A DNA stretch of 64,000 bases. Origin: Herbidospora sakaeratensis. GTDB lineage: Bacteria; Actinomycetota; Actinomycetes; Streptosporangiales; Streptosporangiaceae. Where the stretch lies: the NCBI RefSeq assembly GCF_001570525.1, contig NZ_BBXC01000012.1, positions 252,576 through 316,575 of the forward strand, read 5' to 3'. Positions 1 through 64,000 of this stretch are shown here, piece by piece. Both the position numbers and the translations under genes were made by a program. The notes under the pieces are model-generated. The model saw only the letters and a list, made by a program, of their open reading frames with translations, did no database searches and was not told the origin of the DNA. Positions within the stretch are counted from its first letter, which is position 1, and each line of letters begins with the position of its first letter.

Positions 1-666
1 GAGCTGGGGGCGCGGCTGGTGGTGGCGTCCGTACAGGACTCGATCGACGCCGGCCGCGTGGTCGAGGAGACCGGGCGGCGCGCCTCGCGCAACCGGCTCC
101 AGACCACCACCCTCCTCGACGCGATCGAGGAGCACGAGTTCGACGCCGTGTTCGGCGGCGCGCGCCGCGACGAGGAGAAGGCCCGCGCCAAGGAGCGGGT
201 GTTCTCCTTCCGCGACGACTTCGGCCAGTGGGACCCGAAGAACCAGCGTCCCGAGCTCTGGAACCTCTACAACGCGAAGATCCGCAAGGGTGAGCACATC
301 CGGGTCTTCCCGCTGTCCAACTGGACCGAGCTCGACGTGTGGGACTACATCCGCCGCGAGGGCATCGAGATCCCGTCGATCTACTTCGCGCACACCCGCA
401 GCGTCTTCGAGCGCGACGGCATGCTGCTGCCCGACGCCGACGTGGTGCAGCGCGGCGACGACGAGCCGCTGTTCGAGTCGATGGTGCGTTACCGCACGGT
501 CGGCGACATGACCTGCACCGGCGCCGTCTCGTCGAGCGCGGCCACGGTCGACGAGATCATCGCCGAGATCGCCGCCACCCGGATCACCGAGCGCGGCGCG
601 ACCCGCGCCGACGACCGCGCGTCCGAGGCCGCCATGGAGGACCGCAAGAAGGAAGGCTACTTCTAA
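1..666 (+). CDS. cysD: Sulfate adenylyltransferase subunit 2 (3' part; runs off the left edge)
   Basis: This is the C-terminal part of CysD, which with the GTPase CysN makes adenosine 5'-phosphosulfate (APS) from ATP and sulfate. The frame is open from base 1, so the true start lies outside the window; about 221 residues are visible. Family-typical stretches include FGGARRDEEKARAKER, which lies in the ATP-pyrophosphatase-type core, and the motif NWTELDVWDYI. The C-terminus GYF is usual for the family. The stop TAA (664-666) shares one base with the ATG of cysN, so the two are translationally coupled. With three sulfotransferases and an APS kinase nearby, the APS made here may feed PAPS for sulfation as well as assimilation. 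The identification rests on strong family resemblance. Confidence 0.96.
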   Translation, partial: ELGARLVVASVQDSIDAGRVVEETGRRASRNRLQTTTLLDAIEEHEFDAVFGGARRDEEKARAKERVFSFRDDFGQWDPKNQRPELWNLYNAKIRKGEHIRVFPLSNWTELDVWDYIRREGIEIPSIYFAHTRSVFERDGMLLPDADVVQRGDDEPLFESMVRYRTVGDMTCTGAVSSSAATVDEIIAEIAATRITERGATRADDRASEAAMEDRKKEGYF

Positions 667-1910
667 TGGACATCCTTCGTTTCGCGACGGCGGGCAGTGT
701 CGACGACGGGAAGTCCACCCTGATCGGCCGCCTCCTGTTCGACTCCAAGGCGATCTTCGAAGACCAGCTCGAAGCGGTCGAGCGCACCAGCCGCGACCGG
801 GGCACCGAATACACCGACCTGTCGCTGCTGACCGACGGCCTGCGCGCCGAGCGCGAGCAGGGCATCACGATCGACGTGGCCTACCGCTACTTCGCCACGC
901 CGAAGCGGAAGTTCATCATCGCCGACACCCCGGGCCACATCCAGTACACCCGGAACATGGTGACCGGCGCCTCGACCGCCGACCTGGCCATCATCCTGAT
1001 CGACGCGCGCAAGGGCGTGCTGGAGCAGTCGCGCCGCCACGCGTTCCTGACGACGCTGCTGCGGGTGCCCCACCTGGTGCTCGCGGTCAACAAGATGGAC
1101 CTGGTCGACTACTCCGAGGAGCGGTTCGAGGAGATCCGTGAGGAGTTCACTCAGTTCGCGTCGAAGCTGAACGCGAGCGACCTGACCTTCATCCCGATCT
1201 CCGCGCTCCACGGCGACAACGTGGTCTCGCGTTCCGAGAGCATGCCCTGGTACCAGGGCCCGTCGCTGCTCCACCACCTGGAGCACGTGCACATCGCCTC
1301 CGACCGCAACCTGGTCGACGTGCGCTTCCCGGTCCAGTACGTCATCCGCCCCCACAAGACCGAGTTCCACGACTACCGGGGTTACGCCGGTCAGGTCGCG
1401 GGCGGCGTGCTGAAGCCGGGCGACGACGTCATGCACCTGCCGTCGGGCCTGACCACGAAGATCGCCTCGATCGACACCTTCGACGGCCCGGTCACCGAGG
1501 CGTTCCCGCCCATGTCGGTGACCCTGCGCCTCGAAGACGACATCGACATCTCACGTGGCGACATGATCTGCCGGCCGAACAACCAGCCGCAGGTCGCGCA
1601 GGAGGTCGACGCGATGATCTGCTGGATGGCCGACACCGTCAAGCTCAGCCCCCGGGCCAAGCTGACCATCAAGCACACCACCCGCACCGCCCGCGCGCTG
1701 GTGAAAGACCTCCACTACCGGCTCGACGTCAACACCCTCCACCGCGACGAGACCGCCACGAGCCTGTCGCTCAACGAGATCGGCCGGGTGTCGCTGCGCA
1801 TCACCCAGCCGCTGTTCGTCGACGACTACGCCCGCAACCGGCAGACCGGCGGGTTCATCCTCATCGACGAGGCCACCAACGGCACCGTCGGCGCGGGCAT
1901 GATCCTCTAA
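666..1910 (+). CDS. cysN: Sulfate adenylyltransferase subunit 1 (GTPase)
   Basis: CysN is an EF-Tu-like GTPase that drives APS synthesis by CysD. I place the start at the ATG overlapping the cysD stop; 414 residues follow. The G domain shows the P-loop GSVDDGKST (about residues 10-18), the G3 motif DTPGH and the G4 motif NKMD, followed by the beta-barrel domains. The length matches a stand-alone CysN. There is no CysC domain at the C-terminus, so this is not a CysNC fusion; the APS kinase is a separate gene at 12251-13459. The gap of about 97 bases to the next gene may hold a promoter, but I see no clear terminator. Confidence 0.97.
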   Translation: MDILRFATAGSVDDGKSTLIGRLLFDSKAIFEDQLEAVERTSRDRGTEYTDLSLLTDGLRAEREQGITIDVAYRYFATPKRKFIIADTPGHIQYTRNMVTGASTADLAIILIDARKGVLEQSRRHAFLTTLLRVPHLVLAVNKMDLVDYSEERFEEIREEFTQFASKLNASDLTFIPISALHGDNVVSRSESMPWYQGPSLLHHLEHVHIASDRNLVDVRFPVQYVIRPHKTEFHDYRGYAGQVAGGVLKPGDDVMHLPSGLTTKIASIDTFDGPVTEAFPPMSVTLRLEDDIDISRGDMICRPNNQPQVAQEVDAMICWMADTVKLSPRAKLTIKHTTRTARALVKDLHYRLDVNTLHRDETATSLSLNEIGRVSLRITQPLFVDDYARNRQTGGFILIDEATNGTVGAGMIL

Positions 1911-2007
1911 ACCCGGGCCTAGGTAGATCCTTGGCCGTTCGGTGAACGCTTAGTTACTCTCCGCTGTAGCGTCAGCACGTTCCGTATCCACTTCGGGGGT
2001 CGTGCAC

Positions 2008-2919
2008 GTGTCTGACGCTCAGCCGATGATCTTTGTTGGAGGGCTGGGGCGCAGCGGGACGACGCTGCTGGAGCGCCTTCTCGGGGAGCTTCCCGGTGTC
2101 GCGCCGCTCGGCGAGGTCGTCCATCTGTGGCACCGGGGGGTGCGCGCCAACGAGCCGTGCGGTTGCGGGCGGCCGTTCGCGCAGTGCCGCTTCTGGCACG
2201 AGGTCGGCGACCGCGCCTTCGGGGGCTGGCGGCCGGCCAAGGCCGACCGGCTGCTCGAACTGCGCCACAAGGTCGACCGCACCCGCCGCGTGCCGGTGTT
2301 CGTGCTGGGCCTGATCAGCCGAGAGGCCCAGCTGACCGAGTACGTCGCCGCGTATCACCGCATCTACGCGGCGGCGGCCGAGGTCGTGCGCGGCCAGGTC
2401 GTCATCGACTCGAGCAAGCACGCCTCGCTGGCCTACTGCCTGTCGGCCATCCTCGACCTGACGGTCGTCCACGTCGTGCGCGATCCGCGCGCGGTGGCCG
2501 CGTCGTGGCGGCGCAAGGTCGCGCGGCCGGAAGACGGCCGGCCGATGGCCCGGTGGTCGCCCGTGCGCACCGCCGTCCACTGGTTCGTGCAGAACCTCGC
2601 CTACGAGGTGCTGCGCGGCAAGGGCGTGCCCATCGTCCGGGTCCACTACGAAGACCTCGTCGAACAGCCAGCCGACACGCTGCGCGTGCTGGCCGGCAAG
2701 CTCGGGCTGCCCGCCGACCACGAGGCGCTCGCCTTCATCACGGGCCGCACCGCCCGGCTGGGCGTCGCCCACACCGTCTCGGGCAACCCGATGCGCTTCC
2801 ACGTCGGCCGTGTGCGCTTCCGCGACCGGCGCCCCGACCTGCCCTTCCCCCATCGCTGGGCGGTCACGGCGCTGACTCTCCCCCTTCTTCTCTGGTACGG
2901 CTACCGCCTCAATTACTGA
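2008..2919 (+). CDS. PAPS-dependent sulfotransferase family protein (copy 1)
   Basis: This predicted cytosolic enzyme should transfer sulfate from PAPS to a hydroxyl acceptor. The 5'-phosphosulfate-binding loop GGLGRSGTT is at the N-terminus and a 3'-phosphate-binding motif RDPRAVAASWRRK lies about halfway along. A cysteine-rich stretch PCGCGRPFAQC near residue 55 is seen in a subset of bacterial sulfotransferases. GTG at 2002 and GTG at 2008 are both in frame; I prefer 2008 because GGGGGT ends about 7 bases upstream. It lies on the same strand as cysDN, 21 bases before the family 2 glycosyltransferase, suggesting co-transcription of APS synthesis, sulfation and glycan assembly. The acceptor is unknown. 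Confidence 0.85.
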   Translation: MSDAQPMIFVGGLGRSGTTLLERLLGELPGVAPLGEVVHLWHRGVRANEPCGCGRPFAQCRFWHEVGDRAFGGWRPAKADRLLELRHKVDRTRRVPVFVLGLISREAQLTEYVAAYHRIYAAAAEVVRGQVVIDSSKHASLAYCLSAILDLTVVHVVRDPRAVAASWRRKVARPEDGRPMARWSPVRTAVHWFVQNLAYEVLRGKGVPIVRVHYEDLVEQPADTLRVLAGKLGLPADHEALAFITGRTARLGVAHTVSGNPMRFHVGRVRFRDRRPDLPFPHRWAVTALTLPLLLWYGYRLNY

Positions 2920-2940
2920 ACTCCCGATCGGAGGCCAACG

Positions 2941-3804
2941 ATGACCTCGACCGTCGGCGTCGTCATCCCCACCCGTGGTGACCGTCCCCTGCGAGCGACG
3001 ATCGATGGCGTGCTCGCCAACCGCCCGGCCGCCGTCGTGGTCGTCGTCGACGGGGCGCCGTTAGATTCGGTCGACGACGACCGCGTGAAGGTGCTGCCCA
3101 ACTGCCTCAGCCCGGGGCTGCCGGGGGCGCGCAACACCGGCACGGCGGCGCTCGACACCGATCTGGTGGCCTTCTGCGACGACGACGACGTGTGGCTGCC
3201 CGGCAAACTCGACGCCCAGGTCGACCTGCTCCGGCGTACCGGGGCCGAGTTCGCCAGCTGCGGCATCGAGGTCGAATACGGCTCGCGCCGGGTCACCCGG
3301 CTGGCCGGGGCCGACGAGATCACCGCCGCCGACCTGACCCGGTCGCGGATGGTGATGGTGCACGCGTCCACCTACCTCTTCCGGCGCGGCGCGTTGTGGG
3401 TCGACGAGAGCGCGCCGGCCGGCCAGAACGAAGACTGGGACCTGGCCCTGCGCGCCGCCAAGCGCCGGCCGATCGTGCACGTCGACCGGCCGCTCGTGCG
3501 GGTGCGGTGGGGCCGGTCCCACTACGCGACCCGCTGGGCCGACCGCATCAGCGGCCTCGAATGGATGCTGGCCCGCCATCCCGAGATCGCCGACGACGCC
3601 CGGGGCGCCGCCCGCGTCTACGGGCAGCTGGCCTTCCACCACGCCGCGCTTGGGCGGCGCAAGGAGGCCCGGCGGTTCGCCCGGCTCGCCTTCCACTCGC
3701 GGCACCGGGAGCCCCGGGCGGCGCTGGCGCTGGCCGTGGCGGCCGGGCTCGTCTCCGCGCCGGCCGTGTTGAGCGCGCTGCATACCCGCGGCCACGGAAT
3801 CTGA
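2941..3804 (+). CDS. Family 2 glycosyltransferase (GT-A fold)
   Basis: The 287-residue protein opens with VGVVIPTRGD, the typical first strand of GT2 enzymes. A DXD-type metal/nucleotide-sugar motif (CDDDDVW) lies at residues 79-85 and a NEDWDLALRA segment fits the acceptor/base region. No membrane segments are evident, so it is likely cytoplasmic or membrane-associated and adds one sugar to a lipid-linked repeat unit. The ATG follows a GGAGG at 2931-2935. Its stop overlaps the ATG of the WecG-like gene. Codon 41 is TTA (3061-3063), a very rare codon here, so UUA-decoding tRNA supply could limit its translation. Donor and acceptor sugars cannot be told. Confidence 0.85.
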   Translation: MTSTVGVVIPTRGDRPLRATIDGVLANRPAAVVVVVDGAPLDSVDDDRVKVLPNCLSPGLPGARNTGTAALDTDLVAFCDDDDVWLPGKLDAQVDLLRRTGAEFASCGIEVEYGSRRVTRLAGADEITAADLTRSRMVMVHASTYLFRRGALWVDESAPAGQNEDWDLALRAAKRRPIVHVDRPLVRVRWGRSHYATRWADRISGLEWMLARHPEIADDARGAARVYGQLAFHHAALGRRKEARRFARLAFHSRHREPRAALALAVAAGLVSAPAVLSALHTRGHGI

Positions 3805-4592
3805 TGCGCACGCGTATCGTCGCGCCGCCCAAACGGCGGCGCGTCTCCGTGGGAGGGGTGGTCGTCGACCGGCTGACCGAGATCGAGGTGGTCGACCGGG
3901 TGATCGGGGCGATCCGGCGTGGGTCGGGCGGGCACCTGGTGACGCCCAACGTCGACATCTGCCGGGCGTGCGCGCGCGACCCCGCGCTGCGCGCCCTGGT
4001 GCTGCGGGCCACCATCGCGGTCGCCGACGGGATGCCGCTGGTGTGGGCGGCCCGGCTGCTCGGCAAACCGGTGCCGGCCCGGATCACCGGGGCCGACCTG
4101 ATCTGGTCGCTCTCGGAGGCGGCCGCCTTCTACCGGGTGCCCATCTACCTGCTGGGCGGGCCGCCCGGGGTGGGCGACCGGGCCGCCCGCGCGCTGTGCG
4201 AGCGGTATCCCGGGTTGCCGATCGCCGGGGTCGACGCGCCGCCGTGGGGGTTCGAGGAGGACGCCGAGCAGTTCGCCGCCATGCGCGACGCGTTGACGTC
4301 GGCGCGTCCGTTGCTGGTGTTCGTCGGGCTCGGCTTCCCCAAGCAGGAACTGCTGATCGAGCGGCTGCGGGGCGACCTGCCCGAGACGTGGTTCGTCGGC
4401 TGCGGGTCGGCCATCGCGTTCGCCGGGGGCGCCGTGGTGCGCGCGCCGGTCTGGATGCGCGACCGCGGGCTGGAGTGGCTGTTCCGGCTGCTCAGCGAGC
4501 CGACGCGGCTGGCCAGGCGCTATCTCGTCGACGACCTGCCGTTCGCGGTGCGGTTGCTGACGGTGTGCGCGGTGCGGCGGCTCTTCACCTGA
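3804..4592 (+). CDS. WecG/TagA/CpsF-family glycosyltransferase
   Basis: This 262-residue protein resembles enzymes that add N-acetylmannosamine (WecG, TagA) or another hexose to an undecaprenyl-linked sugar. Visible family blocks are TPNVDICRA, the VADGMPLVWAARLLG region containing the conserved aspartate, and ITGADLIWSL, with VGLGFPKQELLIE in the C-terminal half. It starts at the ATG overlapping the GT2 stop (ATGA). It is the last gene of the plus-strand run and ends at a palindrome shared with the convergent sulfotransferase. A membrane-bound glycan is therefore being assembled on a lipid carrier. The sugar specificity cannot be inferred. Confidence 0.9.
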   Translation: MRTRIVAPPKRRRVSVGGVVVDRLTEIEVVDRVIGAIRRGSGGHLVTPNVDICRACARDPALRALVLRATIAVADGMPLVWAARLLGKPVPARITGADLIWSLSEAAAFYRVPIYLLGGPPGVGDRAARALCERYPGLPIAGVDAPPWGFEEDAEQFAAMRDALTSARPLLVFVGLGFPKQELLIERLRGDLPETWFVGCGSAIAFAGGAVVRAPVWMRDRGLEWLFRLLSEPTRLARRYLVDDLPFAVRLLTVCAVRRLFT

Positions 4593-5439
4593 GGGTCAGC
4601 CGGCTGACCCTCTCGGCGTCGGCGGCGGACAGGCGCGACCTGGCCGCCGCCGTTCTGCTGTCGGTGGGGCGGAAGGCCGTCTTCGAGACGCCCCGCCAGG
4701 CGAAGCCCGCGTCCTGGGCCGGGCCGGTGCACGAGCGGGTGATCGTGGCGGCCGAGCGGTCGGTCCAGGGGATGCCGCACCATTCGTACAGGCTGCGGAA
4801 AACGAAGTGCGGATCGGCGGCCAGCGCCTCGTAGGAGACCACCCGGATGTTGGGGTGGCGCATCTGGAGCACCGACTCGTGGGCCGCCTTCCAGAGGGCG
4901 GCCACTTTCTCCAGCCGGTCCCGGGTGTCGGCCAGCTTCGCCACGTGCGGGTGGTCGCGCAGCAGGAGCGGCTGACGCAGCAGGTCGCGGGGGTGCACGG
5001 TCCAGCCGAGATGGTCCCAGCTGCCGGCGAACGTGACCGGGTCGCGGACCAGGATGATCACTCGGCAGTCGAGCCGGTCGGCGAACCACTCGGCCGACCA
5101 GAGCGCGAACGGGTCGTCGAGGAGGGCCCTGCGGCCGGTCAGGCGGCCGTGGGTGAACGCCGTCGCGTATTTCAGGTAGCGGGCCGGGGACGGCGGCCAG
5201 GGGAGTTCGGCGTGCCAGCGGAACCGCAGGCGCAGCGTGTCGTGAAACGGCTTGAGCCAGGCCGCCTCGTTGTCGCGGCAGATGTACTGGAACCGGTGCT
5301 CGACCCGCGCGTTCAGCACGCCTCTATATGGGCGTTCGGGGTTGAGCGGCTCGTTGACGTAGACGAGCTCGCCCGAGGCGCAGAGCATACGACCGGCCCA
5401 CGAGGTGCCGCTGCGGGGCAGTCCGGTGACGAGGATCAT
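4585..5439 (-). CDS. Sulfotransferase family protein (copy 2)
   Basis: The 284-residue protein begins MILVTGLPRSGTSW, which carries the PAPS 5'-phosphosulfate loop (residues 6-13). IILVRDPVTFAGSWDHLGW forms the 3'-phosphate-binding region, so a sulfotransferase role is well supported. The ATG at 5439 overlaps the stop of the upstream flippase gene (ATGA), so it is the last gene of the six-gene minus-strand operon. Its last bases overlap the WecG-like gene and the palindrome. It differs clearly from copies 1 and 3 in the loop sequence and spacing, so the three enzymes are not recent duplicates and probably act on different positions or substrates. Confidence 0.85.
   Translation of the reverse strand: MILVTGLPRSGTSWAGRMLCASGELVYVNEPLNPERPYRGVLNARVEHRFQYICRDNEAAWLKPFHDTLRLRFRWHAELPWPPSPARYLKYATAFTHGRLTGRRALLDDPFALWSAEWFADRLDCRVIILVRDPVTFAGSWDHLGWTVHPRDLLRQPLLLRDHPHVAKLADTRDRLEKVAALWKAAHESVLQMRHPNIRVVSYEALAADPHFVFRSLYEWCGIPWTDRSAATITRSCTGPAQDAGFAWRGVSKTAFRPTDSRTAAARSRLSAADAERVSRLTLR
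4591..4612. terminator. Perfect 22-bp palindrome between convergent operons
   Basis: The sequence reads GAGGGTCAGCC followed directly by its exact reverse complement, with no spacer. It begins inside the stop codon of the WecG-like gene and lies at the 3' end of the convergent sulfotransferase gene. It can fold as a hairpin in RNA from either direction, so it is a likely bidirectional terminator. There is no U-tract. Confidence 0.6.
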
Positions 5440-6914
5440 GCCGTCGCCCTGGCGAGCTGGGTGAGCGGCAGCAGGTTCTTCACGAGCACCCCTCCCGCCC
5501 AGCCGAGCGCCGCGCCGAACGCGCCGTAGGCCGGGACCAGCACCAGATCGAGCCCGACCGTGACGGCCAGCGCGGCGGCGACGTTGCCGAGGCTGGCCCG
5601 GGTCCGCCCCGAGGCGATCATGACGATGTCGGCCATCCCGCACGCGGAGGCGACCATCATCGTGAGGGCCAGCACGATCGCGACGTCGGCCGCGTGTTCG
5701 TAGCCGTCCCCGAAGACACGCAGGATCTGCGGCGCGAAGACGGCGTAGCCGATCCAGAGAGGCCAGGTCAGGGCCATCTGGGTGCGCGCCGCCCGCCGAT
5801 GGAGGGCCCGCGCCGCAGCCGGCTCTCCCTGGGCGAACTTCCTGACCAGCTCCGCCTGTACGCCCTGCGCCAGCCCCTGCCCGACGAGCTGCCCGACCAC
5901 CTTGAAGCGCGTCGCGGCGACATAGAACGCGGCCTCGGCGGGCCCGGCCAGCAGCGCGACGATCACGACGTCGAGCCGCTGGAACACGGCCTGCAACGCG
6001 GCGGCGAGCGACCGGGGCGTGGTGTAGGCCCAGAACTCACGCCACGACACCCGGGTGCCGGTACCCCGCAGCCTGAGGGTGGCGATGATCGTCACCGGAA
6101 CCGCCGGGATTCCCCACGCGAGGATCAGCCAGGGGGCCGACAGCCCGGTGGCCAGCGCGCCACCCACGAGAAGAACCTGGCTGACCGGTTGCACCAGCCC
6201 ACTGAGCAGCAGCGTCTCCCGCATGCCTCCGGTGCCGCGGGTGGCGGCCACCAGAACATCGGCCACCACGACGAAGGGCAACACGAGGGCGAGCGCGGGC
6301 TCGGTGCCAGTAAGGATGACGGAGGTGACAAGCGCTCCGGCGACTACGGGAATCAGCGCCACCGCCAGGAGCGGCCGGGCTGCCGTTGTCCGGAAATTTC
6401 CGGATGACTCCCTGTCTGGAGGTGATGCGGGCAGCCCGCCGCCGGTTGTGCACTCAGCAGCGAAGAGGCCGCCGACCGTCTCGTTGGTTGCAGGGCGTTG
6501 GTCTGTGGGTTGGCGGACAGCGATGGCAGCGGGTCGATCCCGGTCGCCGACCCCGGCACTGCGGACCCCGGCACTGCGGACCCCGGCACTGCGGACCCCG
6601 GCACCGTCGGCCTCGGCAGCGAGCGGCTCTTCGGATGGTCGGCGGGCGCGGAAGTAAATCAGGCCGTTGCCCGTGTCGAGGCGCAGGACCCCTGCCAGCA
6701 TCAGCCCCAGCGTCGTCGTGGTGAAGAACACGCCCGCCTCCGCCGGGGGCAGCGCACGGGTGACCAGCAGGGTGACGGCGAACTGGGCGGCCGCGGTGGT
6801 GCCGGCTCCCGCCAGGCCCGCCAGCGACCTCAGGCCCGCCAGCGACCTCAGGCCCGCCAGCGACCTCAGGCCCGCCAGCGACCTCAGTCCCGCCGGCGAC
6901 CTCAGACGCGCCAT
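5436..6914 (-). CDS. Polysaccharide flippase (Wzx/MATE-like) with repeat insertions
   Basis: This 492-residue multi-spanning protein resembles oligosaccharide flippases: about 12 hydrophobic segments, with an N-terminal membrane block VTLLVTRALPPAEAGVFF typical of Wzx proteins. It should move a lipid-linked repeat unit across the membrane. The start is taken at 6914, which overlaps the 3' end of the upstream sulfotransferase gene. Two odd features are seen. The N-terminus has five copies of the hexapeptide LRSLAG, from an 18-bp tandem repeat (6814-6903). A hydrophilic insert of about 80 residues, including an AGVRS pentapeptide repeat from a 15-bp repeat (6551-6610), lies between early membrane segments. 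Both repeats preserve the frame, so copy number could vary without breaking the gene. Confidence 0.82.
   Translation of the reverse strand: MARLRSPAGLRSLAGLRSLAGLRSLAGLRSLAGLAGAGTTAAAQFAVTLLVTRALPPAEAGVFFTTTTLGLMLAGVLRLDTGNGLIYFRARRPSEEPLAAEADGAGVRSAGVRSAGVRSAGVGDRDRPAAIAVRQPTDQRPATNETVGGLFAAECTTGGGLPASPPDRESSGNFRTTAARPLLAVALIPVVAGALVTSVILTGTEPALALVLPFVVVADVLVAATRGTGGMRETLLLSGLVQPVSQVLLVGGALATGLSAPWLILAWGIPAVPVTIIATLRLRGTGTRVSWREFWAYTTPRSLAAALQAVFQRLDVVIVALLAGPAEAAFYVAATRFKVVGQLVGQGLAQGVQAELVRKFAQGEPAAARALHRRAARTQMALTWPLWIGYAVFAPQILRVFGDGYEHAADVAIVLALTMMVASACGMADIVMIASGRTRASLGNVAAALAVTVGLDLVLVPAYGAFGAALGWAGGVLVKNLLPLTQLARATA
6551..6610. repeat. 15-bp tandem repeat inside the flippase gene
   Basis: Three exact copies of CCCCGGCACTGCGGA (6551-6565, 6566-6580, 6581-6595) are followed by one degenerate copy. 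The unit is a multiple of three and encodes the pentapeptide AGVRS on the minus strand, in a hydrophilic insert of the flippase. Confidence 0.95.
6814..6903. repeat. 18-bp tandem repeat at the 5' end of the flippase gene
   Basis: Four exact copies of AGGCCCGCCAGCGACCTC (6814-6885) plus a fifth copy with two mismatches (6886-6903). Read on the minus strand it encodes LRSLAG repeats in the N-terminal extension before the first membrane segment. Confidence 0.95.
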
Positions 6915-7723
6915 GAAGGGGTCGCGTCGAGCCACGACAGCAGCAGGGCGTCCCACGGCAGGAAGTGCTCCGACAGGCGGGTGCGCAGAGCGCGGGGGAT
7001 CGGGGCGTGGGGGCGGGCGTTGTGGCGGTCGAAGACGGGGTCGGCCATCGGGGGGAGGCCGAGGAACGACAGCAGGTCGTCGTAGACGGGCATCGGGTCG
7101 GCGAAGAAGCGGCCGCTGTCGATGACCTTGACGCGGTCGCGGGCGATCACCGGTTCGAGGCGGGCGAGTTGTTCGGCGTAGCGGCCCCGGGCCAGGTAGG
7201 CGTGGTGGCGGTGGGCGTGGCTCGACGACAGCGGGGCCGCGCACAACCGGGCGCTCTCCCCGGCCAGGCGCTCGGGCTCCAGGTCGACCGCGCGGGCGAA
7301 CGACGGCTCCGACTCGAAACCCCGGGCCAGCTCGTGGGCGTGGGCGGAGACGGCGCGTTCGACCGGATCCCGGACCAGCACGATCAGCTTCACGTCCGGC
7401 AGGTCCCAGGCGATGCGGGGGCCGGCCAGCGGGTGGAACAGGTAGTAGGGCGACGACTCGAACGCCAGCAGGCCCGGCCGCCGCAGCGGGAAGTGGGCCC
7501 GATACCAGGCCAGGCCACGCCCGTAGGCCATGTCGAAGTAGTGCACGCCCTTGCGCAGCACCGGCTTGGCCACCATCGGGTGTTGCGACAACGCCCGGTA
7601 GAGGGAGGTCGTGCCGCACCGCTGCGCGCCCACGATGAGGAACGACGGGAGCATGCGGGCGCCCCCGGTGAGCCGCCCCGCCGTGATCGATACGGCGTGG
7701 GCGGTCGTCTTCAGCGCCTTCAC
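6902..7723 (-). CDS. Sulfotransferase family protein (copy 3)
   Basis: The 273-residue protein has the PAPS-binding loop IVGAQRCGTTSLYRAL near residue 30 and a 3'-phosphate-binding segment LIVLVRDPVERAVSAHAHE further on. This pattern matches sulfotransferases of the Sulfotransfer_1 type, including enzymes that sulfate glycans. The start is GTG at 7723, which overlaps the stop of the upstream kinase-like gene (GTGA). Its 3' end overlaps the flippase start by 13 bases, so the genes are tightly coupled. It is the second of three sulfotransferases within about 5.7 kb. The acceptor is unknown; a role in decorating the polysaccharide repeat unit is an inference from position. Confidence 0.87.
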   Translation of the reverse strand: MKALKTTAHAVSITAGRLTGGARMLPSFLIVGAQRCGTTSLYRALSQHPMVAKPVLRKGVHYFDMAYGRGLAWYRAHFPLRRPGLLAFESSPYYLFHPLAGPRIAWDLPDVKLIVLVRDPVERAVSAHAHELARGFESEPSFARAVDLEPERLAGESARLCAAPLSSSHAHRHHAYLARGRYAEQLARLEPVIARDRVKVIDSGRFFADPMPVYDDLLSFLGLPPMADPVFDRHNARPHAPIPRALRTRLSEHFLPWDALLLSWLDATPSWRV

Positions 7724-8625
7724 GTCAGGGGTTCCAGCCCGTCGACGGCGGGGTTCAGCCACTTCGCGGGCGACCCGAGCGGCTCGTGGCCGGCGGCGCG
7801 GTGGCGTTCGGCCAGCGTCATCAGGTAGGCGGCGGCGGTCACGCGGGCCTCTTCGAAGGAGAGCCCGTAGGGTTCCAGCAGCCGGCCCGACTGCGCGACG
7901 CACGCCTTGGCCGCCGACGCGGGGCGCATCCGGCGCAGGGCCGTCTGGAAGAAGTAGTGCAGCGTGTCGAAGCCCGGCGGCACGCCGGTGCCGAACCGCT
8001 CCCAGTCCCAGACCAGCAGCCGGTCGCCCATCGGGGCGACGTTCCACGGCGAGAAGTCGCCGTGCCAGGCGCCCTTGCCGAGCGCGGCGATCTCCTTGGC
8101 GGCGGCCGCGAGCAGGTCGGCCGACGGCCGGCCCTTCGTGACCGGCAGCGGCGTCAGGACCAGCACGTCGAGGTCGCGCCACACCCCGTGGTGCATGACC
8201 TTGGGCGCGACGACGACGTCGAACGGGTGGCGGGCGATGGCCCGCAGCGTGTCGGTCTCGTGGCGGATCAGGTCTCTGGTGTGCGGCTGGTCGCCGATCT
8301 TCACGAAGGCCAGCAGGCCGGTGTCGTCGTGCAGCTCCAGGACGGGTTTGCGGTTCGCGCGGCGGGCCGGGCGCACGTGCAGCGTGGCCCTGACCCGGCG
8401 GCCGAGCACGTCGCCGAGGTGCGTTTCGATCGTGTCGGGCCCGTCGGGGACCAGCACCCGCCCGCCGACATGCCAGGGCGCGCGGGGCACCAGCCGCCGG
8501 GGGACGAGCCGGCTCGGCACCAGAGTCCGGGCCGAAGAAGTGGTGGACGGCGGGAACAGCAAGGAGATCACCTCATCCAGGTAGCGCAGACGTATGCGGA
8601 AGTCCTTCACGTCGCGTTCCGCCAC
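7720..8625 (-). CDS. APH/choline-kinase-fold phosphotransferase
   Basis: This 301-residue protein carries a Brenner-type catalytic motif HGDFSPWN and a following metal-binding VWDWERFG, the signature of aminoglycoside phosphotransferase/choline kinase folds. An N-terminal lobe with LLAFVKIGD could provide the ATP-binding lysine. It has no membrane segment or signal peptide. The GTG start at 8625 lies inside the 3' end of the polymerase gene, and its stop overlaps the start of sulfotransferase copy 3. By position it may phosphorylate a sugar, lipid or other small precursor of the polysaccharide. An antibiotic-modifying role is possible for the fold but not favoured by context. The substrate is unknown. 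Confidence 0.75.
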   Translation of the reverse strand: MAERDVKDFRIRLRYLDEVISLLFPPSTTSSARTLVPSRLVPRRLVPRAPWHVGGRVLVPDGPDTIETHLGDVLGRRVRATLHVRPARRANRKPVLELHDDTGLLAFVKIGDQPHTRDLIRHETDTLRAIARHPFDVVVAPKVMHHGVWRDLDVLVLTPLPVTKGRPSADLLAAAAKEIAALGKGAWHGDFSPWNVAPMGDRLLVWDWERFGTGVPPGFDTLHYFFQTALRRMRPASAAKACVAQSGRLLEPYGLSFEEARVTAAAYLMTLAERHRAAGHEPLGSPAKWLNPAVDGLEPLT

Positions 8626-9881
8626 AGGACCGCGAACGAGATCAGATAGAGGGTCAGGGCACTGACGAGGCCGTCGTAAATGAACATGTAGAAGAGGACG
8701 AGGAGCATGACCAGGCTCCCCGCCTGCCCGATCGGCGACCGATCATGCCAGTGCCGCCTGACCGCCCCCGCGAAGAAGGCGACGTACAGGGCCGCCCCGG
8801 TGAAACCCTGGGTGATGAGCAGCAACCAGAGCTGCCCGTCGGAGCCCAGGGGAGGGTGCCCGCACGACCGGCACCAGTCGGTGCGGCCGGTGGTGATCGT
8901 GCGGTGGTTCCCGAACGCGTTGCGGGTGTTGCCGTAGCCGATGACCGGCGAGGTGGCGGCGACCTCGACCGTGGTGGCGACGGTGAAGGCGCGGATGTCG
9001 TTGGAGTGGGGCCGGTCGACCCGCGCCGCCACGACCTGGCCCAGCGGCGAGAACACGAACGCCGCCGCGGTGGCGGCCGCGAGGGTCAGCAGGCCCGCCC
9101 GGTTCCGGTTCCTGACGATCAGGTACGCCAGCCCGATGGCGATGGCCGCCCACAGTCCCCGGTTGAGGGAGTGCACGATCGGCACCGCCGCGATGAGGAC
9201 CGCGACCACCGCGACCGCTCGACGGGCGGGCCCTCCGTAGACCCACCAGCCGACGACGAACCAGACCAGCAGGATCGAGGCGTTGCCGCCCCAGGCGTTG
9301 GCCCACTCGAACGGCGCCTCCGGCCGTGGGGCCGGGTGGCCCAGCACGTACTGGATCTGCGCGGCCGTCGGGTGGACGAGGTTGGTGACGAAGGCGTGGT
9401 CGGGCAGCAGGTGCTCCATCGGCGCGGTGAACTCGAACTCCGGCGCGAGGATGCCCAGCAGGCCACCGGCGACGGTGGTGAGGAAGAGCACGCCCAGCAT
9501 CCTGACCAGGGCGAGCTGGGGCAGCTCCTCCTTGGTGAGGTTGCCCAGATAGAGCACGACGACGAGCAGCGCGACGTAGACGGTGAGCCGCATGGCCCAC
9601 CCGACGACCCGCCCCATGCCGAACTCGCCGTACGTCCCGGCGGGCGTGGCGTCGAGCATGACCGCGCTGATGAGGTAACCGACGATGAGCAGCGCCCACA
9701 GTCCCATACCGCGCGGGATCCTGATCGGCCGCCGTAACCAGAGCACGACGGCCATGGGCACGGCGACCACCACGATGGACAACCCGCCGAACCCGAGGGC
9801 CCACCAGAGGGGGTAACCCACGAGGAACGCCGCGATCGGCCACGCGGCGGGTGCGAGTCGCCCCGTCGTTCCCCAGGTCAC
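8607..9881 (-). CDS. O-antigen polymerase/ligase-like membrane protein (Wzy/WaaL type)
   Basis: The 424-residue protein has around ten hydrophobic segments and a long central extracytoplasmic loop, as in Wzy polymerases and O-antigen ligases. A segment ending in SPVIGYGNTRN fits the conserved SPxxGxG-type stretch of the Wzy_C family. It should polymerise repeat units after flipping, or ligate the glycan to an acceptor. GTG at 9881 overlaps the upstream Wzz stop as GTGA, which decides the start. Codon 49 is TTA (9735-9737), rare in this genome. It overlaps the downstream kinase-like gene by 19 bases. Confidence 0.82.
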   Translation of the reverse strand: MTWGTTGRLAPAAWPIAAFLVGYPLWWALGFGGLSIVVVAVPMAVVLWLRRPIRIPRGMGLWALLIVGYLISAVMLDATPAGTYGEFGMGRVVGWAMRLTVYVALLVVVLYLGNLTKEELPQLALVRMLGVLFLTTVAGGLLGILAPEFEFTAPMEHLLPDHAFVTNLVHPTAAQIQYVLGHPAPRPEAPFEWANAWGGNASILLVWFVVGWWVYGGPARRAVAVVAVLIAAVPIVHSLNRGLWAAIAIGLAYLIVRNRNRAGLLTLAAATAAAFVFSPLGQVVAARVDRPHSNDIRAFTVATTVEVAATSPVIGYGNTRNAFGNHRTITTGRTDWCRSCGHPPLGSDGQLWLLLITQGFTGAALYVAFFAGAVRRHWHDRSPIGQAGSLVMLLVLFYMFIYDGLVSALTLYLISFAVLWRNAT

Positions 9882-11089
9882 AGCAGATCTCGGCGCTGTT
9901 GCGGGATGTCGACCGTCGGGGGCTGCTGCGAGCGCAGCGCGTCGACCGCCAGCGTGCCGGGGGCGCCCGCCGGGTCGACGGCGACCACGCCCAGGACGTC
10001 GACGCCCCGGCGCTTCAGCGACTTGGCCGAGCGGATGACCCACGGCGCGCGGATCCGGCCCAGCGCCACGGCCAGCACGGCCGCGTCGGTCGGCCCGGCC
10101 GTGACCAGCAGGACGCCGCCGCCCGGCGGGAAGCCCTCCTCCAGCGTCCAGGCCACGTGGGCCGGTTCGACCCCCAGGCCCTCGACCAGCACGCTCCGGT
10201 GCCCGGCCGCCGTCACCACGGCGGCGAACTCCTCGCCCTGGGGAAGCAGGGCGAGGTTGGTCAGCCGTTCGACGTCGGCCGGGGTTCGGAGGCGGAGGTC
10301 GGAGCGGTCGCGGGCGAAGGCCGCTCCCACGCCGAGCAGGATGCCGGCGAAGAGGCCGCCGCCCACGTACAGGGCGGGGCGCGGTTCGCTGGCCGTCTCC
10401 GGCGGAGACGCGGGGGTGATCACGGTCCCGGGGGTGACCGCGGTGGTCTTCAGCACGTCGTACCGGAGAGTGAGCGCGGTCGCCTGGCGGGTCAGCACGG
10501 TCTGCTGGTGGGCGGCCAGGGCACGTTGCGGGCTGCCCTTCGGGTGCCGCGACATCGTCACGAGCGCGGTGCCGAGCTGGCTGTTGACCAGTCGGAGCTT
10601 GGCCAGGATCGCCCGCCTCTGCTCGGTCAGCAGCGCCTCGGCCGCCGCCAGGCGGTTGGCCAGGTAGGCGTCGGCGAACGCCTGCGCGCCCCGGGCGGCC
10701 CCGGCGGCGTCGGGCCAGGTGAACGAAATCCGAAGAATTCCCGAATTGGGCGGCACATCAACGGAAACCTGCCCCCGAAGGTCTTCCGGGGCGCCTCCAA
10801 TAACACGTGACGCATTCGTCGCGACCACGGACGATTGTGCGATCTGCGCCTCGGTGTCGAGATTGAGAGCTTCGCGCTGCCGGGCGGTCACCACGTTCTG
10901 CGGCTCGCCGAGCCCGGTCGGGGCCACCTGCACCTCGGCCACCCCGAGGTAGGCCGTCGGGGCCTGCCACAGCAGGGCGACGCCGCCTGCCACGCCCAGG
11001 AACAGGCAGGTCAAGGCGATGATCCAGCGACGGCGGAACACGGAGCCGTACTCCGCGAGATCCCGGCTGTGCGGCGGTGGCAGGCTCAT
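9878..11089 (-). CDS. Wzz-like polysaccharide co-polymerase without an active kinase domain
   Basis: A first membrane segment (about residues 24-45) and a second (about 237-258) flank a mainly helical extracytoplasmic domain, the architecture of chain-length determinants. After the second segment about 140 residues remain. This region looks like a decayed BY-kinase: it keeps a strand-like GGGVLLVTAGPTDAAVLAVAL block but has no recognisable Walker A GxxGxGK(T/S) lysine and no tyrosine-rich tail. It is the first gene of the six-gene minus-strand operon. It likely sets chain length together with the Wzy-like protein. No phosphatase or separate kinase partner is seen in the window. Confidence 0.8.
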   Translation of the reverse strand: MSLPPPHSRDLAEYGSVFRRRWIIALTCLFLGVAGGVALLWQAPTAYLGVAEVQVAPTGLGEPQNVVTARQREALNLDTEAQIAQSSVVATNASRVIGGAPEDLRGQVSVDVPPNSGILRISFTWPDAAGAARGAQAFADAYLANRLAAAEALLTEQRRAILAKLRLVNSQLGTALVTMSRHPKGSPQRALAAHQQTVLTRQATALTLRYDVLKTTAVTPGTVITPASPPETASEPRPALYVGGGLFAGILLGVGAAFARDRSDLRLRTPADVERLTNLALLPQGEEFAAVVTAAGHRSVLVEGLGVEPAHVAWTLEEGFPPGGGVLLVTAGPTDAAVLAVALGRIRAPWVIRSAKSLKRRGVDVLGVVAVDPAGAPGTLAVDALRSQQPPTVDIPQQRRDLL

Positions 11090-11273
11090 GTCGGTCTCCG
11101 ATGGGGGTGAAGCGACTACGAACCCTAGCCGGGTGCGGTGATTACCCCGGTGCTAATTACAGAATTTCTGCTGGCGAATCACGGAACAATAACGGCGATT
11201 CGCCGGACATGTCGGAGCTGCGTTCTGCAAAAGGAGGCCACATGTTCTCCCCCGGCAGTGGAAAGGTGAATCC
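11090..11273. promoter_or_regulatory. Divergent intergenic region between the Wzz operon and the GH26 gene
   Basis: This 184-base gap has lower GC than its surroundings and must hold the promoters of the minus-strand polysaccharide operon and of the plus-strand hydrolase. An inverted repeat GGCGAATC (11173-11180) ... GATTCGCC (11197-11204) has a 16-base loop and could be an operator or an RNA hairpin. An A-purine-rich stretch AAAAGGAGG (11228-11236) sits too far from the chosen ATG to be its ribosome site. No known riboswitch was recognised. Confidence 0.45.
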
Positions 11274-12362
11274 ATGCGCTGGGCGATGACGGTGGTCGTG
11301 GTGATGGTGGCGGGCTGCTCCCTGGCTTCGGGGGCCGCCGAGCGGAAGGTCCCCAAAGCGGAGCCGCCGATCGCCGCGCCCTGCGCCGTCACCGGCGTGC
11401 TGATCCCCACCTGCGGCGCCTGGTGGGGCATCGCGCCCGAGGTCTTCACCGGCCGGGGCCCCGTGCGCGGCCTGCAGCGGGCCGAGCAGCGCATGGGCCG
11501 CCGCGCCGACATCCTGCACGTCTACCACCGCGCCGGCGAGCTCTTCCCGACCGACGAGGAGCGCGCGCTCGCGAAAGACCGGCTGCTGCTGGTCAACTGG
11601 AAGCCGTCACTGCGTCACACCTGGGCCGAGATCGCGTCTGGCGCGCTCGACCGGCGCATCGACAAGCTGGCCGCGCACATCTCGGCCACCTTCCCGCAGC
11701 GGTTCTTCCTGACGATCCACCACGAACCGGAGAACGACGTCCGGCCTGTCGAGGGCATGGCCGCCGACGACTACGCCGCGATGTTCCGCCACGTCGTGCT
11801 GCGCCTGCGGCAGAAGGGCGTCACCAACGCGGTCACCGTGATGACCTACATGGGCGCGCCCAACTGGTCGTCGGCGTCGTGGTTCGAACGGCTCTACCCG
11901 GGCGACGCGGTGGTCGACTGGATCGGCGTCGACCCCTACGCCGACGACCGCGTCACCGACTTCGCCTCGCTCGTCGACAAGCGCCGCCCCGACCACCCCG
12001 GCTGGCCGGGCTTCTACCGCTGGGCCCAGTCGCGCTTCCCGGCCAAGCCGATCATGGTCGCCGAGTGGGGGGTCTTCGAGCGGCCCGGCGTCAAGGCCGC
12101 CTTCTTCGACTCGGTACGCCGCCAGATAGCCGCCTACCCCCAGATCAAGGCCCTGGTCTACTTCGACTCCCCGTGGGCGCCCCGGGGCGACACGCGGTTC
12201 GACACCACGCCCGACGCCGCCGAGGCGTTCCGGCGGCTCGGGAACTCGCCCTACCTGACCCAGCCGCCGGTCGTCAGGGCGTTCATCACCAGCGAGACCG
12301 CCCGCTCGACCGGCAGGCCGGTGGTGTCGATCTCCAAATCGGCGTCGTCGGGCTCCTCGTAG
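11274..12362 (+). CDS. Secreted GH26-like glycoside hydrolase (lipoprotein)
   Basis: The 362-residue protein starts with a lipoprotein signal ending in VAGC (Cys about residue 15). The body resembles GH26/mannanase-like enzymes: HHEPEND is the acid/base region and MVAEWGVFE the nucleophile region of a TIM barrel. It would act at the cell surface on a beta-linked polysaccharide, possibly trimming or releasing the glycan made by the adjacent cluster; such hydrolases are common in exopolysaccharide loci. A purine-rich GGAAAGG lies 8 bases before the ATG. Oddly, its last 112 bases overlap the 3' end of the convergent APS kinase gene, and its final 35 or so residues look unlike a fold end. Confidence 0.75.
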   Translation: MRWAMTVVVVMVAGCSLASGAAERKVPKAEPPIAAPCAVTGVLIPTCGAWWGIAPEVFTGRGPVRGLQRAEQRMGRRADILHVYHRAGELFPTDEERALAKDRLLLVNWKPSLRHTWAEIASGALDRRIDKLAAHISATFPQRFFLTIHHEPENDVRPVEGMAADDYAAMFRHVVLRLRQKGVTNAVTVMTYMGAPNWSSASWFERLYPGDAVVDWIGVDPYADDRVTDFASLVDKRRPDHPGWPGFYRWAQSRFPAKPIMVAEWGVFERPGVKAAFFDSVRRQIAAYPQIKALVYFDSPWAPRGDTRFDTTPDAAEAFRRLGNSPYLTQPPVVRAFITSETARSTGRPVVSISKSASSGSS

Positions 12363-13459
12363 GGGGCCGAGACGCCGGTGAAGTCGGAGATCAGCCCGGC
12401 GCGGGCCTTGGCGTAGAGGCCCTTGCGGTCGCGGCGCTCGCACTCCTCGACGGGGGTGGAGATCCACACCAGCAGGAAGTCGGCGCCGACCTCCTCGGCC
12501 ATCTCGCGGGCCTCCTCGCGGGTGTGGGCGTGCGGCGCGATCGGCGCGCAGATGGCCAGGCCGCCGTGCCGGGCGACCTCCGCGGCGACGAAGCCGATCC
12601 GGCGGATGTTCAGCTCGCGGTCTTCGGCCGAGAAGCCCAGCCCCTTCGACAACAACCGCCTGACCACGTCGCCGTCGAGGTAGGTGACCGTCCGGCCGCC
12701 CTTCTCCAGCAGCGCGTCGCGCACCCCCCGCGCCACGGTCGACTTGCCCGACCCGGAGAGCCCGGTGAAGAACACGACCAGGCCGCGCCGGTGCGGCGGC
12801 CCGGGGATGCGGACCGGGGCCGGACCGGCGTAGTGCTCGGTCGCGCCGTAGTTGCGGGCGACGTGCTCGCGCAGTTCCAGGTCGATCTCGACGTCCTCGC
12901 GCGGCGCCAGCGGGACCGCCACCACCTGCGAGCCGGGCAGTTCGGCCTGCGCCTTCAGCGCGGCCCGCACCACCGCCGGCCCGGCCTCGCCGAACACCAG
13001 CGGCATCAGCAGGACCGTCGCCTCCAGCTCCTCGGCCGTGGCGGCGACGTCGGCCAGCGCCGGCCCGTCGAGCGGCCCGCGCATCGTGACCGCCAGCACC
13101 TCGCCCTCGGCCTTCACCTCGTCGGGAGTACGGCGCAGCCGCGCGAACGGCCCGTAGACGGGCGCGCCCAGCGCCTCGACCGGACCCGCCGCGTGGTGCC
13201 CGTCGCGCTCGGTCACGGTCAGCACCGCCAGCGCGGCCCCCTCGGGATCGGTGAGGGTGACCTTGTCGCCGACGGCGATCTCGTCGGGCAGTGCGATCGT
13301 GATGGGGTCGGGCCACGGGGCGCCGTCGGCGAGCGTGCCCGTCTCCTCGACGGAGGTGGCGTCGGCCTTCCCGAGGAAACCGGTCAGCGGCGCGAACGCT
13401 CCCGAGAGAAGCAGTTCGAGGTCGGCCAGTTCGCGGGCGTCGGGGGTCCAGTCGGTCAT
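12251..13459 (-). CDS. cysC: APS kinase with N-terminal degenerate ATP-sulfurylase-like domain
   Basis: The C-terminal half is a complete APS kinase, making PAPS from APS: P-loop FFTGLSGSGKST, LDGDVVR, and the family segment RKGLYAKARAG. The first 220 residues match the PUA-like N-domain of ATP sulfurylase (ADLELLLSGAFAPLTGF, LADGAPWPDPITI). The following catalytic domain is shrunken: the QxRNP and HxxH-type motifs are not there, and the RNYGxTHFIVGRDHAG block is reduced to RNYGATEHYAGP. The N-domain is therefore probably non-catalytic. The start is ATG at 13459. Its product PAPS is the donor for the three nearby sulfotransferases. It overlaps the GH26 gene tail to tail by 112 bases. Confidence 0.88.
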   Translation of the reverse strand: MTDWTPDARELADLELLLSGAFAPLTGFLGKADATSVEETGTLADGAPWPDPITIALPDEIAVGDKVTLTDPEGAALAVLTVTERDGHHAAGPVEALGAPVYGPFARLRRTPDEVKAEGEVLAVTMRGPLDGPALADVAATAEELEATVLLMPLVFGEAGPAVVRAALKAQAELPGSQVVAVPLAPREDVEIDLELREHVARNYGATEHYAGPAPVRIPGPPHRRGLVVFFTGLSGSGKSTVARGVRDALLEKGGRTVTYLDGDVVRRLLSKGLGFSAEDRELNIRRIGFVAAEVARHGGLAICAPIAPHAHTREEAREMAEEVGADFLLVWISTPVEECERRDRKGLYAKARAGLISDFTGVSAPYEEPDDADLEIDTTGLPVERAVSLVMNALTTGGWVR

Positions 13460-13543
13460 GGTGGTCGATTTCCGATCTCGGCAGGCATAGGAGGAGCCGT
13501 ACGGCGGCGTCTTGAAGGCTGACACATTCTCCAGGAGGTGACC

Positions 13544-14038
13544 GTGGACTCGGCGGCAGAACTGCGTTTCCGCGAATTCGTGGCCGCGAGATCCCCTGCC
13601 CTGATGGGCCTGGCCTATCTGCTGACGGCCGGCGACCAGCACGCGGCCGAGGATCTGGTGCAGTCGTCCCTGGTCAGAGCCCTGGGGAAGTGGACGCAGG
13701 TCGAAGACCCCGAAGCCTACGTGAAGCGGGTCATGTACCACCAGCACGTCAGCCTGTGGCGAAGGGCCTGGCGAAGACACGAGACCACCGTCGCCGACCT
13801 CCCCGAGAGGGGCGCCGACGACGCCACCCGCACGGTCGAGTTACGCCTGGCCCTGCGCGAGGCGCTGGCCACCCTCACCCGGCGGCAGCGCGCCATGCTC
13901 GTGCTCCGCTACTACGAGGACCTGCCCGAAGAGGAGATCGCCCGCGTCATGGGCTGCTCGATCGGCACGGTCCGCAGCACCACCCACCGATCACTGGCCA
14001 AGCTGCGCTCCCAGGACCTGAAGGAGCTGACCCGATGA
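13544..14038 (+). CDS. SigE-family ECF RNA polymerase sigma factor
   Basis: The 164-residue protein has a sigma region 2 (FVAARSPALMGLAYLLTGD-type start, then AEDLVQSSLVRA) and a region 4 helix-turn-helix (LPEEEIARVMGCSIGTVRST), with no region 1 or 3. This is the SigE (M. tuberculosis-independent, actinobacterial SigE-family) ECF pattern. AGGAGG at 13533-13538 ends inside an upstream in-frame GTG (13538) and is correctly spaced from GTG 13544, so I choose the latter. Codon 100 is TTA (13841-13843). Its stop overlaps the ATG of the next gene, a membrane protein that likely acts as its anti-sigma factor. Targets are unknown. Confidence 0.92.
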   Translation: MDSAAELRFREFVAARSPALMGLAYLLTAGDQHAAEDLVQSSLVRALGKWTQVEDPEAYVKRVMYHQHVSLWRRAWRRHETTVADLPERGADDATRTVELRLALREALATLTRRQRAMLVLRYYEDLPEEEIARVMGCSIGTVRSTTHRSLAKLRSQDLKELTR

Positions 14039-15249
14039 ACGAGGACACCCTGATCGAGGAGACCCTCCGCGAGTGGGCGCACGAGGCCCGCGTCCCCGCC
14101 GACCTGGCCGGCCGTGCCCTTCGGGCGCACGCGCGCCGGCGGTTCGGCCGCGCGGGGATGGGCGCGGCCCTGCTCGCCGCGATCATCGGGTTCGTGACGC
14201 TGGTCCCCGCCGCCTCACCGGGCGGCCCGACGACCGTGGAGGACCCGGCCCCGCCGCGGGTCAGCGTCGACACCGTCAACAACCCGCCGCGGACGCTGGT
14301 GGCGGCGGGGCCGTGGGCGATCGGTTCCTACTACACGACGAAGTTCGTGCCCGCGAGGGAGGGCACCGAGACCCTGCGCTACACCTGGTGGGTCTACTCC
14401 TCGGGTCAGGGCCGCTACGTCCGGACCGACTGGCAGTGGGTCGACGTCTACCCCGGGATGCGGCACGCCGCCGTGCTGGAGGGCGAACTGCCGACGACGA
14501 GCGTGGCGGTCTACGACCTGGTCACCATGTTGCCCATCCGGCGGTTCACGCTGGAGATGGGAGCGGCCGCCGTCTACTGGTCGCCCGACGGCGGCAAACT
14601 CGTCGCCACCGTCTACACGGGCCCGCCCGACGAGGTCCCGGCACGGGCCGACGTCAACTGGCCGGCCCCGTCACGGGGCGGTTTCATGACGATCGACGTC
14701 GCCACCGAGACGTCCACCTGGACGCCCGCCGTCGACACCGGGTTGTTCCGGCGCCGGTCCGATTTCCGCTTCGACGCGGACGACACCCGGGTCTGGGCCT
14801 ACGACGAGCCGGTCGCCACCAGACTGGGGAACCCGGACGTCGGCGAGATCGTCGACATCCGCCCCTACTCGGGGCCCCCGCTGCGGCCGAGCAACTCGCC
14901 GCCCCCTCGCGTCCGCGCCTACTACGGGGTCCAGGGCGGCCTGCCCGAAGAGAGGGAGGGCCCGATGGTCGACGAATGGGGCCGCACCCCCGAAGGCGAC
15001 CTGGTGTCGGGCGGCTCGGTCGTGCCTCCCGAGGTGGCCGCGCGGCTGCCCGACGTGGCCGCCGCCGCCCGGCTACGTCTGCTGGCCTGGGTCGACGACG
15101 ACCATGTGATCGGCATCGGATGTGCCGACGCGTGCGCGAGAGAGGTCGACAACACCATGTTCATGATCAGTCTTGATGGCAGGGAACGGGTGCAACTCAC
15201 CTTCCGTGAGTCGCAGCACCCGTTCACCCCGGTCCTGGTGCGCCGCTAG
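14035..15249 (+). CDS. Membrane-anchored putative anti-sigma / beta-propeller-like protein
   Basis: The 404-residue protein starts at an ATG overlapping the sigma-factor stop (ATGA). Residues 1-40 are cytoplasmic and helical, one membrane segment follows (about 41-62, MGAALLAAIIGFVTLVP), and the rest is extracytoplasmic. The outer part has short strand repeats such as VYWSPDGGKLVATVY and LLAWVDDDHVIGIG, which suggest a TolB/WD-like propeller. Coupled translation with an ECF sigma factor and this topology support an anti-sigma role with an outside sensor domain. There is no zinc-binding HxxxCxxC motif, so it is not a ZAS-type anti-sigma factor. The ligand is unknown. Confidence 0.75.
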   Translation: MNEDTLIEETLREWAHEARVPADLAGRALRAHARRRFGRAGMGAALLAAIIGFVTLVPAASPGGPTTVEDPAPPRVSVDTVNNPPRTLVAAGPWAIGSYYTTKFVPAREGTETLRYTWWVYSSGQGRYVRTDWQWVDVYPGMRHAAVLEGELPTTSVAVYDLVTMLPIRRFTLEMGAAAVYWSPDGGKLVATVYTGPPDEVPARADVNWPAPSRGGFMTIDVATETSTWTPAVDTGLFRRRSDFRFDADDTRVWAYDEPVATRLGNPDVGEIVDIRPYSGPPLRPSNSPPPRVRAYYGVQGGLPEEREGPMVDEWGRTPEGDLVSGGSVVPPEVAARLPDVAAAARLRLLAWVDDDHVIGIGCADACAREVDNTMFMISLDGRERVQLTFRESQHPFTPVLVRR

Positions 15250-15935
15250 ATGATCCGCGCGAAGTGGTTCTTCGGCCGCCGCACGATCAGCGTCACCTCG
15301 TCGTAGACGGGGTCGAGCTTGCCGCGCGACAGCGCCGCCACCACCCGGCACACCGTCTCGACCAGCTTGCCGCGGGGGCCGAGACGGGCCGGGCCGGTGG
15401 TGTCGCCCCGGTCTTCGGCGATCATCAGGCCGCGCATCAGGCAGTAGGCCCGCAGGCCCTCCCGCGAGCAGACCGGTTCGTAGACGGCCGGCAGCGTCTC
15501 GCCGAACCGGCCGCGCAGCCAGCCGGGCAGGATCCGGTCGACGAAGCCGTAGGCCGACTCGCGGTCGCGGACCCGGATGAGCAGCAGCCCGCCGGGGCGC
15601 AGCGCGCCGACCATGCGGTCGAGGATCAGCTCGGCGTACTGGACGCGTTCGAGCAGGAACTCCACGCAGACGACGTCGAAGCCCCGCGGCGTCATGGGCA
15701 CCGAGCGGAGGTCGCCCAGGGCGTAGACGTGCAGATCGGGGCGTTCGACGGTGTGCGCGCGAAGGGCGGGCCGATCCTCATCGACCCCGGTAACCCGGCA
15801 GTCGACACCGCCGAGTTCCAGCGGTTCGCCCCGGCCACAGCCGGCCACCAGGACGTCGAGCGGCTTCCCGGGCGTCTCCGCCGCGCGTTCGCCGATGATT
15901 TTTCCGAAAGACGACATGTCACAAAGCGTAGTCAT
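15246..15935 (-). CDS. Class I SAM-dependent methyltransferase
   Basis: The protein has a glycine-rich SAM-binding motif I (LDVLVAGCGRGEPLEL), an acidic motif II end (GVDEDRPAL) and a later block GALRPGGLLLIRVRDRES typical of class I methyltransferases. The most upstream ATG gives 229 residues; MSSFGK, six codons later, is an alternative start. It lies convergent with the anti-sigma-like gene (4-base overlap) and divergent from mfd. The substrate cannot be predicted; there is no metabolic neighbour that points to one. Confidence 0.8.
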   Translation of the reverse strand: MTTLCDMSSFGKIIGERAAETPGKPLDVLVAGCGRGEPLELGGVDCRVTGVDEDRPALRAHTVERPDLHVYALGDLRSVPMTPRGFDVVCVEFLLERVQYAELILDRMVGALRPGGLLLIRVRDRESAYGFVDRILPGWLRGRFGETLPAVYEPVCSREGLRAYCLMRGLMIAEDRGDTTGPARLGPRGKLVETVCRVVAALSRGKLDPVYDEVTLIVRRPKNHFARII

Positions 15936-16082
15936 CCGCTCACCGAATCAGGTCGCATCATGGGCGAGTCGCGAGCGCAGTAGCCTTGTGAGGTACCCCG
16001 GTCCCGATCAGGTTCCGGGTCGTCCGCGTGCCGTCGATTCGTCCGGCAGGCGGCTGTAGTAACTCACGTGGGGGCCCGCGGC

Positions 16083-19565
<3,483 letters not shown>

Positions 19566-19600
19566 GCGCGCCGAACAGTCAGGGACCTGGAGGGTCGTCC

Positions 19601-20206
19601 GTGAAGCTCAAACTGGCCGCCGTGGCCGTCGCCGCAGGGCTGGCGCTGACCGCGTGCAGCGGGCCGATCGAGGCCGGTTCCGCCGCCACGGTCGGCGACC
19701 GCCGCATCACCATCGCCACGCTCGACGAGAACGTGACGGAGTACCAGAAGGCGCTGGAGGCCGCGAAGATCGCGCCCGACCAGCTCCAGCAGCTTCCCGG
19801 CACGGTGACCCAGGCGGTGCTGCTCCAGCTCGTCAACGTCAGCCAGTTCAGCCAGCTCGAAGAGCGCAACGGCATCACGGTCTCCGAGGGCGAGGTCGAC
19901 GCCTTCTACGCCGCCAACAACGGCCAGGCCGCCGTCGACCAGATCCTCCTGCAGCGCGGCGTGTCCCCGACGCTGGCCCGCGACTGGCTCAAGGTCTCCA
20001 TCGGCTCGGAGAAGCTGGCCGCCAAGCTCGGCGGCGGCACCGGCGAGCAGCAGATGGCCGCCGGCCAGCAGAAGATCAACGAGCTGGCGGGCCAGATCCA
20101 GGTCAACTTCAGCCCGCGCTACGGCGCCTTCGACCCGGCCCAGGGCTGGTTGCCGAGCGACCGCTTCGGCACCGCGCCGGCCGCCAACGGCGCCGCTGCG
20201 GGCTGA
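19601..20206 (+). CDS. SurA-like lipoprotein
   Basis: The 201-residue protein begins MKLKLAAVAVAAGLALTAC, a lipoprotein signal with the lipobox cysteine at residue 19. The mature part resembles the SurA N-terminal chaperone domain: GDRRITIATLDENV and VSEGEVDAFYAAN are typical helices. It lacks a PPIase domain. It is attached to the outer face of the membrane and may assist folding of exported proteins. The GTG start is supported by GGAGGG 11 bases upstream. It lies between mfd and mazG as in many actinobacteria. Confidence 0.85.
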   Translation: MKLKLAAVAVAAGLALTACSGPIEAGSAATVGDRRITIATLDENVTEYQKALEAAKIAPDQLQQLPGTVTQAVLLQLVNVSQFSQLEERNGITVSEGEVDAFYAANNGQAAVDQILLQRGVSPTLARDWLKVSIGSEKLAAKLGGGTGEQQMAAGQQKINELAGQIQVNFSPRYGAFDPAQGWLPSDRFGTAPAANGAAAG

Positions 20207-20207
20207 C

Positions 20208-21179
20208 GTGCCGCTGATCGTCGTCACCTCCTCGCCCCGGGTCGCCCCCGGGATCCTCAGCGCTCCCGCGTGGGAGGCCCTGCGGGCGGGGAAGGTCTTC
20301 ACCGGTTCCGCCGACCATCCGCTGCTGCCGTTCGTGCCGGGCGCGGAGATCCGCGACGACCCGGCGGCCATCGCCCGCGAGGCGGTCACCACGACGCTGG
20401 TCTGGCTCGCGGCGCAGGACGGCGACGAGGCGTTCTTCCGCGCCGTCGGCCACGCGGCGCTGGCGCTGCCCGACCCGCCCGAGATCGAGGTCGTGCCCGG
20501 CTCCTACGACCTGCCCGGCGCGCGCCTGCTCGACATGGTCGCCGTGATGGACCGGCTGCGCCGCGAGTGCCCCTGGGACGGCCGGCAGACCCACGAGTCG
20601 CTGATCCCCTACCTGGTCGAGGAGTCCTACGAGGTCGTCGAGACGATCGAGATCGGCGACCTGGCCGGCCTCCGCGAGGAGCTCGGCGACCTGCTGTTCC
20701 AGGTGGTCTTCCACGCCCGGCTCGCGCAGGAGCGCGGCGACGAGGGCTGGGACGTCGACGACGTCGCCGACGCGATCGTGGCCAAGCTGGTCCGGCGCCA
20801 CCCCCACGTCTTCGCCGACGTGAGCGTCGACGGCGCCGAGACGGTGGCGGCCAACTGGGAAGAGATCAAGAAGGCCGAACGCGCGGCCAAGGGCGAGCCC
20901 GAGTCGGCGCTGTCGGGCGTCCCGATGGGTCAGCCGGCCGTGTCGCTGGCGGCCCAGCTGCTGCGCCGCGCCTCCCGGGCGGGCGCCCCCGCCGAACTGG
21001 CCGAGGGCCCCGAATCCGCAGGTCAGCGCCTCTTCGATCTGGTGCGCGAGATCCAGGACTCCGGAGCCGACCCCGAGGCGGTGCTGCGGCAGGCGGCCCG
21101 CGGCTACCGGGCCAGGGTCGAGGCGTGGGAGCGGAACTCCGTCTCGGATGGTGGACAGATGGGCGTTACCGGCGAGTAG
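20208..21179 (+). CDS. mazG: MazG nucleoside triphosphate pyrophosphohydrolase
   Basis: MazG hydrolyses non-canonical or excess NTPs to NMP and PPi. The 323-residue protein has an N-terminal extension of about 105 residues typical of actinobacterial MazG, then the catalytic MazG domain: CPWDGRQTHESL, the metal-binding EESYEVVE...EELGDLLFQVVFHA (EExxE-12-28-ExxD). The GTG start follows the lipoprotein stop after one base, so translation is coupled. No terminator is seen before eno. Confidence 0.95.
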   Translation: MPLIVVTSSPRVAPGILSAPAWEALRAGKVFTGSADHPLLPFVPGAEIRDDPAAIAREAVTTTLVWLAAQDGDEAFFRAVGHAALALPDPPEIEVVPGSYDLPGARLLDMVAVMDRLRRECPWDGRQTHESLIPYLVEESYEVVETIEIGDLAGLREELGDLLFQVVFHARLAQERGDEGWDVDDVADAIVAKLVRRHPHVFADVSVDGAETVAANWEEIKKAERAAKGEPESALSGVPMGQPAVSLAAQLLRRASRAGAPAELAEGPESAGQRLFDLVREIQDSGADPEAVLRQAARGYRARVEAWERNSVSDGGQMGVTGE

Positions 21180-21221
21180 GCGTCGATAGGCTCTTGTCGC
21201 AAACTGTCTTTCGACATTTAG

Positions 21222-22508
<1,287 letters not shown>

Positions 22509-22521
22509 GTTTTACCGGTGA

Positions 22522-22548
22522 GGCCCGCGTCCCCATCGGGCGCGGGCC
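22522..22548 (+). terminator. Hairpin after eno
   Basis: GGCCCGCG (22522-22529) pairs with CGCGGGCC (22541-22548) with an 11-base loop, 13 bases past the eno stop. There is no U-tract; it may reduce rather than stop read-through into the ftsB-like gene. Confidence 0.55.
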
Positions 22549-22568
22549 CTACCGAAAGCGGGGTTCAG

Positions 22569-22964
22569 ATGGCGAAACGACCGCAGCTCACCGGCCGGGC
22601 CGCGATCCTCGCGGTCGTGGTCTGCGCGATCGCGATGAGCCTGGCCTATCCCGTGCGTGAATTCCTCGCCCAGCGGCGGCAGATCACGCAACTGGAGCAG
22701 CAGCAGGCCAAGGCCCTGGCCGACCTGCGCTCGCTCGAAGAGGAACGCAAACGACTCGAAGACCCCGAATACATCAAGCGCGAGGCCCGCGAGAAGCTGC
22801 ACTTCTGCGAGCCCGGCGCCCACTGCTACGGGGTGCTCGACGACGGAACGAAGACATCCGCCTCGGCCGGACAGCGCAAGGCCGCCGTCTCGCCGTGGTA
22901 CATCTCGCTCTGGCAGTCGGTCGAATCGGCCGACCGGGGCGAAGGCAAGAAAATGGGGGGATAG
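22569..22964 (+). CDS. FtsB/DivIC-family septum formation initiator
   Basis: This 131-residue protein has one N-terminal membrane segment (about residues 11-28) followed by a coiled coil (QRRQITQLEQQQAKALADL), the FtsB/DivIC layout. The motif EDPEYIKREAREKLHF is diagnostic for the family. It acts in the divisome with FtsL/FtsQ. I choose ATG 22569 over an upstream ATG at 22518, which would add residues encoded by the eno terminator hairpin. It abuts the next gene. Confidence 0.93.
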   Translation: MAKRPQLTGRAAILAVVVCAIAMSLAYPVREFLAQRRQITQLEQQQAKALADLRSLEEERKRLEDPEYIKREAREKLHFCEPGAHCYGVLDDGTKTSASAGQRKAAVSPWYISLWQSVESADRGEGKKMGG

Positions 22965-23465
22965 GTGTCCGGGGTCAGTCCAGACGACCTGGCGGCGGTA
23001 GAGGCCCAGCTGGGCCGCCCGCCCCGCGGCGTGCGCGCGATCGCCCACCGATGCCCGTGCGGCCTGCCCGACGTGGTCGAGACCTCCCCCCGCCTCCCCG
23101 ACGGCACCCCGTTCCCCACGACCTTCTACCTGACCTGCCCCCGAGCGGCCTCGGCCATCGGCACCCTGGAGGGCGGCGGCGTCATGAAGGACATGCGCGA
23201 CCGCCTGGCCGCCGACCCGGAACTGGCGGCCCGCTACCAGGCGGCCCACGACGACTACCTGGCCCGCCGCGACAAGGCCGCCGCCGAAGACGGCCTGGAG
23301 CCGCTCCCCCGGGGCACCCAGACGGCGGGCGGCATGCCCGACCGCGTCAAGTGCCTCCACGCGCTGGTCGGCCACGAACTGGCCGCCCCCGGCACCAACC
23401 CGTTCGGCCGTGAGGCCCTCGACGCGCTCCCGGAGTGGTGGGCCGACGGCCCCTGCGTCTGCTGA
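22965..23465 (+). CDS. DUF501 domain-containing protein
   Basis: The 166-residue protein matches the actinobacterial DUF501 family in its RxxxGVRAIAHRCPCGLPDVVET start, TTFYLTCPRA and the VKCLHALVGHELAAPGTNP block, with several conserved cysteines and histidines that could bind a metal. The GTG start directly follows the ftsB-like stop, and the gene lies before ppx as usual in this phylum. The function is unknown. Confidence 0.9.
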   Translation: MSGVSPDDLAAVEAQLGRPPRGVRAIAHRCPCGLPDVVETSPRLPDGTPFPTTFYLTCPRAASAIGTLEGGGVMKDMRDRLAADPELAARYQAAHDDYLARRDKAAAEDGLEPLPRGTQTAGGMPDRVKCLHALVGHELAAPGTNPFGREALDALPEWWADGPCVC

Positions 23466-23694
23466 GCGCTCGCCGGGCCGTGCGGCTCCGCTCCGGCTGA
23501 GGTCTTCTCTTTCCGTTACGGCTCCGCCCACCCCGGCACCGCCCGCCGTCGACCGATCGGACCCGTCTCCGGCGCCGGCCGCCCGCTCCGGCTCCCGCCG
23601 CAACGGGTCGTCCGGGGCGATCGCCGGTGGCCCGGTGGTTTGGCCGCATATGCTGGCGGGCCTGATCGCCGGTGCTGATGAGGTGGGTTGAGTA

Positions 23695-24585
23695 GTGACG
23701 CGTGTGGCCGCCATCGACTGTGGGACCAACTCGGTCCGGTTGCTCATCGCCGACGTCGAGGGTGACACGCTCACCGACGTCGTGCGGCGGATGGAGATCG
23801 TCCGGCTCGGGCAGGGCGTCGACAAGACCGGGATGCTCGCCCCCGAGGCCCTGGAGCGCACCTTCGCCGCCATGCGCGGCTACGCCGCCGAGATCCTCGA
23901 CGAGGGCGCGGTGAAGACCCGGGTCGTCGCGACCTCCGCCACCCGCGACGCCGGCAACCGCGACGTCTTCGTCGACGGCGTGACCGCCATCTTCGGCGTG
24001 GAGCCCGAAGTCGTGACCGGTGACGCGGAGGCCACCCTCTCCTTCAACGGGGCCGTAAGGGGCATTTCCGACCCGGCGGGGCCCTATCTGGTCGTGGACA
24101 TCGGCGGCGGCTCGACCGAGTTCGTGGTCGGCTCGACGGCGGTCAAGGGCGCCCTGTCGATGGACATCGGCTGCGTCCGGCTGACCGAACGCCACGACGG
24201 CGACTTCGCCGCCATGCGCGCCGACGTCGACGCCGCCCTGGCCGTGGTCGCCAACGCGGTCCCGGTCGCCGACGCACGCACGCTCGTCGGCCTGGCCGGT
24301 TCGGTGACGACCGTCGCCGGGATCGCCCTCGGCCTGCCCCACTACGACTCCGAGCGCATCCACCACTCGCGCATCTCGGCCGCCGACGTCCACGAGGTGA
24401 CCGAACGGCTGCTCACGATGACCCGCGAGGAACGCGCCGCGATCCCGGTGATGCACCCGGGCCGGGTCGACGTGATCTGCGCGGGCGCGCTCATCCTCGA
24501 CCGGATCGTGCGCGACTTCGGTTTCACCGAGGTGGTCGTGAGCGAGCACGACATCCTCGACGGCATCGCCTGGTCGATCGCCTAG
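23695..24585 (+). CDS. Ppx/GppA-family phosphatase
   Basis: The 296-residue protein belongs to the exopolyphosphatase / pppGpp phosphatase family: RVAAIDCGTNSVRLLIADV at the N-terminus, ATSATRDAGNRD, and DIGGGSTEFV forming the sugar-kinase/Hsp70-like core. It lacks the extra C-terminal HD domain of E. coli Ppx and GppA, as in short actinobacterial members. The in-frame GTG at 23695 is preferred. The likely substrates are polyphosphate or (p)ppGpp. It is separated from DUF501 by 229 bases. Confidence 0.93.
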   Translation: MTRVAAIDCGTNSVRLLIADVEGDTLTDVVRRMEIVRLGQGVDKTGMLAPEALERTFAAMRGYAAEILDEGAVKTRVVATSATRDAGNRDVFVDGVTAIFGVEPEVVTGDAEATLSFNGAVRGISDPAGPYLVVDIGGGSTEFVVGSTAVKGALSMDIGCVRLTERHDGDFAAMRADVDAALAVVANAVPVADARTLVGLAGSVTTVAGIALGLPHYDSERIHHSRISAADVHEVTERLLTMTREERAAIPVMHPGRVDVICAGALILDRIVRDFGFTEVVVSEHDILDGIAWSIA

Positions 24586-25052
24586 CAGTAGGTCCTGTCC
24601 TCGGCCAGATAGGTCGAGCGCTTCTTGACCACGCCCGACCGTCCGGTGAGCACCTGGCCGGGTGTCAGCGCCGTCACCTCCTCGACGGTGAACGTGGTCG
24701 GCTCGAATGCCCCGTCGCCGCCTTCGTACGAGGGGTAGACGGTGTACTGCACGCCCGCCGACAACGTGGGATCGCCGGATTCGAGCCGCCACGACGGGCC
24801 CGGTGACGCGACCTCGAACGGGACCGTTTCGGCGGGAACCGAGACCAGGCGGAATCGGGCCTGGTCTCGCCAGGTCGTGTCGTCCTCCCAGACGCCGAGG
24901 TCGACGTACATCGTCGAGGGCCGTCCACACCACGTGACCAGCACCGCCGGGCCGGTTGTGCCGTGGTAGACGGCCGAATCTCCGTCGATCCTGGCCATGC
25001 AGCCGGTCGTCGCCGCGAGGAGCAGCAGCACGACCACGATCCGTCGGGGCAT
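24582..25052 (-). CDS. Hypothetical lipoprotein
   Basis: The 156-residue protein has a signal peptide ending ATTGC (lipobox cysteine at residue 18). The mature part has repeated beta-strand character, with cysteines only near the start (TWCGRPS) and at the very C-terminus (DRTYC), which could form a disulphide. I do not recognise a family. It is convergent with ppx (4-base overlap) and lies 9 bases after the P450 gene, so it may share its transcript. Confidence 0.65.
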   Translation of the reverse strand: MPRRIVVVLLLLAATTGCMARIDGDSAVYHGTTGPAVLVTWCGRPSTMYVDLGVWEDDTTWRDQARFRLVSVPAETVPFEVASPGPSWRLESGDPTLSAGVQYTVYPSYEGGDGAFEPTTFTVEEVTALTPGQVLTGRSGVVKKRSTYLAEDRTYC

Positions 25053-25061
25053 CGGCTCGCC

Positions 25062-26246
25062 CTATGCGTTCAGCCGGACCGGCAACGAGAACAGGCCGCG
25101 CATGATGTTGCTCGGCCACCAGACCAGGTCGTCGGTCGCCAGCTCCAGGTCGGGGAACCGCCGGAGCACCCCGCCGATCGCGACCTCGCCCTCGATCTTG
25201 GCCAGCGCCGCCCCCACGCAGTAGTGGGGCCCCCGCCCGAACGCCAGGTGGGGCTCGTCGATCCGGCCGGGACGGAACGCGTCGGGGTCGTCGAACGCCT
25301 CGGGGTCGCGGTTGGCCGCCAGCAGCGACACCAGGATCGGCTCGCCCGGCAACATCTCCTGGCCGCCGATCACGACCGGCTCGGTCGGGAAGCGCCACGT
25401 CGCGTTGCGCACCGGGCCGTCGTAGCGCAGCATCTCGTCGATCACGTCGGGCAGCGTCGACGGGTCCTTCTTCAGGGCGGCGAACTGGCCGGGATTGCGT
25501 AACAGGGCCAGCAGGCCGTTGCCGATCAGGGCGACCGTCGTCTCGTGGCCGGCGATCAGCAGCAGGAACGCCGTCGAGGTCAGCTCGTCGGCGCTGATGT
25601 CGGGCCGCCGCACCAGCTCGGTCAGCAGGTCGTCGCCCGGGTGGGTGCGCTTGTGGGCCACCAGGTCGCCCAGGAAACGCTCCATGCCGTCGGTCGCCGC
25701 CGCGATCTGGTCGAGCTCGGAGGCGGCGGCCGAGTCGATCACCGAGGCCAGGTGGTGGAAGGCGGCCCGCTCCGACTCGGGCACGCCCAGCAGGTCGCAG
25801 ATGATCGCGATCGGCAGCGGATAGGCCAGGTCGGCGATCAGGTCGGCCTCGTCCTTGGCGGCCATCACCGCGAGCAGGCCCTCGGTCAGGTCTTCGGCCC
25901 TGGCCCGCAGCCGGGCCACCCTCCGGGGCGTGAACGCCGCGCTGACCAGGCGGCGCAGCCGGGGGTGGTCGGGGGAGTCGGCGTTCAGCATGTGCCGGGC
26001 CAGCGACGAGCGGTGGTCGAGCGGGAGACCGAGCTGCGCCCGGAACCATTCGGGGGAGCCCAGCGCCGGGTCTTTCGCCAGCGCCGGATGGGTCAGCGCG
26101 GTCACCGCGTCGGCGTAACGCGTGATCAGCCAGGTCTCGCAGCCGGGCAACGGCACCTTGGTCACCGGGGCGTTGCGGCGCAGCCAGTCGTAGGCCGGGT
26201 AGGGGTCGGCGTCGAAGGCGGGCCCGAAAAGGGGAGGGAGGGACAC
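25062..26246 (-). CDS. Cytochrome P450
   Basis: This is a 394-residue class I-type bacterial P450 with the I-helix [13 protein letters not shown], the ExxR motif [10 protein letters not shown] and the haem loop [18 protein letters not shown] place the start at GTG 26246 (GGAAGGA about 8 bases upstream). An ATG at 26291 would overlap the start codon of the divergent uracil-DNA glycosylase gene. There is no ferredoxin or reductase next to it, so electron partners must come from elsewhere. Codon 249 is TTA (25500-25502). The substrate is unknown; no biosynthetic cluster surrounds it. Confidence 0.93.
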
Positions 26247-26289
26247 GGCGTTTTCCTTCCCCGCCGCCTCCGCTGGCACGCTTGGGGCC

Positions 26290-27081
26290 ATGAGTTTCGT
26301 ACCTCCCGGCACCGGCTGGCCGGACGACCCGGCCACGCTCTCGACCCCCGTCGCGACCACGCCGGCGGAGGTGGCCGACCTGGCCGCGCACAGCCCGTCG
26401 ATCGGCGAACTGACCGCCCGCCAGTCGGTCTGCCGCGCCTGCCCCCGGCTGGTGGCCTGGCGGGAGGAGGTGGCCGACGTGAAACGCAGGGCGTACCAGA
26501 ACGAGACCTACTGGGGACGCCCCATCGCCGGCTGGGGCGACGACGATCCGAAGGTCCTGATCGTGGGCCTGGCCCCGGCCGCCCACGGCGGCAACCGCAC
26601 CGGCCGCATCTTCACCGGCGACCGCAGCGGCGACTGGCTCTTCGCCTCCCTCTACCGCACGGGCCTGGCCGCCCAGCCGACGAGCGTGCACGCGGGCGAC
26701 GGCCAGCGCCTGATCGGGGCCCGCATGGTCGCCGCCGTCCGCTGCGCGCCCCCCGCCAACAAGCCGACCCCGCAGGAGCGCGACACCTGCTTCCCGTGGT
26801 TGCTCCAGGAGCTCCGTTCTGTCCGCCCCCGCGTCGTGGTGGCCCTGGGGGGTTTCGCCTGGCAGGCGATCTGGCCGGCGCTGAAGGCGGCCGGTTACGG
26901 CCTGCCGAGCCCCCGCCCTGCGTTCGGCCACGGGGTGGAGGTGCCCCTGACCCCACCGACCCCGGCCGACGGGGAGACGACGTTGATCGGCTGCTACCAC
27001 CCAAGCCAGCAGAACACCTTCACCGGCCGAGTGACGGAAGCGATGCTGGACGCGATCTTCACCCGCGCCGCCGGCCTGTGA
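26290..27081 (+). CDS. Uracil-DNA glycosylase, family 5 (UdgB-like)
   Basis: The 263-residue protein has the motif [21 protein letters not shown], typical of family 5 uracil-DNA glycosylases, and cysteines CRACPRL near the N-terminus with VRCAPP and RDTC further on that fit the 4Fe-4S site of this family. It removes uracil or deaminated purines from [16 protein letters not shown] is the C-terminal catalytic loop (HPS). It starts at ATG 26290, with a region of only 43 bases to the divergent P450. Confidence 0.92.
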
Positions 27082-27238
27082 GAGGCCCTGACGGCCCCGG
27101 AGGAGCTTCGCCCGGCATTCGGCGCTCCGCGCCGGATATTTCCGGCTATGTGCCACCCACCGAGTCGGGTCGTCTCGGTTGGTGAACGCGGGCGCCGGCG
27201 GCCTCTGAGCGCCCCTGCGTTCTCCCAGGTCACCGGGC

Positions 27239-27256
27239 TTGTGAATTGCTTCACAT
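27239..27256. promoter_or_regulatory. Rex-type operator, distal
   Basis: TTGTGAA, four bases (TTGC), then TTCACAT: 13 of 14 fixed positions match the Rex consensus TTGTGAA-N4-TTCACAA. It lies about 180 bases before the ndh start codon and 150 bases from the proximal box. Confidence 0.75.
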
Positions 27257-27388
27257 GTGTGAAGTCGGTCACGTTCGAAAATTTGGGCAAAGTTCGCACG
27301 TCAAGTCGTACCGAAAATTCCTGATCTGGAAAGTTCGGTCAAGTTCCCTTGGGAAGGGATTGGCTTCGCATGGTGTTGTTCAGGTAGC

Positions 27389-27406
27389 TTGTGAATGCTT
27401 TCACAA
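27389..27406. promoter_or_regulatory. Rex-type operator, proximal
   Basis: TTGTGAA-TGCT-TTCACAA is a perfect match to the consensus operator of Rex, the NADH/NAD+-sensing repressor. It ends 29 bases before the ndh ATG and abuts the likely -10 element, so binding should block transcription when NADH is low. Confidence 0.85.
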
Positions 27407-27435
27407 GCGATCGGCACACACGAAGGGCATCCGTG

Positions 27436-28752
27436 ATGGACCGCACGTCGAAGCACATCGTCATCGTTGGCGGTGGATACGTGGGCATGTACACCGGCCT
27501 GCGGCTCCAGCGCACCCTCCGTCGCGAACTGCGGAACGGCTCGGTCCGCATCACGCTCATCGACCCGCAGTCCTACATGACCTACCAGCCGTTCCTGCCG
27601 GAGGCGGCGGCGGGGAGCATCTCGCCGCGGCACGTCGTCGCGCCGCTGCGCCGGGTGCTGCCGAAGATCCGGATCCTCAACGGCAAGGTCGCCAAGGTCA
27701 ACCACGAGCAGCGGGAGCTGACGTTCGAGCCGATCGTGGGCGAGCCCCGCGAGATCGGCTACGACGTCGTGGTCATGGCGGCCGGGTCGGTCTCGCGCAC
27801 GCTGCCGATCCCGGGGCTCGCCGACGCGGCCATCGGGTTCAAGTCGGTCGGCGAGGCCATCGCGCTGCGCAACCGGGTGCTGGCCCTGCTCGACCGGGCC
27901 GAGTCGGCCGACGACGAGGACGTGCGGCGCCGGGCGCTCACCTTCGTCGTGGTCGGCGGCGGGTTCGCCGGGATCGAGGCGCTGGCCGAGCTCCAGGACA
28001 TGACCGACGACGCCATCTCCTACTACCCGTCGATCAAGAAGAGCGACCTGCGGTGGGTGCTGATCGAGGCGACCGACCGCATCCTGCCCGAGGTCGGGCC
28101 CGAGATGGGCACCTGGACCGCCGAGCAGCTGCGCGAGCGCGGCATCGAGCTGAAGATGTCGACCCGGCTGAACTCGGTCGTCGGCGGGCAGGTCGAGACC
28201 AGCGACGGCGACTCCTTCGAGGCGGCGACCGTCGTGTGGACGGCCGGCGTGAAGGCCGCCCCGATCGTGCTCTCGGGCGACCTCCCGCTCGACGAGCGCG
28301 GCCGCATCAAGACGACCACCCAGCTCACCGTCAGCGGCGTCGAGGGCGCCTTCGCGGCCGGCGACGTGGCGGGCGTGCCCGACCTCACCCACCCGGGGGA
28401 GTACTGCGCGCCCAACGCCCAGCACGCCGTCCGCCAGGCCAAGGTCCTCGGCGACAACGTCACCGCCTACCTGCGCGGCCGTCCGCTCAAGGACTACAAG
28501 CACAAGTACGTCGGCTCGGTCGCCGGACTGGGCCTGCACAAGGGCGTCGCGAACGTCTACGGAGTCAAGCTGCGCGGCTGGCCCGCGTGGTTCATGCACC
28601 GGACCTACCACCTGTCGCGGGTGCCGACCACCAACCGGAAGGTCCGCGTCATGGCCGACTGGACCCTCTCGTTGTTCTTCCGCCGGGAGACGGTCTCGCT
28701 CGGTGAGATCGAGCACCCCCGCGACCAGTTCAGAGCCGCTGCCGCCGGGTAA
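27436..28752 (+). CDS. ndh: NAD(P)/FAD-dependent oxidoreductase, NDH-2 type
   Basis: This 438-residue enzyme is a type II NADH dehydrogenase, a non-proton-pumping entry point of the respiratory chain at the membrane. HIVIVGGGYVGMY is the FAD-binding Rossmann motif, FVVVGGGFAGIEALAEL the NADH-binding one, and VEGAFAAGDVAG the second FAD contact. I choose ATG 27436; the upstream GTG at 27391 lies within the proximal Rex box and cannot be the start. Two Rex boxes in front of the gene agree with its role in NADH balance. It ends in a strong hairpin. Confidence 0.93.
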   Translation: MDRTSKHIVIVGGGYVGMYTGLRLQRTLRRELRNGSVRITLIDPQSYMTYQPFLPEAAAGSISPRHVVAPLRRVLPKIRILNGKVAKVNHEQRELTFEPIVGEPREIGYDVVVMAAGSVSRTLPIPGLADAAIGFKSVGEAIALRNRVLALLDRAESADDEDVRRRALTFVVVGGGFAGIEALAELQDMTDDAISYYPSIKKSDLRWVLIEATDRILPEVGPEMGTWTAEQLRERGIELKMSTRLNSVVGGQVETSDGDSFEAATVVWTAGVKAAPIVLSGDLPLDERGRIKTTTQLTVSGVEGAFAAGDVAGVPDLTHPGEYCAPNAQHAVRQAKVLGDNVTAYLRGRPLKDYKHKYVGSVAGLGLHKGVANVYGVKLRGWPAWFMHRTYHLSRVPTTNRKVRVMADWTLSLFFRRETVSLGEIEHPRDQFRAAAAG

Positions 28753-28772
28753 CCCCGGCATCTCCCTTTGTT

Positions 28773-28806
28773 AACGGCCCGCGCCTACCATCAGGCGCGG
28801 GCCGTT
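28773..28806 (+). terminator. Terminator hairpin after ndh
   Basis: A perfect 14-bp stem, AACGGCCCGCGCCT (28773-28786) with its exact complement at 28793-28806, has a six-base loop. It is followed by ATCACATT rather than a U-tract, as is common in actinobacteria. Confidence 0.8.
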
Positions 28807-28935
28807 ATCACATTGCAAGGCGAGAAGGGAACGGGGATGGTTGTTTCATCCCGTTTCGCTGGCCATTCTCCCTGCTACTGTATTGCCGCCCAGTTTGATG
28901 GATCGTACGGGGGATGCGGCGTAAGGTCTCACCAG

Positions 28936-28964
28936 TTACAGTTGTGCGCTCCGTGACGTATGAT
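28936..28964 (+). promoter_or_regulatory. Sigma-70-type promoter of the tRNA gene
   Basis: TTACAG (28936-28941), a 17-base spacer and TATGAT (28959-28964). The expected start of transcription falls at or within a base or two of the first tRNA nucleotide (28971). Confidence 0.75.
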
Positions 28965-28970
28965 CGCGGC

Positions 28971-29043
28971 GCCCCCGTAGCCCAATGGCAGAGGCAAGCC
29001 CCTTAAAAGGGCTTTAGTGCGGGTTCGAGTCCCGCCGGGGGCA
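28971..29043 (+). tRNA. tRNA with UAA anticodon and a short variable loop (nominal tRNA-Leu)
   Basis: The acceptor stem GCCCCCG/CGGGGGC, anticodon stem AGCCC/GGGCT and T stem GCGGG/CCCGC pair perfectly, with T loop TTCGAGT. The seven-base anticodon loop CTTAAAA puts UAA at 29004-29006, which reads UUA (Leu). The variable region is only TTAGT (5 bases), so this is a class I body, whereas normal bacterial tRNA-Leu has a long extra arm. The D arm is also odd: three G-C pairs with a C-A mismatch or a bulged base. The discriminator is A; the CCA end is not fully encoded (ACCG). A matching promoter and terminator indicate it is expressed. The charging amino acid is uncertain. Confidence 0.85.
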
Positions 29044-29061
29044 CCGTTTGGTGGCGTAATT

Positions 29062-29096
29062 CGGCCCGTGACCAGCAGAAATGCGGTCGCGGGCCG
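29062..29096 (+). terminator. Terminator hairpin after the tRNA
   Basis: CGGCCCGTGACC (29062-29073) pairs with GGTCGCGGGCCG (29085-29096), giving a 12-bp stem with one G-U pair and an 11-base loop, followed by TTGTGATT. It begins 19 bases after the tRNA. Confidence 0.75.
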
Positions 29097-29854
29097 TTGT
29101 GATTCCAGGGTGGCCGTTTCGGGGTGCCCGAACTGACCTGCGACGATGATCGTCGGGGGGTCGGGACCCGCCCGTCGCGGGGGCCCGTCAGCGCTCCCGT
29201 CAAGCCTCGGAACCCCGTCGCGCACGCCGGATCCGGGCGCCGGGACCGCCGCCTCGGCGGGGTCCTGTCAGGGTGGCCGGTGGAGACGCGCGGGCGGGCT
29301 CGGCCCCGGTCGCCCGTCGGGCCTTGCCTTGAGGGGAGAATCCCATTCCGTGCCCGAATGTCGGGCTCTCCCTTTTGGCCAGTGGCGGAAAGACCGAGAG
29401 CCCTACTAGGGGCCGCCGGATAATTGCTGATCAGGAATTGCCGGGTTGTGACGGGTTGGCGCACCCTATTTAGCGAGAGCCCCAGCGGCCCGCTTTTGTC
29501 GGCAGGTGGAGGAATGGCATTCGTCCGCACACGGCGACTTTTCCGGCCGGGCGCCAGACTGCTCAGTCTGACCGGTTGGGACACATTTATTCGTGCTGTA
29601 TTGCTGATGCAATTCGGGAGACCTGGCAGTGTGTCGGCGAACACCGGTTTCCGCAGGTGAGAGGTGGTCTGGGCCGGGCTGTGGCGATCTTGCCGACCAT
29701 TCGCGACGGCCTGGGAAAAGGGGCGGTGGCGGGTGCCCGCCGGTTCGGTTCCACGAAATGGGTAAAGTTTCCGTCAAGCCCTCCGGGAACCGTCAGGTAA
29801 CACCAGTCACTTTGGTGACCGGCCCTTTCTTGGCCGATAGTTGCCAGGTTCCGT
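29097..29854. other. Gene-poor stretch without a supported gene
   Basis: About 760 bases between the tRNA terminator and the STAND-like gene. Reading frames here lack the usual GC bias at third positions, and short ones lack good ribosome sites. The GC content is lower in 29380-29620. I see no integrase, repeat or copy of the tRNA 3' end that would mark an attachment site. A small hairpin GTCAC-TTTG-GTGAC lies just beyond the 3' end of the next minus-strand gene. Confidence 0.5.
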
Positions 29855-31144
29855 TCAGGTAGCGGCGGCCAGGGCCGATCTCACCGCCTCGGGCAGGTCG
29901 GGTGAGTCGACCGCGTCGACCTCGTCGCGGTTCCAGTGGCGGGCCGCGACCAGCTTCGCCATCGGCTCGGCCAGCCCGTCGCCCACCAGGCAGCAGACGG
30001 CCCTGGGCAGCAGCAGGTCGTGGGAGGCGGCCAGCCGCAGGAACGCCGCCGCGGCCTCCGTAGACTCGTCCGCGACGATGCCGAGCCACCACAACGCCCG
30101 CCGGGCGTCCTGCCACGACAGGTCGCGGGTGACCGTGCCGATGAGGCCCGGCCGCGCCGCCGCGACCTCCGCCAGCAACCGGGCGGCGACCAGGACGGGC
30201 CGCAGCGGTTCGCCCATCACCCACCCGGGCACCAGCCCGCCCCGAAGCCGGTCGCCCGGCTCGACCACCTTCCGGAGGATCTCCGGCCGCCCTCCCACCA
30301 GCAACTCCACCACGACGTCGGCCTGCTTCCCGGCCGACAGGGGCACCGCGTGGGGCCGGGCCGCCAGCCGGGCCCGGTCGACGACGTCGAAGACGGGCCC
30401 GGTGAGATCCGGCGCCTCGTCGGGCTCCTCGCCGCCGAACTCGTCGACGGCCAGCGCGTAACAGAGGCCGAGGTCGCCGGGGTCGCCCACCCGGATCACG
30501 GGGCCGAACGGGGCCTCCAGCCCGCCGGGACGCCGCGCCTCGGCGATCAACCGGATCGGTCTTCTGCCGTGGTGCTCGCGGAGCTCGGCCAGCAGGAGCG
30601 GCACGTCGTCGCGCAGGTCGGCCTCGTCGACCAGGATCAGGGCCGGCCGCCCGGCCGCCGCCAGCTGCCTGATCAGGCCCCGGCTCGGCCCGGGCGCGAG
30701 CCGGCCGCACACCCACTCGTGCTCCCGGCTCCGCGCGAACTCGATCATCAGCCGCGACTTGCCGACGCCCGGCGGGCCCGCCACCACCATCAGCGGATCG
30801 GCGGCGGGATCGTCGAGCCACGCGCCGAGCCGGGCCGTCTCCTCCTCCCGGCCGACGAAGGGCACCGGGCAGGAGACCGGGTCGACGAGCGACCTGCCGA
30901 ACCGGGGCGTCTCCCGCAGCGGCAGGAGCGGGATCACCTGCTTCGGCGGCACCGGGCGCGGGGCGTGCCGTGACGGACGCCGCCCTCGCCACCAGATGCC
31001 GAACACCACCACACAGGCGCCCGACCCGACCGTGAACCATCCCTCAACCCAGTCGCCCTCCAGGAACCCCCCGAGAGTCCCCTTCAGGGCGAGCACGCCC
31101 GCGATGAAGGCCCACCCGAACCAGTCGCGGCCCCGTAATCTCAC
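29855..31144 (-). CDS. Membrane-anchored STAND/NB-ARC-like P-loop ATPase
   Basis: The 429-residue protein has two membrane segments at the N-terminus (about residues 9-27 and 36-50), then an FVGREEETARL start typical of STAND NTPases, a Walker A GPPGVGKS (about residue 125) and a Walker B PALILVDEAD. The C-terminal part is helical, with no obvious TPR or WD repeats. Membrane-tethered STAND proteins can be signal sensors or defence proteins, but no effector domain or partner is visible. Codon 3 is TTA (31136-31138), so translation may depend on UUA-decoding tRNA. It overlaps the DUF418 gene (GTGA), forming a two-gene operon. Confidence 0.72.
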   Translation of the reverse strand: MRLRGRDWFGWAFIAGVLALKGTLGGFLEGDWVEGWFTVGSGACVVVFGIWWRGRRPSRHAPRPVPPKQVIPLLPLRETPRFGRSLVDPVSCPVPFVGREEETARLGAWLDDPAADPLMVVAGPPGVGKSRLMIEFARSREHEWVCGRLAPGPSRGLIRQLAAAGRPALILVDEADLRDDVPLLLAELREHHGRRPIRLIAEARRPGGLEAPFGPVIRVGDPGDLGLCYALAVDEFGGEEPDEAPDLTGPVFDVVDRARLAARPHAVPLSAGKQADVVVELLVGGRPEILRKVVEPGDRLRGGLVPGWVMGEPLRPVLVAARLLAEVAAARPGLIGTVTRDLSWQDARRALWWLGIVADESTEAAAAFLRLAASHDLLLPRAVCCLVGDGLAEPMAKLVAARHWNRDEVDAVDSPDLPEAVRSALAAAT

Positions 31145-32097
31145 ACCTGATCATCACCCCGGCGGGCCCGTCTTGGATAGGTGACCAGGCGCCACACGTA
31201 CTCGACCGGTCCCTGCCGGAAGCGCCGCAGCCACAGGGTCGACCACACCCACTGCACGGCCACGACGCCCCCCGCGATGGCCAGCACCGTGCCCGTCGAC
31301 CAGCTCTCGGCCGTGCCGCCGACCAGGGGCCGCAGCGCCAGCACGAGCAGCGTGGCCGTCAGGTAGTTGGTCAGCGCCATCCGGCCGAGGGGGGCGAACA
31401 GGGCGTACAGGAACCCCCGGAGGGGGCTGCGCAGCAGCACCAGGAACAGGCAGACGTAGACGACGGCGGTGGCCAGCCCGGCGGCCGTGAACCACTGGGC
31501 GTCGGACGTCTGCAGCCGCCCCAGCACGACGGCCGGCACCAGCGCCGCCCCGCCGACGATCGCCGGAACCTTCGCGGACGAGCCGAGCCGGTCGGCCACC
31601 CCGTAGCGGACCAGCGCCGACCCGAGCAGGAACAGGCCGGGGACCACCAGGATCCCGCCGCCGGAGAACAACGCCAGGCCCAGCGCCACCGCCGACAGCA
31701 CCGCGACCGCCCGGCGGGGCAACCACGTCGACGGCAGCAGCACGACCAGCCCGGCGACGGCGTAGATCGCCAGAATGTCGCCGTCCCAGAACAGTCGATG
31801 GACCAGACCGAGCACGAGCAGCGCAAGCAGCCGCCGCGCCAGCACGACGCGCGTGCCGGCCGACTCGTAGAGGAGCCAGAAGCCCATGCCGAACAGCAGT
31901 GAGAAGATGGGGAAGAAGCGGTGGTCGACCAGCAGCCCGAGCCACAGGTCGGCCGTGGTGGGCGGCGCGCCGTCGGGCGGCAGCAGCCCGACCGTGGTGG
32001 CGATGGGCCTGACGTTGGCGACGAGGATCCCGCAGAGCGCGAAGCCGCGGACGACGTCGAGAGCCACGATGCGTGGCCGGGGGGAAAGCCGTGACAT
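31141..32097 (-). CDS. DUF418/YeiB-like membrane protein
   Basis: The 318-residue protein starts RPRIVALDVVRGFALCGILVANV, the signature of DUF418/YeiB-like proteins and distantly of acyltransferase-like integral membrane proteins. It has about eight to ten hydrophobic segments. Its stop overlaps the GTG of the downstream STAND-like gene, so both proteins are probably made together. The function of the family is not known. Confidence 0.85.
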   Translation of the reverse strand: MSRLSPRPRIVALDVVRGFALCGILVANVRPIATTVGLLPPDGAPPTTADLWLGLLVDHRFFPIFSLLFGMGFWLLYESAGTRVVLARRLLALLVLGLVHRLFWDGDILAIYAVAGLVVLLPSTWLPRRAVAVLSAVALGLALFSGGGILVVPGLFLLGSALVRYGVADRLGSSAKVPAIVGGAALVPAVVLGRLQTSDAQWFTAAGLATAVVYVCLFLVLLRSPLRGFLYALFAPLGRMALTNYLTATLLVLALRPLVGGTAESWSTGTVLAIAGGVVAVQWVWSTLWLRRFRQGPVEYVWRLVTYPRRARRGDDQV

Positions 32098-32272
32098 GAC
32101 GCTGAAGTCTGGTCACGCGGCCGGCCCGGAACCTGACCCGAACGGCCAGATCGAGTTGGCCCGGTTCGTCCTTTCGGCCGACCTGCCGCGAGTCGGCGAG
32201 AAATGATCTTGTTGGCGATGATCGCGGCGTATCGTGGCTCGGAACACGGTACGGCGATTGGACGGGTGGAAC

Positions 32273-34177
32273 ATGGACACTCTTCACGGATCTTCCCCCT
32301 TTCCCCCTATCGCGGATTACGGCTTCCTCTCCGACTGCGAAGTGACCGCACTGGTCGCCAGCAGCGGCAACATCGAATGGCTCTGCCTGCCACGGCTCGA
32401 CTCCCCGTCGGTTTTCGGCGCGGTGCTCGACCGGGGCGCGGGGCGGTTCCGGCTGGGCCCGGCCGACACGTTCGTGCCGGCCGCCCGCCGATATCTCCCG
32501 GGCACGATGGTGCTGGAGACCTCCTGGGGCACCCCCCAGGGCTGGATCATCGTCAGGGACGTCCTGCTCATGGGCCCCTGGCACCACGAGAACGAGCTCT
32601 CCCACACCCACCGGAGGGCGCCCACCGACTACGACAGCGACCACGTCCTGCTCCGGACGGTCCGCTGCGTGTCGGGGGAACTGCAGATCACACTGGACTG
32701 CGAACCGGTCCTCGACTACGGCCGTAAGCCCGTGAACTGGTCATACACCGGCAGGGGTTACCACCAGGGACTGGCGACCGCAGAGGGCAGTGACCTCAGG
32801 CTGAGGCTCACCACCGACATGCGGCTGGGTTTCGAGGCGGGCCGCGCGATGGCCCGGACCCTCATCAAAGAAGGGGAGACGCGCTTCGTCGCGCTCTCCT
32901 GGACCGAGCACGAACCCCCGTACACCTTCGAGGACGCGTACAAGCGGCTCGTCTGGACCGCCCACCACTGGCAGCACTGGCTGGCCCGCGGCGACATCCC
33001 CGACCACCCCTGGCGCGGCTACCTGGAGCGCAGCGCGCTCACCCTGAAGGGGCTCACGTTCGCCCCGACGGGCGCGCTGGTCGCGGCGGCGACGACCTCG
33101 TTGCCGGAGACCCCGGGCGGCGAGCGCAACTGGGACTACCGCTACTCCTGGGTGCGCGACTCGACGTTCGCGCTCTGGGGCCTCTACACGCTCGGCTTCG
33201 ACTGGGAGGCCGACGACTTCTTCTGGTTCATCGCCGACGTGGCCGAGCGCGACGAGGAACTCCAGATCATGTACGGCGTCGACGGCGAACGCGACCTGAC
33301 CGAGCGCATCCTCGACCACCTGGAGGGCTACGAGGGCGCCAAACCCGTGCGCATCGGCAACGGCGCGTTCGATCACCGGCAGAACGACGTCTGGGGCGCG
33401 GTCCTCGACTCGTTCTACATCCACATCAAGTCGCGCGACCGGCTCGACGACCGGATCTGGCCGATCCTGGTCCGTCAGGTCGAGGCCGCGATGAAGCACT
33501 GGCGCGAGACCGACCGGGGCATCTGGGAGGTGCGCGGCGAGCCGCAGCACTTCACCTCCTCCAAGGTCATGTGCTGGGTGGCCATGGACCGGGGCGCGCG
33601 GCTGGCCGAACTGCGCGGCGAGCCCGAGCTGGCCGAGACGTGGCAGGCGGTCGCCGACGAGATCAAGGACGACATCTGCACCAACGGCGTCAGCGAGAAC
33701 GGCATCTTCCGGCAGCACTACGGCACCGACGCGCTCGACGCGTCGCTGCTGCTGATCCCGCTGGTGCGGTTCCTGCCGGCCGACGACCCGAGGGTGCGGG
33801 CGACCGTGCTGGCCATCGCCGACGACCTGACGGTCGACGACCTGGTGCTGCGTTACCGCACCAAGGAGACCGACGACGGCCTGGCGGGCGAAGAAGGCAC
33901 CTTCACGATCTGCTCGTTCTGGCTGGTCAGCGCTCTGGCGGAGATCGGGGAGCTGCAGCGGGCCCGGCGGTTGTGCGAGAAGCTGCTGTCGTTCGCGAGC
34001 TCGCTCGGCCTCTACGCGGAGGAGATCGACCCGGTCAGCGGCCGGCAACTGGGGAACTTCCCGCAGGCGTTCACCCACCTGGCCCTGATCAACGCGATCA
34101 TTCACATCATCCGTGCCGAAAACCATCATCAGCACCCCGGAACTTCCGCGCCGGATCACTCGTTGAGGAGGCGGTGA
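32273..34177 (+). CDS. Glycoside hydrolase family 15 protein (glucoamylase/trehalase type)
   Basis: The 634-residue protein has the GH15 hallmarks: an N-terminal domain starting IADYGFLSDCEVTALVASSGNIEW, then an (alpha/alpha)6 barrel with ERNWDYRYSWVRDSTFALW. No signal peptide is seen, so it acts inside the cell. Actinobacterial members cut trehalose or alpha-1,4-glucans. ATG 32273 is chosen because the upstream ATG at 32234 would add a non-conserved tail. An imperfect hairpin (34189-34221) follows. Confidence 0.92.
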   Translation: MDTLHGSSPFPPIADYGFLSDCEVTALVASSGNIEWLCLPRLDSPSVFGAVLDRGAGRFRLGPADTFVPAARRYLPGTMVLETSWGTPQGWIIVRDVLLMGPWHHENELSHTHRRAPTDYDSDHVLLRTVRCVSGELQITLDCEPVLDYGRKPVNWSYTGRGYHQGLATAEGSDLRLRLTTDMRLGFEAGRAMARTLIKEGETRFVALSWTEHEPPYTFEDAYKRLVWTAHHWQHWLARGDIPDHPWRGYLERSALTLKGLTFAPTGALVAAATTSLPETPGGERNWDYRYSWVRDSTFALWGLYTLGFDWEADDFFWFIADVAERDEELQIMYGVDGERDLTERILDHLEGYEGAKPVRIGNGAFDHRQNDVWGAVLDSFYIHIKSRDRLDDRIWPILVRQVEAAMKHWRETDRGIWEVRGEPQHFTSSKVMCWVAMDRGARLAELRGEPELAETWQAVADEIKDDICTNGVSENGIFRQHYGTDALDASLLLIPLVRFLPADDPRVRATVLAIADDLTVDDLVLRYRTKETDDGLAGEEGTFTICSFWLVSALAEIGELQRARRLCEKLLSFASSLGLYAEEIDPVSGRQLGNFPQAFTHLALINAIIHIIRAENHHQHPGTSAPDHSLRRR

Positions 34178-34188
34178 GAACCATCCCT

Positions 34189-34221
34189 TGGTCTTGCGGG
34201 GTCAGTGACTCCACGGGACCA
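34189..34221 (+). terminator. Imperfect hairpin after the GH15 gene
   Basis: TGGTC (34189-34193) pairs with GACCA (34217-34221), enclosing a second stem GGGGTCA/TGACTCC with one G-U pair. It is 11 bases beyond the GH15 stop and before the next gene's ribosome site. Confidence 0.45.
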
Positions 34222-34263
34222 TGGCGAGATAGCTGATCATTGAAACCGCATCGTGGAGGCACG

Positions 34264-35058
34264 GTGGAGAGCAGAAACCCGATTTTCAGTCGGCGTGGCC
34301 CGGTCGGCCAAGGACAGTGGTCGGGGCCGACGCCGAGCCCCCAGCACCTGCAGGACATGTACAACCAGCCGTCCTACGCGCCGCCCACCCCCGTGGGCCG
34401 CACGTTGACGATGGACGACGTGGTCATGAAGGGCTTCATCGTCCTCGGCACGCTCATCGCGTCCGCGGGCGTGGCGTGGATCATGAAAGTGGGCATGGGC
34501 GTCGCCATCGTCGCCGTCATCGCCGCTTTCATCCTCGGCCTGGTCATCACGTTCAAGCAGAGCACCAACCCGGCGCTGATCCTCGGCTACGCGGTGCTCG
34601 AGGGCGTCGCGCTCGGTGCTATCAGCCGGGTGTTCGAGACCTACGTCAGCAGCGGCATCGTGCTCCAGGCCATCGTGGGCACCATGATGGCGGTGCTCGG
34701 CGTGCTGGCGGTCTACGCGCTGAACATCTTCCGGCCCACGCCGAAGTTCACGAAGTTCGTGATCGGCGCCGCCATCGCGGCGGTGGGCCTGATCCTGGTC
34801 AACCTGATCGTCGGCATCTGGGTGCCCGGCGGTCTGGGCCTGCGTGACGGCGGCCCGCTGGCCATCGCGTTCAGCGTCGGCATGATCCTGCTGGGCATGT
34901 TCTTCCTGCTGCTCGACTTCGACGAGATCAACTACGCGGTCCAGAACGGCGCTCCCGAGCGCACGTCCTGGCTGCTCGTCTTCGGGCTGATGCTCAGCAT
35001 CGTCTGGATCTACCTCGAGGTCCTGCGGCTGCTGTCGTACTTCTCCGGCGACGACTGA
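34264..35058 (+). CDS. Bax inhibitor-1/YccA family membrane protein
   Basis: The 264-residue protein has a hydrophilic N-terminus of about 60 residues and then seven membrane segments, ending in LLDFDEINYAVQNGAPERTSWLL..., the conserved acidic C-terminal block of bacterial Bax-inhibitor-like proteins. GGAGG 5 bases before GTG 34264 favours this start over ATG 34240. Members of this family are suggested to be calcium-leak or stress proteins. A strong terminator follows. Confidence 0.9.
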   Translation: MESRNPIFSRRGPVGQGQWSGPTPSPQHLQDMYNQPSYAPPTPVGRTLTMDDVVMKGFIVLGTLIASAGVAWIMKVGMGVAIVAVIAAFILGLVITFKQSTNPALILGYAVLEGVALGAISRVFETYVSSGIVLQAIVGTMMAVLGVLAVYALNIFRPTPKFTKFVIGAAIAAVGLILVNLIVGIWVPGGLGLRDGGPLAIAFSVGMILLGMFFLLLDFDEINYAVQNGAPERTSWLLVFGLMLSIVWIYLEVLRLLSYFSGDD

Positions 35059-35075
35059 TCGAACGACGGAAAGCA

Positions 35076-35105
35076 CGCCCCCGGCTGCCGGCCGGGGGCG
35101 TTTTT
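35076..35105 (+). terminator. Rho-independent terminator
   Basis: CGCCCCCGGC (35076-35085), loop TGCCG, and its exact complement (35091-35100), followed by five Ts. Confidence 0.93.
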
Positions 35106-35225
35106 CGTTGTACGACAAGGAACAAAAGATCAACAATTCGTAACGAAGAGATGTCTGTTGGGTCTTGTCAAGCCCCTGGCCGTGAGGCAGTGTCGACTCA
35201 AAGAGCCTTATCCGTGGAGGTGCTT

Positions 35226-35453
35226 ATGTCGTTGAACCACTCACCGGAGACCCAAACAAAGCTCATCGCCCGCGTCCCCACGATCACCGGACGCGAACTC
35301 CCCGAGTGGTTTCAAGCCATCGACAACGGTCCGTCGTTCTCTCGCTGCGACGAGCGTGCCAACTGGCTCGCCGACGAACACGGGCTGACCCACGGCTACG
35401 CCGCCGCCATCGTGCTGGAGCACGAGCGACGCCGACGCGGCCACATTTTCTAA
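35226..35453 (+). CDS. DUF4287-family small protein
   Basis: The 75-residue cytoplasmic protein fits DUF4287: LPEWFQAIDNGPSFSRCDERANWLADEHGLTHGYAAAIV is the core, containing LADEHGLTHGYAAAIV. GGAGG lies 6 bases before ATG 35226, whereas an in-frame ATG at 35151 has none. It is a single-gene unit between two terminators. The function is unknown. Confidence 0.8.
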   Translation: MSLNHSPETQTKLIARVPTITGRELPEWFQAIDNGPSFSRCDERANWLADEHGLTHGYAAAIVLEHERRRRGHIF

Positions 35454-35470
35454 GCGATCTTTCTCGACAG

Positions 35471-35498
35471 GCGCCCGCGCCCCCTCCGGCGCGGGCGC
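35471..35498 (+). terminator. Hairpin after the DUF4287 gene
   Basis: GCGCCCGCGCC (35471-35481) and its exact complement (35488-35498) form an 11-bp stem with a six-base loop, just before the next gene. Confidence 0.75.
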
Positions 35499-35510
35499 AT
35501 CATTGTGTCC

Positions 35511-35921
35511 ATGGACATCAGCAAGGCCCTGGAGTTCGTCCGGGCCAACCACCGCGCGGTTCTGATCACCCGCCACCCCGACGGCCGCATCCAGTCGTCG
35601 CCCGTCACGGTCGGAGTCGACGCCGATGACCACGTCGTGATCAGCAGCCGCGAGAGCGCCGTCAAGACCCGGAACGTGCGGCACACCCCCGAGGTCGTGC
35701 TCACGGTCATGACCGACGCGTTCTACGGCCAGTGGCTCCAGTTGGAGGGCACGGCCGACGTGGTCTCGCTGCCCGAGGCGATGGAGCCGCTGGTCGACTA
35801 CTACCGAGGCATCAGCGGCGAACACCCCGACTGGGACGACTACCGCGCCGCGATGGAGCGGGACCGGCGAGTGATCATGCGCGTAACCGTCACCAAGGCC
35901 GGTCCCGACTTCCACGGTTAG
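35511..35921 (+). CDS. PPOX-class (split-barrel) flavin/F420-dependent protein
   Basis: The 136-residue protein resembles the small PPOX family: a split beta-barrel with HPDGRIQSSPVTVGVD, VVISSRESAVKTRNVRHTPEV and a terminal MRVTVTKAGPDF. Actinobacterial members often bind F420 or FMN and reduce small molecules. ATG 35511 or GTG 35505 may be the start; the region before is the previous terminator, so the leader is very short. It overlaps the thiolase gene by four bases tail to tail. Confidence 0.85.
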   Translation: MDISKALEFVRANHRAVLITRHPDGRIQSSPVTVGVDADDHVVISSRESAVKTRNVRHTPEVVLTVMTDAFYGQWLQLEGTADVVSLPEAMEPLVDYYRGISGEHPDWDDYRAAMERDRRVIMRVTVTKAGPDFHG

Positions 35922-37138
35922 GAGAGCCGCTCCACGACCATCGCCATGCCCTGGCCGCCGCCGACGCACATCGTCTCCAGGCCGATGGTCTTGTCGTGGA
36001 AACGCAGGCTGTTCAGCAGCGTCGAGGTGATGCGCGCCCCGGTCATCCCGAAGGGGTGGCCGACGGCGATGGCGCCGCCGTTCACGTTGAGCCGGTCGAG
36101 GTCGATCCCGAGGTCCTGGTACGACGGGATCACCTGGGCCGCGAACGCCTCGTTGATCTCCACCAGGTCGACGTCGCCGATCGCCATGCCGGCCTTGGCC
36201 AGCGCCTTCTTCGACGCCTCGACCGGGCCCAGGCCCATGATCTCGGGCGACAGGCCGGTGACGCCGGTCGACACGATCCGGGCCAGCGGGGTGATGCCGA
36301 GCTGGGCGGCCTTGACGTCACTCATGATCACCACGGCGGCGGCGCCGTCGTTGAGCGGGCAGCAGTTGCCCGCGGTGACCGTGCCGTCGGGGCGGAAGAC
36401 CGGCTTGAGCTGCGAGACCGCCTCGTAGGTGGTGCCCGCGCGGGGGCCGTCGTCCTTGCTGACGACGGTGCCGTCGGGCAGCGTGACCGGCGTGATGTCG
36501 GTCTCCCAGAAGCCGTTGGCCAGCGCCTTCTCGGCCAGGTTCTGCGACCGCACACCGAACTCGTCCTGCTCGCGGCGGCTGACGCCCCGGGAGGAGGCGA
36601 CGTTCTCGGCGGTCTGGCCCATCGCCATGTAGATGTCGGGCACGTTCCCGTCGTCGCGGGGGTCGTGCCACGGGGGCGTGCCGCCCGCGGCGGCGGCCTC
36701 GGTGCGCGCCTTGGCGTCGAGGAAGCGGGAGTTGCGGGTGTCGGGCCACGAGTCGGCGGCGCCCTTGACGAACCGCGACACGCACTCGACGCCGGCCGAG
36801 ACGAACACGTCGCCCTCGCCCGCCTTGATCGCGTGGAACGCCATGCGGGTCGTCTGGAGCGAGGAGGAGCAGTAGCGGTTGACGGTGGTGCCCGGCACCC
36901 CGTCGAGCCCGAGCAGCACGGTCACCACCCGGGCCAGGTTGAAGCCCTGCTCACCGGCCGGCTGGCCGGTGCCGAGCAGCAGGTCGTCGATCTCGTGCGG
37001 GTCGAGCTGCGGCACCTTCGCCAGCGCCGCCGTGACCATCTGGACGGTCAGGTCGTCGGCGCGGATCTCCTTGAGCGATCCCTTGTTGGCGCGGCCGATG
37101 GGGGAGCGGGCGGTCGCGACGATGACTGCCTCAGGCAT
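35918..37138 (-). CDS. Acetyl-CoA C-acetyltransferase (thiolase)
   Basis: The 406-residue enzyme catalyses thiolytic cleavage or condensation of acyl-CoA in fatty-acid or steroid degradation. The nucleophile is in NRYCSSSLQTTRMAF; the active-site histidine is in AIAVGHPFGMTGAR and the second cysteine in CVGGGQGMAMV. It has the usual start EAVIVATARSPIGRA. It stands alone, without a multifunctional partner, so its exact pathway cannot be said. Confidence 0.96.
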   Translation of the reverse strand: MPEAVIVATARSPIGRANKGSLKEIRADDLTVQMVTAALAKVPQLDPHEIDDLLLGTGQPAGEQGFNLARVVTVLLGLDGVPGTTVNRYCSSSLQTTRMAFHAIKAGEGDVFVSAGVECVSRFVKGAADSWPDTRNSRFLDAKARTEAAAAGGTPPWHDPRDDGNVPDIYMAMGQTAENVASSRGVSRREQDEFGVRSQNLAEKALANGFWETDITPVTLPDGTVVSKDDGPRAGTTYEAVSQLKPVFRPDGTVTAGNCCPLNDGAAAVVIMSDVKAAQLGITPLARIVSTGVTGLSPEIMGLGPVEASKKALAKAGMAIGDVDLVEINEAFAAQVIPSYQDLGIDLDRLNVNGGAIAVGHPFGMTGARITSTLLNSLRFHDKTIGLETMCVGGGQGMAMVVERLS

Positions 37139-37245
37139 GGGGGCTCTCCAGTGTGACGGCGGACCTCTCCCCGGAGGCTACTACCTGGTATTCCAGAAAT
37201 CGGCGGCAGGGTGCCAGAAAACAGAACTTTGTACTGGTGCACAAC

Positions 37246-38586
37246 TCAGCCGTACATGCCGGGCAGGGTCGTGGTGGCGTCCTTGACGCCGTGGAGGGCG
37301 CCCTTCTCGTCGCGCCACAGGCGCCAGCCGTTCTGGGCGCCGGTGAACCAGGCCGGCGGGGCGCCCGCGTCGCTGGTGCGCTTGCCGGTGGCCAGGTCGA
37401 ACTCGCAGAGCGAGGCGACGGAGTAGAACCCGGCGGCGGCCTTGCCCAGCGGCTGCGGGTCGGTCACGCAGAACGACCAGCTGCGGATGCCCTTGACCTG
37501 GGTGGCCTGGCCGCTCGACAGGTCGAAGGCCGAGCCGGGCGCGTTGTGCTTGAGGAAGCCGAGCGTGTTCATCGCCTGCGGGAACGCCAGCCACCAGCCC
37601 GAACCGGGCACCTGGGTGGCGGTGATCTGCCCCATCACCCGGCCGCTCTGCCCGTCGAGCCGGGCGAACCCGCCGTAGGTGCCCTGGCCGTCGACCGGCC
37701 GCACCACCGGCGACACCGCCGGGTTGCCGCTCGGGTAGACCCGCACCACCGACGGCCGCACCCAGTCGATCACCCCGTCGGCCAGCCGGATCGAGAACAT
37801 GCCGAACGTGGAGGTCTTCCCGCTCTTCGGGTGCGTGTACGGGGCGATGTAGCCCACCAGCCGGTCGCCCGACACCCCGAACGCCCAGCCGCCCGACAGG
37901 TCGACCCCGTTCCCGAGGGCCGCCTGCACCGGCTGCTGCCACAGGGGGGTGCCGTCCTTCAGCGAGTAGGCCTCCACGACCGGGTCGGCCGCCAGGCGCA
38001 GGATGACGACGTGCTTGTCGTCGGACCACTCGACCTCGGCGATGCCGGGCATCTTCCACACGACCTTGCCGGTCTTCGGGTCGAGCACGATCATGCGCGC
38101 GTTGGCCAGGGCGGTGTGCTCCGACATGCAGACGTACGCGCCGCACCGCTGCGGCCCGAACGTCGAGTGGACCGGCCGGGTCCAGAGCTGCTTGCCGGTA
38201 CGCGCGTCGCGCGCGATCAGCGTCGCGTTCCAGCGGCCCTGCTTGGCCGGGTCGAGGGCGACCACGACCCCCTGGCCGGGGGCGGTCTCGACGGTGGCGG
38301 GGGCCTGCACCCCCATGCCGGGCAGCCGCCCGGCCATCGTCGCGGGCTGGGCCCAGAGCTTCTTCCCGCTGGTCAGCTCGACGGCCACGGTCTCCAGGTT
38401 CCCGTCGGCCCGCATCGACGTCAGAGCCGCCACCCCGGCTCCCGTGGTGGTCCGGCTGACCATGTTGACCTGGGTGTTGTGCCAGGTCGGGAACGTGGCG
38501 GGGGCGATGGCGGCGTCACTGCCCGAGCAGGCGGCCAGGGCTCCACAGGTGAGCAGGGCGAGCGCGAGGGCATGGGGCCGTATCAA
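37246..38586 (-). CDS. PQQ-like beta-propeller lipoprotein
   Basis: The 446-residue protein has a lipoprotein signal ending LAAC (Cys about residue 20) and a mature part with repeated blades such as DARTGKQLWTRPVHS, DPKTGKVVWKMPGI and DLATGKR, typical of PQQ-like eight-bladed propellers. It is anchored on the outer face of the membrane. There is no BamABCDE system here, so a BamB role does not apply. The partner is unknown. Confidence 0.85.
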   Translation of the reverse strand: MIRPHALALALLTCGALAACSGSDAAIAPATFPTWHNTQVNMVSRTTTGAGVAALTSMRADGNLETVAVELTSGKKLWAQPATMAGRLPGMGVQAPATVETAPGQGVVVALDPAKQGRWNATLIARDARTGKQLWTRPVHSTFGPQRCGAYVCMSEHTALANARMIVLDPKTGKVVWKMPGIAEVEWSDDKHVVILRLAADPVVEAYSLKDGTPLWQQPVQAALGNGVDLSGGWAFGVSGDRLVGYIAPYTHPKSGKTSTFGMFSIRLADGVIDWVRPSVVRVYPSGNPAVSPVVRPVDGQGTYGGFARLDGQSGRVMGQITATQVPGSGWWLAFPQAMNTLGFLKHNAPGSAFDLSSGQATQVKGIRSWSFCVTDPQPLGKAAAGFYSVASLCEFDLATGKRTSDAGAPPAWFTGAQNGWRLWRDEKGALHGVKDATTTLPGMYG

Positions 38587-38635
38587 GATTCACTCCTCCA
38601 GGGGGTGACGGCCCGGACGCCGAGGGTGACCGGAT

Positions 38636-39613
38636 CTAGGTGTGCGGAGACACCGCGTCACGCCTGCGGCGGAGCAGCATGGCCCACCGTCCGTGGGGAC
38701 CGACCGCCCGGCCTGCGACGCGGGTCGCGGTGACCTCGGTTCCGGGTTCCTCAACGGCCATCGCCGCCAGAAGGTATTGCGAGCCTTCGACGCGCTCGGG
38801 GGAGGGCTCTGGCCACAGGTCGAGCGCGGCGCATACAGAAGGTAGCACTGTGTAAGCGGCCTGTAGGTAGCCTCGGGCACTTGGATGGAATCGATCGGGT
38901 CCGAACATTTCTGCCGGATTTGTCATGAACGACGGTCCGAGCAGGTCGGCGAAGCTGACCGTGCGCCCGCCCGCCTCGATCACCGCGATCGTCTGCGCCG
39001 CGGCGAGCTGACGGCTCCACCGGCGCGTCACCCAGCGCAACGGCTGGGCGATCGGCCGGACCGTGCCGAGATCGGGGCAGGTGCCCACGACCACCTGCGC
39101 GCCCGACTCGCGCAGCCGCCTGACGGCGTCCTGGAGGTGGCGGACCGCCGTGGCCGGGCGGGTCTGGGTGGTGACGTCGTTGGCGCCGATGAAGATGACC
39201 GCCAGGTCGGGAGCGGCGTCGAGAGCCCGGTCGACCTGGGCGTCGAGGTCGCGGGAGATCGCGCCCGACCGGCCGACGACGGTCAGCCGGACCGGCCGCT
39301 CGGCCAGCGCGGCCAGGCCGAGGGCCAGGTTCACGCCCGGGGTGTCCTTCGGATCGGTCATGCCGAGGCCGACCGAGGTCGAGTCGCCGAGCACCACCAT
39401 GGAGATCGGCTCGCCGGCCCGGTCGCCGTAGAGGCCGTCGGCGTACGGGCCGTCCTCGGAGACCGGGCGGCCGACGAGCCGGCGGGCGAGCACGCCCTCG
39501 GCCAGCAGGAGCGCGTAGGTCGCCGCGCCGAGGGCGGTCACGCCGCCCCCGCCCAGCGCCGCCGCCGTCGCGATGCGCCTGGCGGCCCGCGCCGCACCCG
39601 GAGTCCAGATCAC
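38636..39613 (-). CDS. SGNH/GDSL-family hydrolase with membrane anchor
   Basis: The 325-residue protein has an N-terminal hydrophobic segment (about residues 15-38) and the SGNH blocks: MVVLGDSTSVGLGM with the catalytic serine, VVGRSGA, IFIGANDVT and DRFHPSARGY with the Asp-His pair. It would act outside the cell as an esterase, lipase or glycan deacetylase. Its neighbours do not indicate a substrate. Confidence 0.9.
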   Translation of the reverse strand: MIWTPGAARAARRIATAAALGGGGVTALGAATYALLLAEGVLARRLVGRPVSEDGPYADGLYGDRAGEPISMVVLGDSTSVGLGMTDPKDTPGVNLALGLAALAERPVRLTVVGRSGAISRDLDAQVDRALDAAPDLAVIFIGANDVTTQTRPATAVRHLQDAVRRLRESGAQVVVGTCPDLGTVRPIAQPLRWVTRRWSRQLAAAQTIAVIEAGGRTVSFADLLGPSFMTNPAEMFGPDRFHPSARGYLQAAYTVLPSVCAALDLWPEPSPERVEGSQYLLAAMAVEEPGTEVTATRVAGRAVGPHGRWAMLLRRRRDAVSPHT

Positions 39614-39732
39614 CGGCCCAACCCCCTATACGGTGTGAGGTGAAAACTAGCCGAGCCCCGGCCACCCTCTCCGGGCTGCGGCAGCCGTCCGGCCGACAAA
39701 GCTTCGGCAAAGAACGCAAGGTGGTTCTCGCG

Positions 39733-41103
39733 GTGCGCGTACACGACTCGCTGATCGAGCTGATGGGGAACACCCCGCTCGTGAGGCTCCGCAAGGTGAC
39801 GGCGGGCGCGCCGGCGCAGGTGCTGGCGAAGGTCGAATACTTCAACCCCGGCGGGTCGGTCAAAGACCGCATCGCGCTGCGCATGGTCGAGGCGGCCGAG
39901 CGCAGTGGCGCGCTCAAGCCGGGCGGCACGATCGTCGAGCCGACCTCGGGCAACACCGGGGTGGGTCTGGCCATCGTGGCGCAGGAGAAGGGCTACAAGT
40001 GCCTATTCGTCTGCCCCGACAAGGTCGCCAACGACAAGATCGCCGTGCTGCGCGCCTACGGCGCCGAGGTCGTGGTCTGCCCGACCGCCGTCTCGCCCGA
40101 CCACCCCGACTCCTACTACTCGGTCTCCGACCGCCTCGCGCGCGAGGTGCCGAACGCCTGGAAGCCCGACCAGTACAGCAACCCCGAGAACCCGGCCAGC
40201 CACTACCACTCGACCGGCCCGGAGATCTGGGAGCAGACCGAGGGCCGCATCACCCACTTCGTGGCGGGCGTCGGCACCGGCGGCACGATCAGCGGCACCG
40301 GCAGGTACCTCAAGGAGGTCTCGAACGGCCGCGTGAAGATCATCGGCGCCGACCCCGAGGGCTCGGTCTACTCGGGCGGCACCGGCCGTCCCTACCTGGT
40401 CGAGGGCGTCGGCGAGGACATCTGGCCGGCCACCTACGACACCACGATCTGCGACGAGATCATCGCGGTCTCCGACCGCGACTCGTTCGGCATGACCCGG
40501 CGGCTGGCCCGTGAGGAGGCGCTGCTGGTCGGCGGCTCGTGCGGGATGGCCACGGTCGCGGCGGTCCGGGTGGCCCGCAACGCCGGCCCCGACGACGTCG
40601 TGGTGGTGCTGCTGCCCGACAGCGGGCGCGGCTACCTGTCGAAGATCTTCAACGACGAGTGGATGGCCGACTACGGCTTCCTGTCCACGGCGGCCGACGA
40701 GCACGCCGTCGGCGAGGTGCTCGTGCGCAAGGGCGGGGTGCTGCCCCAGTTCGTCCACGTGCACCCCCACGAGACCGTGTCCACGGCGATCGCGATCATG
40801 CGCGAGTACGGCGTCTCCCAGCTCCCCGTCATGAAGGAGGAGCCGCCGGTCATGGCCGCCGAGGTGGTCGGCTCGATCGTCGAGCGCGACCTGCTCGACG
40901 GCCTCTACCGGGGCAAGGTGCACGCCGACGACCCGCTGGGCGACCACATGTCGGCCCCGCTGCCGATGGTCGGCTCGGGCGAGGCGGTGGCCCGCGCCAT
41001 CGAGGCGCTGGAGAAGGCCGACGCCGCGGTCGTGCTCGAAGACGGCAAGCCCGCCGGCCTCGTCACCAGGCAGGACCTGCTCGCCTTCCTATCGGGCCGG
41101 TAG
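39733..41103 (+). CDS. cbs: Cystathionine beta-synthase
   Basis: The 456-residue enzyme condenses serine and homocysteine to cystathionine. The PLP lysine is in NPGGSVKDRIALRM, the phosphate loop is TSGNTGVGLA, and GTGGTISGTGRYLKE follows. The C-terminal quarter is a pair of CBS domains (VSQLPVMKEEPP..., AAVVLEDGKPAGLVTRQDLLAFL). I prefer GTG 39733 (MRVHDSLIELMGNTPLVRL); an upstream ATG at 39640 lacks conservation. It lies 1.4 kb before a cystathionine gamma-synthase-family gene, suggesting both transsulfuration steps. Confidence 0.95.
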   Translation: MRVHDSLIELMGNTPLVRLRKVTAGAPAQVLAKVEYFNPGGSVKDRIALRMVEAAERSGALKPGGTIVEPTSGNTGVGLAIVAQEKGYKCLFVCPDKVANDKIAVLRAYGAEVVVCPTAVSPDHPDSYYSVSDRLAREVPNAWKPDQYSNPENPASHYHSTGPEIWEQTEGRITHFVAGVGTGGTISGTGRYLKEVSNGRVKIIGADPEGSVYSGGTGRPYLVEGVGEDIWPATYDTTICDEIIAVSDRDSFGMTRRLAREEALLVGGSCGMATVAAVRVARNAGPDDVVVVLLPDSGRGYLSKIFNDEWMADYGFLSTAADEHAVGEVLVRKGGVLPQFVHVHPHETVSTAIAIMREYGVSQLPVMKEEPPVMAAEVVGSIVERDLLDGLYRGKVHADDPLGDHMSAPLPMVGSGEAVARAIEALEKADAAVVLEDGKPAGLVTRQDLLAFLSGR

Positions 41104-42249
41104 GGGGACCACCGCGGCCACCTCCCACAGGTGCCCGGCCACCGGGCCGGCGATGAGGTGGCCGCCCATCGTCTCCACCCGTTCGGCCATGCCCACCAGG
41201 CCGAAGCCGCCGCCGAGCCGCGACAGCCGAGGGTCGGCGGCCGACAGGGGGTTGGCGACGCGCAGCCGCACCGAGTCGTCGAAGGTGGTGAGCCGCACCT
41301 CCACCCACGGCGTGTGCGGGGCGTGGCGGCGGATGTTGGTGAGCGACTCGGTCAGCACCCGGTGCAGCGTGGTCAGCACCTCCGGGGCCAGCGTCAGCGA
41401 CGAGACGCCCGGCCCGAGGTCGAAGGTGGCGGCCGGGGAGAACTGGCCGACCATGGTGCGCAGGTCGTCGAGGGTGACGCCGACGTTGCGGGTGGCGTGG
41501 TCGTCGGCCCGGAGCACGCCGACCAGCCGCCGCATCGAGGCCAGGGCCTCGCTGCCCGCTCCGGCGATGGCGTCGAGCGCCGGGAGCACCGCCTCGGGGT
41601 GGGTCTCGCCGACCGTCCGGGCCGCCTGGGCCTGGACGACGATGCCGGTGATGTGGTGGGCGACCAGGTCGTGCAGCTCCCGGGCGAGTTCGAGGCGCTC
41701 GCCCCGCCTGACCCGCTCCTCGCCGACCTTGCGGCGCTCCTGCTGGACGCGCAGATACCCGCCGATCCCCGCGCCGGCCCCCCACCCGAGCAGGTAGACG
41801 ATCGTGGCCGCCTGCGTGGCGGCGCTCGCGTAGCCGTCGGCCGGCCCCTCGAACCGCAGGGACGGCATGCTGAGCAGCACGACCAGGATCCCGGCCGCGA
41901 GGACGACGGCGTTCCTGATCGGCTCCACCCGCCGCAGCACGGTGATCGTCAGCACCATGAACGCGCCCGCCTCGGTGAACCCCACCGCCCGCAGGTCGGG
42001 CTCGCCGCCCACGATCGTCGACAACGACAACGACGCCGCGATCAGTCCCACCGTCACCAGCAGGGTGCGCCGTTTGCGCAGCAGCACCGCCAGGATGCCG
42101 GCGCCGCCGCCGACGAAGCAGACGACCGCCCCCGCGCTGCTCGCCGGCGCCGTCACCAGGATGGTGTCGAACACCCAGAGCAGGCCGAGCAGGCCCAGCA
42201 GCGCTATCTCGCCGACCCGTTGCGTCCAGGTGCTCAGTCGTTCCCACAC
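41089..42249 (-). CDS. NarL/DesK-type sensor histidine kinase (orphan)
   Basis: The 386-residue protein has five to six membrane segments at the N-terminus, then the HisKA_3 dimerisation motif ELARELHDLVAHHITGIVVQ with the phospho-histidine, and a HATPase domain with the N box TNIRRHAPHT and the glycine-rich GGGFGLVGMAERV. GTG 42249 is the best start, though ATG 42327 is possible. No response regulator is next to it, which is unusual for this type. It overlaps cbs by 15 bases tail to tail. Confidence 0.88.
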   Translation of the reverse strand: MWERLSTWTQRVGEIALLGLLGLLWVFDTILVTAPASSAGAVVCFVGGGAGILAVLLRKRRTLLVTVGLIAASLSLSTIVGGEPDLRAVGFTEAGAFMVLTITVLRRVEPIRNAVVLAAGILVVLLSMPSLRFEGPADGYASAATQAATIVYLLGWGAGAGIGGYLRVQQERRKVGEERVRRGERLELARELHDLVAHHITGIVVQAQAARTVGETHPEAVLPALDAIAGAGSEALASMRRLVGVLRADDHATRNVGVTLDDLRTMVGQFSPAATFDLGPGVSSLTLAPEVLTTLHRVLTESLTNIRRHAPHTPWVEVRLTTFDDSVRLRVANPLSAADPRLSRLGGGFGLVGMAERVETMGGHLIAGPVAGHLWEVAAVVPLPAR

Positions 42250-42382
42250 GACCGCAGAGGCTACGACGAAAGGGGTAGACCGGACATCGGCCGATCGGCC
42301 GACCCCGGCACGGCGAACCGTTCCCATGGGCGAGATGAAGATGAATGTCCGTCTTGTTCCATTGAGAGTGGAGGTGGTCACC

Positions 42383-42517
42383 GTGACCGTGATCGCAATC
42401 GCCCTGGTGGCGTTAGGCCTGGTGCTCGTCGGTGTGCTGGCGCTCGCCGACCCCGTCCTGCTCTCTCGCTTCGAGGAGTCGGACTTCGGCACGAAGGAAA
42501 AGCAGAAGGCGGCCTAG
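42383..42517 (+). CDS. Small single-pass membrane protein
   Basis: GGAGG at 42370-42374 lies 8 bases before GTG 42383, which opens a 44-residue frame: a hydrophobic segment (VIAIALVALGLVLVGVLAL) and a charged tail ending FGTKEKQKAA. Leucine 11 is encoded by TTA (42413-42415). An earlier ATG (42326) would add 19 residues. I do not recognise a family. It ends 17 bases before the cystathionine gamma-synthase gene and may be co-transcribed. Confidence 0.55.
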   Translation: MTVIAIALVALGLVLVGVLALADPVLLSRFEESDFGTKEKQKAA

Positions 42518-42534
42518 CCGATACGCTCGACACC

Positions 42535-43674
42535 ATGACTGAAGGCTTCGAAACCCTGGCCATCCACGCCGGACAGGAACCCGACTCGCTGACCGGGGCC
42601 GTGGTGCCGCCCATCTACGCCGTCTCGACGTACAAGCAGGACGGCGTGGGCGGACTGCGGGGCGGATACGAGTACAGCCGCTCGGCGAACCCGACCAGGA
42701 CCGCCCTTGAGTCGTGCCTGGCCGCCCTCGAAGGCGGCGTGCGCGGGCTGGCGTTCGCCTCGGGCCTGGCCGCCGAAGACACCCTGCTCCGCACGGTCTG
42801 CCGGCCCGGCGACCACGTGATCATCCCCGACGACGCCTACGGCGGCACCTACCGGCTGTTCGCCAAGGTGCTGGAGCGCTGGGGGTTGGCCTACGACCCG
42901 GTCCCGCTCGGCGACGCCGCGGCGGTGCGCGCCGCGATGCGGCCGGAGACCAAGGTCATCTGGGTCGAGACCCCCACCAACCCGCTGCTCGGCATCGCCG
43001 ACATCGAGCGGCTGGCGTCCATCGCCCACGACGGCGGCGCGCTGCTCGTGGTCGACAACACCTTCGCCTCGCCCTACCTGCAGCAGCCGCTGGCGCTGGG
43101 GGCCGACGTGGTCGTCCACTCGACGACCAAGTACGTCGGCGGCCACTCCGACGTCATCGGCGGCGCGCTGGTCGCCCGCGACGTCGCCCTGGGCGAGGAG
43201 CTCACCTACCACCAGAACGCCATGGGCGCGGTGGCCGGTCCGTTCGACGCGTGGCTCACCCTGCGCGGGGTGAAGACCCTCGGGGTGCGCATGGACCGCC
43301 ACTGCGACAACGCCGAGCGGGTCGTCGACCTGCTGCTCTCCCACCCGAAGGTGATCGAGGTGTTCTACCCGGGCATCGAGCGCCACCCCGGTCACGAGGT
43401 CGCGGCCAAGCAGATGAAGCGCTTCGGCGGCATGGTGTCGTTCCGCGTCGCGGGCGGCGAGCAGGCGGCCGTCGACGTGTGCGACCGGGCCCGGCTGTTC
43501 ACCCTCGGCGAGTCGCTCGGCGGGGTCGAGTCGCTGATCGAGCACCCCGGCCGGATGACCCACGCGAGCGCGGCGGGCTCGCCGCTGGAGGTTCCGGCCG
43601 ACCTGGTGCGTCTGTCGGTGGGCATCGAGACCGTCGGAGACCTCCTCGACGACCTCTCGCAGGCCCTCGGCTGA
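42535..43674 (+). CDS. metB: Cystathionine gamma-synthase / gamma-lyase family enzyme
   Basis: The 379-residue PLP enzyme shows YEYSRSANPTRTALE near the N-terminus, VDNTFASPYLQQPL, the PLP lysine in HSTTKYVGGHSDVIGG and the C-terminal SLGGVESLIEHPGRMTH. It makes or splits cystathionine; family members are hard to separate by sequence alone. With cbs upstream, the pair would interconvert homocysteine and cysteine. The ATG has a clear upstream spacer after the small gene. Confidence 0.92.
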   Translation: MTEGFETLAIHAGQEPDSLTGAVVPPIYAVSTYKQDGVGGLRGGYEYSRSANPTRTALESCLAALEGGVRGLAFASGLAAEDTLLRTVCRPGDHVIIPDDAYGGTYRLFAKVLERWGLAYDPVPLGDAAAVRAAMRPETKVIWVETPTNPLLGIADIERLASIAHDGGALLVVDNTFASPYLQQPLALGADVVVHSTTKYVGGHSDVIGGALVARDVALGEELTYHQNAMGAVAGPFDAWLTLRGVKTLGVRMDRHCDNAERVVDLLLSHPKVIEVFYPGIERHPGHEVAAKQMKRFGGMVSFRVAGGEQAAVDVCDRARLFTLGESLGGVESLIEHPGRMTHASAAGSPLEVPADLVRLSVGIETVGDLLDDLSQALG

Positions 43675-43680
43675 CCTGTC

Positions 43681-44112
43681 CTACGGGTTGAAGAAGACCA
43701 TCAGGACGAGGATCACCAGCCAGATCAGGGCGACGATGCCGCCCAGTGCGGCGATCTTGGCGGTCTGGACCCGCCCGTCGTCCGACGGGTCGTCGTTCTC
43801 CAGAGCCGCGATCGCCTTCTTCGTGTCGCGGTCGATGATGACGAGCATCACGGCCGCGACTATGAACAGCGTCATGGATACGGTCAGGTAGACCTCTCCC
43901 AGGTTGCTGCCCCCGAGCAGCAGACCGAAGAGGAACACACCCAGGGTCAGCAGGCCGAAGACCCGCCCCATCCGCTTCAGGTAGTGCAGGACGTTCAGGT
44001 CCTGCTTGCGGATGTAGCGCGGGATCGAGCTCGTGACGACGGTCAGCGGGCCGATCGTGAAGATGGCGAAGGCGATGTGCAGCCAGAGCAGCAGCTTGTC
44101 GAGGAACGACAT
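43681..44112 (-). CDS. DUF2269-like integral membrane protein
   Basis: The 143-residue protein has four hydrophobic segments, beginning FLDKLLLWLHIAFAIFTIGPLTV with a conserved-type histidine (LHIAFAIF). It resembles DUF2269 proteins, for which no function is known. ATG 44112 is chosen over longer in-frame starts. It is convergent with the cystathionine gamma-synthase gene with a gap of six bases. Confidence 0.75.
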   Translation of the reverse strand: MSFLDKLLLWLHIAFAIFTIGPLTVVTSSIPRYIRKQDLNVLHYLKRMGRVFGLLTLGVFLFGLLLGGSNLGEVYLTVSMTLFIVAAVMLVIIDRDTKKAIAALENDDPSDDGRVQTAKIAALGGIVALIWLVILVLMVFFNP

Positions 44113-44138
44113 GCGCCGAAGGCTATCGCGATCACGCC

Positions 44139-44387
44139 TCACACCGTCAGGGTGTCGTCGACCTTCGCGCATGTCGGGCAGGCCTGCTCGGGGTGGATCA
44201 CACACGCCGTGTGGTCCACGTTGAGTCCGAGCATGCGCCGCGACAACGACGACAGGGCGCTCTGGGGGCTGAGGGTGAGGCTGCGCCGGCGGTCCTCCCG
44301 CTTGATGCTGTGCACCAGGAGGGCGAAGCCCGCCAGGGCGCCGAAGGCGAGCAGGAGTGAGACGACGAGGATGAAACTGGACAACAT
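44139..44387 (-). CDS. Small membrane protein with C-terminal CxxC
   Basis: The 82-residue frame has one N-terminal membrane segment (about residues 3-25) and a cytoplasmic tail with cysteines in HTACVIHPEQACPTCAK, which could bind zinc. The ATG at 44387 is chosen; an upstream in-frame start would add 29 non-hydrophobic residues. I do not recognise the family. It may share a transcript with the DUF2269-like gene, 26 bases downstream. Confidence 0.6.
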   Translation of the reverse strand: MLSSFILVVSLLLAFGALAGFALLVHSIKREDRRRSLTLSPQSALSSLSRRMLGLNVDHTACVIHPEQACPTCAKVDDTLTV

Positions 44388-44505
44388 GTGCGCGACTCCA
44401 ATCGCTGCGGTGCCTCGCACGTTATGAGGTCGCGGAGTCGCTCGGTTGTGAGGCGCCGGACAGGGTGATCTCACCTGGTGTTAGACCGATATCACCCTTC
44501 GTCCA

Positions 44506-46452
44506 CTATGACCGCCGGCGTGCCCGCAGGAAGTCGCTGACCACGTACTCACCGAGTTTGTCGACGTTGGGGGCGAACACCCGGCCGCCGTTGCGGCGGG
44601 CGACCTCGTCGACGAAGGCCCTCAGCCGTTCGTCGGCGGCCAGCATGAAGACGTTCAGCGTGGCCCGGCGGCGGGTCATCTTGTCGACCTCGGCCAACGT
44701 GAGTTCGAGGGTCTCCTTCGAGGGGGGCCACTCGAACTGCGGGGTGCCGTCGCGCATCAGGTGGGCGGTCGGCTCGCCGTCGGTCACGACCAGCACGACC
44801 GGCTCGAAGTCGGGGTGGCGGTCGAGGTGGCGGCCCGCGATCAGCAGCGCGTGGTGCAGGTTGGTGCCCTGGACCATGTCCCATTCGAGCCCGGCCAGCT
44901 CGTCGGGCTGCAGCACCCGGGCGTAGTTGGAGAAGCCGATGATCTGCACCGCGTCCTGCGGGAACTTCGAGGCCACCAGGGCCTGGAGGGCCAGCGCGGT
45001 CTGCTTGGCCGCCGCCCAGGTGCCGCGCAGCGCCATCGAATAGGACAGGTCGACCAGCAGGCAGACGGCCGCGGCCGAGCGCCTTTCGGTTTCGGCCACC
45101 TCGAAATCGTCGACGGTCAGGGTCACCGGCGCGCCGCCGCCCCTGCGCACCCCGTTGATCACCGTGCGGACGACGTCGATCGGCTGCTCGTCGCCGAAGC
45201 GCCAGGGCCGGGTCGAGCCGGTCAGCTCCCCGGCCGCGCCGGCGTCGTGCTGGTCGTGGTCGCCCCGGCGGGTGCTCTCCAGCGAGTTGAAGACCCGGCG
45301 CAGCGCGGTTTCGCCCAGGCGGCGCACCGCTTTGGGGGTGAGCTCCAGCTTGCCCCGGTTGCGGCGCAGGTAGCCCTGCTGCTCCAGCTCGCGCTCGATC
45401 TGCTTGAGTGCCTGCAGGTCGTCGACGGCCGACCGGCCGAGCGCCCGGCGGATCGCCTCCTCGTCGACGTCGGACAGGCGCGCGCCCGGGTAGTCCTGGC
45501 GCAACGACGACTCCAGGTCGTTGAGGTCGGCGAGTTCCTGCAGGGCGCTGACCGAGTCGCCCATGCTCATCGGCGACTCGCCGCTGACCCGCTCGGCGGA
45601 GTTCCAGGCGAGGTCGGGGCGGCGGGCGTACAGGGAGTCGCCGAGGCGGCGCATCTGGTCGGCCAGGCCGCTGTCCTGGAGGGTCTGGTCCATCAGGCTC
45701 GCCAGCTCGGCGCGCTGCTGCGGGGTCATCGAGGCCAGCATGCGCTGGGCGGCGGCGGCCCGGCGGGCCAGCTGGTCGACCAGCTCCTCCAGGTTGCGCG
45801 GGTTCTCGGGGAACAGGTCCCCGTAGTCGCGCATGAAGTCGTCGAAGTCCTGCTGGGTGTGCTCGCCCCGGGCGTCGCGGTCGAGCATCTCGTTCAGGGC
45901 GGCCATCATCTGCCTGACCCGCTCCATCGCGGCCGGGTCGGGGTTGGCCAGCGCGTCGCGCATGCCCTTGAACTGGCTGTCGAGCACTTCGCGCCGCAGC
46001 AGGTCGCGCAGCTCCTCGAACGACCGGCGCGCCTGCGGCGAACGCCAGTCGTATTCCGACAGCTCCTGTACGGCCCTCGCGGTGTCGCCCGGCAGGTTGT
46101 CGAGCTGGGCCTCGCGGAAGCGGGCGTCGTCGGACGGGTCGGGGAACAACTCGGTGCGCTCCTGGTCGAGGGCGCGGTCGAGCAGCTCCCTGGCCTGCTC
46201 CAGGATCCCGTCGAGCCGGGTGTTCTGCCGCAGGTCGCGGCGGCGCTTGCGGACCTGCCGCAGCAGCTCCTCCAGGCCGCGCCGGCCCGGCGCGTTGGGC
46301 AGCCCTCGTTTCAGCAGGTCACGCAGGGCGTCGAGGGGGGTCGAGCCCGACAGGATGGCGTCGCCCATCTCGTCGAGGGCGCCCCTGACGTCGTAGGGCG
46401 GCGCCAGGGGGTCGGGGCCGTCCTGGTATTCGCCGTACCGGTAGGAGGTCAC
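44506..46452 (-). CDS. VWA-domain protein (partner of MoxR-type ATPase)
   Basis: The 648-residue protein is largely helical and charged in its first two thirds, then has a von Willebrand A domain with a MIDAS-type CLLVDLSYSMALRGTW start (DxSxS) and VVLVVTDGEPTAHL. It ends in an arginine-rich tail. It starts at the ATG overlapping the stop of the upstream AAA+ gene (ATGA). Such MoxR/VWA pairs act like chelatase-type chaperones that load metals or remodel partners; the client is unknown. Confidence 0.85.
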   Translation of the reverse strand: MTSYRYGEYQDGPDPLAPPYDVRGALDEMGDAILSGSTPLDALRDLLKRGLPNAPGRRGLEELLRQVRKRRRDLRQNTRLDGILEQARELLDRALDQERTELFPDPSDDARFREAQLDNLPGDTARAVQELSEYDWRSPQARRSFEELRDLLRREVLDSQFKGMRDALANPDPAAMERVRQMMAALNEMLDRDARGEHTQQDFDDFMRDYGDLFPENPRNLEELVDQLARRAAAAQRMLASMTPQQRAELASLMDQTLQDSGLADQMRRLGDSLYARRPDLAWNSAERVSGESPMSMGDSVSALQELADLNDLESSLRQDYPGARLSDVDEEAIRRALGRSAVDDLQALKQIERELEQQGYLRRNRGKLELTPKAVRRLGETALRRVFNSLESTRRGDHDQHDAGAAGELTGSTRPWRFGDEQPIDVVRTVINGVRRGGGAPVTLTVDDFEVAETERRSAAAVCLLVDLSYSMALRGTWAAAKQTALALQALVASKFPQDAVQIIGFSNYARVLQPDELAGLEWDMVQGTNLHHALLIAGRHLDRHPDFEPVVLVVTDGEPTAHLMRDGTPQFEWPPSKETLELTLAEVDKMTRRRATLNVFMLAADERLRAFVDEVARRNGGRVFAPNVDKLGEYVVSDFLRARRRS

Positions 46453-47888
46453 GTGCGGTAGACCGCGGCGCCCGCGATGTCGTCCTTCGACAGGCGGCGC
46501 ATCAGGTAGAGGCCCTCAAGGGCGAACTCCAGCGCGGCGGCGGCGTGGCCCGGCGATTCGTCGCCCTCGCCCATGCCGATCCGCGACATGATCTTGGCCA
46601 GGCCCTCGACGCGGCCGATGCGGCGCAGCAGCTCGGTGGCGCCGACCAGCTCGCCCGACTCGATCTGGGCGCCCTGGGCGAACTTGTCGAGCAGCGGCGC
46701 GAGGTCGGCGCCGCCCAGGGTGCCGCGGAAGGTCTCGGCGGTGGCCCGCCGGAGCAGGTGCGCGAGCACCTCGATCTCCCGGCCCTCCTCGCTGACCTCG
46801 AACTCGACCTTGCCGCGCAGCGTGTGGACGATGCCCGGCAGGTCGCAGACCCGCGCCACCGGCAGGTCCTCACCGGTCAGGGCGGCCCGCCGCACGGCCG
46901 AGGCGGCGGCGGTCTCGGCGGCGGCGATCGAGAACCGGGCCGACACGCCCGAGCGGGTGTCGACGGCGGACGACTCGCGCACCAGCCGGGTGAACCGGGC
47001 GATGATCTCGACCAGGTGGTCGGGCACGTCGGCGCCGATGTCGCCCATGGCCTCCTGGCGGATCAGGACCAGCTCGTCGTCGACCGACCTCGGGTAGTGG
47101 GTGCGCACCTCGGCCCCGAACCGGTCTTTCAGCGGCGTGATGATCCGGCCCCGGTTGGTGTAGTCCTCGGGGTTGGCGGAGGCGATCAGCAGGACGTCGA
47201 GCGGCAGGCGCAGGTTGTAGCCGCGGACCTGGATGTCGCGCTCCTCCAGCACGTTGAGCAGCGCGACCTGGATGCGCTCGGCCAGGTCGGGCAGCTCGTT
47301 GACGGAGAAGACGCCCCGGTTGGTGCGGGGGACGAGGCCGTAGTGGACGGTCTCGGGGTCGCCCAGCGTGCGGCCTTCGGCGATCTTGATGGGGTCGACG
47401 TCGCCGATCAGGTCGCCGACCGAGGTGTCGGGGGTGGCGAGCTTCTCGCCGTAACGTTCGCTGCGGTGCTTCCAGGCGACGACGATCTCGTCGTCGGCGA
47501 GCGCGCGGCAGCGTCCGCAGACGGGCGCGTAGGGGTGGTCGTTGATCTCGCAACCCGCGATGACCGGCGTCCACTCGTCGAGCAGCCCGACGACCGTGCG
47601 GATCAGCCGGGTCTTGCCCTGACCGCGCTCGCCGAGGAGCACGATGTCGTGCCCGGCGATCAGCGCGCGTTCGAGATAGGGCAGCACGGAGTCGTCGAAC
47701 CCGACGATGCCCGGGAACCTCGGCTCACCGGCACGCAGCCTGGCCAGCAGGTTCTCGCGGATCTCGGCTTTGACTGACCGGTGGACATGTCCGCTCTCGC
47801 GCAGTTCGCGCAGAGTGCTCAATGTCGGAGCAGGTGCTGGCGATTTGTGCACGGGATCGAGACTACGTCGCGATCGGAGTTCCGGCAT
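46449..47888 (-). CDS. MoxR/magnesium-chelatase-I-like AAA+ ATPase
   Basis: The 479-residue AAA+ protein has Walker A LLGERGQGKTRL (about residue 90), VFSVNELPDLAERIQVALL as the helix-2-insert region and SANPEDYTNRGRI. An extra segment after the Walker A contains cysteines in AGCEIND and VCGRCRALAD, a possible zinc site that is not typical of MoxR proteins. It is coupled to the VWA gene and heads the two-gene operon. Confidence 0.85.
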   Translation of the reverse strand: MPELRSRRSLDPVHKSPAPAPTLSTLRELRESGHVHRSVKAEIRENLLARLRAGEPRFPGIVGFDDSVLPYLERALIAGHDIVLLGERGQGKTRLIRTVVGLLDEWTPVIAGCEINDHPYAPVCGRCRALADDEIVVAWKHRSERYGEKLATPDTSVGDLIGDVDPIKIAEGRTLGDPETVHYGLVPRTNRGVFSVNELPDLAERIQVALLNVLEERDIQVRGYNLRLPLDVLLIASANPEDYTNRGRIITPLKDRFGAEVRTHYPRSVDDELVLIRQEAMGDIGADVPDHLVEIIARFTRLVRESSAVDTRSGVSARFSIAAAETAAASAVRRAALTGEDLPVARVCDLPGIVHTLRGKVEFEVSEEGREIEVLAHLLRRATAETFRGTLGGADLAPLLDKFAQGAQIESGELVGATELLRRIGRVEGLAKIMSRIGMGEGDESPGHAAAALEFALEGLYLMRRLSKDDIAGAAVYRT

Positions 47889-48086
47889 CCCAATGCGTGT
47901 CTAAGAAAGAGTTCTGGCGCGAGCCACAGCCGGCCTTCGGCCGTCCGCGTCTCGCTTCGGATCTTGACCATCGCGTGACGATCCGTACGCGTCGGCAACG
48001 TGCTACTGGGGAGAAACGGGGCATGAAGCCTATGCAAGGCAACTACCCGAGATAGCACGACTTGTCGGTAAAGAGGGGGCGAGACG

Positions 48087-49262
48087 ATGGCGGTAATCAC
48101 CAGCCGGTTCGCCGACGGTCTCGCCGTCGGGCCCAATCTCGTGGAGAGTGCCGAATCGGCCATCCGGCAGGCCGTCGAAGGTCTCTCCGGCCCCGCCGAC
48201 CTGGTCTGCTTCTTCATCTGCGGGGAGGACCCCGACGACGTCGCCCGGGCCGGGCAGCGGGCGATGGCGCTGGTCCCCGACGCCGCGGTGATCGGGTGCA
48301 GCGCCACCGGCGTGATCGGCGACGCGCAGGGGGTCGAGCTGACCCCGGCGGTGTCGGCGTGGGCCGCCAGCCTGGGCGAGGCGCGGGTGACCACCTTCGC
48401 GCTGGAGTCCTTGCGGGCCGATGACCGGTTCGTGGTGATCGGCCTGCCGGAACGTGACCCCGACGACCGGGTGGCGATCATGCTCGCCGACCCCTACAGC
48501 TTTCCGACCGACGCCTTCATCGAGCACTCCGGCGAGGTGCTGGGCAACCTGCCGATCATCGGCGGCCTGGCCAACGGGCTGCGCGGGCGCGGCTCGGTCC
48601 GCCTGTTCGCCGACGGCGAGGTGTACACCGAGGGCGCGATCGGGGTGCTGCTGAGCGGCCCCGTCCAGATCAGCACCGTGGTCAGCCAGGGGTGCCGCCC
48701 GATCGGCCCGACGATGATCGTGACGGCGGCCGAGGAGAACCTGCTGCTAGAACTCGCCGGCCAGCCCGCGCTGGCCCGGCTGGAGGACATCGTCAGCTCC
48801 CTCGACGAGGACGACCGCGAACTCGTCGCCAGCGGCCTGCAGATCGGCGTGGCCATGGACGAGTACGCCGAACGGCACGAGCGCGGCGACTTCCTGATCC
48901 GGGGCGTGCTGGGCATCGACCCCGAACGCGAGGCCGTGGCCATCGGCGACGTCGTGGAGGTCGGCCGTACAGTGCGCTTCCAGGTCCGCGACGCCGAGAC
49001 GGCCGACGAGGACCTCTACGAACTGCTCGACGCCCACATCGAGTCGGGCGGCCGGGTCGACGGCGCGCTGCTGTTCTCCTGCAACGGCCGGGGCTCGGCG
49101 ATGTTCGGCACCCCCGACCACGACGCCCTCGCGCTGCGCGACACCCTCGGCCCCATCGGGATCGCCGGGTTCTTCGCCGCCGGAGAGGTCGGGCCGGTGG
49201 GCGGAGTGAACCACGTACACGGATTCACGGCTTCCGTCCTGGTCTTCTCGTCGTCGTCGTGA
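48087..49262 (+). CDS. FIST-domain sensory protein
   Basis: The 391-residue protein matches FIST_N and FIST_C domains: VIGCSATGVIGDAQGVELTPAVSAW in the first half and ALLFSCNGRGSAMFGTPDHDALALRDTLG with a later IAGFFAAGEVGPVGGVNHVHGFTASVLV. FIST proteins are cytoplasmic small-ligand sensors, often for amino acids or metabolites. ATG 48087 has GAGGGGGCGAG upstream. It overlaps nothing and lies 13 bases before the ROK gene. Confidence 0.88.
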   Translation: MAVITSRFADGLAVGPNLVESAESAIRQAVEGLSGPADLVCFFICGEDPDDVARAGQRAMALVPDAAVIGCSATGVIGDAQGVELTPAVSAWAASLGEARVTTFALESLRADDRFVVIGLPERDPDDRVAIMLADPYSFPTDAFIEHSGEVLGNLPIIGGLANGLRGRGSVRLFADGEVYTEGAIGVLLSGPVQISTVVSQGCRPIGPTMIVTAAEENLLLELAGQPALARLEDIVSSLDEDDRELVASGLQIGVAMDEYAERHERGDFLIRGVLGIDPEREAVAIGDVVEVGRTVRFQVRDAETADEDLYELLDAHIESGGRVDGALLFSCNGRGSAMFGTPDHDALALRDTLGPIGIAGFFAAGEVGPVGGVNHVHGFTASVLVFSSSS

Positions 49263-49275
49263 GACAGTCGGCGCC

Positions 49276-50295
49276 GTGGCGGTTCTGGCGATCGACATCG
49301 GCGGCACGAAGTGCGCGGTCGGCCTGACCGACGCGTCGGGAGACCTGCTGACCTCGGACGTGGCGCCCACCTCGCCCGGCGGCGACGCCGAGACCGTGTG
49401 GCGGGCGTTGTGGTCGCTGATCGAGACCACGGTCGGCGCCGAGACGGTCGAGGGCGTCGGCGTGGGCTGTGGCGGCCCGATGACCTGGCCCGACGGCGTG
49501 GTCGCCCCCCTCAACCTGCCCGGCTGGCGCGACGGCTTCCCGGTGGTGGCCCGGCTCCGCGAGCGGTTCCCCGGCGTGCCGGTCCGCATCCACAACGACG
49601 CCATCGCGCTGGCGGCGGCCGAACACTGGAAGGGCGCCGGCCGGGGCGTCGACGACATGATCGGCATGGTCGTCTCGACGGGCGTCGGCGGCGGCCTCAT
49701 CCTGGGCGGCCGCCTGATCAACGGCGGCACCGGCAACGCCGGGCACATCGGCCACGTGGTCGTCGACCCGGCGGGCCCGCCCTGCGGCTGCGGCGGCAAC
49801 GGCTGCCTCGAAGCGATCGCCCGGGGCCCGGCCCTGGCCGGGTGGGCCGTCGACCGGGGCTGGGTGCCCGGCACCCCCGCCGCCGGCCCCGTCGACCCCG
49901 AACTCTCCGAGCGGGAGGCCGCGGCCCTCTACCGCGAGAACGCCAGGGCCACCGGCCGCCAGCTGGCCGCCGACGCGGCGGCGGGCGACCAGATCGCGGT
50001 GGCGGCGATGAACCGGGCGGGCTGGGCGCTCGGCCTGGCCATCGCCTCGGCGACCCACCTGTGCGACGTCGACCTGGTGACCATCGGCGGCGGCCTGTCG
50101 CAGTCGGGGCCGCTGCTCTTCGAGCCCTTGGACGAGGCGCTGCGCACCCACGCCCGGATGGAGTTCGCGTCGCGGGTGCGGGTCGTGCCGGCTTCGCTGG
50201 GGCAGGAGGCCGGGCTGATCGGCGCGGCGGCGCTGATCCTGGGCGGTGACCGCTACTGGTCACCCGGGAATATTCCCGGTTCGCGCACGGCTTGA
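49276..50295 (+). CDS. ROK-family sugar kinase (glucokinase-like)
   Basis: The 339-residue enzyme has the N-terminal phosphate motif VLAIDIGGTKCAVGL, the catalytic-type VRIHNDAIALAAAEHW and the ROK zinc site CGCGGNGCLEAIARG. It should phosphorylate glucose or a related sugar. There is no DNA-binding domain, so it is a kinase rather than a ROK repressor. The GTG start has no clear ribosome site, which suggests coupling to the upstream FIST gene. Confidence 0.92.
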   Translation: MAVLAIDIGGTKCAVGLTDASGDLLTSDVAPTSPGGDAETVWRALWSLIETTVGAETVEGVGVGCGGPMTWPDGVVAPLNLPGWRDGFPVVARLRERFPGVPVRIHNDAIALAAAEHWKGAGRGVDDMIGMVVSTGVGGGLILGGRLINGGTGNAGHIGHVVVDPAGPPCGCGGNGCLEAIARGPALAGWAVDRGWVPGTPAAGPVDPELSEREAAALYRENARATGRQLAADAAAGDQIAVAAMNRAGWALGLAIASATHLCDVDLVTIGGGLSQSGPLLFEPLDEALRTHARMEFASRVRVVPASLGQEAGLIGAAALILGGDRYWSPGNIPGSRTA

Positions 50296-50302
50296 GGCGT
50301 TC

Positions 50303-50950
50303 ATGGAGTGGACTGCGCTGGCGGGGATCGCCGTCGTCTCGCTCGGGATGGTGCTGACTCCCGGACCGAACATGATCTATCTCGCCTCGCGGGCGATCTC
50401 GCAGGGGCGCAGGGCCGGGTTCGTCTCCCTGCTGGGGACGTTCGTCGGGTTCGTCGTCTACCTGATCGCCACCTGCCTGGGCCTGACCGCGATCTTCGCG
50501 CTGGTGCCGGCGGCGTACACGGCGATCAAGCTCGCGGGCGCGGCCTACCTGCTCTATCTCGCCTGGAAGATCGTCAAGCCCGGCGGGCAGGCGGTCTTCG
50601 CCGCCAAGGAGCTGCCGCAGGACTCCAACGGGCGGCTGTTCACCATGGGGCTGGTCACCAACCTGCTCAACCCGAAGGCCGCCATCCTCTACATGTCGCT
50701 GCTGCCGCAGTTCATCGAGCCCGCCCACGGCCACGTGATCCTGCAGAGTTTCGTGCTGGGCGGCGTCCAGATCAGCATCAGCATGCTCGTCAACGGGCTC
50801 ATCGTCGTGGGCGCGGGCGGGCTGGCCGCCTACCTGTCGACCCGGCCGGCCGCGGTGAAGATCCAGCGCTACGTGACCGGGACCGTCCTCGGGGGCTTCG
50901 CGGTGCACCTGGCCGCCGACCGGTCCAAGGCCGTGCTCGCCACACCGTAG
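50303..50950 (+). CDS. LysE/RhtB-family exporter
   Basis: The 215-residue membrane protein has about six hydrophobic segments and the family motif GMVLTPGPNMIYLASRAISQG at the start, then LLNPKAAILYMSLLPQF. It exports amino acids or related compounds. ATG 50303 is chosen over an upstream frame start (50246). It lies just before threonine ammonia-lyase, so it may export a related amino acid; the pairing is only by position. Confidence 0.9.
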   Translation: MEWTALAGIAVVSLGMVLTPGPNMIYLASRAISQGRRAGFVSLLGTFVGFVVYLIATCLGLTAIFALVPAAYTAIKLAGAAYLLYLAWKIVKPGGQAVFAAKELPQDSNGRLFTMGLVTNLLNPKAAILYMSLLPQFIEPAHGHVILQSFVLGGVQISISMLVNGLIVVGAGGLAAYLSTRPAAVKIQRYVTGTVLGGFAVHLAADRSKAVLATP

Positions 50951-50966
50951 TGGCAGGATTGCGCGC

Positions 50967-52181
50967 ATGGTTGTCCCGCAGGTCACGTACGACGACGTGC
51001 TCGCCGCCCGTGAACTTCTCAAGGGCGTGATCGCCCACACCCCGGTCGTGCACTCACGGGTGTTGTCCGAGACGATCGGCGGGCCGGTCTACCTGAAGGC
51101 CGAGAACCTCCAGCGGGCCGGGTCGTTCAAGGTGCGCGGCGCCTACGTCCGCATCGCCCGGCTGACCGAGGAGGAGCGGGCCCGGGGCGTCGTCGCGGCC
51201 AGCGCGGGCAACCACGCCCAGGGGGTGGCCTTCGGTTCGGGGCTGCTGGGGGCCAAGTCGACCGTCTACATGCCCGAGGGCGCGCCGCTGCCCAAGGTCG
51301 AGGCGACCCGGGGCTACGGCGCCGAGGTCATCTTCGCCGGGCACACCGTCGACCACGCCCTGCAGGCCGCCCGCCGCCACGCCGACGAGACCGGCGCGGT
51401 CTTCATCCACCCCTTCGACCACCCCGACGTCATCGCCGGTCAGGCCACGATCGGGCTGGAGATCATCGAACAGCTCCCCGAGACGGGCACCATCGTGGTC
51501 GCCATCGGCGGCGGGGGCCTCGCGGCCGGGGTGGCCCTGGCGGCCAAGCATCTGCGTCCGGGTGTACGGGTGGTCGGCGTCCAGGCCGAACGCGCCGCGG
51601 CCTATCCCGAGTCGCTCGCGGCCGGCCACCCGGTGATGGTCGAACCGCAGTTCACGATGGCCGACGGGATCGCCGTCGGGCGGCCGGGCGACCTGCCGTT
51701 CGAGATGATCCACTACCTGGTCGACCAGGTGGTGACCGTCTCGGAGGAGTCGCTCTCGCGTGCCCTGCTGCTCTGCCTCGAACGCGGCAAGATGGTCGTC
51801 GAGCCGGCGGGCGCCGCCGGGGTGGCGGCCCTGCTCGACAAGCCCCACGCCTTCGAGCCCCCGGTCGTCGCGGTGTTGTCGGGCGGCAACATCGACCCGC
51901 TGCTGCTGGCCCGGGTGCTGCGCCACGGCCTCGCCGCCGCCGGGCGTTACCTGGCCTTCCGCATCCGCCTGGCCGACCGGCCCGGCGCGCTGGCCGCCCT
52001 GCTCAGGAGGCTGGCCGAGCTCAAGGCCAACGTGCTCGACGTCGTGCACGAAAGGGTGGGGGCCCGGCTCCACCTCGACGAGGCCGAGGTGCTGCTCCAG
52101 CTGGAGACCCGCGGCCCCGACCACTGCGACGACGTGCTGGCCGCCCTCAGGCGGGACGGCTACAAGCTCATATTCTCGTGA
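50967..52181 (+). CDS. ilvA: Threonine ammonia-lyase (ACT-domain type)
   Basis: The 404-residue PLP enzyme converts threonine to 2-oxobutanoate, the first step toward isoleucine. It has LQRAGSFKVRGAY with the PLP lysine, ASAGNHAQGVAFGSG, and VAIGGGGLAAGVALAAK for the phosphate. A short regulatory ACT domain (RIRLADRPGALAALLRRLAE) lies at the C-terminus, as in the short TdcB-like form. It overlaps the M1 peptidase gene tail to tail. Confidence 0.94.
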   Translation: MVVPQVTYDDVLAARELLKGVIAHTPVVHSRVLSETIGGPVYLKAENLQRAGSFKVRGAYVRIARLTEEERARGVVAASAGNHAQGVAFGSGLLGAKSTVYMPEGAPLPKVEATRGYGAEVIFAGHTVDHALQAARRHADETGAVFIHPFDHPDVIAGQATIGLEIIEQLPETGTIVVAIGGGGLAAGVALAAKHLRPGVRVVGVQAERAAAYPESLAAGHPVMVEPQFTMADGIAVGRPGDLPFEMIHYLVDQVVTVSEESLSRALLLCLERGKMVVEPAGAAGVAALLDKPHAFEPPVVAVLSGGNIDPLLLARVLRHGLAAAGRYLAFRIRLADRPGALAALLRRLAELKANVLDVVHERVGARLHLDEAEVLLQLETRGPDHCDDVLAALRRDGYKLIFS

Positions 52182-53571
52182 GCGGGGCCGGGCGGCCCTT
52201 GTCGAAGAGCCACTGGCCGAAGAGCTCGCCGAGCCGCTGACCGGAGACCCGCTCGGCCAGGGCGGTGAACTGGCCGGTCGTGGCGTTGCCGTGGCGGTGG
52301 TCGCTCGCCCACTGACGAATGATTCTGAAGAAGGCGTCGTCGCCGACCGTGGTGCGCAGGGCGTGGAGGGCCATCGCGCCCCGGATGTAGACCGAGTTGT
52401 TGAACAGGTCGCTCTTCTGCGCCACCCCGGGCGGATAGTTCCACATCGGGTCGGTGGTGTTGGCGTAGTGGCGGTCGAAGGTCTGCTGGGCGGTCGCCTG
52501 GCCCCGGTGTTCGGCCCACAACCACTCGGCGTAGGTCGCGAAGCCCTCGTTGAGCCACAGGTCCTTCCAGCGGGAGATGCTCACGCTGTCGCCGAACCAC
52601 TGGTGGGCCAGCTCGTGGGAGATGATGCCCTCGTCGGGCTCGAAGCCGCCGTAGATCGGCTTGGTCTGGTTCTCGAGCGCGTAGCCCGACGCGAAGTCGT
52701 CGACGATCCCGCCGGTCGACTTGAACGGGTAGGGCCCGAAGATCGTGGTCCAGTAGTCGGTGATGCGCCCCGACACCTCGAAGAGCCGGTCGAGCTGGCT
52801 CTGGTAGCGCGGGTCGACGGCCGCGTAGACGGGGATGCCGCCTTCGGAGGCGCCGGTCTTCACCAGGAACTTCCCGGTCGTCATGGTCGCCAGGTAGCTC
52901 ACCATCGGGTGGGTCTCGCGCCAGACGAACGTGGTCTTCCCGCCCGCCGACGCCGGCTGGCCGGCCAGCTCGCCGTTGGCGATGGCGGTCACGCCGTCGG
53001 GCACGGTCAGCCGGAACTCGTAGGTCGCCTTGTCGGCCGGGTGGTCGTTGCCCGGGAACCAGGTCTTGGCGCCGTTGGGCTCGGCGGCCACGAACGAGCC
53101 GTCGCCGGTGGGCACGAAGCCGTAGGTGCCGAGGTTGGGGGAGTTGCGGACCGGCTGCGGCTCGCCCCGGTAGGTCACCGAGGTCCGGAACGTCGAGCCC
53201 TTGGACAGGTCGGCCGTGACGGTCATCTCGTCGCCGGACCGGGTGAACGCCGCCGGCAGCCCGCCGACCGTGACCGCGCTGACGGTGAAGCCGTGGAGGT
53301 CGAGGTTGAAGCTCGACAGGTCCTCGGTCGCGGTCGCGTCGATGGTCGCGGTGCCCGACAACCGCCGGGTCGCGGGGTCGTAGCCCAGGGCCAGGGTGTA
53401 GTGGCCGACGTCGTAGCCGCCGTTGCCGTCGGTGGGGAAGTCGTCGTCGCCGATCCCGGACGCGCCCGCCGTGCCGGACCGGACGACCGACCGGTCGGAC
53501 GCCCCCGACGGCGAACAACTCGCGAGTGTGACGACGATGAGCGCGCCTGACAGCGCCCTGGCCAACCGCAT
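52168..53571 (-). CDS. M1-family metallopeptidase (lipoprotein)
   Basis: The 467-residue protein begins with a lipoprotein signal ending LASC (Cys about residue 19). The zinc site HELAHQWFGD followed by NEGFATYAEW (HExxH-18-E) defines the M1 family. YALENQTKPIY is close to the GxMEN-like aminopeptidase motif. It acts outside the cell on peptides and lacks the C-terminal domain of larger aminopeptidases, in line with its short length. Confidence 0.92.
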   Translation of the reverse strand: MRLARALSGALIVVTLASCSPSGASDRSVVRSGTAGASGIGDDDFPTDGNGGYDVGHYTLALGYDPATRRLSGTATIDATATEDLSSFNLDLHGFTVSAVTVGGLPAAFTRSGDEMTVTADLSKGSTFRTSVTYRGEPQPVRNSPNLGTYGFVPTGDGSFVAAEPNGAKTWFPGNDHPADKATYEFRLTVPDGVTAIANGELAGQPASAGGKTTFVWRETHPMVSYLATMTTGKFLVKTGASEGGIPVYAAVDPRYQSQLDRLFEVSGRITDYWTTIFGPYPFKSTGGIVDDFASGYALENQTKPIYGGFEPDEGIISHELAHQWFGDSVSISRWKDLWLNEGFATYAEWLWAEHRGQATAQQTFDRHYANTTDPMWNYPPGVAQKSDLFNNSVYIRGAMALHALRTTVGDDAFFRIIRQWASDHRHGNATTGQFTALAERVSGQRLGELFGQWLFDKGRPAPLTRI

Positions 53572-53629
53572 GGGTGCCCCTCCCCGAACCGACCCTGCCG
53601 GGACACCTTATGCGAGGTCGCGGACACGT

Positions 53630-54187
53630 TCAGGCATCCACGACCAGGGTTGATGCCGCTTTGTCGTGCAACGCCTGCTTTCTGCGGTCGAACAAAATCC
53701 AGACCAGGTCGACGAAGCCGAGACAGCAGGTGGCCGTGAGGACGACGTACACGATCGACCGCAGCGCCGCCTGGCCGACGCCGATCCGGCCGCCGTCCTC
53801 CCGGGCCACCCGCATGCGGAGGATCTTCTTGCCCGGGGTCTGGCCGTTCCAGAAGGCGTGGAAGAGCCAGTAGTAGAGGAACCCGATCAGGAAGCCCCAG
53901 AACCAGTGGGTGACCTGCTCGCCGTGCCAGGTGCTGGTGCGCTCGTCGTAGACGGCCGACCACGACTCGTAGGTGAACGGCGAGGAGACGAGGCCGACGA
54001 TGACGGCGTCCACGACGCCCGCGAGAAGTCGCCGCCACCGGCCGGCGAGGGGTTGGCCGGCCGGTGGCGGGGCGCCGTGTCCGGGCGTCCCGTACGGAGG
54101 ACGCCCGCCCGGCGCGGGCGGCGGTGTCCAGGGCTGGGACGGGTCCTGGCCCGGCAGATCACCCGGCGGCGGTGTCGGAGAAGCCAT
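53630..54187 (-). CDS. RDD-family membrane protein
   Basis: The 185-residue protein has a proline/glycine-rich N-terminus of about 60 residues and then the RDD domain: AGRWRRLLAGVVDAVIVGLV with the Arg-Asp positions, GQTPGKKILRMRVA, and a last hydrophobic segment. ATG 54187 is chosen over an upstream start. Its role is unknown; RDD proteins may be transporters or ion antiporters. Confidence 0.88.
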   Translation of the reverse strand: MASPTPPPGDLPGQDPSQPWTPPPAPGGRPPYGTPGHGAPPPAGQPLAGRWRRLLAGVVDAVIVGLVSSPFTYESWSAVYDERTSTWHGEQVTHWFWGFLIGFLYYWLFHAFWNGQTPGKKILRMRVAREDGGRIGVGQAALRSIVYVVLTATCCLGFVDLVWILFDRRKQALHDKAASTLVVDA

Positions 54188-54240
54188 GCCGAGGTGATCA
54201 CCTGTCGCGGACCAGGACAAATCCGCCGCGAAGTAAAGAT

Positions 54241-55900
<1,660 letters not shown>

Positions 55901-55956
55901 GTGCACGGAGCATCACGACGTATCGTTTACGGTGATGGTTCATCGTCGGCCGGGGG

Positions 55957-58100
55957 GTGCGCGTGGGGATCGGCAGGAAGATCGCGGGTTTGTGGCCGCG
56001 ACGGAGGTTCCTGCGCATCGCCCTCATCGGCTTCGGCGCCGCCGCCGTGGCCGCGATCGGCGCCTTCGCGGTGATCTGGGTGCTCACCCCCATCCCCGAC
56101 ACGACCCAAGAACTGGCCACCGCCCAGGGCTCGGTCATCTACTACCGCGACGGGAAGACCGTCCTGGCCAACCGGGGCGTCGACCGTAAGAACGTGCCGC
56201 TGTCGGCGGTGCCGAAAGCGGTCAGGGAAGCCGTCATCGCCGCCGAGAACCGCACCTTCTACCAGGATCAGGGAGTTTCTCTCTCCGGTACGGCCAGGGC
56301 GATGTGGTCGACCCTCACGGGCAACCAGATCCAGGGCGGCTCGACGATCACCCAGCAGCTGGTCCGCAACTACTACAGCGGCCTCAGCCAGGAACGGTCC
56401 ATCATGCGCAAGCTCAAGGAGATCATGATCTCCCTGAAGGTGGATCGATCCAAGTCGAAAGACTGGGTGCTGGAGCAGTACCTCAACACGATCTACTTCG
56501 GCCGGGGCGCCCACGGCATCCAGGCCGCGGCCCAGGCCTACTTCCGGGTCGACGTCGGCAAGCTGACCCCAGCCCAGGGCGCCTACCTGGCGGCGGTGAT
56601 CCAGCAGCCGTCCAACTTCGCCAACCCGACCGGCGCCATGCTCACCGCCGCGCAGGCCCGCTGGAAGTCGGTCGTCGACGGCATGGTCAAGATCAACGCC
56701 ATCACCGCCGGGCAGGCCGCCCAGATGACCTTCCCCGAGCTGAAGAAGCAGAAGAAGCCGCTGTCGTCGTCGGGCCAGAACGGCTACATGATGGCCCAGG
56801 TGGTCGGCGAGCTGAACCGCATGGGCTACAGCGACGAGGACATCTTCCAAGACGGGCTCAAGGTCACCACGACCTTCGACAAGAAGCTGATGGCCGCCGC
56901 CTCCGACGCCGTCACCGACGTGCTGCCCGAGGGCACCCCGAAGAAGGTCCGCGCGGGCCTGGCCGCCGTCGACCCCGGCAACGGCGAGGTGGTCGCCTTC
57001 TACGGCGGCCGCGACTACGACGAGAGCGAGTGGAACAGCGCCTTCGACGCCAAGGTCCAGGCCGGCTCGACCTTCAAGGCCTACGCCCTGGCCGCCGCCC
57101 TGCAGGACGGGGTGCCGCTGACCCAGCGCTACTACGGCAACTCGCCCATGTACGTCAACGGCGCCGCCATCCCCAACTCCGGCGGCTCCTCCTACGGGTC
57201 GGTCAACCTGGTGCAGGCCACCCAGTACTCGGTGAACACCGCCTTCGTCGACCTCGGCCAGCAGATCGGCCTCGACAAGATCGCCGCCGCCGCCGAGGCG
57301 GCCGGCATCCCCGCCGAACAGCTCGCCCAGCACCGCAAGGCCGCCACCTTCCCGCTGGGGGTGGCGTCGGTGAGCGCCGTCCAGCAGGCCGGCGCCTACG
57401 CGACGTTCGCTTCGGGGGGCGTCCACCACGACCCCCACGTGATCAGGTCGGTGACCGACGGGAGCGGCAAGACCCGCAAGACCGACACCACCGGCCGCCG
57501 CGTCTTCACCGAGGACACCGCCGCCGACGCCACCTTCGCGATGGAACAGGTTGTCACCTCGGGCACCGGCACCGGTGCCCGCCTCTACGACCGCCCGGTG
57601 GCCGGCAAGACCGGCACCACCGACGCCTCGGCCGCCGTCTGGTTCAACGGCTTCACCCCGCAGTTGTCGGTGGCGGTCGACATGTTCCGCGACGACAACC
57701 TGCCGGTGACCATCCCCGGCTACGGCGAGCTCTACGGCGGCACCCTCCCGGCCCAGATCTGGAAGGCGTTCATGACGACCGCCATGGAGGGGAAGCCGGT
57801 CAAGGAGTTCCCCGACCCGGTGACCTACTACCGCTGGGACAACGACTACTACCGCCCCACCGACGACGAGGAACGGGAGTTCTCCTCCGGCGAGCCCAGC
57901 CCCGACCCGAGCCCGACGGCCGGGGGCGACGACGGGAACACCCCGCCGCCCGGCGACGACGGCGGCCAGCCCGAGGTCACCCCGCCGCCGTCAGACGGCG
58001 GCGGCCCCGACGGTGAGCCCCCGGTAACCGAGGAGCCCGACAACCAGCAGCCCGACCTGCCCGACGAGAACACCCCGCCCGACGTGCCGGTCGGCACCCG

Positions 58101-58104
<4 letters not shown>
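55957..58104 (+). CDS. Class A penicillin-binding protein (transglycosylase/transpeptidase)
   Basis: The 715-residue enzyme builds peptidoglycan. It has one membrane anchor (about residues 23-45), the GT51 block ([26 protein letters not shown]), and the transpeptidase with SxxK in [11 protein letters not shown], SxN in YSVNTAF and KTG in [11 protein letters not shown] Pro/Asp/Glu-rich tail of about 90 residues follows without PASTA domains. GTG 55957 or 55963 may be the start. It meets the YyaL-like gene tail to tail with a four-base overlap. Confidence 0.94.
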
Positions 58105-60053
<1,949 letters not shown>

Positions 60054-60084
60054 ACGGTCAAGCCTAGGTGAGCGGAATGATCCC

Positions 60085-60417
60085 CTAGGCAGTCGACGTC
60101 GGCAGGTTGAACACCTGGTCGAGGGCCGTCACCTCGAAGAGGTGGGCGATGTACGGCGTCATCCCCACGAACCGCATCTCCGCCGGATGCTCCTCCGCCG
60201 CGTGATAAAGGTGGATCAACGTCGCCAGCCCGGACGAGTCGATGAACGTCACCCCCGTCAGGTCGACTTCCAGCACTCTCAGGCCGCTGCTCATCAGTGT
60301 CGGCGTCATGGCGGCCAGGTCGGCCGACGTCGTGTAGTCGAAGTCGCCCGACAGGGTCAGCCGGGTGGTGTCGGGCTCCGGATTCTCGATCTCAATCAGG
60401 AAAGGCGCGGTTTCCAT
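60085..60417 (-). CDS. STAS-domain anti-sigma factor antagonist
   Basis: The 110-residue protein has the STAS pattern [11 protein letters not shown] ... [26 protein letters not shown], with the phosphorylatable serine in DSSG. In the unphosphorylated form it would bind an anti-sigma kinase. It is the third gene of an operon with the B12-binding and SpoIIE-like genes, and a matching kinase is encoded divergently at 63129. Confidence 0.93.
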
Positions 60418-61436
60418 CAGGCTCCATCTGCGGCGAGCGTGCCCTCCGCCAGAAGGTGGCGGGCGCGCGGGAAATCATGCAGTTCGTCGTGGAGGAGGCG
60501 CAGGGCCAGCGCCACCGACCGGGACGGCACGCCGCGGGCGTGCAGGAGGTCGCAGGTCCACGTGACGAAGTCGGTGAACAGTCTCGTGTCGTCGATGTAG
60601 AGGGCGGCGGAGAGGAAGTCGGCGATGTGCGCGAGGTCGTCGGCGGTGTGGTCGACCTGGGCCTGGGTGTAGTCGCGCATCGGCGGGAAGCGGCGGGGGA
60701 GTTCGGCCATCACGCCGGCGAGGATCTCTCCCCGGCGTTTGACGAACAGCGTGTACTCCTCGTCGGCCAGGTGGGCCAGGGTCGCGCCGGGGGTGGGGAA
60801 CGACGGGAGCCTGCCCTCTTCGAGCAGGTCGGCCGCCGCGTCGGCGGTGGGGGCCCAGCCGTCGGCGCCGAGTTTGACGGCGAAGCGGCCGTCGGCGCCG
60901 AAGCCTGAGCCGCCCGCGAGGACCGGGATGCCGACGGCCTGGCAGGCGGTCAGGGTCGCGTGGGCGCGCGGGAGCCTCGTGGGGAGGGCGCAGCCGATCG
61001 CGACGGCGTCGGGGCCGGTCTGGTGCAGGTGGGTGATCAGATGGGGGCCCGGTACGTTGGCCCCGAGGAAGTCGACGTGCCAGCCGCGCAACCGCAGGAC
61101 CTCGGCCAGCAGGCGGGTCGGCAGGGCGTGGTATTCACCGTCGGTGCAGGCCACGGTGATGCGGCTGCGGGTCGGACGGGGGCGCACGGCGGTGGCGATG
61201 GCGGCCACGGCCCGTTCGCTGATCGCGGTGGCGCCGTGTTCGCGGGCCACCGACCAGGTGCCGTCGGCCCACAGTTCGCCGACCCGGCGCTGCGCCGGGG
61301 CGATCACGTCGAGGAGCAGTGACTCGGCCGGCACGCCCTCGTCGAGCAGGCCGAGCACGAGGTCGATCGCGCCGAACTCGTCGGCCGAGCCGACCTTCTC
61401 CAGGTATGCGTCGACGACGCCGACCACGACGCTCAT
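60417..61436 (-). CDS. B12-binding-domain regulator (partner-switching module)
   Basis: The 339-residue protein has a helical N-terminal domain (residues 1-85) followed by a cobalamin-binding Rossmann domain: TVACTDGEYHALPTRLLAEV has the axial His (usual form ExHxxG, here with P in place of G), HVDFLGANVP and VPVLAGGSGFG-like end. A C-terminal helical domain follows. Proteins of this type act as cobalamin/light or methyl-transfer sensors. It overlaps the SpoIIE-like gene by 4 bases and the STAS gene by 1, so all three are co-translated. Confidence 0.85.
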   Translation of the reverse strand: MSVVVGVVDAYLEKVGSADEFGAIDLVLGLLDEGVPAESLLLDVIAPAQRRVGELWADGTWSVAREHGATAISERAVAAIATAVRPRPTRSRITVACTDGEYHALPTRLLAEVLRLRGWHVDFLGANVPGPHLITHLHQTGPDAVAIGCALPTRLPRAHATLTACQAVGIPVLAGGSGFGADGRFAVKLGADGWAPTADAAADLLEEGRLPSFPTPGATLAHLADEEYTLFVKRRGEILAGVMAELPRRFPPMRDYTQAQVDHTADDLAHIADFLSAALYIDDTRLFTDFVTWTCDLLHARGVPSRSVALALRLLHDELHDFPRARHLLAEGTLAADGA

Positions 61437-62968
61437 CGTGACCGCCGGATGGCGAGCAGGGCGCGGTCGTCGAAGACTCCTCCCGCCAGCCAGTCGCTGT
61501 TCAACTGCTCCAGACGCTCCACGACGGCGGTCGCGGGCATGCCGGCGCAGGTGGCCAGGGCGGTCTTGAGCCGGGAGGGGCCGTACATCTCACGGCCGGT
61601 GGGGCCGCCGAACGCCTCGGTGATGCCGTCGCTGTAGAGGAGCAGCAGGTCGCCGGGCGCCAGCTCGACCGAGACCGTGCGCAGGCTGATCGCGCCCGAC
61701 TTGATCGCGCCGAGGAGGGTGCCCCGGGCATCGACCTCCTCGACCACGCCGTCGGCGCGCAGCAGCAGCGGCGCCGGGTGGCCGGCCACGGCCAGGTCGA
61801 TCACGCCTTCGCCGGGGTGGATCGCCCCCAGCACCAGCGTCACGTGGGAACGCGGCGTGTAGGAGCTCAGCAGGGCCTTGTTGATCAGGTGCATGAGCTG
61901 CTCGGGGTCGCGTTCGAGCAGCAGCAGCGCACGCAGGCTGTGGCGGACCTGACCGGCCAGCACGGCCGCGCGCGGGCCCTTGCCGCACACGTCGCCGAGG
62001 GTCACCAGCGGGCCGTCGGGCGTGGGCAGCACGTCGTAGAAGTCGCCGCCGATCAGGGCGGTCTGCTGGGCGGCGCGCAGTGAACCGGCCAGTTCAAGGC
62101 CGTCGACCGCGGGCAGCGGCGGCGGCCGCAGGTCGCCCGCGAGGATCGCGTTGGTCGCGCTCTGCTCCTGGTAGAGCACCGCGGCCGAGATCGCCGCGCC
62201 GGCGCGGGCGGCGAACACCCGCACCAGCGTCTCGGTCTCGTCGTCGAAACCGGCGCCGCCTTCACGGCGGGCCAGCACCAGCGCGCCGGCGGGCACGCCG
62301 TTGCCGGGCAGCGGGGTCACCAGCAGGTGGCCGACGGGCCCGAAACCGGCCGGCAGCAGCCACTCGGGCGCCTGGTTCGGGTCGAGCCAGCGGCTGGGCA
62401 CCGGCGGGAAGCCCGCCAGCGCCTCGGCCAGGCCCGGCACCTGGTCGGCGTGGGCGACCGGCATGTCGCCCTCTTCGAGGCCCGCCTCGGAGGACCGCAA
62501 CCAGGCGGTGCGCCGCAGGCCCCCCGGCGGCAGCACGACCATCGCCGCGTCGGCCAGCAGACCGGTCGCGAGCTCGGCGGTGGCGCGGGCGCACCGGCGG
62601 GTGTTGAGCGAGGCCGACAGCCGGCGGCCGGCCTCGACGAGGAACTGGGCGCGCTCGCGCTCGGCCCGCAGGGCGTCGGCCCGCGCGGTCTCGTTGGTGA
62701 CGTCGCGCAGATACCAGGCCTGGTGGACGATGCCGAAGATCTCCCGGCGGACCCGCAGCAGCCGGTCGCCCAGCGCCGTCTCGTAGGTCTCCCCGGGTTC
62801 GCGGCCGCGGTCGAGCAGGCTGGTCACCTCGCCCGGGATCATCTCCCTGGCGGCGGCGTTGACCAGCACGACGGCGCCGTCGGCGTCGCACAGGACGACT
62901 CCGTCGGCGGCCGCTTCCACTATCGCCCGCAGCACCTCTGTCGAGGGCGCATGCGTTACCGAATCCAT
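61433..62968 (-). CDS. SpoIIE-type PP2C phosphatase with PAS and GAF domains
   Basis: The 511-residue protein has a PAS domain (about residues 15-95), a linker, a GAF domain and a SpoIIE domain with GGDFYDVLPTPDG and DVCGKGPRAAVLAG plus LLLYSDGITEA. It dephosphorylates STAS antagonists, releasing sigma factors. ATG 62968 has AAAGGG 6 bases upstream; GTG 63010 is the alternative. It is the first gene of the operon with B12-binding and STAS genes. Confidence 0.92.
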   Translation of the reverse strand: MDSVTHAPSTEVLRAIVEAAADGVVLCDADGAVVLVNAAAREMIPGEVTSLLDRGREPGETYETALGDRLLRVRREIFGIVHQAWYLRDVTNETARADALRAERERAQFLVEAGRRLSASLNTRRCARATAELATGLLADAAMVVLPPGGLRRTAWLRSSEAGLEEGDMPVAHADQVPGLAEALAGFPPVPSRWLDPNQAPEWLLPAGFGPVGHLLVTPLPGNGVPAGALVLARREGGAGFDDETETLVRVFAARAGAAISAAVLYQEQSATNAILAGDLRPPPLPAVDGLELAGSLRAAQQTALIGGDFYDVLPTPDGPLVTLGDVCGKGPRAAVLAGQVRHSLRALLLLERDPEQLMHLINKALLSSYTPRSHVTLVLGAIHPGEGVIDLAVAGHPAPLLLRADGVVEEVDARGTLLGAIKSGAISLRTVSVELAPGDLLLLYSDGITEAFGGPTGREMYGPSRLKTALATCAGMPATAVVERLEQLNSDWLAGGVFDDRALLAIRRSR

Positions 62969-63073
62969 CACCGGCCCTTTCGCGCGAGGATCGCTCAACT
63001 TTACCCGCACGGGTCATCCACGACGCGTGCCAGCGATATTGCCCCTAAAGACAGCAATCATGCAGGTTGTGAA

Positions 63074-63102
63074 TTGACCGGCGGGTGCCGGGTAGTTAGC
63101 GT
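63074..63102 (+). promoter_or_regulatory. Promoter of the HATPase (anti-sigma kinase) gene
   Basis: TTGACC (63074-63079), 17 bases, TAGCGT (63097-63102) fits a housekeeping promoter. A GGGTAG at 63090-63095 also resembles a SigB-type -10, but its -35 partner is poor. Confidence 0.5.
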
Positions 63103-63128
63103 GCGACGAGCTAGCACAGGGGGACGGA

Positions 63129-63527
63129 GTGAACACCGACCAGCATCTCCGGTGGGCGATCACCACCGACCTGATCGGCCTGCGCGGCCGGGTGTCCGGC
63201 GTGGCCACCGAGGCAGGTCTGCGTGGCCACCGACTGAACGACCTGGTCACGGCGGTCAACGAGGCCGTGATCAACGTACTGGAACACGGCGGCGGCGATG
63301 GCCTCGTCGAGATCTGGTACGACGCCGACGGCATCACCGTCGAGGTGACCGACTCGGCCGGCACCCTCAAGCCGCAGGACATCCACCGCAGCCGCCCCTC
63401 GTCGAGCACGCCGCGCGGCTTCGGCCTGTGGCTGATGGGCCAGCTGTGCGACGAGTTCAGCATCTCCCAGATGGTCGGCCGATCCCGCATCCGGCTGCGG
63501 ATGACCCTTGCCCAGTCACCCCGCTAG
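63129..63527 (+). CDS. RsbW-like HATPase anti-sigma factor kinase
   Basis: The 132-residue protein has the HATPase boxes: N box NEAVINVLEHG, G1 EVTDSAGTL and G2 RGFGLWLMGQLCDEF. It likely phosphorylates the STAS partner and holds a sigma factor. GTG 63129 follows GGGGGACGGA. It is divergent from the SpoIIE-B12-STAS operon with a 160-base gap, and completes a partner-switching set. Confidence 0.92.
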   Translation: MNTDQHLRWAITTDLIGLRGRVSGVATEAGLRGHRLNDLVTAVNEAVINVLEHGGGDGLVEIWYDADGITVEVTDSAGTLKPQDIHRSRPSSSTPRGFGLWLMGQLCDEFSISQMVGRSRIRLRMTLAQSPR

Positions 63528-63620
63528 CCGCGTCCGACCGGCGGGCGTAGGCTCACGACACGTGAGCGAGCGAGCCGTCAGGCACACGAGCCGGAAGCAC
63601 CTGCCGACGGAGGAGACCGC

Positions 63621-64000
63621 GTGAGCGTCGATCTGGACTTCGCGGCTCGTCACGCGGGCCGGCCCGCGCGCGAACTGACCCGCCGCGACGTCGCCCGCGC
63701 CCTGCTGGCCGTGCCCTCGGGGCAGGCCCTGGTGTCGCTGCCCGAGCTGCGCCGCGATCTGATGGCGGCCGGCAACCCGCTCACGGTCGTGTTCTGGGAG
63801 TCGGCCAAGTCGACCCTGACCCGCATCGAGTCGGGCGTGGCCACCGTCGGCGACGTCCAGCGCTGGCTAGAGTCGACCGGCACCGAGCCGATCCTGCTGA
63901 CCCGCAGCTACTTCGTCTGGCCCGACGAGAGCGAGCGCGGCCCGGTGGCCACCGAGATGTACGGCCGCCTCGTCGCCCACCTGGAGGAGCTCGTCGAGGC
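63621..64000 (+). CDS. Unrecognised protein (5' part; runs off the right edge)
   Basis: A frame opens at GTG 63621 with GGAGGAG 6 bases upstream and stays open to the window end (126 codons). The start reads MSVDLDFAARHAGR, with a helical segment LPELRRDLMAAGN and a possible helix-turn-helix-like stretch KSTLTRIESGVATVGDVQRW. Third positions are GC-rich, so it is likely coding. No family is recognised. Confidence 0.6.
   Translation, partial: MSVDLDFAARHAGRPARELTRRDVARALLAVPSGQALVSLPELRRDLMAAGNPLTVVFWESAKSTLTRIESGVATVGDVQRWLESTGTEPILLTRSYFVWPDESERGPVATEMYGRLVAHLEELVE

Follow-up and report, generated by a model that had tools for sequence, protein, structure and literature searches.

Why would a soil bacterium such as Herbidospora keep genes for activating sulfate beside genes for building and exporting a sugar polymer, when sulfated polysaccharides are thought rare in bacteria? 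The 64,000-nucleotide stretch of DNA analysed here (the window) comes from this genus, and gene calls with Pfam/NCBIfam matches place the two sets of genes side by side. An earlier note on this DNA had read them as a self-contained cluster for a sulfated Wzx/Wzy-type glycan. The genes that it named were all found where it had put them, with the Wzy, Wzz and GH26 matches lying under the Pfam cut-offs. They are listed below; Wps names denote counterparts in the wps-1 cluster of Actinoplanes missouriensis, and percentages are identities to the counterparts.

Left of window: priming sugar-phosphate transferase (PF02397 234 bits; TIGR03025 432.4 bits, cut-off 295.55)
Left of window: CysQ-like (PAP phosphatase) gene (PF00459 above its cut-off; TIGR01331 101 bits, below the cut-off of 228.8)
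1..666, + strand: cysD, sulfate adenylyltransferase small subunit, called at -185..666 so that the window holds its 3' part (PF01507 95.8 bits on 19-666)
666..1910, + strand: cysN, sulfate adenylyltransferase large subunit (TIGR02034 592.6 bits, cut-off 336.1)
2026..2919, + strand: ST1, sulfotransferase, WpsB counterpart (PF13469 59.9 bits; 46%)
2941..3804, + strand: GT2 glycosyltransferase, WpsA counterpart (PF00535 45.8 bits; 54%)
3804..4592, + strand: WecG/TagA/CpsF (GT26) glycosyltransferase, WpsC counterpart (PF03808 178 bits; 50%)
4585..5439, - strand: ST2, sulfotransferase without a wps-1 counterpart (PF13469 50.4 bits; PAPS motifs)
5436..6914, start corrected, - strand: Wzx-like flippase, WpsG counterpart (PF13440 24.8 bits, cut-off 23; 43%)
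6902..7723, - strand: ST3, heparan-sulfate-type sulfotransferase, WpsH counterpart (PF00685 44 bits; 3-OST/NDST fold; 54%)
7720..8625, - strand: APH/WbdD-like kinase, WpsI counterpart (AlphaFold2 pLDDT 91.5 and Foldseek; HGD....N; 44%)
8607..9881, GTG start, - strand: Wzy/WaaL-like polymerase, WpsJ counterpart (PF04932, Wzy_C, 29.6 bits, below the cut-off of 31.7; 39%)
9878..11089, - strand: Wzz-like chain-length protein, WpsK counterpart (weak GNVR, Wzz and EpsF matches; 37%)
11274..12362, + strand: GH26-like secreted lipoprotein (PF02156 18.8 bits, below the cut-off of 20.2)
12251..13459, - strand: APS kinase with a truncated, degenerate sulfurylase-like N-terminal part, AMIS_7390 counterpart (PF01583 189.6 bits, PUA_2 64.5 bits; 61%)

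The earlier note had proposed looking further left for a priming transferase, and gene calls there found one, followed by the CysQ-like gene immediately 5' of cysD. Within the minus-strand run Wzz-Wzy-kinase-ST3-Wzx-ST2, neighboring genes overlap by 4-19 bases, which suggests that two of the sulfotransferases are co-expressed with the flippase and the polymerase. The Wzy/WaaL-like protein belongs to a conserved membrane protein family. The kinase had no match in the Pfam search; its kinase fold is supported by an AlphaFold2 model that resembles solved structures of fructosamine kinase, WbdD and APH enzymes, and the HGD....N motif was present in 125/125 of its homologues from the fetched stretches.

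All three sulfotransferase-family proteins of the window carry the PAPS motifs, i.e., the 5'-phosphosulfate loop and the 3'-phosphate motif, by pattern search. Among the fetched stretches, where every homologue above the score limit was counted, incomplete gene calls included, the 3'-phosphate motif was found in 130/130 ST3 homologues and the 5' loop pattern in 57/106 ST1 homologues, a patchiness that mis-called gene starts may explain. ST3 has the glycan-sulfotransferase fold of 3-OST and NDST, with a Foldseek match to 3-OST-1 (E 6.4e-13, TM about 0.7) and a profile match to 3-OST-3A1 (E 2.3e-25). It resembles the heparan sulfate enzymes (PDB 1t8t, 6xkg and 1nst) in fold and PAPS-binding motifs, at 22-26% identity; "heparan-type" refers to its fold. 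Against solved structures, ST1 gave short weak matches only (E 0.02-0.03) and ST2 gave none. The claim of a sulfated Wzx/Wzy glycan stood insofar as three sulfotransferase-family genes lie in a Wzx/Wzy locus that encodes a supply of PAPS; that the polymer is sulfated we infer from these genes.

Gene order, which the earlier note had proposed comparing across relatives, is kept gene by gene in 6/6 Herbidospora genomes and in many other genera; because it is conserved, chance clustering was rejected. Identity to the six Herbidospora loci was 83-100%, except for Wzx (69-81%) and cysD (81-84%, a lowered value, the reference cysD being incomplete). An ST3 match was found in 275/341 genomes of the family Streptosporangiaceae, spread over 51/68 genera, and none was found at E 1e-40 in the other 66/341. 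In place of one predicted cluster, there is thus a locus that, judged by ST3, is kept in most genera of another family. The places fetched for comparison were 38 in a first set, taken mostly from the top of the list of matches with some distant ones included, and 19 more picked by hand; one short stretch (L114) was not used. In 80/80 named loci the best ST3 match lay no more than 4 genes from a Wzx or Wzy homologue, i.e., the two stayed together where the earlier note would have counted separation against its reading. These loci were collected through ST3 itself, as the best 80 of 82 relatives, and the measure describes what lies near ST3. Sixteen of the 80 stretches fall short of 20 kb, and an APS kinase was present in 55, cysD with cysN in 40, CysQ in 36 and the priming transferase in 37, part of the absences being due to contig or stretch ends. 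In Actinoplanes the locus lies in separate parts, and in Microbispora and Sphaerisporangium its run of genes is interrupted.

The sulfate-activation genes show how far the locus stands by itself. In the window's APS kinase protein, the Pfam search gave no match to the sulfurylase family PF01747. Walker A was present in 101/101 APS kinase homologues of the fetched stretches, and QxRN and HxxH, which we take to be the catalytic motifs of an active sulfurylase part, in 0/101. The sulfurylase part being cut down and lacking both motifs and PF01747, a full bifunctional enzyme was rejected. CysH of the Herbidospora genome carries the CC...CxxC pattern that we take to mark iron-sulfur APS reductases; PAPS is therefore probably not needed for cysteine, much as the earlier note had held that APS kinase is dispensable for the route through APS reductase. 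The sole CysD match lay at the locus, or no farther than 12 kb from the stretch fetched for it, in 11/17 genomes outside Herbidospora. This figure joins two counts. In the first, which covered 20 genomes, 6 of them Herbidospora, 10 of the 14 others had their sole copy at the locus, two had two copies and two had a sole copy on another contig, the locus contig ending there. In the second, three further genomes were read separately and one counted: G042 has one copy 7.5 kb past the fetched stretch, G029 one copy about 16 kb away, and G022 three copies, one at the locus. Because the locus cysD is usually the sole copy found, cysDN outside Herbidospora must, on gene content, also feed sulfate assimilation and cysteine synthesis, and a cysDN reserved for the glycan was rejected. 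"Self-contained" was therefore too strong: cysDN is shared with assimilation elsewhere, no NDP-sugar gene was recognized in the locus, and the Herbidospora genome has 8 further Sulfotransfer_3 genes outside it (12 matches in 11 genes in total).

The earlier note had called such glycans little described in actinobacteria, a view dated by a homologous cluster in print in June 2026, wps-1 of A. missouriensis, which by its authors' own account is predicted to make a sulfated exopolysaccharide (PMC13390465). Among the papers that searches of the openly licensed literature listed, it was the only matching cluster, and no listed entry pointed to a sulfated glycan of these genera. According to that report, wps-1 is turned on early in sporangium formation, its deletion disturbs sporangia, which become squashed, while growth stays normal, and it is required for normal sporangia; deletion of the adjoining AMIS_7390 caused a severe defect that was termed unexpected (PMC13390465). 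Sequence comparison indicates that the Herbidospora locus is homologous to wps-1 plus AMIS_7390. GT2, ST1, WecG, Wzx, ST3, the kinase, Wzy, Wzz, the APS kinase and the adjoining GH26 are linked by best BLAST matches (for ST1, at 46%, with the sulfotransferase that adjoins GT2 in wps-1), and the run Wzx-ST3-kinase-Wzy-Wzz-APS kinase is identical in order and direction at 37-61% identity. Herbidospora differs in having a third sulfotransferase, ST2, and in holding the priming transferase, cysQ, cysD and cysN inside the locus, whereas wps-1 contains a DUF4262 gene (WpsD), a further GH26 (WpsE, 27% to the Herbidospora GH26) and a methyltransferase (WpsF). At E 1e-3, neither WpsF nor WpsD had a match in the window protein set. 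The Herbidospora GH26-like protein, present in 6/6 sister loci at 92-97% identity, is 43% identical to the GH26 gene product beside AMIS_7390.

Two features of wps-1 may be accounted for by this comparison. In the A. missouriensis genome glmU-prs-rplY-pth-PGT-cysQ-cysD-cysN lie together and far from wps-1, and PGT (the priming transferase), cysQ, cysD and cysN are 58, 59, 57 and 78% identical to those of Herbidospora; the transferase between pth and cysQ, at about 8.12 Mb, is a candidate for the first transferase that wps-1 lacks. No APS kinase other than AMIS_7390 was found in that genome; this protein has a degenerate sulfurylase part (partial PF01747 match, 44.8 bits), and the A. missouriensis CysH also carries CC...CxxC. 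Because of this sole kinase and this CysH, the deletion defect fits a loss of PAPS, which would be the simplest reading and offers a likely reason for a phenotype left open in PMC13390465.

Could the locus instead be the family's housekeeping sulfate activation (cysQ, cysDN and APS kinase), with the glycan genes as unrelated neighbors and the sulfotransferases acting on lipids or small metabolites? The usual sole copy of cysDN outside Herbidospora would fit, as would the distance of cysQDN from wps-1 in A. missouriensis, the 8 sulfotransferase genes elsewhere in the Herbidospora genome, and two family genomes (L068 and L075) in which cysQDN and the APS kinase are retained at this position while glycan genes are few or absent. 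However, the ST2 and ST3 genes belong to a single run in which they overlap with Wzx and the kinase gene, ST3 stays beside Wzx/Wzy in every named locus even where the stretch has no cysDN, ST3 has a glycan-sulfotransferase fold, and in A. missouriensis it is the APS kinase, and not cysDN, that adjoins the glycan genes. We regard this explanation as unlikely. Still less probable is that the sulfotransferase-like proteins are inactive or repurposed and the polymer unsulfated; polymer sulfation is deduced from genes and the ST1 motif is patchy, but PAPS-binding motifs occur in all three window proteins and throughout the ST3 homologues, and an APS kinase with an invariant Walker A is kept alongside.

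An anionic polymer attached to the wall of vegetative hyphae, teichuronic-acid-like and not associated with spores, in which sulfate takes the place of phosphate charge, deserves more weight than either, though we consider it rather improbable. The WecG/TagA family, to which a gene of the locus belongs (PF03808), includes teichoic acid enzymes, and the locus is kept in genera whose spore forms differ greatly. Against such a polymer stand the early activation of wps-1 and the normal growth of its mutants, and no LytR-CpsA-Psr wall-attachment gene was noticed among the genes annotated in the locus.

We therefore favor, with considerable confidence, a long-kept Streptosporangiaceae locus for a sulfated Wzx/Wzy glycopolymer. 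A spore or carrier matrix or surface would be its likeliest role in view of its homology to wps-1 and AMIS_7390; since Herbidospora is not known to form sporangia, the role in Actinoplanes cannot be carried over unchanged. In the sequence of steps that we infer, the priming transferase would put a hexose phosphate onto undecaprenyl phosphate, and GT2 and WecG would lengthen the lipid-linked sugar. CysDN would make APS, which the truncated SAT-APS kinase would turn into PAPS; ST1-ST3 would act in the cytosol and attach sulfate to the lipid-linked unit, the kinase would probably add phosphate, and CysQ would clear the by-product PAP. Wzx would then flip the unit, Wzy polymerize it and Wzz set the chain length, and the GH26 lipoprotein may trim or release the polymer outside the cell. 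A broader proposal, to which we give roughly even credence, takes the pth-mfd locus for an ancient means by which actinomycetes couple the cell's own sulfate activation to a developmental glycan. The priming transferase, cysQDN, truncated SAT-APS kinase and heparan-type sulfotransferases would jointly produce a sulfated, perhaps phosphorylated, polyanionic matrix covering spores or the structures that carry them, both in Actinoplanes and across most genera of Streptosporangiaceae; this would explain the AMIS_7390 phenotype and make the pth-cysQ transferase the wps-1 initiator.

WbdD terminates O-antigen chains in an ABC-transporter system. Alongside fructosamine kinase and APH enzymes, the kinase model matched the WbdD kinase domain (PDB 4azs and 4ax8), at 20-21% identity; unlike WbdD, the kinase has no fused methyltransferase. 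Madurose is a marker sugar of related genera, and a tie between it and the methyltransferase beside mfd found no support; this gene is also present in L068, where the glycan genes are absent. The Wzx-like flippase gene carries strain-specific tandem repeats.

PMC13390465 describes sulfated polysaccharides as exclusive to cyanobacteria, although sulfated capsules have been reported, with their gene clusters, for the marine bacteria Vibrio sp. KMM 8419 and Cobetia marina KMM 1449 (PMC11641403, PMC11766843). By description, these resemble the Herbidospora locus as sulfated polysaccharides outside cyanobacteria, but their hosts are marine and Gram-negative. The synechan cluster of Synechocystis PCC 6803, in whose published description a sulfotransferase and Wzx are mentioned, is likewise similar by description, being a cluster of bacterial genes that serve to make a sulfated exopolysaccharide, and differs in being cyanobacterial (PMC8205485).

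Gene calls with Pfam and NCBIfam matches confirmed every gene that the earlier note had named in the window, and a priming sugar transferase, which it had suggested looking for to the left, was present there. The revised and added features are as follows.

12251-13459, minus strand: APS kinase, 402 residues; APS kinase domain plus a shortened PUA/sulfurylase-like region
5436-6914, minus strand: Wzx-like, corrected start
8607-9881, minus strand: Wzy-like, corrected start
Left of the window: priming sugar transferase (PF02397, TIGR03025)
Left of the window, immediately 5' of cysD: CysQ-like gene

Further left lies pth, and mfd is on the right side of the locus. The minus-strand genes for Wzz, Wzy, the kinase, ST3, Wzx and ST2 (ST1 to ST3 being the three sulfotransferase-family genes) share 4-19 bases with their neighbours, an arrangement suggestive of a single operon. 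The GH26 and APS kinase genes are convergent and share 112 bases at their 3' ends (window 12251-12362). Gene order, a comparison that the earlier note had proposed, was identical in all six other Herbidospora; the GH26 gene was found in each by tblastn (92-97% identity), the gene caller having missed it in these sister loci, probably because of its overlap with the APS kinase gene.

Within the locus, CysD and CysN would yield APS, and CysQ would clear PAP. The 402-residue APS kinase gave no PF01747 match in a Pfam search. Among its homologues in the fetched neighbourhoods, 101 of 101 carried the Walker A pattern and 0 of 101 carried the sulfurylase motifs. A CysH-type gene, also sought by the earlier note, is present in our genome but on a different contig, where it adjoins a sulfite reductase-like gene (named by eye). 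This CysH carries the CC...CxxC pattern that characterises APS reductases, and cysteine synthesis in this strain therefore probably does not depend on PAPS. Among matches listed at E <= 1e-20, the locus APS kinase is the only one in, for example, G010, G011, G015, G018, G028, G031, G037, G043 and G044 (genomes of relatives). In five Herbidospora genomes (G000, G001, G003, G004 and G005) there is a second APS kinase; our genome has it within a CysNC-like protein. CysD gave two or three matches in each of the seven Herbidospora genomes. Among 14 other members of the family that were examined, 10 have their sole CysD at the locus, and in G042, one of three more, it lies within 12 kb of the fetched locus. 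The description of the cluster as self-contained is thus too strong, since outside Herbidospora the locus CysD is usually the only one found and must also feed sulfate assimilation.

PAPS-binding motifs were detected by pattern search in all three window sulfotransferases. Conservation is highest for ST3, whose 14-row profile hit 3rnl, a bacterial sulfotransferase, at E 1.9e-30 and heparan sulfate 3-O-sulfotransferase 3A1 at E 2.3e-25. The AlphaFold2 model of ST3 (pLDDT 85.4) likewise matched 3rnl, as well as 3-OST and NDST, the lowest Foldseek E being 1.7e-13. Glu89 of ST3 is invariant in two alignments (14 and 19 rows), and the profile alignment pairs it with the 3-OST glutamate that is presumably the catalytic base. 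ST1 and ST2 were less clear than ST3 in the structure-database comparison. The 5' loop pattern occurred in 57/106 ST1, 77/84 ST2 and 122/130 ST3 homologues and the 3' pattern in 80/106, 83/84 and 130/130, respectively; incomplete gene calls may account for part of the ST1 shortfall. The APH-like kinase had no match in a Pfam search, but its model (pLDDT 91.5) matched fructosamine kinase, WbdD and APH structures and HGD....N was present in 125/125 homologues; we infer that it phosphorylates a sugar.

ST3 was found at E <= 1e-40 in 275 of 341 family genomes, representing 51 of 68 genera, and was absent at that threshold from 66. The earlier note tied the sulfotransferases to wzx and wzy, and for ST3 this association was kept: in the best 80 of 82 named loci, the best ST3 match had Wzx no more than four genes away in 76, Wzy likewise in 76, and one or the other in all 80. 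Of these 80 stretches, 55 held APS kinase, 40 cysD with cysN, 36 CysQ and 37 the priming transferase; among the misses are stretches cut short by their own end or that of the contig, and the interrupted loci of Microbispora and Sphaerisporangium. Two family genomes (stretches L068 and L075) have few or no glycan genes at the site, where they retain cysQDN and APS kinase. Wzy was found in 77 of 394 genomes sampled from the class (E <= 1e-10) and in 163 of 250 sampled from the family of Actinoplanes missouriensis (E <= 1e-60). In a Modestobacter stretch (L190) the order is APS kinase, rplY, pth, priming transferase, GT2, ST1, WecG, ST2, Wzx, ST3, kinase, Wzy; that this order also stands at pth suggests that the locus is old.

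The closest kind known is wps-1 of A. missouriensis, published in June 2026 (PMC13390465), and the gene order in that genome (G839) fits the published description. Best local alignments with Herbidospora gave identities of 54% for GT2, 46% for ST1, 50% for WecG, 43% for Wzx, 54% for ST3, 44% for the kinase, 39% for Wzy, 37% for Wzz and 61% for APS kinase. The interpretation as a sulfated Wzx/Wzy-type glycan was largely right, sulfation itself being predicted, and Herbidospora carries a fuller variant of the wps-1 kind, in which a single site combines the sulfate-activation genes with a priming transferase and a third sulfotransferase.

According to PMC13390465, single deletions in wps-1 caused severe defects for most genes, milder ones for wpsB and wpsE and none for wpsD, and deletion of the neighbouring AMIS_7390 had an "unexpectedly" severe effect, which its authors tied to sulfur amino acids. 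Because no APS kinase other than AMIS_7390 was found in that genome, its sulfurylase part is degenerate and the CysH found there carries CC...CxxC, the simplest explanation is loss of PAPS for WpsB and WpsH. The mild wpsB phenotype, as reported there, is consistent with WpsH as the main PAPS user.

The single Herbidospora locus corresponds to two separate ones in Actinoplanes: wps-1 lies at 0.78 Mb, and the only CysD found is part of the run glmU-prs-rplY-pth-priming transferase-cysQ-cysD-cysN at 8.12 Mb (the last four 58, 59, 57 and 78% identical to Herbidospora). Given this split, the transferase after pth is the best candidate for the initiator missing from wps-1. A sugar transferase in wps-2 is a rival candidate, but wps-2 deletion gave no phenotype (PMC13390465).

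The locus or its core was also found in Herbidospora, Microbispora, Nonomuraea and Micromonospora. Since these genera are not known to make sporangia, we propose, with moderate confidence, a general role for the locus on spores or spore carriers. In A. missouriensis, wps-1 is turned on at an early stage of sporangium formation, and mycelium of its mutants grows normally (PMC13390465).

Next to the locus, Herbidospora and some other genera carry a sigma-factor-like and an anti-sigma-like gene (named by eye; window 13544-15249), which are possible regulators; the sigma-like gene was in 22 of the best 80 of 82 named loci. In most relatives a methyltransferase-like gene (15246-15917; PF08241, 38 bits), held by 52 of these 80, separates the locus from mfd. 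In many genera a TauE/SafE-type transporter gene (L049 15844-16746 and relatives; PF01925, 139.5 bits for one copy scored) adjoins APS kinase, and perhaps encodes a sulfate or sulfite carrier; none was seen in Herbidospora. Stretch L005 (9693-13750) holds, by eye, a second cysD and a CysNC-like fusion near a short sulfotransferase-like gene, with an NRPS-like gene further on, perhaps supplying PAPS for a natural product. A third cysD-cysN pair (L008 2-3455) follows a gene that by eye resembles amino-acid kinases, with a Sulfotransfer_3 gene about 3 kb upstream. Wzx has the lowest within-genus identity among the locus genes. In the H. sakaeratensis strain its gene contains two in-frame tandem arrays, one (6813-6913; 18 bases x 5.6) encoding repeated LRSLAG near the start, where six sister species have a single LRSVAG or LRSAAG, and one (6549-6604; 15 bases x 3.7) within a hydrophilic stretch.
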